Origin: Cyanobacteria bacterium UBA11370
Lineage (GTDB): Bacteria > Cyanobacteriota > Cyanobacteriia > Cyanobacteriales > Coleofasciculaceae
Length of the DNA: 33,230 nucleotides
Assembly: GCA_003486645.1 (NCBI GenBank)
Contig: DNGI01000012.1
Span: forward strand, 1 to 33,230
Direction of reading: 5' to 3'
In this document: piece by piece, positions 1-33,230 of the stretch
Numbering within the stretch: position 1 is the first letter of the stretch
How the letters are laid out: the number at the start of each line of letters is the position of its first letter
Program-made: the position numbers and the translations under genes
The notes under the pieces: model-generated
Database searches by the model: none
The model's input: the letters and a program-made list of their open reading frames with translations, nothing else
Told to the model about the DNA's origin: nothing

Positions 1-1
1 A

Positions 2-334
2 CTCTTATTTGGAATAACTATATATGCTGGAATAGTGTGTAACATGGCAGGGGTTGCAGTTGCTCTTGGGGATTTAGAGAATGCTCGGAAGTATAGCCTT
101 GAAAGCCTTCGATTTTTTTCAAGTATTGATAATAAAGAAGGAATTGCAACTACGAAATGGCGGCTAGCAGAGATTGAATTGCCTCAAAATCCTGAATCTG
201 CTTTGGCATTTGCTAGAGATGCTTATGATATTTTTAGCCGTTTGGGTATGATACAAGAATGCGTAGAACTACAAAATATGATTTCTAAGATTAATAATTT
301 TATTAAAGAGGATAAAAATGAATTACAGTTTTAA
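2..334 (+). CDS. C-terminal end of a TPR-repeat protein (cut by window edge)
   Basis: The reading frame is open from base 2 to the stop at 332-334, so the gene starts outside the window. About 110 residues are visible. They form TPR-like helix pairs: a first pair with NMAGVAVALGDLENARKY, and a second with NPESALAFARDAYDIFSRLG. TPR arrays are protein-protein interaction scaffolds, and in cyanobacteria they often form the C-terminus of large NB-ARC or CHAT regulatory proteins; which one this is cannot be told from the tail. The GTG at 35 is only an internal codon. The stop is followed by AT-rich sequence and then a transposase remnant, so the gene sits next to a site of rearrangement. Confidence 0.6.
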   Translation, partial: LLFGITIYAGIVCNMAGVAVALGDLENARKYSLESLRFFSSIDNKEGIATTKWRLAEIELPQNPESALAFARDAYDIFSRLGMIQECVELQNMISKINNFIKEDKNELQF

Positions 335-377
335 ATTAAAATAATTACTTTTTTTTAAATGTAAATATTTATGATAA

Positions 378-746
378 GGAAAATTTGTTTATACGGAGTT
401 TAAAGATTGTAAAACAGGTGGTTATAACCTTCAAGCTTCTCAAGCATCGCCTAATAGATTAATTAGCTTAATTTTATTAATTGCTTTAGCGATGACTTCC
501 GCCTGGTTGCAGGGTAAAAAAACTAAGCTACAAGGACAAGAAAAATATGTTTGTCGTCTGACAGAACCAGGTAGGACTAGAAGAAGACATAGCAACTTTT
601 GGATTGGTCTTTATGGGCAAAATTGGCTAATCGCTTTTTACTCCTGCCAGTTATGGGTCGAGCAAATGCTTAATTATACGCCCAACAAAAAATCATTTTA
701 TCAACAAGGTTTGAGAGCTATAACCCAGATCCAGCAACCTCTCTAG
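378..746 (+). pseudogene. IS4-type transposase, C-terminal remnant
   Basis: A frame open from 378 (upstream stop TAA at 375-377) gives about 122 residues and has no proper start. It contains an E-x2-FKDCKTGGYNL stretch that fits the E-x6-K end of the IS4-family DDE catalytic core, then a hydrophobic LILLIALAMTSAWLQG segment and a basic EPGRTRRRHSNFW stretch, as in cyanobacterial IS4-like transposases. The DD part of the catalytic triad is missing, so it cannot be active. It lies between a TPR gene and a broken defence locus. The family call rests on pattern recall of the C-terminal block. Confidence 0.7.
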
Positions 747-953
747 CTTCGTTGTCGCCCCCTGAAGCTAAAGCCACAAGCAGTCTCAGTTTACCTGTGA
801 TTTCCCCCGTATAACCTGAATGCCAACCAATATCTTTATGATAAGTGCGATCTGCTGTAAGCAGCAGCGCTTCGTGATCGCAAAAGTTTTCCTTCGCTGG
901 AAATAGTCAAACCTTTTATCCTGAAGTTTCAGGGCTACCCAGAGTCCACTTGA
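747..953 (+). other. Gene-less stretch beside the transposase remnant
   Basis: No supportable plus-strand gene. It contains the interspersed repeat at 849-881. On the minus strand, 906 down to 727 is open for about 60 codons and reads as a coherent peptide (for example DIGWHSGYTGEITGKLRLL), which may be a gene fragment of unknown origin. The Trypco1-like frame begins only after the stop at 951-953. Confidence 0.4.
849..881. repeat. Cyanobacterial interspersed repeat, copy 1
   Basis: GATCTGCTGTAAGCAGCAGC followed by GCTTCGTGATCGC. The core can fold through CTGCT...AGCAG. A close relative is at 32401-32436, at the other end of the window, so this is a dispersed intergenic repeat rather than part of the local gene. 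Confidence 0.55.
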
Positions 954-1238
954 ACTGGTGAGTTATTTCTGCCGCGCTGCACTAGTACGGGGCGAGAGGA
1001 TGTTGGGTTTGATGTCAAGCAGTTTCAGCCTGTTGCGGACGCGATCGAGGGGGTGGTGCAGATGATTGCCGCTCCGATCCAGAAGGTGAAACCTAAGAAG
1101 GCGACGGTGAAGTTTGGCATGGAACTGGCGATCGAGTCGGGGCAGTTGACAGCAGTGATTGTGAAAGGCTCTGGCAAAGCTAATCTCGAAATCACCTTGG
1201 AATGGGAACGGGAACGGCAAGAAAAAGTTGAGCCATGA
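954..1238 (+). pseudogene. Trypco1-like (trypsin-co-occurring) domain protein, N-terminus lost
   Basis: The frame is open from 954 to the TGA at 1236-1238, about 94 residues. The C-terminal part (VKFGMELAIESGQL, then KGSGKANLEITLEW) fits the small beta-rich Trypco1 domain (CU044_2847-like), which usually precedes or is fused to trypsin-NACHT defence proteins. A full family member would be about 110-130 aa with an N-terminal strand pair; here the frame runs upstream into a stop without a convincing ATG, and the only in-frame start is GTG at 1053, which would leave 61 residues. The upstream part seems cut off near the transposase remnant. Its stop overlaps the next start (ATGA at 1235-1238), so the two genes were translationally coupled. 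Function in the family is unproven. Confidence 0.5.
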
Positions 1239-1699
1239 GTCAGCTAGAGAATCTGCTGCAACAGTGTACAGTCAAGCTTACCCTTCCCGGTCGAATCGGA
1301 TGGAGTGATTTAGTTGCAAAGCAGTCTGATATTGATTTTCAGCCTTACCTACGATCAATAGCCACAACCTATAAAATGTGGTGGCAGCTTTATACGTTGA
1401 CAGATACAGAAGGCAAGCAGCAACAGATAAAGGAATCAGCCCCAACTTTTGACTTTGGGTTGATGGTGCAGACGGTGCAAAAGCGGGAGCGAGAACAATC
1501 GCAGGAAGGGAAACAAGAGCAAGAAAAAGTCGAGCGATTTTCGGTATTGGATGGGTTGCGAAAGTATGCTCTAGGGGAAGAGCCGGAGCATGTGTTGTTG
1601 GTTGGACGACCGGGTTCGGGTAAGTCTACTGCATTGGCGCGGTTGCTGTTGGAAGAAGCAACAGTACCTCATGCAAAAATCCCAGTGTTGGTGGAATGA
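1235..1699 (+). pseudogene. NACHT NTPase, N-terminal fragment with Walker A
   Basis: This 154-residue frame carries an N-terminal module beginning with LLQQCTVKL, a charged linker rich in E, Q and K (about residues 85-100), and a P-loop (LLVGRPGSGKSTALARLLLEEA) at about 123-144. The next strand, KIPVLVE, is the normal second beta strand of a NACHT domain, and the frame then stops. Walker B, the sensor region and the winged helix are absent; the sequence resumes in another frame at 1696 in the winged-helix-like part. The simplest reading is an internal deletion with a frame change at about 1693-1699. NACHT proteins of this type are STAND-class defence sensors. Confidence 0.7.
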
Positions 1700-4656
1700 T
1701 GTTATGTGAGGTTTTCCAGCAAGCTCCTGACAACCAATTGCCCTCTAACCTGGCAGGAGTTTTTCAGGTGTTTACGACTATGTATGAAATTAGCAGTGTT
1801 CGTAAACACGAAATTGCACTGCTGAAAGGCGATGTCAGACCTTTAAGCGATCGCCGACTGTGGAAAAAAGCTTTGATAGCGATTGCATCCATCATGATGC
1901 AAGGAAAAACACCCGTTGATTTTCGACCAGTTATTCACCGAGATGAAGCTGAAAGCGAACTCAGCAGAGTCTTTCCAAACGAGAAATTTCCAATTCGAGA
2001 CATCTTGGATGACTTGCTCAAGTACCATCTGTTCCAAAATCGCAGCACTGAACAAATCGAGTTTCGCCACCAACTCATCCAGGAATATTACGCGGCAGAA
2101 TATCTCCTCAAGCTATTGCCAACCCTGACTGATGATGAACTGAAGCAAAATTACCTCAACTACCTGAAGTGGACAGAACCAGTGGCATTGATGCTTTCTC
2201 TAGTGGACAGTGAGGCACAGGCACTGCGGGTAGTGCAGCACTCAATAAAAGTGGATTGGATGTTGGGTGCAAGATTGGCAGGTGAGGTGAAACAAAAATT
2301 TCAGGCGAAAACGGTCAAGCTTGTGGAAGATTTAGAGGTAGCTAATTGGTTGAAGGTTCAGCTTTTGGGAGCGACGAGATCGGATTATGCGATTCCTACT
2401 TGGGTTAACTTGGCAGAAGGGTGTAGTTGGGAAACACGAAAGGAGATAGCAGAGTTATTAAGCCACATTAGATCCAATGCAGCGATGGCAGCTTTACTAA
2501 AGCTGCTGGAAGATTCCTATTTTTCTGTACGTGTGAGTGCAGCTAAAGCATTAGGTGAAATTGGCTCTGATGAGGCTATTCCTGGTTTACTTAAATTGTT
2601 GGAAAAAGCTGACTTTTCTATCCGTGCGAATCGGTATGTACGTCAATGTGCAGTAGACGCACTAGGTGAAATTGGCTCTGAATTAGCTGTTTCTAGTCTG
2701 CTTGAATTAATAGATGATTCTGACTCTAGAGTACGTTGTAGTGTAGTAAATGCATTAGGTAAAATTGGTACTGAGAATTCCACATCTGCCTTATTGAAGC
2801 TATTGGAGGACTCTGACCCTGATGTGAGTCAAGGTGCAGTGGAGGCATTATGTGCAATTGGTTCTGACGCTGGAATTTCTGCTTGTCTGAACTCGTTGGG
2901 GCATCGTAATGACTTGTTCTGTAGAGAAGCAAGCATATTGGGAAAAATCGGTTCTGAAACTGTTATTTCTGGTTTGCACAAACTGACAGACGATGCCAAC
3001 TTTAGAGTGCGTCAGGATGTGGCGACAGCACTAGGCGAGACTGGCTCCGAAAAAGCCATTCCTAGCTTACTCAAATTGATGGATGATTCTGACTCTGGAG
3101 TGCGTGCGAGTGTAGCAGAAGCATTAGGCAAGATTGGTTCTAACGTCGCCATTGTTGCTCTGCTTCAACTACTGGAGGATGCTAATCCTAATGTTCGTAA
3201 GAGTGCCGCAAAAGGTATAAGAAAAGCGTTACTAACCAACATTAAGTCTGAAGCTACTATTGCTACTTTAATCAAGTTGGCGAAACACCATGACTTCAAT
3301 ATGCGTTGGAGGGTTGCAGAAGCATTAGGCAAGATTGGTTCTAACACTGCTATTCCCATCTTGCTTAAGTTAGTGCAAGATTCTGATGTAAAGGATACCT
3401 ATCACACTGTGCGTAAGATGGCAGCAAAAGCATTAGGTAAGATTGGTTCTAACACTGCCATTCCCAGCTTGCTCAAGATGCTGGAAGATGCTAACTCTGG
3501 TGTACGTGAGAGTGTAGCGGAAGCATTAGGTGAGATTGGCTCTGATACTGCTATTCCTGGTTTGCTTAAATTGGTGGGAGATTCTAAATCTAAAGTGCGT
3601 GCGTCAGCAGCGGAGGCATTAGGTGAGATTGGCTCTGAAGCTGCCATTTCTGATCTACTCAAACTGGTGGAAGACTCTGACATTGATGTGCGTTGGAAAG
3701 CATCAGAGGCATTAGGTAAAATTGGCTCTGATAAGGCTGTGCCTGGTTTACTTAAACTGACAAAACATGATAGCTCTGATGTGCGTAAGAGTGCAGCGGA
3801 GGCGTTAGGTGAGATTGGCTCCGATACTGCTATTCCTGGCTTAACCCAGTTGTTGGTAGATTCTACCGCCAAGGTTTTTTGGAGCGCAGTAGAGGTATTA
3901 GGTAAGATTGGCTCTGATAAAATTATCCCTGACTTGATTCCTACCTTGAGCGTCGTCTTGATTGAATTAATGGAAGATACGAACACTAATGTTCGTAAGA
4001 CGGCAGCAGAGACTCTGAGCGAATTTGCGAAAAAACACACAGAGGTGGTTGCCCGTCACCTCTCCCATCTCCTCACCTTGATCCGGACTGATTCGGGCAA
4101 AGAAATCTATCATGTTGTTCTTACTATCCAGGAGATCTGTAAGTACTACAACTACGAAATCTTTCAAGCCCATCTAGCAGCGCAGAAAGCCGACAAGAAC
4201 AACATCCATAACCGCGATCCAAACGCTATAACCATACAAACCCTGGAAAGATTAACCATCATGACTGACAAATCACCAATTTTCAACCAGCAACACGCAA
4301 CCATTGGCGTGAACTATGCCGCTGAAGGCAGCACAATAGAATTTACTCAACACACCAGTTCCTCTGAGCAAACCTTTGAGATTTTGCTCACCGACTATAA
4401 GCAATTTATTGAGCAACTTCAGCAGAAATATCCCACATTGGCAGACCCAACCACCGTTCCGCAAATTATCGAAGTAGAGGCAAAACTCCTCGAAGCCCAG
4501 GATCAACAGCGGTGGCAAAACTTCCTCAGTCTCAAACGACTTTGGAACGGCAGTAAGAAAGCAGGCATCAAAGTTGGCGAACACTTTGCCGAAAACAATG
4601 TCTGGGCAAAAGGTGCGATCGCTTTTCTCGAAGGTGTCAGCGAAGATGTGAAATAA
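1696..4656 (+). pseudogene. HEAT-repeat C-terminal part of the broken NACHT protein
   Basis: A 986-residue frame. Residues 1-145 match the region after the NACHT core: MLCEVFQQ, a helix with LSDRRLWKKALIAIAS, and FRHQLIQEYYAAEYLL, typical of the end of NACHT ATPases. From about 245 to 800 there are around eighteen HEAT units of about 31 residues, each with ALG(E/K)IGS, a helix like AIPGLLKLLEDS, and a VR at the repeat turn. HEAT arrays are the ligand-sensing part in STAND proteins. The last 150 residues form a separate C-terminal tail. It could be translated from the ATG at 1696, but that start is probably created by the deletion because the protein lacks a P-loop. The near-identical repeats at DNA level invite recombination. 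Whether the fragment has any remaining function is unknown. Confidence 0.7.
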
Positions 4657-4685
4657 CCATCATTGAACTAAGCGGACTCAAAACC

Positions 4686-4793
4686 ATGCCTCAAACACCT
4701 CTCCAACATATTGCTGCCGAAGTCCAACTTTTCAACACCTTAGAACAAAAGGAAAACTTCCTGTTCCTTTTGGATGCCCTCACGACCTGTTAA
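4686..4793 (+). CDS. Very short ORF in the 4657-4914 gap (doubtful)
   Basis: A 35-codon frame (starts MPQTPLQHIAAEVQLF) lies 29 bases after the HEAT gene. Its helical composition resembles a leftover of a longer gene; the sequence after its TAA is low-complexity lysine-rich in another frame. No clear ribosome site precedes it. The rest of the gap up to 4914 shows nothing recognisable. It may be a remnant rather than a gene. Confidence 0.2.
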   Translation: MPQTPLQHIAAEVQLFNTLEQKENFLFLLDALTTC

Positions 4794-4914
4794 TCAGCCT
4801 TAAAAAAGCAGAGGAAAAGCTAGCTAAGTATGCGATATAAGCTACAGGTTGTAATCAAATAAGTACATAAAAAAGATAAATTTAGCAAACATTTAGTAAA
4901 ATGGGATGATTGAA

Positions 4915-5379
4915 TCACGCAGTTTTCAACGGTGCAACAACTCTAATAGTAGTTTTTGGTTGAATTGAAATTCCCAAAACCTCACTAATTTCGAGCAATT
5001 GTATCAGCGTCGCCGATTCATACTCTCTATCTTCATATCGCTGAAGAAGACTCTCTTCAATTCCCAGCCGTTCAGCAAGTTCCTTCTGGCTAATTTTAGC
5101 AGCAATACGGGCTTGAATCAGAACGCGGGGGAGCTGAGAGAGAGAATCGATTTCAAAGACGATTGGTTCGCTCTCATCCCGATTAATTAGGGCTTCATAC
5201 TCCTGCATCTGGGAGGTAAAGTCATCTAACAGACTCTGCACTCCATCTACATTGAGCTGCCACATAATAGGATTGGTTTTCTTCAAGTCATTATCCGGTG
5301 AATTTAGCAGTGCCAACGCCCGTTCAAACCCCTCAATACGCTCTTTAGTTACTTGGTACTCTAAATCATTTAAAATCAC
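4915..5379 (-). CDS. XRE-family antitoxin-like regulator
   Basis: About 154 residues. The N-terminal half is a helical region with no recognised fold (ERIEGFERALALL, then a segment around LLDDFTSQMQEYEAL). The C-terminal half is a helix-turn-helix of XRE/Cro type: RIAAKISQKELAERLGIEES, then LLQRYEDREYESATLIQLLE. I chose the GTG at 5379-5377 because it overlaps the upstream stop as GTGA and has AGGTGG six bases before it; a GTG three codons earlier at 5388 is possible. It is cotranscribed with the nucleotidyltransferase-like gene. In such pairs the HTH protein usually neutralises the partner and represses the operon; that role is inferred from the arrangement. Confidence 0.7.
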   Translation of the reverse strand: MILNDLEYQVTKERIEGFERALALLNSPDNDLKKTNPIMWQLNVDGVQSLLDDFTSQMQEYEALINRDESEPIVFEIDSLSQLPRVLIQARIAAKISQKELAERLGIEESLLQRYEDREYESATLIQLLEISEVLGISIQPKTTIRVVAPLKTA

Positions 5380-5828
5380 GGTTCCCACCTCACTAAATCT
5401 ATAGCGATTATTCCCTTGCAGTTTTGTCTTTTATCAAGCTGGAACAGTTCTAAAAAAGTCAGTTCTGTATCATCAGCTATCAACTCAGATGGAAAAAGTT
5501 CTCCCCTGTATTTAGATTTTTGGGCTGCTCGTCTATCATAAAGATTGAGCAAGGTGGGAGCGTTATTTCTGATGTAATCGATATCAACTCCCTCAGCATC
5601 CCAGCAGGCATCAAAGTCATTCGGGTTCAGCTTGTCGGTGACAAAACTACCATTAATATAGATGGTTCGACAGCCTGCGGCTCTAAGATGCTCCATCGCC
5701 TTTTTGAGTCCTTCTATCAGCCACGAACGCTGCACTGTGGTGTCAAATCGGGCGAGAAATTCATCCCAGGTACAAAAATGAATCCCTGGAGGCAGGTTGC
5801 CGTTATCATCAAACGGTGGAATTGTCAT
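5376..5828 (-). CDS. Nucleotidyltransferase-fold toxin-like protein (DUF6932-like)
   Basis: 150 residues. It has a minimal nucleotidyltransferase signature: GSFVTDKLNPNDFDACWD at about 60-77, where the GS pair and the D-x-D (D71, D73) are the expected metal and nucleotide residues. A C-terminal LELFQLDKR...GIIAIDL strand-helix follows. The start at 5828 is preceded by a very strong Shine-Dalgarno (GGAGGTGAT on the minus strand, 5848-5840). It precedes the XRE gene with a 4-base overlap. NTase-fold toxins modify tRNA or proteins in known MNT-type modules; the target here cannot be read from sequence. It could also be a housekeeping-like NTase, but the XRE partner favours toxin-antitoxin. Confidence 0.65.
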   Translation of the reverse strand: MTIPPFDDNGNLPPGIHFCTWDEFLARFDTTVQRSWLIEGLKKAMEHLRAAGCRTIYINGSFVTDKLNPNDFDACWDAEGVDIDYIRNNAPTLLNLYDRRAAQKSKYRGELFPSELIADDTELTFLELFQLDKRQNCKGIIAIDLVRWEP

Positions 5829-5839
5829 GTTAAACCTAT

Positions 5840-5848
5840 ATCACCTCC
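5840..5848 (-). promoter_or_regulatory. Strong Shine-Dalgarno for the NTase-like gene
   Basis: GGAGGTGAT on the minus strand complements the 16S rRNA tail over nine bases, ending 11 bases before the ATG at 5828. It supports that start. Confidence 0.6.
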
Positions 5849-5960
5849 AACTGTGAATGAGCTACCGAGAAGGAACCCTACAATCCTGAAGCCATCAAAC
5901 GGGTAGCAGAGCCATAATAGAGCTTAGTGGCTTTGGGCTTTAAGCAATTACACAATTCTC

Positions 5961-6104
5961 ATGCAACCCATTGAAATCCTTGAACGGGTAAAATCCACCT
6001 ACAAAAATTACATCAAAACGTCCTTCCCGGTCAGGACTTACGCAACTCAAAGGATGCGATCACCAACCGAAATTAGGCAAGGGGCAGGGGGAACTCCAGC
6101 TTAG
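5961..6104 (+). pseudogene. N-terminal fragment resembling a DEAD/DEAH-type helicase
   Basis: The frame starts MQPIEILERVKSTYKNYIKT, which I recall as the start of large cyanobacterial helicase-like proteins of defence loci. After about 24 residues the similarity ends exactly where TCAGGACTTACGCAAC (6031-6046) begins, a sequence resembling the end of a cyanobacterial insertion sequence; the frame then runs into a G-rich stretch and stops at 6104. The rest of the 5829-6144 gap holds this repeat-like sequence (AGGCAAGGGGCAGGGGGA at 6076-6093) and nothing else. The helicase match is from memory and short, so the call is tentative. Confidence 0.35.
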
Positions 6105-6144
6105 TTTACCCAATTTTTCATGCGTCTTAGCTGATCTTGAATCA

Positions 6145-7107
6145 TTACTCATCTGCTAGAAGGGATTCCATCTGCGCCAGCAATTTTTCTAATTGCTCTT
6201 GTTTTTCTGGATTATCCCAAAACTTGGCTTTCTGGAGACGACCATGAGTTTCTTTAACACGGTTCTTCAAGGAAGGCGGTTCCTCTTTTGCAGGAGTAGT
6301 TACTGCCTTAATCCGTTCCCGAATTTGGGAAAGGGACAAATCCTTCTCAATCGCTTCTCTCAACAACTCTTGTCTGATCGTTTCCTCTTTCATGCGTGCG
6401 ATCGCCGTCGCTTTAGTATAAGCAATCTCTCCTTGGCGCAAAGACTCTAGGATTTCTTCCGGGAGATTCAACAAAGGTAAACGATGCTTGACGAAAGATT
6501 GCCAGCTCATCCGACCCAAAGTTGTAAAGAGTTTCTCAACTTCAACTTCGTCGGGTTGAGCCATAACGTTGTGGTTCACATTTCGCGTCTGAGCATTTTG
6601 CATCCGGTAAAGAAGGGAGATCACTTCAGGTACAGCTAGGTTTAACCGAATCGAGAGCAGTTGCAGAACCCCCTCCGTCTCCTCAACTGGATTAAGATCT
6701 TCTCGTTGCAGATTCTCGACCAAAGCAATTTGTCGAGCCTCAGAGTCAGTTAAGTCAAGAATCAGAACTGGAACTTCAGAAAGTCCAGCAGCAAGAGCGG
6801 CTCGGTAACGACGTTCGCCTGCTACTAGCTCGTACTCCCCGTCCTTTCCTGGTAGCGGGCGCACGATTAGGTTTTCCAAAATACCATGAGCCTTGACTGA
6901 GCGCGTCAGTTGCTCCATTTTTTGGGGATCGAAATAGCGTCGGACTTGTTCGGGTTTGCGGTGAATTTGCTCGACTGGAATTAGCGGCTTCGGTGCTGAA
7001 GAATTATCAGCCGTTGGCTCATTTTCGTCAGCTAGGTCGAACAATCCAGAAATGTCAATTTTTCCCGCGTAAGGCTTTTGTTTTTTAGAATTTTTCGGCT
7101 CACTCAT
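6145..7107 (-). CDS. parB: ParB/Spo0J-family partition protein
   Basis: 320 residues. ParB N-terminal domain: [19 protein letters not shown] at about 42-60, then [16 protein letters not shown] (about 113-128) and [16 protein letters not shown] (about 149-164), the conserved CTP-binding boxes including the GERRYRA motif. A central helix-turn-helix (about 175-240) would bind the centromere site, and a helical basic C-terminus ([20 protein letters not shown]) may dimerise. The start overlaps the parA stop by four bases (ATGA type), so the two are one operon. It would load on parS and stimulate ParA for segregation of the replicon. The binding site is probably the 20-bp repeat array upstream of parA or lies outside the window. 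Confidence 0.92.
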
Positions 7108-7934
7108 AATAGTTCTAAACTTTTGATGATTTGGTTCATCGCCTTGAGTGCTGGGTGCTTTTTATCGTACAAAGCCAAGGGCAGGTGAGACTCAGAGGCA
7201 TCAGCAAAAATAGTAGACCGAACAATGGCAGGTAAAACGGGTGCAACAGGAGAAAGTTGCTCGGTAATGGCAGCTAGCGTCCGTTCATCATGGGAGTTTC
7301 TTGAGTCGTACATGGTTGGGACAAAACCCGCAATCTTGAGTTGGCGGTTGGGACGGCTACGCACTAATTTAATCGTGTCAAATAACTGCTGAACGCCATT
7401 AAAAGCTTTGTATTGTGCCTGAATTGGTACTAAGACGTGTGTAGCTGCCACTAAAGAAATATACGATAAGTTGCCCAGGCTTGGAGGACAGTCTATCAAA
7501 ATAAAATCGTATTTTTCGAGAAAGTTGGTTAACGCTTCTTTTAGCCGGAAATCACTCATTACGGCTGATACCAGTTCGCGTTCGGCAAGGGCGAGTCCAA
7601 GATTAGACGGAACCAAATCAACTCCAGGTGTTCCATCACTACTAGCCTCCTTTGCATAGAGTCCGCGATGGATGGGGAGAGGTTCGTCATGCAGGATAGC
7701 ATGGTAAACCGTTTTTTGTAACTCATAGGGGTCAAGCCCTAGAAAAATTGTTAGAGAAGCTTGCGGGTCCATATCGACCAGAAGGACTCGATAATAGTCA
7801 CCTTTTTTCTGGCTGCGCTTTTGATTTTCTTTATTGAGGCGTTTCTGGCAAGCTAATATATATCCAAGATGATTGACTAAAGAGGTTTTTCCAACTCCCC
7901 CAGCCTGATTAAATACGGCAATTACTTTGGTCAT
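7104..7934 (-). CDS. parA: ParA-family partition ATPase lacking the signature lysine
   Basis: 276 residues. The deviant Walker A reads FNQAGGVGKTSLVNHLG (residues 8-24); the usual signature lysine before GGVGKT is alanine, a variant I recall from cyanobacterial plasmid ParAs. Other motifs are present: VLLVDMDPQASLTIFLG (switch I/Walker A') and FILIDCPPSLGNLS (Walker B). There is no N-terminal DNA-binding domain, so it is the small ParA type and cannot by itself repress through an HTH. It is upstream of parB with a 4-base overlap and divergent from the DUF4007 gene across the four-repeat array. It would position replicon copies on the nucleoid. Confidence 0.92.
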   Translation of the reverse strand: MTKVIAVFNQAGGVGKTSLVNHLGYILACQKRLNKENQKRSQKKGDYYRVLLVDMDPQASLTIFLGLDPYELQKTVYHAILHDEPLPIHRGLYAKEASSDGTPGVDLVPSNLGLALAERELVSAVMSDFRLKEALTNFLEKYDFILIDCPPSLGNLSYISLVAATHVLVPIQAQYKAFNGVQQLFDTIKLVRSRPNRQLKIAGFVPTMYDSRNSHDERTLAAITEQLSPVAPVLPAIVRSTIFADASESHLPLALYDKKHPALKAMNQIIKSLELL

Positions 7935-7946
7935 GGGTTGTACAAA

Positions 7947-8026
7947 AATAATAAAATCTTCAAGTAAATAATAAAGTCCTGAAGTGAATAATAAAGTCCT
8001 GAAGTAAATAATAAAGTCGTGAAGTA
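7947..8026. repeat. Four tandem 20-bp direct repeats in the parA/DUF4007 divergent region
   Basis: Four head-to-tail units of exactly 20 bp: 7947-7966 (most divergent), 7967-7986, 7987-8006 and 8007-8026. The consensus is AATAATAAAGTCCTGAAGTA. They begin 12 bases before the parA start codon, so they overlap its leader or promoter. They are candidate parS/operator sites for ParB, or iterons of a replication origin; no initiator gene is seen nearby. The 8027-8118 stretch up to the DUF4007 start has nothing clear beyond AT-rich promoter-like sequence and an AGGAGC/GCTCCT pair. Confidence 0.8.
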
Positions 8027-8118
8027 ACTGGCACAGTACCAGAAAAGAAGATTTAGGAGCTGGTAGATAAGTTTATTATTTTTAGACGCTCCTTTGGTAA
8101 TCTATTAACAGAAATTTT

Positions 8119-9066
8119 ATGGTCAAGAAAATCAGCCTTAATTTAGATGGCGCTATAGGCCAAATTAATAGTGTAAATCCAGTCTTTGCTCGCCACGAAA
8201 CGTTTCATCCCCGGTTTGGCTGGCTCAAAAAAGGTTTCGATGCTGCTCAGAAGAATTCGGGCATTTTTTTAGAGGATGATGCCCCGATTCGACTAGGGGT
8301 TGGCAAAAACATGGTAAATGCCATTCGCTATTGGTGTAATGCCTTCAAAGTGCTAGAAGACGATATGCCAACAGAATTTGGCAAGCTTATTTTAGGGGAT
8401 AATGGTTGGGACTCATTTTTAGAAGACCCCGCTTCTTTATGGTTGCTACACTGGAACCTCCTCAAACCTCCCTGCAATGCAACAGCTTGGTATTTTGCGT
8501 TTAATATTTTCCGTCAATTCCAATTTTCCCAAGATGAGTTTTTCAACGCCCTGTGCGATTACAAAAATACTGTGGCATCTCGTATAGTTGAATCTTCAGT
8601 GAAAAAAGATGTCAGTTGTATCCTGAGAATGTACGTCGAACAAGCAATCTCTAAGGCGGGTGTTAGCGAAGATACCCTCGATTGTCCATTTACCGAATTA
8701 GGTATTATCCATACAGCAGGAGACTCCAGATACTATAGCTTTCGAGTCGGTGCCAAAGGCACTTTACCGCCAGAGATCGTTGTTGCTGCTTGTTTGGAAT
8801 ATGCCAGTTGGGTAGGAAGAGAACAAAGAACAATCTCGATTTCTCGCCTCCTCTACAATATTGGCAGCCCAGGTATGGCGTTCAAACTCACAGAAAGTGC
8901 CATCTGCGAGGCGATCGAACGAGTAGAAAGACAATTCAACTCAATTGCTCTCTCCGAATCGGCTGGCTTAATTCAATTTTCTTATAATTCTGAGCCAGAG
9001 CAACTGGCAAACGCTATTCTAGACAATTACTACAAAGGGCGATCGAAAGGGGCCAACAATGAATAA
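8119..9066 (+). CDS. DUF4007 family protein (phosphorothioation-linked defence)
   Basis: 315 residues. It shows the DUF4007 hallmarks: FARHETFHPRFGWLKKGFD at about 24-42 and RLGVGKNMVNAIRYWCNAFK at about 58-77, then a helical middle and a C-terminal winged-helix-like region (RTISISRLLYNIGSPGMAFK). The family occurs with DndC-type sulfurtransferases and ATPases of DNA phosphorothioation defence loci, where it may bind DNA; no activity is established that I can cite. No strong ribosome site precedes the ATG. Its end overlaps the next gene by eight bases, so it heads the defence operon. It is divergent from parA. Confidence 0.85.
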   Translation: MVKKISLNLDGAIGQINSVNPVFARHETFHPRFGWLKKGFDAAQKNSGIFLEDDAPIRLGVGKNMVNAIRYWCNAFKVLEDDMPTEFGKLILGDNGWDSFLEDPASLWLLHWNLLKPPCNATAWYFAFNIFRQFQFSQDEFFNALCDYKNTVASRIVESSVKKDVSCILRMYVEQAISKAGVSEDTLDCPFTELGIIHTAGDSRYYSFRVGAKGTLPPEIVVAACLEYASWVGREQRTISISRLLYNIGSPGMAFKLTESAICEAIERVERQFNSIALSESAGLIQFSYNSEPEQLANAILDNYYKGRSKGANNE

Positions 9067-11872
9067 ACGGTTATCTCAATATTTCAGCCTCAAGCGACGC
9101 TACTTTCGTTCTATCAACTTAGAACGGGATTTAGAAAAAGTAGATGCTTTGGAAGGCTATATCCCAACAGAAAGGTCACTTGATGCCATCAGACGTATTC
9201 TACCGGGATTGAACGGAACTTCCAATCACCGAGCTTGGACGTTAACAGGAGTATACGGTACTGGTAAATCCGCCTTTGCCCATTTTTTGACTTCTTTATG
9301 TTCTTCTCAAAACAGCCAGATGCGGCAAGAAGCTCTAAAAATTGCTGCTACGGCATTTGACATTGATAGCTCAGAATATCAAGCGCTGAATGAAAATATC
9401 CCAGATCGAGGTTTATTTCGTGCCGTTGCCACTGCCCAAAGAGAGCCATTAAGTAATACGATAGTTAGAGCGCTTTATCGAGGAGCCGAACTATTTTGGA
9501 CGACACCACAAAAACGGGCTAAAATTAGTGTTTATAGAGAACTTGTAGACCTAACCACTGATATTACAGATGGTGCGGTTATAGATAGTCGCAAGGCTCT
9601 AAAGTTAGTACAAGAAGTAGCAATTCAAGCTGATAATGGTGTTTTATTAATTATTGATGAATTAGGAAAAAACTTAGAATTCGCCGTTCAAAACCAAGGA
9701 GTAGAAGATTTATATTTATTCCAGCAATTAGCCGAACTACCTAAAGATAAGAATTATCAAATTTATCTACTTGGCTTGTTGCACCAATCATTTGCTGATT
9801 ATGGAGAGAGGTTAACATCTGTACAGCGCAACGAATGGGCAAAAATTCAGGGAAGATTTGAAGACATCCCATTTAAAGATTCTGACGCACAAATGATGAT
9901 GTTAATTGGTCAAGCAATTGACTCATCTCAAGCTGAACCAGTTCTTTGTGGAATTCACAGTCACGTAGCTGAGTGGTTTGAAGTTTTGCCAAATGATATT
10001 ACAAATGATATCACTCAGTCTATTCTAACTGCTGTTTACCCATTGCACCCTATTGCAGCATTAGTATTGCCGAAATTATGTACTCGTTACGCACAAAACG
10101 ATCGCTCTCTGTTTACCTTTCTCACCAGTGCTGAACCTTATTCGTTTCAAAATTATTTAGAAGAAACTTCAGTAGTGCCAGGAGAGGTTTTACCAACCTT
10201 AAAATTATCTAGAGTTTATGACTACTTTATTGAGGCAGTGGGAGTGGGATTAGCATCTAGACCTAATCTGCAACGCTGGGTAGAAATTCAAAATTTAATT
10301 GACGATGCTAAAAGTTTAGATGAAGACAGTTTACAAGTATTAAAGACAATTGGTATTTTAAACCTGATTACTACTACAAGTCCATTGAGAGCAACTCGCA
10401 CTTTAGTCACGCTAGCTATGTGTGATATTTCCACAAATGATAATAAGTTGCGATGGGAACAAAAAATTGAGAGTCTCCTACAAAAGGGTATCCTTACTTA
10501 TCGACGCCAGTTGGATGAACTGCGAATTTGGCAAGGTTCTGATTTTAATGTTGATGCTGAGTTATCTAAATATATCGAGCAAGAACGATTACCTTTAGTC
10601 AATCTTTTATCTACAATTCGTCCTCTGGCTCCTTTAGTTGCACAACGGCATAGTTACAAAACAGGAACGTTACGGTATTTTGAACGTAAGTATTTAGATG
10701 GTTTAGAAAATTTAAACGAACTACAATGTTTTCATTCTGATTGTGATGGATTAGTAGGATACTGGGTTGACAGGCAGTTACCCAATCAAGTTCCTTCGGA
10801 AACAGCGGATGGAAAGCCTTTAATTATTTTGGCGGCTGCTAAACTTGATTCATTACAAATTAGAGCGCGAGAATTTGCTGCATTAAAAAAAATTCAAACC
10901 AGCGCTTCTGAGTTGCAGACAGATGGGGTAGCAAGACAAGAAGTTCGCTATCGGTTAGTGCAGGCTGAAGAACTATTAAATGAAACTCTAGCTTCATCAT
11001 TTGATGTAGGTGCTAATAAAAATCCTTGTTGGATTCAAGGAAAATCAGAAACAATTAGCCACATTACAGATTTTAATGCCAAGCTTTCTGAGGTTTGCGA
11101 TCGGGTTTATAGTTCGAGTCCTATTCTTTGGAATGAATTAATTAATCGCCGGGAATTAACTTCTCAAGGGTCGAAAGCAAGACGAGAATTAATTGAGGCG
11201 ATGTTAGAACACGCAGAGGAAGAAAGACTTGCTTTGCAAGGAAACGGCCCAGAAGTTAGTATGTATTATTCTGTCTTGAGTGAGACGGGAATTCATCGCC
11301 AAGAAGAAGGAACTTGGGGATTTTATCCACCAAATGAAGAATCTGGTGTTAGCACGATATGGCAAGCGATTGAGGAATTTTGTTTTTCTGCTAAGGAGAA
11401 ACAACAAACTTTAGATAATCTCTACAAACTATTAGAAGCACCGCCTTATGGGGTTAAACAAGGAGTAGTTCCGGTACTGGTGGCGGCGGTTTTGTTATAC
11501 CACATCGATGATGTGGGGGTTTATCGCGATGGTATGTTTATTCCAGTTCTAGGGTCAGAACATTTTGAGTTGTTCTTAAAAGACTATTCTAGGTTTGCTG
11601 TTAAGTATTTTGAAGTGGTGGGATTGCGATCGCAAGTTTTCAAGGAACTGGAAACGATTTTGCGCTCTTCCAATGCTCAAATGTTAGCAGGTATTAGAAA
11701 TGCAACGCTGCTTGCAGTAGTTAGACCGTTGTTCCAGTTTGTCAAAAAGCTACCTGCTTATACTAAGAAAACCAAATGTCTGAGTGAGGAAGTATTGGCT
11801 GTACTCCAAACTTTACAGCAAGCGCAAGAACCAGATGAACTGCTATTTACTTCTTTACCAAAAGCTTGTTAA
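9059..11872 (+). CDS. Large BrxC-like P-loop ATPase of the defence operon
   Basis: 937 residues. Walker A is GVYGTGKS at 64-71 and Walker B is GVLLIIDELGKNLEFA at about 194-209, followed by long helical regions. The N-terminus (LSQYFSLKRRYFRSINLERD) and the layout resemble the BrxC/PglY-like ATPases found in BREX and in phosphorothioation-linked (Pbe-type) loci. It is cotranslated with the DUF4007 gene (overlap of eight bases). It would couple ATP hydrolysis to target recognition in a complex with the downstream proteins; this is inferred. HIP1 sites are present (for example at 11626), as in the host-like part of the operon. The gene is intact and ends nine bases before the stop of the opposing endonuclease gene. 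Confidence 0.75.
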   Translation: MNKRLSQYFSLKRRYFRSINLERDLEKVDALEGYIPTERSLDAIRRILPGLNGTSNHRAWTLTGVYGTGKSAFAHFLTSLCSSQNSQMRQEALKIAATAFDIDSSEYQALNENIPDRGLFRAVATAQREPLSNTIVRALYRGAELFWTTPQKRAKISVYRELVDLTTDITDGAVIDSRKALKLVQEVAIQADNGVLLIIDELGKNLEFAVQNQGVEDLYLFQQLAELPKDKNYQIYLLGLLHQSFADYGERLTSVQRNEWAKIQGRFEDIPFKDSDAQMMMLIGQAIDSSQAEPVLCGIHSHVAEWFEVLPNDITNDITQSILTAVYPLHPIAALVLPKLCTRYAQNDRSLFTFLTSAEPYSFQNYLEETSVVPGEVLPTLKLSRVYDYFIEAVGVGLASRPNLQRWVEIQNLIDDAKSLDEDSLQVLKTIGILNLITTTSPLRATRTLVTLAMCDISTNDNKLRWEQKIESLLQKGILTYRRQLDELRIWQGSDFNVDAELSKYIEQERLPLVNLLSTIRPLAPLVAQRHSYKTGTLRYFERKYLDGLENLNELQCFHSDCDGLVGYWVDRQLPNQVPSETADGKPLIILAAAKLDSLQIRAREFAALKKIQTSASELQTDGVARQEVRYRLVQAEELLNETLASSFDVGANKNPCWIQGKSETISHITDFNAKLSEVCDRVYSSSPILWNELINRRELTSQGSKARRELIEAMLEHAEEERLALQGNGPEVSMYYSVLSETGIHRQEEGTWGFYPPNEESGVSTIWQAIEEFCFSAKEKQQTLDNLYKLLEAPPYGVKQGVVPVLVAAVLLYHIDDVGVYRDGMFIPVLGSEHFELFLKDYSRFAVKYFEVVGLRSQVFKELETILRSSNAQMLAGIRNATLLAVVRPLFQFVKKLPAYTKKTKCLSEEVLAVLQTLQQAQEPDELLFTSLPKAC

Positions 11873-11880
11873 TTGTTGTC

Positions 11881-12837
11881 TTAAAAATTAAGCTTATATT
11901 CCATACCAGGAATTGAAAATTGAGAAGTAATCCTCCTAAATTTTATTTTTGAATCAGCATCAAGACTGATAAAAGGTTGGCCGCTTTTATTTCTTAAAAT
12001 ATTGCCTTTAAGACCAAATCGAGATTTAAGTAAATTAACAAGAAGTTCTACTTCATTATCAGAAAAGGCCATTGTATAAAATCGAATTTTGTGGTACGAG
12101 CATCCATCATCACAAAACCAAATTATTAAAGCGAATTCAGTTAAATATTCTGATAATAGCTTTTCAGAAACAACCTTTTTTTGATGATACCACTCAAGGT
12201 GAAATTTTGTAAAAATCGGATGCACTTTAGTTTTTAGCCACCACCCTTTATATTGCTTTCCTGTTTTTGTATGTGGTGAAGATAAACGTTCATTAAAAGT
12301 ACAAGAAAAATATCTGCTTAAAAATTGATACTTCCATTCTAAATATCTCTGATTACTGCCGCCTTCAGCATAACGAGCATTGCGTTTATTTGAGCATTTT
12401 TCAAGATAGCCGTCTCCTAATAAGCATCCTGTTAAAAATTCATATAATTCTCGGTCTGGCTCTTTTCCTACATAGCTCAAATAATGTGATTGTGTTAACG
12501 CTCCTTGCCCTCTTGTTTGCTTCATTCGTGAATTGAGAGTAGGTAAATCTGGATAAAGCTTTTTGTATTCTTTAACAGTTAGACCATGCGTTTTTAAATG
12601 GCTGTGATGAATCATTTCAAATTGTTGATTACACACTGCACAAGTCACCATATCAACGCCTTCTAGTTGGAGTTGCTTAATTCGATTACTTTGACGACGT
12701 TGCTCAACTTCGACAGAATACTGTTTTTGATAAACTGCTTGACACTCAGCATTACCACAAGTATGACGGCAAGCTTGGTGAGCATAACCAAGTTCTACCC
12801 TTTTTCCGCAAATCGCGCAATGAAATGGCTCCCGCAT
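11881..12837 (-). CDS. Zinc-finger LAGLIDADG-type endonuclease, free-standing
   Basis: 318 residues. The first 100 hold Cys/His pairs: CAIC at 7-10, C23 and C27 with C32, then CAVCNQQFEMIHHSHLKTHG at 66-85, which is like the MucR/Ros zinc finger and is followed by LTVKEYKKLYPDLP. The C-terminal part has two LAGLIDADG-type helices: FLTGCLLGDGYLE at 134-146 and LTEFALIIWFCDDGC at 232-246, with acidic residues in the expected places. It is not inside an intron or intein, so it is a free-standing homing-type or defence nuclease. It is AT-rich, has no HIP1, and points against the defence operon. It shares a 105-bp palindrome-rich region with the XRE-HNH gene. It may have mobilised the cassette. 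Confidence 0.75.
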   Translation of the reverse strand: MREPFHCAICGKRVELGYAHQACRHTCGNAECQAVYQKQYSVEVEQRRQSNRIKQLQLEGVDMVTCAVCNQQFEMIHHSHLKTHGLTVKEYKKLYPDLPTLNSRMKQTRGQGALTQSHYLSYVGKEPDRELYEFLTGCLLGDGYLEKCSNKRNARYAEGGSNQRYLEWKYQFLSRYFSCTFNERLSSPHTKTGKQYKGWWLKTKVHPIFTKFHLEWYHQKKVVSEKLLSEYLTEFALIIWFCDDGCSYHKIRFYTMAFSDNEVELLVNLLKSRFGLKGNILRNKSGQPFISLDADSKIKFRRITSQFSIPGMEYKLNF

Positions 12838-12857
12838 GATTTATTACCTATTTTTTT

Positions 12858-12875
12858 GTTATCATATATGATAAC
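12858..12875. promoter_or_regulatory. Perfect 18-bp palindrome between divergent nuclease genes
   Basis: GTTATCATATATGATAAC is its own reverse complement. It lies 20 bases upstream of the endonuclease start and 67 upstream of the XRE-HNH start, the place expected for an operator serving both. The XRE domain of the HNH gene or the zinc finger of the other gene is a plausible binder. Confidence 0.6.
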
Positions 12876-12891
12876 ATAATTACAAAACTCC

Positions 12892-12957
12892 GTTAACTAA
12901 TGAGTTAACAAAAAATCTACCTGCTCTGTCATAATTGAAATTATGGGAAAAGCAGGT
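12892..12957 (+). promoter_or_regulatory. GTTAAC pair and nested inverted repeats around the XRE-HNH start
   Basis: Two GTTAAC palindromes are at 12892-12897 and 12904-12909 (12 bases apart). CATAATTGAAATTATG at 12930-12945 is an inverted repeat with a 2-base centre that contains the ATG start codon (12943-12945). It is bracketed by ACCTGCT (12919-12925) and AGCAGGT (12951-12957). As RNA this would hide the start in a stem; as DNA it is an operator-like site. No Shine-Dalgarno is visible. Confidence 0.5.
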
Positions 12958-14319
12958 CAAGCGCTCAGACAGGTATTGGAGTTCTACAACATCAGCCAAA
13001 GCTTACTGGCTACAGGCTTGGGTGTTGAACGTCCGATTGTCTTCCGTTGGTTTCACGAACACACAGATCCTACTGCTCAAACTGTTACTGAGATTGTCCA
13101 AGCCTTACATAAGATCAATCCGTCTGCTGCAAAAGACTTTGTACAAGCCTACTTAGGCGATTTGACACAAACTCTGCATAAAGCTTCAATTCAAGAGTTG
13201 CCCCTATCAGATCGGGTTAACGTTTCGGTCTTATCCCAAATTTTTGATAATACCACCAACTCTTACAAATACCTTTTTTTTATGTCCATACTAGACATCA
13301 TTAAAAGAAGGCAATTTGATACTTTATCACCTATTAGTTTTAAAGAAATAATTGTAGAGATGTTGGCTAACGCTTGGTATCCTCACAACTATTTTAAACT
13401 TTCCTTTGGAACACAAGATCAGATTGCTAGTAAATTAGATTCTCTTAATCTAGTAATCACTGAACCAATCTTAAAATTTAGAGACACAGATAAAAAGTGG
13501 TTAAGGAAATCCATTCAATCTCAAAACCTTGATGACATTATTACTTTTATAAGCAGGTATGTTCCATTCCGTCTTATTCGTCCTTTTTTTGCTCAAAAAA
13601 CTAAAGGTTTACTGGACGCTAAAGTAAATCAAGCCCTAATTGAGCTTTCTAACTATGAATTTGAAGTAACGAAACCTATCTATCGCTTTGAATCAGAATA
13701 TTTAAAAGATTGTAAAGCCATTGTTTTACATCAAGATTGGGTAGAATACATTGCTGAAAACTATCCTATCGTCAGGGGATGGGTATCGTGGGAATGGCTT
13801 CAATATATGCAGGAAAGAAATCCAAATATACCTAATGTGGTTAATAAAATATTTATGCCACAGCAGAGAGATTCTTTATCAGAACAAACGAAATATTGGC
13901 GAATTATTTTAGAAAATCGAGATATTGAATGTATTTACTCTAAGAAGAAATTGGCAAAACAAAGGATCTCTTTAGATCATTATTTACCTTGGTCATTTGT
14001 TGCTCACGATCAACTATGGAATTTAATTCCGACTTTGCCAGAAATAAACTCTTCTAAATCAAACTCCCTACCATCCAACGCTTATTTTGAAGATTTTGTT
14101 AGCCTTCAACATCTAGGCTTAACTGTATCTTATGAAAATTTACCCGAAACTAAATGGTATAAATATGTGGAAAGCTATATAAACGAATTAAAATTAAATC
14201 AGCTCCAAGATTTGCTTGATTTACAGAAATTACGTAATGCGTATGAAGCCACTATTAAGCCTTTAGTGTCTTTGGCAACCCTCCAAGGCTTTATGTCAAG
14301 TTGGCTTTATATAAATTAG
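12943..14319 (+). CDS. XRE-HTH protein with HNH nuclease domain
   Basis: 458 residues. Residues 1-75 are an XRE-like helix-turn-helix (LRQVLEFYNISQSLLATGLG, then VFRWFHEHTDPTAQTVTEIV). Residues 95-170 carry FDNTTNSYKYLFFMSILDII and EMLANAWYPHNYFKLSFG, a helical block I associate with a set of bacterial HNH endonucleases. The nuclease part is at about 328-378: C330, then ISLDHYLPWSF (D345, H346), WNLIPTLPEINSSKSNSLPS, which fits the DH...N...N/K pattern of HNH enzymes. The gene is AT-rich and has no HIP1 site, unlike its operon neighbours. It may be a self-regulated restriction-type nuclease. Whether it belongs to the phosphorothioation system or only replaced part of it is unclear. Confidence 0.7.
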   Translation: MGKAGQALRQVLEFYNISQSLLATGLGVERPIVFRWFHEHTDPTAQTVTEIVQALHKINPSAAKDFVQAYLGDLTQTLHKASIQELPLSDRVNVSVLSQIFDNTTNSYKYLFFMSILDIIKRRQFDTLSPISFKEIIVEMLANAWYPHNYFKLSFGTQDQIASKLDSLNLVITEPILKFRDTDKKWLRKSIQSQNLDDIITFISRYVPFRLIRPFFAQKTKGLLDAKVNQALIELSNYEFEVTKPIYRFESEYLKDCKAIVLHQDWVEYIAENYPIVRGWVSWEWLQYMQERNPNIPNVVNKIFMPQQRDSLSEQTKYWRIILENRDIECIYSKKKLAKQRISLDHYLPWSFVAHDQLWNLIPTLPEINSSKSNSLPSNAYFEDFVSLQHLGLTVSYENLPETKWYKYVESYINELKLNQLQDLLDLQKLRNAYEATIKPLVSLATLQGFMSSWLYIN

Positions 14320-14334
14320 TAATAATTAGTGTGA

Positions 14335-15759
14335 GGAAAAGATACAACTAAAGTTTACTTAATTGCTGCTAATGACGGTCAGCTTGTTGAGGCATGGGCA
14401 GAAGCAGAGATTGCTGGAACCATCGAAGTGCGACAGGTAATCGAAGACCTGCTAGTTGAGGACTTACGGGAAAAGGAAGGCTTTTATGTGCGGTTTTACA
14501 ACCTCAGTCGTCAGAGTGCCGCTATTATCTTTCCACGGATCTTAGATGCGGTGTTGAAACATCCTGGCTGGCAAGTATGCGATCGCTGTCCTCAGCAAAA
14601 CCTTGGCTGTCCAATATGGGAGAATAAACTTCGTTTGGAAGGTTCAGAAGCTAACCGAACGACAAGAGAAAGACTGACCGATCTGTTAGAACTCTGCGAA
14701 CTCAATGAGATGCACCTACCTGTACGTCAGCTACTTTTGTTAGTCGCCAATTCGTTGCTTGGTCATCCGGATGCCAAAGATAAATTACTAACCTGTCAAC
14801 AAGTCCCTAAGATCGTAGAGTTAGGGAAAACTTCATTAGCTAGTATTTACCGCAATATTTTCGGTGAGAACTTTTCTGGACGCAGGCGTGAATCAACAGC
14901 AGTTTTCAAAGTGTTGCGGAGTTTTTGCATTGGAACCGAGACGAGCAACCAGATTGACAACATCCTAATTTTTGGAGCAGACGATCCTGAATTGCAGCCT
15001 TACTACCAACAGCTAGTTCTTTCCGATCCCTACTATGGTGCTGATGCAAATTATCAGGCGCAACAACGAGCTTATTTAGAAGGTGAGTTTGTCGGTAATC
15101 GCTCGGATTTTTTAAGTGTCCTACAATCTCAAAGACAGCGATTATTTTTTACGTTGCCAAACGATCGCGTAGCCGATTTGAGTTTGTGGAATCTCACTGT
15201 GTTTCAGTATGCAGGAGAATATTTGAGCGATGTTTACAGAGTTTTGAAAGAAGGCAAGAAAGTATCCAAGCAGATTCTTGTTCGTATAGTAAGAGGGTTA
15301 AATCGCATTTTTACAGGCTTTCTAGTAAACAACCAAGATGAGCTTATCTTGGCAACATCAGGAAGTTACTCTCAAGCCAAAATTAGCCGCGTTTACGAGG
15401 AATCAATATCTGTAACCAAGAAACGTGGTGAAAGTGTTTCGATAGAATTAGATAAAAACCAGCGCCAAGCCAGCTTAATTGTTCATCTTTCTCCAAAACT
15501 TGAAGCCATTTACTTAAATTTGACTTTAACTCGGTATGAGTATCTGAGTCGAGTAGCAGAAGGATCTTTGCCAAGCAGTTTTTCTCAGGAATGTTATGAG
15601 GATGTTCTTGCTTTCAAAACACAGGTTCTTAAGCAACTTGCTAATAGAAAACAGTTAGAAGGAGAAGAAGAAGATACCGAATATTCTATGAACATTCGCC
15701 TTTTAGAAGTAAATAATGACGGTATTGCCAGTCCTCGTTCTTTGGAGATTTACCTATAA
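14335..15759 (+). pseudogene. DptF-like ATPase missing its N-terminus and P-loop
   Basis: The frame is open from 14335 (stop TGA at 14332-14334) to 15759, about 474 residues. It opens with KVYLIAANDGQLVEAW, which in such ATPases follows the Walker A helix, so the P-loop and start codon are gone. The first usable start is GTG at 14428, inside the ATPase domain. Downstream features remain: a Cys cluster CDRCPQQNLGC, a segment NIFGENFSGRRR...FCIGTETSNQIDNILIFGADD as in DptF/PglY-like ATPases, and a helical C-terminus. The junction is right after the XRE-HNH gene, so the cassette replaced the 5' end. The stop is directly followed by the next ATG. HIP1 sites (14580) match the rest of the operon. 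Confidence 0.65.
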
Positions 15760-17352
15760 ATGCTTGAGATACTCCCACGCTCACAAGAAATTGAACAGTC
15801 TAAACTCACTATGTGGGTAGACGAATCAATTTGGGGTCATCGTCTACACGATGAGCAGACTCCTTGGCTGTGTCTTTTAGAGATGTTATGTATTACACAG
15901 TCGGAGGCTGCTAAAAGGCAAGCTTTTAGAGAAAATGAATTCAATAAGCTTAAATATGATACATATCCTCGAATTCACCTCCGCAACATTATATTTAATA
16001 ATCCTCATCTGGAAGCAATTGCATCCGAATATTCAGATGATGCTGAACGATGGAATAATTGGATAGAAAAAATTAGTAAAAACTGTGGAGGCATTCAAAA
16101 TCCTGATTTCAGCTACCTCAAACAAAGATTTGACTCTTTCAAGGATTTCTCAGAGCTGGTTAAGTTTCTGCAATCTAATGCTATTGAGGGAGACAGTAAT
16201 AAACGGTGGAGTTCTAAATTTGTCTTTCCTTACGGACCTAGTTGTTTGTATGGAGACTTGCTAGTTAGTGGTTCTCAAGAATCTCCCAAAATAACCAACG
16301 ATCGCCGTTTCTTTGGCAGAACTGGTGAACTTTTATATCTAATGCTATGTCGTAGCGGTTGCGGAGAAGAAATTTTTTCACGTTTGCAGAGAATAGGAAT
16401 TATTGCTAGTGAAGGTTTGCCAGCTAACAAAGCCTCTAAATGGAATCAACTTATTCTTGCCCTTCAACCTAAACAGGAACTAGAATCTGAGCGCCCTCAA
16501 AAAAGTGGCACCCCTCCTTATCTTCCCTATGCTCAGTTATCTGATTATGAAAATCTAGCCAAGGATTGGCTAAACATCTTGCGTTGTAATCTACCAGATT
16601 ATGACGCGCTACCTCATATTGTTACTATTACAGGTTTACATTTGATTATTTACCTACTCAGCCGCGCTAAAGCTAGACTGGAAGAAACAGAACCGCCCAA
16701 ATTTGTTTTAGAAATTGTTGCCCCTAAGAAAACGATTATTCGGGATCTGGCATCAGATGAGTATCAGAAAAATAACAACTTATCGCAACGAGCGATCGAA
16801 CATTATATTCGCAGCACAACCGAACTACCTGAATGGCAGAAATGCTTAGAATCATCGAATCCCTTCGAGGAAGCAAGAGATATTTTGAAAGAACGATTTG
16901 CTTGGCCTGCCAAAGATGAAGACTATTCATCGGGAGCAGGCTCGCCAGAAAGTTTGTTAGAAAACTTGCGAGAAGAGGCTGTTAGACGGCACAAAAAACA
17001 CCTAGCTAAATTTCATGGTAGCTGGGCACGCGAGATTGGATTGTCGTCTAGTCGAGGTAGTAGGCGCACTCGTTACGCTCCTAGCGATGCACTCTTGAGA
17101 ACACTCGTTCTCGCTTGTGTTCCTCATCGGATGGAGTTTCAAGATTTTTTAACAACGCTTAATCAAAAATACGGCTTTGCGATCGGTGATAAGCAGGCAG
17201 AAAATATCATCAGTTCGGGAGATGCCGATCGCGAAGACTTCACGGCGAATGCTGAACGATTAGAACGTCGTCTCGCCAGTATCGGACTACTCAAACGTCT
17301 ATCTGATGCCTGTGCTTATGTGCTGAATCCTATTGCTAGAGAGGTAAGTTAA
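15760..17352 (+). CDS. Conserved defence-operon protein, DptG-like position
   Basis: 530 residues with no domain I can name firmly. It has a hallmark stretch RWSSKFVFPYGPSCLYGDLL and NDRRFFGRTGELLYLMLCRSG (about 150-205), and a C-terminal helical region with a basic SSSRGSRRTRYAPSD turn (about 430-444). It starts at the base after the upstream stop and ends with TAATG, overlapping the next gene by one base, so it is translationally coupled on both sides. Lying between a DptF-like ATPase and a DptH-like motor it holds the place of DptG in dptFGH loci. It is probably a structural or bridging subunit; a name is not assigned. Confidence 0.55.
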   Translation: MLEILPRSQEIEQSKLTMWVDESIWGHRLHDEQTPWLCLLEMLCITQSEAAKRQAFRENEFNKLKYDTYPRIHLRNIIFNNPHLEAIASEYSDDAERWNNWIEKISKNCGGIQNPDFSYLKQRFDSFKDFSELVKFLQSNAIEGDSNKRWSSKFVFPYGPSCLYGDLLVSGSQESPKITNDRRFFGRTGELLYLMLCRSGCGEEIFSRLQRIGIIASEGLPANKASKWNQLILALQPKQELESERPQKSGTPPYLPYAQLSDYENLAKDWLNILRCNLPDYDALPHIVTITGLHLIIYLLSRAKARLEETEPPKFVLEIVAPKKTIIRDLASDEYQKNNNLSQRAIEHYIRSTTELPEWQKCLESSNPFEEARDILKERFAWPAKDEDYSSGAGSPESLLENLREEAVRRHKKHLAKFHGSWAREIGLSSSRGSRRTRYAPSDALLRTLVLACVPHRMEFQDFLTTLNQKYGFAIGDKQAENIISSGDADREDFTANAERLERRLASIGLLKRLSDACAYVLNPIAREVS

Positions 17353-20300
17353 TGGAGGCAATTGAGCTAATTGGACAAGTTGCGGCAGCTTTTCTGAAGC
17401 ATTCCATTAATATTGAGGAAACAGAAGGTGTTGCTCGTTTTCTACTCGATCGTCTTACTGCTGGGCAGGTAGCAGCTATCTGTCGCACAATTTTGCTCGA
17501 TTCACAACTTTCGGCATTAATTAAGATTCAAGTTTCGCGCAGATTACTCGGAGACTACGGACTCCCTGATGAGATTCTGACTGATGAATCAACAGTTCAC
17601 CTGCGACACGCCCCCTGCGATCGCTCTGCCCTGCTACTTGCCAGCACTAGCGACGATCAAGCTCAATCTCTTGGCGACATTACACCTTTGGGAGCGCAGG
17701 AACTTAAAGGGCAAGTAGACTTGTGGATTAAGCTTGCTGCTCAATATCTACCAATTCCTAAAGAACAGATTGAATACTGGCATAAAGCTCTTAGTGGGTT
17801 ACAAAAAGTTGGCACACCTAGCTTAGAGCATTTTGCTCAATACATTGTTGATACGCGATCGCACATCGACACTAATAGCGTTCCCATTGTCGATGCTTTA
17901 GGTTGGGCATTACCTGCACTACGATTACCCCGTGACTCTGGATACTTCCGCGCTATTCCTGAAACACAATTGAAGCAAACTCAAAAGTGGGAAAAACTAT
18001 TCCAGCAAGCTTTCTCTAAAAGAGGCTGTTTATTACTTAAGCAAACACCTAACCGCAAACCTATTGACGAACAAGACCTACAATCCGCTTTTGATAAAGT
18101 CAAAGAAGATATCCCAGAAGTTGCCTATCCAGCGATCGCAGCATTCATCAGTAGTCCCCCTGGATGGCACTCGCAAGCTGCTGCATTGACTGAGTTTGAA
18201 TGGGAACTAGATAGCATCAATTCCCTATTTTCAGGATTGCAAACACAGAAAAGTGACATTGCTTCTCTGACTCTCGATTTCTATAACGATGAATACCCTG
18301 ACACGCTCACAAACGCAGAAATTCAGTACCTCACTGCCCTGAAGAAGCGCAATAAAAAGGAGGCTTTAGATGAAGATCGAGATTTCTACGATACTCACCG
18401 CGACGAACTCGATATAGATCGCAAACTCAAAGCGAAGTGGGATAAATTTGTCTACGGGCAACCCATTGAATGCAAAGATTTCCTAATCGGTTTGCTACAA
18501 GGTTTTGAGCGCCTATTTGCTCAAGCAGAGTCGGTAGAGAGCCTTAAAACGCTAAAGATTTTAACCCATAAGTCTTCACGGAAAAGCTTATGGCTGGAAT
18601 TAAATGCTGATATAGGACTGTACTTTTGTACCCGCTATCGAGGTATTGAAAAACTTACCAGTCCTTACATTGAATGGGATACGCACTGGCTGTTTAAGTA
18701 CGATACTCTTCTAGAAGAAACCAAAAAGAAGCAAAAAAACAAATACCGAGAAAATTATTCAACGGCTAAACTTGCAACAGAAATCAAATTTTATATAGAA
18801 ATGCGCGATCGCGCCCAAAATATTATTGGTAAAATTCAATTGATTTGGAAGTGCAATCCTAATTCAATTGGGATGGAACTTTGTAATGATTTAAAAAGGA
18901 TAAGAAATCATCCCTTTCAACACTCTCAAGTTTCCCGAGAACTCGTTAGCAAGAAAGGTCGTTTACAGGGAATTTCTTTATCAGACGTAGGAACTTTGAT
19001 GGCTGCTTATAGCCAAGATCGCGGTTCTCTGGTAGGCAAGTACGAACGTAAAAATGACCTGGAAAAAACACTCCCTGCAAAGCTCAAAGAAGCTGTTAAA
19101 GAGGGTAGACTTTCTCAAGAAGCTTCTCAATCTGTCTTGACTGCATGGGAAGAATTCAGAGCTATCTACAAGAAAGCGATCGCCAGCTTCCTCGAACCCG
19201 AAAGTAATGGAATCGCCAGCCCATACCTACTTTACCAGTGCCAAGCCTACGGAAAGCTGTTGGCGACCATCCTGACCCACGCTAAGGGCGATCGCAATCG
19301 TCTCGACTTTTATCAGCCTATACTGCGCTTAGGATGCGTGCGCGTCGATCGAGGCAAGCCCGCTGCGATCGTTGCACCTTGGCATCCGCTACGATTAGCT
19401 ACCCTTGCTATCAAAGCGCGACAGGTTGCAGGGTTACTTAAATATATTACCTCCAACTCCGAAGTCAACTTCGGCGATTCCCGGCTGTTTTTTACAGATT
19501 TGAGGAACGATCTTTCTCATCCTTATTACCCAGAAGTCTGTGTGGGTTATCAAGGACAGCAGCCCGAACTCTTGGCAGTCTCAGATACTGTTAATGATTA
19601 CAGTTTAATGGAACGTCCCACAAAAGATGAAGGCGATAGATTCACCAACGAAGACCCTGCTGATGCTGCTGAAAAGTTGTTGGGATTAGTACATCGATAC
19701 GTTGAACTGCAACCTCATGAAAAGACTAATCTGAGCGTCATGCTTTACCAGACCGACTCTATTAAATTACCACAGGCGATTGTCAATAAACTTGGCGAAC
19801 AATTGCAAGAAAATTCTCAGGAAGTTCGCTGTCAAGTGCTTCTGCGCCACAGGAATGGTCAAAAACTTGCCCAACTTTACGCACAGATGATAGAAAGCTC
19901 TGATGCAGATCCGGATGCTTTTATTGCCAGTGAAGTCTCTCAGGATTTTATGGCTAGGCTGCGAATCGCAGTCCTGTCTAACGATGTACCTGCCGTCAAT
20001 GCCAGAGAAGGAAAGTTTGCAGACATTGTTTTTCTCCAAGATGCTATCTCCCGACAAGCCAAGGTTACTTGGCAACCTTCTCCCTTCGATAGCACTGCAT
20101 CCGATATTATGATGCACTTTCCTGCACGCTGGTCGCGCAAACGTCCTGCTGCCAAAGACGAATTGAAATCGATTGTTTATCTTACTTGCCCCAAACAGCC
20201 AGTTGTAGGTCAAGCTTATATAAACATGGTATATAGCATTATTAACGGTGAAGATTGTTCGCCAGAACAGCACTCTCTACCCGCACGACAAATTTCTTTT

Positions 20301-22667
20301 CAAGAGGAAACAACCAAAACCATTTTCGATGAAATTCATCGTCTAGGTGAATGGGTTGTTAACTACGATGACTTACTCGAACGGCGGCAATTGGTTAACC
20401 AAGGGGTTAAAGTAATCCGCTACCAACAAAACCGTACAGATGAACGAAACTTTTTGGTTTCCTCAGATGCGTCGTTAAACTTACTACAAGTCCTAGTTAG
20501 AAAACGATTGGAAGCACTCAATCTCGGTATTGGCACAGAACTGATTGAAAGGCTTGTAGAACGGTTCATCAATGAAGCGAACAGTCTTTCTGGAGACATT
20601 GTACTGCGGGCTGCTAAATGCGGTAGGTTTGCCAGCGAACTAATGGGTGTTGTTCTAAGTAAGGCATTAATTACTGCTGAAATAGGAGAACACAACCATA
20701 TAGGCTGGTATTTCCTTGATGATTATGCTTCGTGGCTGGGACAGAAAGAGGGACAGATAGCTGACATTATGGCAATTTCGCTACAGTACGTAGACGATGA
20801 GCCTGTACTAAAAGCGATCGTGTCGGAAGCAAAATATGTTGGCATAGCCGGACTAGCAGATGCTCGAAAAACTTCCCAAAAGCAGCTTAGGGATACAGTC
20901 GATCGCATTGCCAATGCTCTCTTCATCAGCCCAAGCCGCCTCGATCGCGATTTGTGGTTGTCTCGTCTCAGCGATCTTCTGCTGGAAGGTATCGAATTCA
21001 GTGCTGATGCTAAACTGCCCATCGAACAGTGGAGAGAAGGCATCCGTGCAGGAACGATACGAATTGATTTATCCGGCTACTCTCACGTTTTTATTTCCGG
21101 TACGAGCGACAGTGGTGTTGAGAGCGAAAGGATTCCCATTCCTAAAGTCAATCGCTGCTTCCAAGAAGTTTTCGATCGAAAATTAGTGCGTGACATCGTT
21201 GTTGCGTATGAAGCAGGGCAATCGCTCTTTACTATTCGCGAGCAAATAGGCGATGACAAACCTTGGTTAATCTCTCAACCCTTATTCCCTGCTAACAGAG
21301 TGACATGGGTTCTAGGTATTGAAGAAGCCAGTCAAGTACCAAATGTAGATGTGACTCCCGTAGCAGGTAATGAACCTGATGAAGACGGTGAACCAACTCA
21401 GCCGATTCAACTCCAGTTTCAATTTCCGCTCGCTCCTCCTACTTCCACAAACAATACTCCTTCTACAACTTTAGAAACCGATGATAGAAGCAATTGGGCT
21501 AGTCCCGCTCTTGTCAGATGGTGGCAACAATATCAGGTACAGACAAGCCAGAGTGATGCTACTTCTGTTGGATGGCTGAACGATACTGCCGCAAAGCTTA
21601 GAGGCGCATTGATAGGATACAACCTGCAAGCTAAGATACTCGGTCAGAGGCTTACACCCAATGCCGCCATTGTGCGCCTGAAAGGTTCTGATAACCTTAA
21701 ACTCGAAGACATTGAGAAACGGCGATCGCAACTTCTGACGACTCATGCCTTGAACATTATCAGTGTTTATGGTCAACCCGGTGAAATTGTCGTTTCGATC
21801 GCTCGTCCTCAACGACAGGTTATCTCCCTGCGTGAGGTTTGGGCAAAGCGAAAGATTAATCGCTCGCCATCTGGTATCAACCTCAGTTTAGTGATTGGGG
21901 TTAGGGAAATTGATGGTGAACTGCTCTACCTTAATTTAGGCAGTAGCTTTGAGAACCTCCAACAACATGCACCCCATACCTTGATTGCTGGGGCTACTGG
22001 AAGTGGCAAATCCGTTTTGCTGCAAAACCTTCTTCTCGACATCTGTGCTACAAACCCCAAAGAACTAGCAACTATCTATCTGATTGACCCGAAGGCGGGT
22101 GTGGACTATGCCAATATTGAGGAATTACCTCATCTGCGTGAAGGCATCATTATCGAGCAGGAGCGGGCGATTGATGTTCTAGACGAACTGGTTTCAGAAA
22201 TGGATTCCAGATACCTGAAGTTTAGGCAACAGAAGGTTAGAGACCTTCTGTCATATAACAACAAGGTTTCTGAAAGTGAACGCTTACCTGTTTTATGGCT
22301 CGTCCATGATGAATTTGCTGAATGGATGCTGGTAGACGAATATAAGGATGCTGTATCCTCAGCAGTTCAACGGCTAGGAGTCAAAGCGAGAGCGGCTGGA
22401 ATTCATCTTATCTTTGCCGCTCAACGTCCGGATGCTAATGTTCTACCTGTTCAGCTTCGAGATAACCTCGGTAATCGGTTGATTCTTAGAGTTGAGAGTG
22501 AAGGCACATCTGAGATAGCCCTCGGTCGCAAAGGAGCAGAACACCTCTTGGGACGAGGACACCTAGTGGCACGGCTATCTAGCGAGCCTGAACTTATTTA
22601 CGCTCAAGTTCCTTTTCTACCAGATGAAGATTTCTTATTAGTTACAAAAGCAATTACAAGTTTATAG
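17352..22667 (+). CDS. Giant FtsK/HerA-type ATPase, DptH-like
   Basis: 1771 residues. The last 240 form an FtsK/SpoIIIE-type motor: Walker A LIAGATGSGKS with K1553, Walker B LWLVHDEFAEWM at about 1648-1659, and HLIFAAQRPDANVLPVQLRDN with the arginine-rich tail GNRLILRVES. The first 1500 residues are unknown; they include charged helical segments (KKKQKNKYREN) and a low-complexity linker (PLAPPTSTNNTPSTT, about 1370). Size and motor position match DptH (DndH) of phosphorothioate-dependent restriction, or the corresponding motor of Pbe-type loci. It would translocate on DNA and drive restriction or replication block. It contains many HIP1 sites, and its start overlaps the previous stop. Confidence 0.75.
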   Translation: MEAIELIGQVAAAFLKHSINIEETEGVARFLLDRLTAGQVAAICRTILLDSQLSALIKIQVSRRLLGDYGLPDEILTDESTVHLRHAPCDRSALLLASTSDDQAQSLGDITPLGAQELKGQVDLWIKLAAQYLPIPKEQIEYWHKALSGLQKVGTPSLEHFAQYIVDTRSHIDTNSVPIVDALGWALPALRLPRDSGYFRAIPETQLKQTQKWEKLFQQAFSKRGCLLLKQTPNRKPIDEQDLQSAFDKVKEDIPEVAYPAIAAFISSPPGWHSQAAALTEFEWELDSINSLFSGLQTQKSDIASLTLDFYNDEYPDTLTNAEIQYLTALKKRNKKEALDEDRDFYDTHRDELDIDRKLKAKWDKFVYGQPIECKDFLIGLLQGFERLFAQAESVESLKTLKILTHKSSRKSLWLELNADIGLYFCTRYRGIEKLTSPYIEWDTHWLFKYDTLLEETKKKQKNKYRENYSTAKLATEIKFYIEMRDRAQNIIGKIQLIWKCNPNSIGMELCNDLKRIRNHPFQHSQVSRELVSKKGRLQGISLSDVGTLMAAYSQDRGSLVGKYERKNDLEKTLPAKLKEAVKEGRLSQEASQSVLTAWEEFRAIYKKAIASFLEPESNGIASPYLLYQCQAYGKLLATILTHAKGDRNRLDFYQPILRLGCVRVDRGKPAAIVAPWHPLRLATLAIKARQVAGLLKYITSNSEVNFGDSRLFFTDLRNDLSHPYYPEVCVGYQGQQPELLAVSDTVNDYSLMERPTKDEGDRFTNEDPADAAEKLLGLVHRYVELQPHEKTNLSVMLYQTDSIKLPQAIVNKLGEQLQENSQEVRCQVLLRHRNGQKLAQLYAQMIESSDADPDAFIASEVSQDFMARLRIAVLSNDVPAVNAREGKFADIVFLQDAISRQAKVTWQPSPFDSTASDIMMHFPARWSRKRPAAKDELKSIVYLTCPKQPVVGQAYINMVYSIINGEDCSPEQHSLPARQISFQEETTKTIFDEIHRLGEWVVNYDDLLERRQLVNQGVKVIRYQQNRTDERNFLVSSDASLNLLQVLVRKRLEALNLGIGTELIERLVERFINEANSLSGDIVLRAAKCGRFASELMGVVLSKALITAEIGEHNHIGWYFLDDYASWLGQKEGQIADIMAISLQYVDDEPVLKAIVSEAKYVGIAGLADARKTSQKQLRDTVDRIANALFISPSRLDRDLWLSRLSDLLLEGIEFSADAKLPIEQWREGIRAGTIRIDLSGYSHVFISGTSDSGVESERIPIPKVNRCFQEVFDRKLVRDIVVAYEAGQSLFTIREQIGDDKPWLISQPLFPANRVTWVLGIEEASQVPNVDVTPVAGNEPDEDGEPTQPIQLQFQFPLAPPTSTNNTPSTTLETDDRSNWASPALVRWWQQYQVQTSQSDATSVGWLNDTAAKLRGALIGYNLQAKILGQRLTPNAAIVRLKGSDNLKLEDIEKRRSQLLTTHALNIISVYGQPGEIVVSIARPQRQVISLREVWAKRKINRSPSGINLSLVIGVREIDGELLYLNLGSSFENLQQHAPHTLIAGATGSGKSVLLQNLLLDICATNPKELATIYLIDPKAGVDYANIEELPHLREGIIIEQERAIDVLDELVSEMDSRYLKFRQQKVRDLLSYNNKVSESERLPVLWLVHDEFAEWMLVDEYKDAVSSAVQRLGVKARAAGIHLIFAAQRPDANVLPVQLRDNLGNRLILRVESEGTSEIALGRKGAEHLLGRGHLVARLSSEPELIYAQVPFLPDEDFLLVTKAITSL

Positions 22668-22697
22668 CAGATTATTTGAAGGATTAGGAGAAAGTAA

Positions 22698-25600
22698 ATG
22701 ATAGCTGAGATTGAGCTTTTACTGAAAGAAATAGAAGGGCTTCGAGGCAAGGAGCTAAAGAATAAGCGGAATGAATATGTACGAAAGCTGGTTCAAATGT
22801 TTGAGCTTTCAAATTCTAATTATTCATCTCAAGTTTTATTCGATCCAACCAATAGTCCCCAGAAGAAAAAATTTATTTCAGCTTGTCTTCTCAGACTTCT
22901 TGGCCATAACGAAAATGCCGTTTGGGAAGATATTGATTTTCGCCTCAAGACATTTACTCTTTTTGATGAACAAATTACGGATGTGTACTATAGCCTCAAA
23001 ATTGAAGCTAGTCAAGATAATCATGTCAAGCTTTCGCAATTAAGGGCTCTCGAACAAGAGACATTAAATTTTTTTGAATCGATGACATTGGGAATTTCAA
23101 GCTTAAAAACAGCAGTCGATCTACAGTCAAAGCTAATGAAGGCATTGAAAGACCCATCAAACAGAATTTTTATAGATAGTTTTGTTAATAATCACCTTAC
23201 ATTAGAAGAAAGGATCAGAGAACTCTTTACTTGCCTAAGAGCTTATAATCAAGCTTCTGGAGTTTCTCGTATGAATGTCTACCAGGAGGTAGATAATGTA
23301 TTCTCTGCTTATATTAAAGATGCTGAAGATAGCTGTTCAATTTTCGCAAAAGTGTGCTTAGTTAATACATTTAAAAAAATTCATAATCTAATTAAAGAGG
23401 ATTTTGGAAAAAGTGACATAATAAAACCTACAAAATTAAGATTATTTCATCCGAATCGCAAATATCCATTCCATAAGATAGGAGAGCGCATTGAGTTAAA
23501 ATTTATATTAGAAAATGAAGGCTTAGGTTATGCCTTTGATGTTCAGATTGAGATTCTTGATGCTGATAAGATACAGCTAGAATTTGAGCAAATCGAGTAT
23601 GAAGAAATAAAAGTAGAAAAGCTGTCTATTGTATTACGGGCAACCGTTTTATCTGATATTGCAAAAAAGCCAAGTCTCTTTATTCGTTGGTCATGGCAAA
23701 ATTATGATAAAAGCCAAATATCAGAAGAAGAAATATTTGAATTTGAATCTCAAAAGGAAGATATAAACTGGGATAAACTAAAGCTAAAAAGACCATACAG
23801 CTTGCAAGCAGTTGAAAAAGAGGAAGATCTTATTGGTCGAGGCGAACAAGTACAGAATATTTATACGAATTTGATTGCCGACACTATTGAATCAGTGATG
23901 ATATTTGGACAGAAGAGAGTAGGTAAAACATCAATAGCCAAGACATTAGCAAATAAGCTACAGAAAGAAGAAAACCTTATACCTATATATATTAAAGTAG
24001 GTGATCTAGATAAGACCACTTCGAGTCATTGTGTTAGAACACTTGGCGATGCCATTGTAGAAGAGATTCAATATCACAATAAATTAAGTAATTTTGAGAT
24101 CCATAAACCTGTTTTTACTGATGTCCTGTCTCCTCCGCTCGCTAACTATTTTCGCAAAGTTAAGCGAACTTATCCTAATATTAAATTTATTATAATTATT
24201 GATGAGTTTGATGAAATCCCAAGCGAACTTTGTCGATATACTGATATAGGTAATACATTCTTTCATAACATTAGGAGTTTAAGTCAGGAAGGTTCTCAAA
24301 TAGGTTTTATCCTCGTTGGAGGAGAAAATATGCAAATAATTCGCCAATCTACTGACAGATTAAATCTTTTTTCTCCTTTTCAAGTTGATTATTTTGATAA
24401 AGAGAGATTTTTTGGAGATTTTCAAGAATTGATAAGATACCCTGTCCAAAATATCCTTGAATTTAGCGATGAATCTATTAATAAAATCTATGAATTAACC
24501 GAAGGGAATCCTTTTTTCACAAAATTTATTTGTGATAAATTATTTAAGCAGGCTTGTGATAGGAAAGATTCGTATATTTCCATTGATGAGACAAGAGAAG
24601 CTATAAGAGATTCTATAGAATCTCTTGATACAATTAACGTTAATCACTTCTGGATTGATGGGATTTGGGAAGATAAAACTGAAAAGATCGATAAAATTCA
24701 AACTCAAAGAAGAAAATTTTTGATTGCTTATGCTGAAATTAAGCGCTGTAAGGGAAGAGTAAAAAAGCAAGATATTCTTGAATCTAAGCTTTTAAATGAT
24801 GTTGCAATTGAGAGTTTAACCGAAGGGTTTATTAATAGAGGAATTCTCTTGGAAGAGGATGGATGCTTTAGGCTAAAGCCAAAAATTTTCGAGGAATGGC
24901 TTGTACAAAAAGGTAGCCAATTACTTACCAGTAGCTTTTCAGATGCTAATGCAATTGAAGAATTAAGGAGTCAAGAAGAAAAAGTATATGTTACTGATAA
25001 AGAAATAGCTGATTTAATTAAGAATTGGGGTTTGTATAGGAATTCAGAAATTACAATACCCCATGTTCGCATTTGGCTAGATCAGTTTGAAGGTAACCTT
25101 GAACGTCGCCTCATGTTTAAACTTCTACAGAACATTACTTTTTACAAGGAAAAACAGATTCGGGAAAAACTTACCGTGATTCATTCCTATGTAAGAAGGA
25201 ATATGCAATTTTCTATCAAAGAAGGTGAAAAATCAATACGGGAGATTCTTTTGAGTAGTTTTGGTCAACCCACAAAAAGTGGATCTTCTTTCGCTCGTAT
25301 GTATGCCACAGAGAATAAAGTTATTAGTACTAATGTCGCCTCAGTTAATGATATTCCTAAAACCTTAGATAAAAATGATAGAATTTCTACCCTGGTATTT
25401 ATAGATGACATAATTGCTTCGGGCGGCTCAATCATCGAGGGTCTGAGAAATTTAAGTAATACTTGTGGAGAGGCAATATCCGCGAAAAATCTAAAAGTTG
25501 TTGTTGCTACTGTCTGTGGGCTTGAATCAGGTAAAGAGGCGATTGAAAAAGAAGCACTTCAACTGCCTTTCAACGTCGAAGTTTATATATGCGATACCCT

Positions 25601-25838
25601 TAATGACTCTAATCGTTGTTTTACTAAGGAATCATCATTCTTTGAAAATGAGCTAGATCGAAGCAAAGCGAAAGAAATTGCACTTGAATATGGCACTAAA
25701 ATCCAGAAGAGAAATCCCCTTGGCTATGATGGAGGACAACTCATTGTTGTATTTCCCGATACCTGCCCTAATAATTCGCTTCCTATCCTTTGGTGTTCAT
25801 CTGACCATTCTTGGGTTCCTTTGTTTAGAAGACACTGA
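22698..25838 (+). CDS. AAA ATPase fused to a phosphoribosyltransferase-like domain
   Basis: 1046 residues. Order: helical N-terminus (1-250); a beta-sandwich-like segment (about 255-355, with RIELKFILENEGLGYAFDVQ); an AAA/STAND-like ATPase opening with EEDLIGRGEQVQ, Walker A GQKRVGKT at 404-411 and Walker B IIIIDEFDEI at about 497-507; a region at about 690-740 resembling a winged helix; then a C-terminal domain from about 770. That domain has WLDQFEGNLERRLMFKLLQN and a PRPP-loop-like VFIDDIIASGGS (D903, D904, G909, G910), typical of type I phosphoribosyltransferases, and fits the PRTase-CE group of conflict systems. It has its own site (AGGAG at 22686-22690) and lies 12 bases before dndA. 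It is AT-rich with no HIP1 site, unlike both neighbours. Confidence 0.7.
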   Translation: MIAEIELLLKEIEGLRGKELKNKRNEYVRKLVQMFELSNSNYSSQVLFDPTNSPQKKKFISACLLRLLGHNENAVWEDIDFRLKTFTLFDEQITDVYYSLKIEASQDNHVKLSQLRALEQETLNFFESMTLGISSLKTAVDLQSKLMKALKDPSNRIFIDSFVNNHLTLEERIRELFTCLRAYNQASGVSRMNVYQEVDNVFSAYIKDAEDSCSIFAKVCLVNTFKKIHNLIKEDFGKSDIIKPTKLRLFHPNRKYPFHKIGERIELKFILENEGLGYAFDVQIEILDADKIQLEFEQIEYEEIKVEKLSIVLRATVLSDIAKKPSLFIRWSWQNYDKSQISEEEIFEFESQKEDINWDKLKLKRPYSLQAVEKEEDLIGRGEQVQNIYTNLIADTIESVMIFGQKRVGKTSIAKTLANKLQKEENLIPIYIKVGDLDKTTSSHCVRTLGDAIVEEIQYHNKLSNFEIHKPVFTDVLSPPLANYFRKVKRTYPNIKFIIIIDEFDEIPSELCRYTDIGNTFFHNIRSLSQEGSQIGFILVGGENMQIIRQSTDRLNLFSPFQVDYFDKERFFGDFQELIRYPVQNILEFSDESINKIYELTEGNPFFTKFICDKLFKQACDRKDSYISIDETREAIRDSIESLDTINVNHFWIDGIWEDKTEKIDKIQTQRRKFLIAYAEIKRCKGRVKKQDILESKLLNDVAIESLTEGFINRGILLEEDGCFRLKPKIFEEWLVQKGSQLLTSSFSDANAIEELRSQEEKVYVTDKEIADLIKNWGLYRNSEITIPHVRIWLDQFEGNLERRLMFKLLQNITFYKEKQIREKLTVIHSYVRRNMQFSIKEGEKSIREILLSSFGQPTKSGSSFARMYATENKVISTNVASVNDIPKTLDKNDRISTLVFIDDIIASGGSIIEGLRNLSNTCGEAISAKNLKVVVATVCGLESGKEAIEKEALQLPFNVEVYICDTLNDSNRCFTKESSFFENELDRSKAKEIALEYGTKIQKRNPLGYDGGQLIVVFPDTCPNNSLPILWCSSDHSWVPLFRRH

Positions 25839-25850
25839 GAGGACAACAAA

Positions 25851-27014
25851 GTGAATGAATCTCAGTTTCCTATCTATTTCGATTACCATGCCACAACTCC
25901 GGTTGATCGCCGTGTTGCCGATCGCATCTACCACTGCATGACTGAAGAATTCGGCAACGCTAGCAGTGTAGATCACTCGTGGGGCGATCGCGCTGAAGAA
26001 GCCATTAAACAAGCTGCTAAACAGGTAGCCGAGCTAGTTAGAGGTTCACCGAGAGAAATCGTTTGGACATCGGGTGCAACCGAGAGCATTAACCTGGCTA
26101 TCCAGGGTAGCCTGTCTCCCAACCCTGGAAAACCTCACCGCATTGCGCTGCTGCCACTCGAACACAAAGCTGTTCTCGACACCTGCCATATTCTAGAGAA
26201 ACGCGGCTGGGCAGAACTGACTTACCTCCAAGTAGATTCTAGAGGAAGACTCAACCTCAACCATCTAGAACAAGTTTGTGCTGAGGGACTCTCCCTTCTT
26301 TGTGTTATGGCAGCCAACAACGAGATTGGCAATATTTATCCAATTGAGGTGATCGCTCAGATTGCTCAACGCTACGGTATCCCTTTCCTCTGTGATGCCT
26401 CTCAAGCGGTCGGGAAAATCCCCCTAAACTTTCAGGACTGGGGAATTACATATCTGGCAATCTCAGCTCATAAACTGTATGGGCCAAAAGGTTCAGGAGC
26501 TTTGGTGATTAGAAAAGGATATCACCTAGAACCAATTCTATTTGGGGGTGGGCATCAAAAAGGAATCAGGTCTGGAAGTCTGAATGTTCCTGGTATTGTT
26601 GGTTTGGGAGAAGCTTGTCGCCTGCGTTTGCTGGAAATGGATGAAGATGAGAAAGCGATCGCGTGTCTTAGAGACAGATTGCAAAGCTTATTGATAGATA
26701 AAATTCCTGGTTTAATCATAAACGGAGATGTGTCGTGCCGTTTAGCTGGCAATTTGCATATCTCTATGCCTGATGTTCCCAATAGTGCCATTATTGCCAG
26801 AGTTCGTTCTAAGTTAGCCATCTCGACTGGTGCTGCCTGTTCATCTGGTGTACAAACCCCTTCTCACGTATTGCAAGCTATGGCTCTCTCTTCTAACGTA
26901 ATCGAAGGGGCACTGCGGATTGGTATTGGTAAGTTTACGACTTTTGAAGAAATCGAACAGGCTGCGGAAATTCTTGCCACAGCTGTTAGCCTCACTCGTC
27001 AACTTATGTATTAA
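25851..27014 (+). CDS. dndA: Cysteine desulfurase, DndA/IscS type
   Basis: 387 residues, fold-type I PLP enzyme. It has YFDYHATTPVD near the start, the PLP lysine in ISAHKLYGPKGSGAL (K208), and the persulfide cysteine in TGAACSSGVQTPSHVLQAM (C330). It takes sulfur from L-cysteine. In phosphorothioation loci DndA hands it to DndC; here no DndC is present in the window, so it may serve a remote DndC or Fe-S assembly. The start is GTG at 25851, 12 bases after the PRTase gene stop, with GAGAGGAC upstream. HIP1 sites (25984, 26656) return in this gene. The alternative is a general IscS; the operon context favours DndA. Confidence 0.8.
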   Translation: MNESQFPIYFDYHATTPVDRRVADRIYHCMTEEFGNASSVDHSWGDRAEEAIKQAAKQVAELVRGSPREIVWTSGATESINLAIQGSLSPNPGKPHRIALLPLEHKAVLDTCHILEKRGWAELTYLQVDSRGRLNLNHLEQVCAEGLSLLCVMAANNEIGNIYPIEVIAQIAQRYGIPFLCDASQAVGKIPLNFQDWGITYLAISAHKLYGPKGSGALVIRKGYHLEPILFGGGHQKGIRSGSLNVPGIVGLGEACRLRLLEMDEDEKAIACLRDRLQSLLIDKIPGLIINGDVSCRLAGNLHISMPDVPNSAIIARVRSKLAISTGAACSSGVQTPSHVLQAMALSSNVIEGALRIGIGKFTTFEEIEQAAEILATAVSLTRQLMY

Positions 27015-27334
27015 TTAAAAGCATAGATATTGTATCGAAGAACCTTAGAGACAGCCTCTTAAAGATCCCTCCCCTTACGATCACGTGCAAACTTGACATA
27101 CTCCCTACTTACGTCCCATTAATCTTTCTCTTCCAAATAGTCAGGAAATTTAGTTTCACCTTCAAAAATACATTTATATTTAAGGGTGGTGACTAGGTGG
27201 ATTTTCTCAGTCACGGCGTAGCTTGCCACCAAAGGCATCGCACCCTAAGCATATAGAAGTACTCACCCCGCCACACCAGCGGGGCTAGTCAAAGCTACTT
27301 CTGACTTTCCCTTTTTAGCTATCATTATTCGTTC
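27015..27334. other. Gene-less decayed stretch after the defence operon
   Basis: No supportable gene. It has CTTGACATACTCCC-type sequence (27092 on) that resembles ends of cyanobacterial IS200/IS605 elements, and a hairpin with CCCCGC at 27266-27271, a 7-base loop and GCGGGG at 27279-27284. No T-run follows, so it is not a clear terminator. The mix looks like a decayed small mobile element. Confidence 0.4.
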
Positions 27335-27520
27335 TCATGAAGTCTCCTTGACCATCATTTGCTTCATTGCAGAATATTTCTGGATGACGTTTGGCAGTCC
27401 ATCCATTGCACATTCACGCAGAACAGAAGCCACTGAGCGACCCAAATCAACAGCAATTTTCTCAACGATTTCACGCTCTTGAGGCGATAACGTAATCGCC
27501 ACCTGGTCTTTTTGCGCCAT
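27335..27520 (-). CDS. Small ribbon-helix-helix-like protein
   Basis: 61 residues. The pattern QVAITLSPQEREIVEKIAVD, then LGRSVASVLRECAMDGL is a strand-helix-helix of the RHH (CopG/Arc) type, as in plasmid copy control or antitoxins. The start at 27520 has GAGG nine bases upstream. No toxin partner is adjacent; the next gene on the same strand is another small DNA-binding-like protein 46 bases upstream. It may repress the neighbouring promoters. Confidence 0.6.
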   Translation of the reverse strand: MAQKDQVAITLSPQEREIVEKIAVDLGRSVASVLRECAMDGLPNVIQKYSAMKQMMVKETS

Positions 27521-27566
27521 GAATCAAACCTCGTCTTAGTTGATGGGTGTTACCCCATCAATCACT

Positions 27567-27839
27567 CTACTCATCCACTTCTCCAGAAGCCAATTCTTGA
27601 TAAATCTCCTCCATCGTCTTTCCTTCCTGAGCAGCCTTAAACTGCAATCTCTCGGTGTGATTTTCAGAGTTGCGGTAGAGATATGTATTAATCGCATTGC
27701 CTATAACCTGAGAAACTGGCTTGTTAAGCAACTCAGCAATAACTTTTAAGTCGTAATAGTCCTTGTCAGGTAGCGGCTGAGTCTGAAATCTTGGATTCTT
27801 AACCTTTTGCAATGAAACTTTACTATAATCAATTTTCAT
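27567..27839 (-). CDS. Small DNA-binding-like protein (RHH-type helices)
   Basis: 90 residues, starting at ATG 27839; a longer frame upstream exists, but the ATG has AAAAAAGG eight bases before it and follows a repeat-rich promoter, so I prefer the short form. The middle reads PLPDKDYYDLKVIAELLNKP then VSQVIGNAINTYLYRNSENH, which looks like a helix-helix DNA-binding or dimerisation unit; the tail (GKTMEEIYQELASGE) is antitoxin-like. It shares its direction with the 61-aa gene. Function is unknown; an antitoxin or plasmid regulator is the best guess. Confidence 0.55.
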   Translation of the reverse strand: MKIDYSKVSLQKVKNPRFQTQPLPDKDYYDLKVIAELLNKPVSQVIGNAINTYLYRNSENHTERLQFKAAQEGKTMEEIYQELASGEVDE

Positions 27840-27865
27840 AATTGTACCTTTTTTATACTTGTACA

Positions 27866-27887
27866 GATATAGTATAGATACAGTATA
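27866..27887. promoter_or_regulatory. Tandem 11-bp repeats upstream of the 90-aa gene
   Basis: GATATAGTATA (27866-27876) and GATACAGTATA (27877-27887) are adjacent, differing at one base. They sit 27-48 bases upstream of the start at 27839, over the expected promoter of that gene. Head-to-tail short repeats are typical RHH operators, so autoregulation is likely. Confidence 0.5.
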
Positions 27888-28020
27888 ACTGTAAAATAAA
27901 AAAACAAAGAGCGATCGCCCCCTTGCGGCAAGCGATCGCCTGCACCGGACTAGTTGTGCTGGTAACACGGCTAGACCGATGACTTCCACTCCCATGAGTT
28001 AGCCATAGGAGGGCAACTTT

Positions 28021-28122
28021 ATGTTTGCATATCAAGACCACACTTTAAACCCCGGTGGAAACTATTCCGCTGGGGTTGGTTTGCTTGAGCATTGTTTCTT
28101 AAAACGGGGGACAGGACGATGA
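28021..28122 (+). CDS. 33-residue small ORF coupled to the next gene
   Basis: ATG at 28021 has a strong AGGAGG 10 bases upstream (28006-28011). It encodes 33 residues (start MFAYQDHTLNPGG) and its stop overlaps the next ATG as ATGA (28119-28122). Such coupling suggests that it is translated and leads the operon. The hairpin arms AACCCCGGTGGAA (28048-28060) and TTCCGCTGGGGTT (28065-28077) fall inside it and could form a structure in the mRNA. Function unknown; it could be a leader peptide. Confidence 0.45.
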   Translation: MFAYQDHTLNPGGNYSAGVGLLEHCFLKRGTGR

Positions 28123-28310
28123 GCAGAATCTGTGTACCCCATCCCGAACCCTGGTGTATTTGTCGCCTGGGAGTTGACCCAGCACGTCAGATTATCCGGC
28201 GATACCTCCGGCGCAACGATGCCGAGGCAGATCTCGCCTTTATGACAGGCATTACCCAACCAGGGCTGTACTTCATTGCCTTTGAGGTGATTGAAGTAGA
28301 GGAGCCTTAA
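28119..28310 (+). CDS. Small hypothetical protein, 63 residues
   Basis: Starts at ATG 28119 overlapping the stop of the 33-residue ORF; GGGGGACAGGA precedes it. It has SRICVPHPEPWCICRLGVDP with three Cys (C5, C13, C15) and ends with GLYFIAFEVIEVEEP. No family is recognised. It stands 70 bases before the next gene on the same strand and so probably belongs to the actin-like ATPase operon. An upstream frame exists but has no better start. Confidence 0.5.
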   Translation: MSRICVPHPEPWCICRLGVDPARQIIRRYLRRNDAEADLAFMTGITQPGLYFIAFEVIEVEEP

Positions 28311-28380
28311 ATTATCACCAACTGGCTCGAATCAGAAATAATTCCTATTCGAGCCTTTAATACCCTTGCAAGGAGATTAA

Positions 28381-29253
28381 ATGGGCATCGTAATTGAACG
28401 AGCCTTGGACTTTCTCATAGAAGAGGAAGACGAATCTAACATCTTTCCCAAAGCTGAGGAAGCCCAAGAATTAGAGGAAACATCAGAACCTGACGAACAA
28501 ACAGAAACTTCAGCTTTTCAAGAGCCAGAAGTCATTCTCAGAAGCTTTATTCCTCAATCCGAAAAAGATTGGGAAATAGGATGGAAGCAACTCACGGAAG
28601 CCGACTATGAAACCTATCAAGTTCCTAAGAATCGCCTCCTCTATCGAACTATGGAGGAAATGACCCGAAACTGCCTGAAAATCAGCGCCTCTCTCGGTGG
28701 AAGATATCTCAAAGAAATACAGAAATTCTTCCCCCCAGGATACCTCAGAGATCGGGAAGGATATACCCCTATGAGTGTAGTCGAAATGCGCCAACGAATG
28801 CGTTACACCTGCACCAAACGATTCCCAAACGAGCCAAATGGTGAAATTAATTGGAGCAAATACAAGCGCGGTGATTTAAACCAATTTGGCATCGATAACC
28901 CTGACTATCACCAAAGGTTTAAATACTGGGATTTACTAGCCCAAAGGTGGCGCGACTATCAAGCTGTAATGGAACCCTATAAGCGTAAGGTATCAATGAA
29001 TTCTTACGTTTATGTTGGGGAATTTGTTGAGGAAGAAGACCCCTTAATCGCAGAGCAGCGAATCAGCGATGCCAAAGCTCAAATCGAGTTACTAGCCAGA
29101 AGACCCTTTACTTGGCTAGATGACTACTCAACTAAAGTCAAAACCCTACTGGTACAAGAAGCCTATAACCGTGGGCTAGACGCTCGAATTGCTGCTGAAG
29201 TTGCCCATAACCAAGCTATCGAACAACAACCCGATATTGAGGAGGATTTGTAA
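28381..29253 (+). CDS. Hypothetical plasmid protein preceding the actin-like ATPase
   Basis: 290 residues, preceded by AAGGAG seven bases before the ATG. The N-terminal 55 residues are very acidic (EEEDESN, EEAQELEETSEPDEQTE), followed by a basic, aromatic central part (RTMEEMTRNCLKISASLGGR; RMRYTCTKRFPNEPNG; WSKYKRGDLNQFGIDNPDY) and helical C-terminus. No domain is recognised. Its stop is directly followed by the actin-like gene ATG, so the two are coupled. In ParMRC-type systems the partner of ParM is an adjacent small DNA-binding protein, normally downstream; this one is upstream and larger, so that role is only a guess. Confidence 0.6.
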   Translation: MGIVIERALDFLIEEEDESNIFPKAEEAQELEETSEPDEQTETSAFQEPEVILRSFIPQSEKDWEIGWKQLTEADYETYQVPKNRLLYRTMEEMTRNCLKISASLGGRYLKEIQKFFPPGYLRDREGYTPMSVVEMRQRMRYTCTKRFPNEPNGEINWSKYKRGDLNQFGIDNPDYHQRFKYWDLLAQRWRDYQAVMEPYKRKVSMNSYVYVGEFVEEEDPLIAEQRISDAKAQIELLARRPFTWLDDYSTKVKTLLVQEAYNRGLDARIAAEVAHNQAIEQQPDIEEDL

Positions 29254-30360
29254 ATGAAAGCCCTACCCGCCAAACAACAAATGAAACGCTCTCTTTCTGA
29301 TGGACAAACCACCATCAGGCTACCTGCTGAAATGTCCGTTGAAATGCCAATTGGCGCAACCATTGCTATCGATACCGGACGACGGTTTAACAAAATTGGC
29401 TTATTGAAGGACTCCCAAACTATTGTGGTGGAAAAACTGCCCAGTTTCTTCACAGAAATGAAGGAGAAAAACTTTGTTTCTGGGGGTGGCTTCCTAGCGA
29501 GAAATGAGCGCAAAGGTTCAATTAAAAATCGCCTATCGTTCAGCTATGGTGGCAAACTTTACAGCGTTGGGCGACGGGCTGCCGCGTTTGGTGGAACCGT
29601 AGGATTAGGGGAAGACAAAACCGTTAACCTCCTCCCTCGCATCTTAGCCGCATTAACCCTATTTAATCTTGAGGGCAAAGTTAACCTTTGTTTGACTATT
29701 CCCTTCAAAGACGCGGCGGATTTTCGGGAGCAAGAGGCATTAGCAACTGACCAAATTAAAGACAAGCTTACCTGGTCTGTGCAGGGTGAAACCCATAAAG
29801 CTGAAATTAATTCCCTTCTGATTGTTCCGGAAAGCTTTTATGCCGAACGATTCCCACGCATTTATGACTCAGATTTACCCGACTTACGAGGCATTCCTCG
29901 CGTCGTCATAGACCTGGGTTATCAAACCATCATCTTTGGCGTGTTGGATGAAGAGGATTGCTTTGACCCCGCCCTATCAGTCTGCCACGACGGGATGGGA
30001 TTAAATCAGTTCTATTCCTGGGTTGCCCAGCAGTGCGGTTTTGACAATCCAGAATCTGTTGATTTTGTCGAAGCGGTGAACACTTCATCCGAAACATTTC
30101 GCCCCCAAGGAAGTAGTTCTGAACTGTATTTAACCGACGCGATTGAGTTAGCCGCTGACCGCTATTTGCAACACCTCACTCGTTTGTGTACCGAATCAAT
30201 CCCTGCGGGTATTAAGCACTTTGTAGTCGTCGGGGGTGGGGCTTATCAATTTGGCTCCCGCTTAGTCTCTGAACTCGATTGGGCAAGTGGTTTTAAAAGT
30301 CCTGAACCCGATATCGCTAACGTAGTCGCTCAGTGTTTGGGGATGGTTGCTGAACTGTAA
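29254..30360 (+). CDS. ParM/StbA-like actin-family ATPase
   Basis: 368 residues. It shows the actin-fold nucleotide sites: phosphate-1 ATIAIDTGRRFNKIGLL (D40), phosphate-2 RVVIDLGYQTIIFGVL (about 213-228) and adenosine FVVVGGGAYQFGSRL (about 320-335). The family polymerises to push plasmid copies apart (ParM/StbA) or, in some members, serves other cytoskeletal functions. It is coupled to the 290-aa gene and followed by a repeat region. Two partition-like modules (this and parAB) occur in the same window. Confidence 0.75.
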   Translation: MKALPAKQQMKRSLSDGQTTIRLPAEMSVEMPIGATIAIDTGRRFNKIGLLKDSQTIVVEKLPSFFTEMKEKNFVSGGGFLARNERKGSIKNRLSFSYGGKLYSVGRRAAAFGGTVGLGEDKTVNLLPRILAALTLFNLEGKVNLCLTIPFKDAADFREQEALATDQIKDKLTWSVQGETHKAEINSLLIVPESFYAERFPRIYDSDLPDLRGIPRVVIDLGYQTIIFGVLDEEDCFDPALSVCHDGMGLNQFYSWVAQQCGFDNPESVDFVEAVNTSSETFRPQGSSSELYLTDAIELAADRYLQHLTRLCTESIPAGIKHFVVVGGGAYQFGSRLVSELDWASGFKSPEPDIANVVAQCLGMVAEL

Positions 30361-30594
30361 CCGAAGAGGCAGGGGGGCAGGGGGCAGGGGGGAATGCTCC
30401 CTTCCCTCCTGCTGTGAAGCGGAAGCTTCACAGGGGTACCTTCCCCGTCCTTCTAGGCTTGCCAAGAGAGCGTAGCGAAGGGACACCCAGACTGAGGCGC
30501 GTCCTACAAGCTCTGTCCCAGTCTCCCCCCTGCTCCCCACTCCCCTGCTCCCCCGCCTCTTGGAGTGACGCTTTCTGCCCGCAACAGTTAACCG
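30361..30594. repeat. G-rich and hairpin repeat region between the actin-like and membrane genes
   Basis: No gene is supported. It has GGGGGCAGGGGG-type sequence at 30368-30392, a perfect 8-bp stem TGTGAAGC (30413-30420), GGAA loop, GCTTCACA (30425-30432), and a stretch with GAGAGCGTAGCGAAGGGAC at about 30464-30482, all of which recur in cyanobacterial intergenic DNA. The rest is C-rich. It looks like a pile-up of short dispersed repeats. Confidence 0.5.
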
Positions 30595-30615
30595 CCTCCC
30601 CTAGCGGGAGGTTTT
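30595..30615 (+). terminator. Hairpin CCTCCC-loop-GGGAGG followed by TTTT
   Basis: CCTCCC (30595-30600), loop CTAGC, GGGAGG (30606-30611), then TTTTC. It can terminate transcription after the actin-like operon. The 3' arm GGGAGG is also the only Shine-Dalgarno-like site for the ATG at 30623, so the hairpin may also control that start. Confidence 0.5.
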
Positions 30616-30622
30616 CTTATCT

Positions 30623-30922
30623 ATGAGAAAACTGAAATTCAGACATTTTAGCCTCTCCAAGACTTTCCCAGGAACAACACTAACACCACCACAACCAACA
30701 CCGGAGTTCAATAAAGCTCTTCTGGTCACTCGACTGCGATTGCTCAAAAAAGAAATCGCTGTGATTAAAAAACGGCGGCTCCTAATCGCCTTTTGTGCCA
30801 CCCTAATTCCCCTATACCTTTTACTGCATCTATACCGCCATGTCAAACCAAATAGCTATCGAAATTCAGAACCTGGAAAAGGACTTAGCCATCCTCAAAC
30901 GCACCAATCTCAGCCAAATTGA
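30623..30922 (+). CDS. Small membrane protein ahead of the SLT-M23 gene
   Basis: 99 residues: basic N-terminus (RKLKFRHFSLSK), a helix (LLVTRLRLLKKEIAVIKKRR), then one membrane segment LLIAFCATLIPLYLLLHLY, and a polar tail. The stop lies 83 bases inside the next gene, in another frame; only the tail is in the overlap. It has GGGAGG 11 bases upstream. The topology would put the tail outside the cytoplasm if the positive-inside rule holds. Function is unknown; it may anchor or partner the following cell-wall enzyme. Confidence 0.5.
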   Translation: MRKLKFRHFSLSKTFPGTTLTPPQPTPEFNKALLVTRLRLLKKEIAVIKKRRLLIAFCATLIPLYLLLHLYRHVKPNSYRNSEPGKGLSHPQTHQSQPN

Positions 30923-32048
30923 AGGGAAAGTAGACAGGCTACTGAAGCTACTTGATGAACCGAACGAAACCATAAAACAGAGCGATCGCTCCCTGTTAAA
31001 ACAGCAGCTAATCACCATCCTCGCTACAGCCATCCTCAGCCTGGGTATCGCCAAAACACCAGATATTCTACCCCTGTTCAACCAGCCACCCCGTACAGAA
31101 CAACTTCAGCCACCGTCCCGTTCAACTTCAGCTAAACCTCATCTGAACGCTCAACTAGATGCCCTAGCGATTGCCCTAATCTCTCAAGAGTCTGGAGGGA
31201 ACCACCAAATAGTCAATGCCGATTCAGGTGCAATGGGGCTATTTCAAATCATGCCAAGTAACCTCAAGAGTTGGAGTACAGCAGCCCTAGGGTATGAAGT
31301 TAGCCGAGAACAATTCCTGGCTTCAGGTGAACTTCAGATACAAATAGCTAAACATCGACTGAACGAGTATCTAAACCTTGAGAAAACACCGCAGCGTTCT
31401 GAAGAAGAAATTATCCGCCGCGTCGCTTCTTTGTGGTATTCGGGACGAGCGCATCTATGGAATAACACCAAACCTCAATATAGTAATAGGCGACAATATC
31501 CCAGCATTGCCGAGTACACCCTCTCCGTCTGGCAAAAGTACCGTTTGAAAAAGAATTCACCCGACGTTATCAATAAGAAGGTGATTTACTCATGGGCGAC
31601 GCAGTGGCAGCAAGACCCCAAAACCGGAGACAAAATTGCTGGTTATGTCGTGACTAGTCCAAGGGGCTGGCGCTATCACCCCATCACTAAAGTGCAATCA
31701 TTCCACCACGGCGTTGATATTGCCACCCCCACAGGTACGTCCTTGTATGCGATCGCTTCTGGTACTGTGAGCTGTTGGAACGACTCTGGTGGTGGCGGGA
31801 AGGTTGCTTCCTTTAAGTCCGAAACGTTTCCCGGTCTGCAATTTGATTTGCTGCATTTATCCGAGTGCGTTGTAGCACCAGGTCAGACTAAATCAGTCAA
31901 CGCCGGGGAAGCGATCGGCTTCACTGGCAACAGCGGCGCAAGTACCGGAGCGCATTTAGACCTACGAATTAAAGACCTGGCGACGGGTAAACGGCTACGG
32001 GTTCGGGCTGGCTGGCTTCATTGGTTCCTAACAGGGGTGAAGCCATGA
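30840..32048 (+). CDS. Lytic transglycosylase-M23 peptidase fusion
   Basis: 402 residues. An N-terminal coiled-coil helix and a possible membrane segment (LITILATAILSLGIA, about 57-71) lead to a proline-rich linker. Residues 103-235 are an SLT-type transglycosylase (ALISQESGGNHQIVNADSGAMGLFQIMPS, with E117 as the catalytic residue). Residues about 275-385 are M23-like: GWRYHPITKVQSFHHGVDIATP, LLHLSE (H339) and GAHLDLRI (H372). The second metal histidine of the HxH motif is aspartate (D374), so peptidase activity is uncertain. Such fusions cut peptidoglycan for secretion or conjugation machines (VirB1-like). The stop overlaps the next start (ATGA). Confidence 0.75.
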   Translation: MSNQIAIEIQNLEKDLAILKRTNLSQIEGKVDRLLKLLDEPNETIKQSDRSLLKQQLITILATAILSLGIAKTPDILPLFNQPPRTEQLQPPSRSTSAKPHLNAQLDALAIALISQESGGNHQIVNADSGAMGLFQIMPSNLKSWSTAALGYEVSREQFLASGELQIQIAKHRLNEYLNLEKTPQRSEEEIIRRVASLWYSGRAHLWNNTKPQYSNRRQYPSIAEYTLSVWQKYRLKKNSPDVINKKVIYSWATQWQQDPKTGDKIAGYVVTSPRGWRYHPITKVQSFHHGVDIATPTGTSLYAIASGTVSCWNDSGGGGKVASFKSETFPGLQFDLLHLSECVVAPGQTKSVNAGEAIGFTGNSGASTGAHLDLRIKDLATGKRLRVRAGWLHWFLTGVKP

Positions 32049-32299
32049 TTGAACGGTATTATCGAGGGTTTCAGTTAAGAGCTTCCTTAAAAACCAAAAA
32101 CTGGCGGCTGGTTTATGAGTGGGAATACTTTGATCCAAATGGTAATCAGCTAGGTAGTGGCACATTCACAGGGAGTCAGAATCAGCTTGTCTTAGCGTTT
32201 CAGTGTTGGGTTAATCATAGACTTTGGGTGATCGGGTGCAGGAAAGTTAGTAAAGTTGAGATTCCAGACTATTTATTCCCTAGAAAAACTGAAACTTAA
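32045..32299 (+). CDS. Small hypothetical protein, 84 residues
   Basis: The ATG at 32045 overlaps the TGA of the SLT-M23 gene, so it is coupled. It starts MIERYYRGFQLRASLKT and continues NWRLVYEWEYFDPNGNQLGS; it is aromatic and probably beta-rich, without transmembrane segments. Family not recognised. It is followed within 5 bases by a hairpin and then a repeat, so it probably ends the operon. Confidence 0.55.
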   Translation: MIERYYRGFQLRASLKTKNWRLVYEWEYFDPNGNQLGSGTFTGSQNQLVLAFQCWVNHRLWVIGCRKVSKVEIPDYLFPRKTET

Positions 32300-32301
32300 G
32301 C

Positions 32302-32331
32302 TTATCCCCCGACACTCAGTACGGGGGATAG
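32302..32331 (+). terminator. Terminator-like hairpin after the 84-aa gene
   Basis: TTATCCCCCG (32302-32311) pairs with CGGGGGATAG (32322-32331) over ten pairs including one G-T, loop ten bases; only TTT follows, so it is a weak terminator. Confidence 0.45.
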
Positions 32332-32400
32332 TTTGGCTGTGAGGATAATTTGCCAGGAATGACACAAAAGCGATATTCTTCGGCATATTAAAAATAATCG

Positions 32401-32436
32401 CCATCTGCTGCAAGCAGTAGCACTTCGCAAGTGCGG
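32401..32436. repeat. Interspersed repeat, copy 2
   Basis: CATCTGCTGCAAGCAGTAGC followed by ACTTCGCAAGTGCGG, close to the copy at 849-881. A hairpin GCACTT-CGC-AAGTGC is within it. The surrounding 32332-32503 has no gene. Confidence 0.5.
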
Positions 32437-32503
32437 TTAGGTTTGGTTTCAAACAGTAATGATGCAACTGTGTGTATCCTAATGTAAGGTTGAAGTCAGC
32501 ACA

Positions 32504-33034
32504 ATGAACAAAGAAAAAACTATTTTTAGAACGGATTGGATTACTGTCAAACAAACGGCTAAGGGTTTTCATTATCTAGAAAGAAAAGGTAGAGATTCTG
32601 TGGCGGTATTTCTGGTAAGAAGAAGTAATCTTAACAGTAGCGAGTATGAAGTTCTGATTAGACAGCAGCCTCTTTGTATTGATGTTCCTGATATTAACGA
32701 AGAACAGAGGCTCTATCCTTGCCCTATTACTGGGGAAATAGATGAAGGGGAATCGCCAGAGGAAGCAGCGGGAAGAGAGGTGTATGAAGAAGCTGGGTTT
32801 TCAGTTCAGGTTTTGCCGTTAGGGAAGTATATTGTTGGAACTCAGACTAATGAAATTTGCTATCTGTATTATGCTGATGTAACGGGTAGGGAGCCGGACG
32901 TTGCCCAGCAGGATGGCAGTTATTTTGAATCGATTAGTAGAAATGAATGGCATTCTTTGGAGTATTTGAATGAATGTGATTATTCGGGTTGTCAAATAGG
33001 GTATTTTAGATTAAAAAATATTCTTTTACGCTGA
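32504..33034 (+). CDS. Nudix hydrolase
   Basis: 176 residues. The Nudix box is complete: GEIDEGESPEEAAG (from G77), then REVYEEAGF (to about 99), fitting G-x5-E-x7-REUxEExGU. An N-terminal strand VAVFLVRRSN leads into it. The substrate (a nucleoside diphosphate-X) cannot be told; ADP-ribose or an NDP-sugar pyrophosphatase is possible. AAGG lies about 16 bases before the ATG. It stands alone, after a repeat and before the REP-like element, with its own likely terminator region downstream. Confidence 0.8.
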   Translation: MNKEKTIFRTDWITVKQTAKGFHYLERKGRDSVAVFLVRRSNLNSSEYEVLIRQQPLCIDVPDINEEQRLYPCPITGEIDEGESPEEAAGREVYEEAGFSVQVLPLGKYIVGTQTNEICYLYYADVTGREPDVAQQDGSYFESISRNEWHSLEYLNECDYSGCQIGYFRLKNILLR

Positions 33035-33059
33035 GATGTTGCACTGAACCAGTCACCCA

Positions 33060-33108
33060 CCGTGGAATTAATTCCACGGCTCATAGCTCAAGTCCATTGA
33101 AATGGACT
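33060..33108. repeat. REP-like double hairpin
   Basis: A perfect 20-bp palindrome CCGTGGAATTAATTCCACGG (33060-33079), 11 bases (CTCATAGCTCA), then AGTCCATT-GA-AATGGACT (33091-33108). The two-hairpin layout and the flanks (GTTGCACTGAACCAGTCACCCA before) match a cyanobacterial REP-type element I recall near IS200-like (RAYT) transposases. No transposase gene is in view here. Confidence 0.6.
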
Positions 33109-33188
33109 AAAATTCTTGTAGAGTTATATAACCCACATTCCGCAGATATTAAAGCCGATTTAATGCGAAGTGAATTTCTCTACATTCA

Positions 33189-33228
33189 ATCTCCAAATGA
33201 TTACCTAGTAATCATTTGGAGATTTTTT
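33189..33228 (+). terminator. Strong terminator-like hairpin with T-run
   Basis: ATCTCCAAATGATTAC (33189-33204), loop CTA, then GTAATCATTTGGAGAT (33208-33223): a perfect 16-bp stem, followed by TTTTT. It lies about 155 bases after the Nudix gene; no gene is visible between them in the 33035-33188 stretch apart from the REP-like element. Confidence 0.65.
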
Positions 33229-33230
33229 AA

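Follow-up and report, generated by a model that had tools for sequence, protein, structure and literature searches.

In type III-A retrons a phosphoribosyltransferase (PRTase) is paired with a winged-helix protein (PMC12548924, cited, like the other papers named below, from excerpts). The excerpted accounts state that the mode of action of the retron PRTase is unknown (PMC9122126), and that, of two type III-A retrons, Bpu1 failed to protect E. coli from phage and Ppe1 was not transformable (PMC12548924). In the DprA–PRTase pair of P2-like phages, for which anti-phage activity has been shown, the PRTase is the presumed effector of a sensor (PMC9122126). A PRTase also appears in the legend of validated systems in PMC13092281. 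The name of an NCBIfam model, DS32_1_antiphage (NF053875, 'phosphoribosyltransferase-like anti-phage protein'), suggests that it represents the DefensePredictor system DS-32; DS-32 is not found in the excerpted main text of PMC13092281, so this link rests on the name. BREX and Dnd loci carry stand-alone or embedded back-up effectors, mainly nucleases (PMC10853773, PMC12839542), and the word 'PRTase' is absent from the main texts of both papers. Within the literature searched, from which most subscription papers fall outside coverage, no paper contained the term 'PRTase-CE', and no title or abstract opening described a fusion of an ATPase to PRTase-CE.

The window, a 33,230-nt stretch of contig DNGI01000012.1 from Cyanobacteria bacterium UBA11370, encodes such a fusion (Table 1). 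On sequence and structural modelling, we favor with moderate confidence a reading in which the protein is a self-contained, probably antiviral, PRTase effector switched by a STAND/ORC-type ATPase and carried as cargo.

Table 1. Features of the fusion gene and of the surrounding Ssp locus (positions in the window; residues of the 1046-aa protein).
Feature	Position	Strand	Basis or remark
sspB (DUF4007)	8119..9066	+	Pfam, PADLOC
sspC, cut at residue 937	9059..11872	+	reaches PADLOC profile position 922/1104; relatives run on
LAGLIDADG endonuclease gene	11881..12837	-	occupies the place of the sspC end in relatives
HTH-HNH endonuclease gene	12943..14319	+	occupies the place of sspD and the sspF start in relatives
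sspF remnant	14428..15759	+	homology from 14335; lacks the ~138 residues with which relatives begin
sspG	15760..17352	+	PADLOC
sspH (FtsK/HerA motor), full length	17352..22667	+	PADLOC SspH, 2370 bits
AGGAG, ribosome-binding-site-like	22686..22690	+	sequence read directly; ATG starts 7 bases further on
ATPase-PRTase-CE fusion gene	22698..25838	+	ORF calling, Pfam; 1046 aa
All-helical N-terminal region, residues 1-245, candidate sensor	22698..23432	+	model; 34% mean identity
Beta-sandwich-like region, residues 246-350	23433..23747	+	model secondary structure; 34% mean identity
ORC/Cdc6-STAND-like AAA+ ATPase, residues 358-655	23769..24662	+	
Walker A GQKRVGKT, residues 404-411	23907..23930	+	G404, G409, K410, T411 in 50/50 of alignment A1
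Walker B region ending DEFDE, residues 497-506	24186..24215	+	D502, E503, D505, E506 in 50/50 of alignment A1
Winged-helix-like region 3' of the ATPase, residues 656-745	24663..24932	+	inside ORC2 and ATPase_2 structural matches
PRTase-CE domain, residues 790-1045	25065..25832	+	Pfam 9e-55; PADLOC PRTase_III-A 7e-39; pLDDT 92.6; PRTase structural matches
PRPP-loop-like FIDDIIASGGS, residues 901-911	25398..25430	+	within stretch aligning with orotate and adenine PRTases
sspA/dndA-type cysteine desulfurase, full length, GTG start	25851..27014	+	Pfam, PADLOC

The domain identities of the protein are near certain. In a Pfam scan of 17 window proteins, PRTase-CE (PF24390) matched over all its positions (1-253/253) with 186.7 bits against a cut-off of 27, and ATPase_2 matched at 2.8e-9, above its own cut-off, with ATPase_2/AAA domains spanning residues 383-605; at these E values the matches are not due to chance. 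Residues 1-245 gave no significant Pfam family match. AlphaFold2 modelled the full-length protein with a pLDDT of 87.4 and a pTM of 0.71, and the PRTase part alone with a pTM of 0.88. In Foldseek searches the ATPase model resembled ORC2, SSO1545-type ATPases, NLRs, and CED-4, while the PRTase model matched uracil, orotate, and adenine PRTases. The protein thus has the PRTase fold with a PRPP-type loop, as well as an intact P-loop and Walker B motif within an ORC/STAND fold followed by a winged-helix-like region. The named matches among the best 50 viral models were mostly AAA+ proteins, and a full-length profile retrieved a single weak clamp-loader match from the PDB sequences. The original prediction, made from the sequence alone, gave the open reading frame and the positions of all three motifs correctly, and its proposal of a PRTase domain was borne out by both the profile search and the well-modelled fold.

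In an alignment of 50 sequences including the query (A1), the PRPP-type loop keeps D903, D904, and G909 throughout (50/50); across 36 more divergent sequences (A2), D904 and G909 are retained in 36/36 and D903 in 35, the remaining one having E. Mean identity is 51% for the ATPase and 47% for the PRTase; the N-terminal parts, at 34%, diverge faster.

The PRTase domain belongs to the same PRTase-CE family as the retron type III-A effector (the PADLOC match covers residues 784-1045), and the winged-helix-like region that precedes it recalls the winged-helix partner of the retron enzyme. Unlike in retron III-A, no reverse transcriptase gene adjoins, the sensor's role would fall to the ATPase, and everything lies in one polypeptide. 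The flanking genes are sspH and sspA, and the window contains no Rfam match at gathering score. The PADLOC profile RT_UG21 hits a HEAT-repeat protein 18 kb distant at 1.8e-5, in the part that holds its HEAT repeats. A PRTase-like domain is likewise shared with DS32_1_antiphage (2e-13), yet the match scores 50.2 bits against a cut-off of 250, and the model, at 322 positions, is shorter than the fusion. STAND/NLR- and ORC/Cdc6-type AAA+ proteins have in common with the fusion the fold, Walker A and B, a GR motif before the P-loop, and a winged helix after the core; they differ in that the fusion carries a C-terminal PRTase and its presumed sensor is N-terminal. As in the DprA–PRTase pair, the PRTase would be the effector of a sensor, although the partner there is DprA (PMC9122126, excerpt), and like the BREX/Dnd back-up effectors described in the excerpts of PMC10853773 and PMC12839542 the fusion gene would be a stand-alone effector gene inside a modification-type locus.

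The fusion gene does lie between a motor gene and a cysteine desulfurase gene, as had been predicted, but the locus is not of the proposed Dnd/Dpt type: PADLOC recognizes sspB, sspC, sspF, sspG, and sspH. DndA (3e-135) and SspA (8e-135) are equally good matches for the desulfurase. Relatives show the gene order sspB–sspC–sspD–sspF–sspG–sspH–sspA; in one of them sspC and sspD flank an HNH gene. No sspD was found in the window or in the assembly (88.5% complete) with a query that was positive in 9/9 comparison genomes, and the intact sspB, sspC, sspD, sspF, sspG, and sspH of a functional SspABCD-FGH system are not all present. A LAGLIDADG and HNH pair, 48% and 59% identical to that in the window, also lies 3' of a shortened sspC on pSYSM of Synechocystis 6803. 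On its sequence, the Ssp locus looks broken; misassembly may lie behind the truncations, as the assembly is fragmented into 550 contigs. Since SspD is missing, phosphorothioation is unlikely. Loss of the sspF start together with sspD makes sense because SspFGH damages DNA that lacks the phosphorothioate mark (PMC8092258, excerpt). The reading frame of the fusion gene is nevertheless uninterrupted from start to stop, in keeping with a function that does not depend on Ssp.

The gene begins 30 bases 3' of sspH and ends 12 bases 5' of sspA, the latter gap as predicted. Eleven Ssp-FGH loci were seen; the junction count leaves out one that ends just past sspH (L135) and one that runs 1.06 kb past sspH to the contig end with no SspA match (L137). 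Six of the remaining nine, the window included, have an empty junction in which sspA follows sspH within at most about 100 bases (L136, L138, L139, L140, L141, and L143), and three hold three different cargoes. Besides the fusion gene these are a DUF262 gene with a kinase gene in Pseudanabaena ABRG5-3 (L163) and, in L142, two small opposite-strand ORFs, with about 48 N-terminal sspA residues duplicated. Because six of nine junctions are empty and two contain other cargo, the sspH–sspA junction is an insertion slot. On pSYSM of Synechocystis 6803, a 29-kb stretch in which no sspF, sspG, or sspH was found has a RelE/HigA pair immediately 5' of sspA, and the sspA start is duplicated there too.

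Base composition also points to a foreign origin. The G+C content is 33.7% in the fusion gene and 34.6% and 34.8% in the LAGLIDADG and HNH genes, versus 38.8% in sspC, 44.7% in sspH, and 46.8% in sspA. The original prediction had called the gene newly inserted cargo on account of its lack of HIP1 octamers. The zero count is correct (sspH has 7, sspA 2), but it is weak evidence: the window-wide rate predicts 1.7 sites (P about 0.18), and sspB and sspG likewise lack any; only against the rate of sspH and sspA alone does P fall to about 0.013. Low G+C is the better sign of a putative foreign origin, and the cargo claim holds on that sign and on the same junction lacking the gene in all 8 relatives where it is visible. 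Around the fusion gene only short repeats were found in a search for terminal repeats, and promoter-like sites are no more numerous than in shuffled sequences. The gene may use the Ssp operon for expression without needing Ssp.

A protein search (7986 candidates scored) yielded 457 homologues, and nearly all of the 120 among the matches listed carry both PRTase-CE and an AAA domain. The predicted fusion is therefore real but not peculiar to this operon: it defines a widespread family. Forty-nine homologues, spread over several phyla, can be aligned with the 1046-aa protein over its full length, down to 33% identity. The homologues include P0002 and P0003, at 87-93% identity. The fusion is rare in the window's own phylum, with full-length matches in 2/386 genomes sampled across Cyanobacteriota; 52/386 genomes matched, and apart from the window and an Oscillatoriales genome of the same order (G262, the record that holds L040) those listed are partial or contain the ATPase alone. 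The gene occurs in 3/388 genomes of the order (E below 1e-100) and in 2/61 of the family of G262. A search for a second copy in the assembly found a single PRTase-CE. The tree intermixes Cyanobacteriota with Chloroflexota, Ignavibacteriota, and Pseudomonas, which suggests horizontal transfer. The gene may be mobile, but neither 72,556 plasmid records, 314 of which matched SspA as a control, nor 50,697 phage records contained a match to the fusion. IMG/VR held three loci at 27-30% identity, two of them taken to duplicate genome loci L069 and L100.

These homologues bear on whether the protein serves this Ssp system as a dedicated effector that depends on phosphorothioates, a role that the tight operon position would fit, with its gaps of 30 and 12 bases and ribosome-binding-like sequences on both sides. 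Against it, tblastn with 16 window proteins, a query set without SspD, found no SspB, SspC, SspF, or SspG in 80 homologue loci (including ATPase-only loci and two, L011 and L040, of identical sequence); of Ssp-type proteins, it matched just a motor domain in L048 (31%) and a desulfurase in L110 (43%). DndC occurs in 5/50 and SspD in 2/50 gene-bearing genomes, counted anywhere in the genome and covering 50 of the 79 genome loci. Among the 388 genomes of the order, three have the gene and ten a near-full-length sspH, and only the UBA11370 assembly has both. With recurrent linkage to ssp genes lacking and sspD missing at this locus, a dedicated Ssp effector is highly improbable. The functional membership in a Dnd/Dpt/Ssp system that had been proposed is thus unsupported, and the homologues come close to the pattern named beforehand as refuting it, an absence of linkage to phosphorothioation genes. 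The gene is likely an independent cargo rather than a part of Ssp.

Candidate partners were sought in the neighbourhoods. When 1311 ORFs around 83 loci were compared all against all, no cluster besides the fusion gene itself extended to more than 5 loci; among those present in 5, two belong to ATPase-only Chloroflexota relatives (L112, L113, L114, L117, and L118). In PADLOC searches of 107 upstream and 109 downstream neighbour ORFs, no family was dominant among the 25 commonest of 256 and 315, respectively. A retron link was also rejected: reverse-transcriptase matches occurred in 3/107 upstream neighbours, those of L095 being to mixed RT classes, and no retron pairing was found.

For a finer view, the 83 loci were reduced to 63 by dropping five as duplicates or without the ORF (L011, L043, L116, L120, and L121) and 15 whose best ORF match ended before residue 1000. 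At least 8/63 adjoin other defence operons. The arrangements are hsdR–PRTase–hsdM–hsdS with gaps of 25 and 6 bases (L045), adjoining hsd genes and an AbiZ-like gene (L047), an upstream hsdR (L065), HmaB–PRTase–HmaC with the PRTase gene split into two ORFs (L049), PRTase–drmE–drmA–drmB (L064), gajA–gajB–PRTase in two near-identical loci (L042 and L059), and an upstream type III restriction gene (L053). This is a pattern rather than an enrichment, because only a minority of neighbours was annotated individually and no null model was applied.

PrrC, which lies beside a type I restriction-modification (R-M) system, fires when a phage inhibits that system. By analogy, the fusion could be a guard or back-up effector that watches an adjoining R-M or similar complex and fires upon phage inhibition. 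The gene does lie between subunit genes of three systems (sspH–sspA in the window, hsdR–hsdM, and HmaB–HmaC, with the gene itself split there), DISARM, Gabija, and type I and III R-M adjoin homologues elsewhere, and 5/8 rows of the window's clade, two of them near-identical Pseudomonas, bear the label 'beside a defence operon'. Yet linkage is established for none of the other 55/63 loci, few of whose neighbours were annotated individually, and the nearest homologue with visible context (L040, Oscillatoriales, 66%) adjoins DUF4189, histidine kinase, and XisI genes rather than Ssp genes. The tree, which omits L049 for want of an ORF of at least 600 aa, requires at least 6 changes of the hand-assigned label, a clustering not beyond chance (142/500 shuffles were as low). 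The adjoining Ssp system, moreover, looks broken. We regard a guard function as possible but unlikely.

An ATPase-switched PRTase effector in antiviral defence, by comparison of motifs and models, is plausible. The fast-evolving N-terminal helical and beta regions would respond to a phage product or to a host component that has been disturbed; the PRTase would then be released by switching or assembly that depends on ATP, and could act on PRPP or a nucleotide-like acceptor, halting the cell or the phage. We reasonably infer that the effector is triggered by the ATPase, as had been proposed. The absence of phage defence by Bpu1 in the excerpted results of PMC12548924 counts against an antiviral effector. 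The roles could also be reversed, with the PRTase a catalytically idle sensor of nucleotides or PRPP and the N-terminal helical region the effector. This is decidedly improbable, as the acidic pair of catalytic type and the loop glycine are nearly invariant, retron III-A is presumed to use this domain family as its effector (excerpts of PMC9122126 and PMC12548924), and the N-terminal part diverges fastest.

More broadly, and with quite low probability, the family might consist of ATPase–PRTase receptors that guard DNA-modification defence machines, were repeatedly captured into unrelated operons (Ssp, type I R-M, Hma, DISARM, and Gabija), and watch their integrity, failure leading to PRPP or nucleotide depletion. 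If true, bacteria would have a counterpart of the plant-NLR 'guard' whose output is a phosphoribosyltransferase. The window itself indicates that cargo can keep an open reading frame while the Ssp locus around it decays. As a single polypeptide with its own switch, the fusion would be easier to study than a retron, because it offers one gene, two clean loss-of-function sites, and homologues in named Pseudomonas strains.

The Ssp module of the window looks decayed. Its sspC is truncated at residue 937, sspF lacks its first ~138 residues, and sspD was found neither in the window nor in the available assembly. The LAGLIDADG/HTH-HNH gene pair located here recurs, with equal gene lengths, on pSYSM of Synechocystis 6803 (L164), where it follows a shortened sspC. 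Related HNH genes are also present elsewhere, both in Ssp loci and on plasmids of cyanobacteria.

Coordinates of features in the window and in two further Ssp loci
Feature	Location	Remarks
HEAT-repeat protein (986 aa) and short P-loop ORF	window 1235-4656	ORF (1235-1699) overlapped by HEAT-repeat gene
ParA/ParB, actin-like protein, M23/SLT peptidoglycan hydrolase	window 6145-7934, 29254-32048	either side of Ssp locus
Ssp module	window 9059-15759	
LAGLIDADG gene (minus) and HTH-HNH gene (plus)	window 11881-14319	occupies place of sspC end, sspD and sspF start
LAGLIDADG/HTH-HNH pair	L164 9723-12419	
Small gene pair inserted at sspA start	L142 12436-14460	two minus-strand ORFs without annotation
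Small gene pair inserted at sspA start	L164 13093-15155	RelE/HigA

ParA genes also adjoin sspA on several plasmids, and together with the flanking ParA/ParB and associated genes this indicates that the contig may be plasmid-borne. PADLOC matches of the HEAT-repeat protein, the strongest at 2.7e-41, are to HEAT-type retron, nuclease and WGR proteins.

Judging from the loci compared, the stretch upstream of sspA serves as a swap zone in which restriction modules are exchanged, because the cassettes there differ among cyanobacterial plasmids (L159, L160, L161 and L163): DndB, a helicase and phospholipase D; BrxL; HNH; and sspFGH with DUF262 and a kinase, the last in L163 (Pseudanabaena ABRG5-3). 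Along with the pairs inserted at the sspA start in L142, a relative with an Ssp-FGH locus, and in L164, about 50 N-terminal residues of sspA are present twice, which suggests a recurrent insertion route that would renew its target gene.
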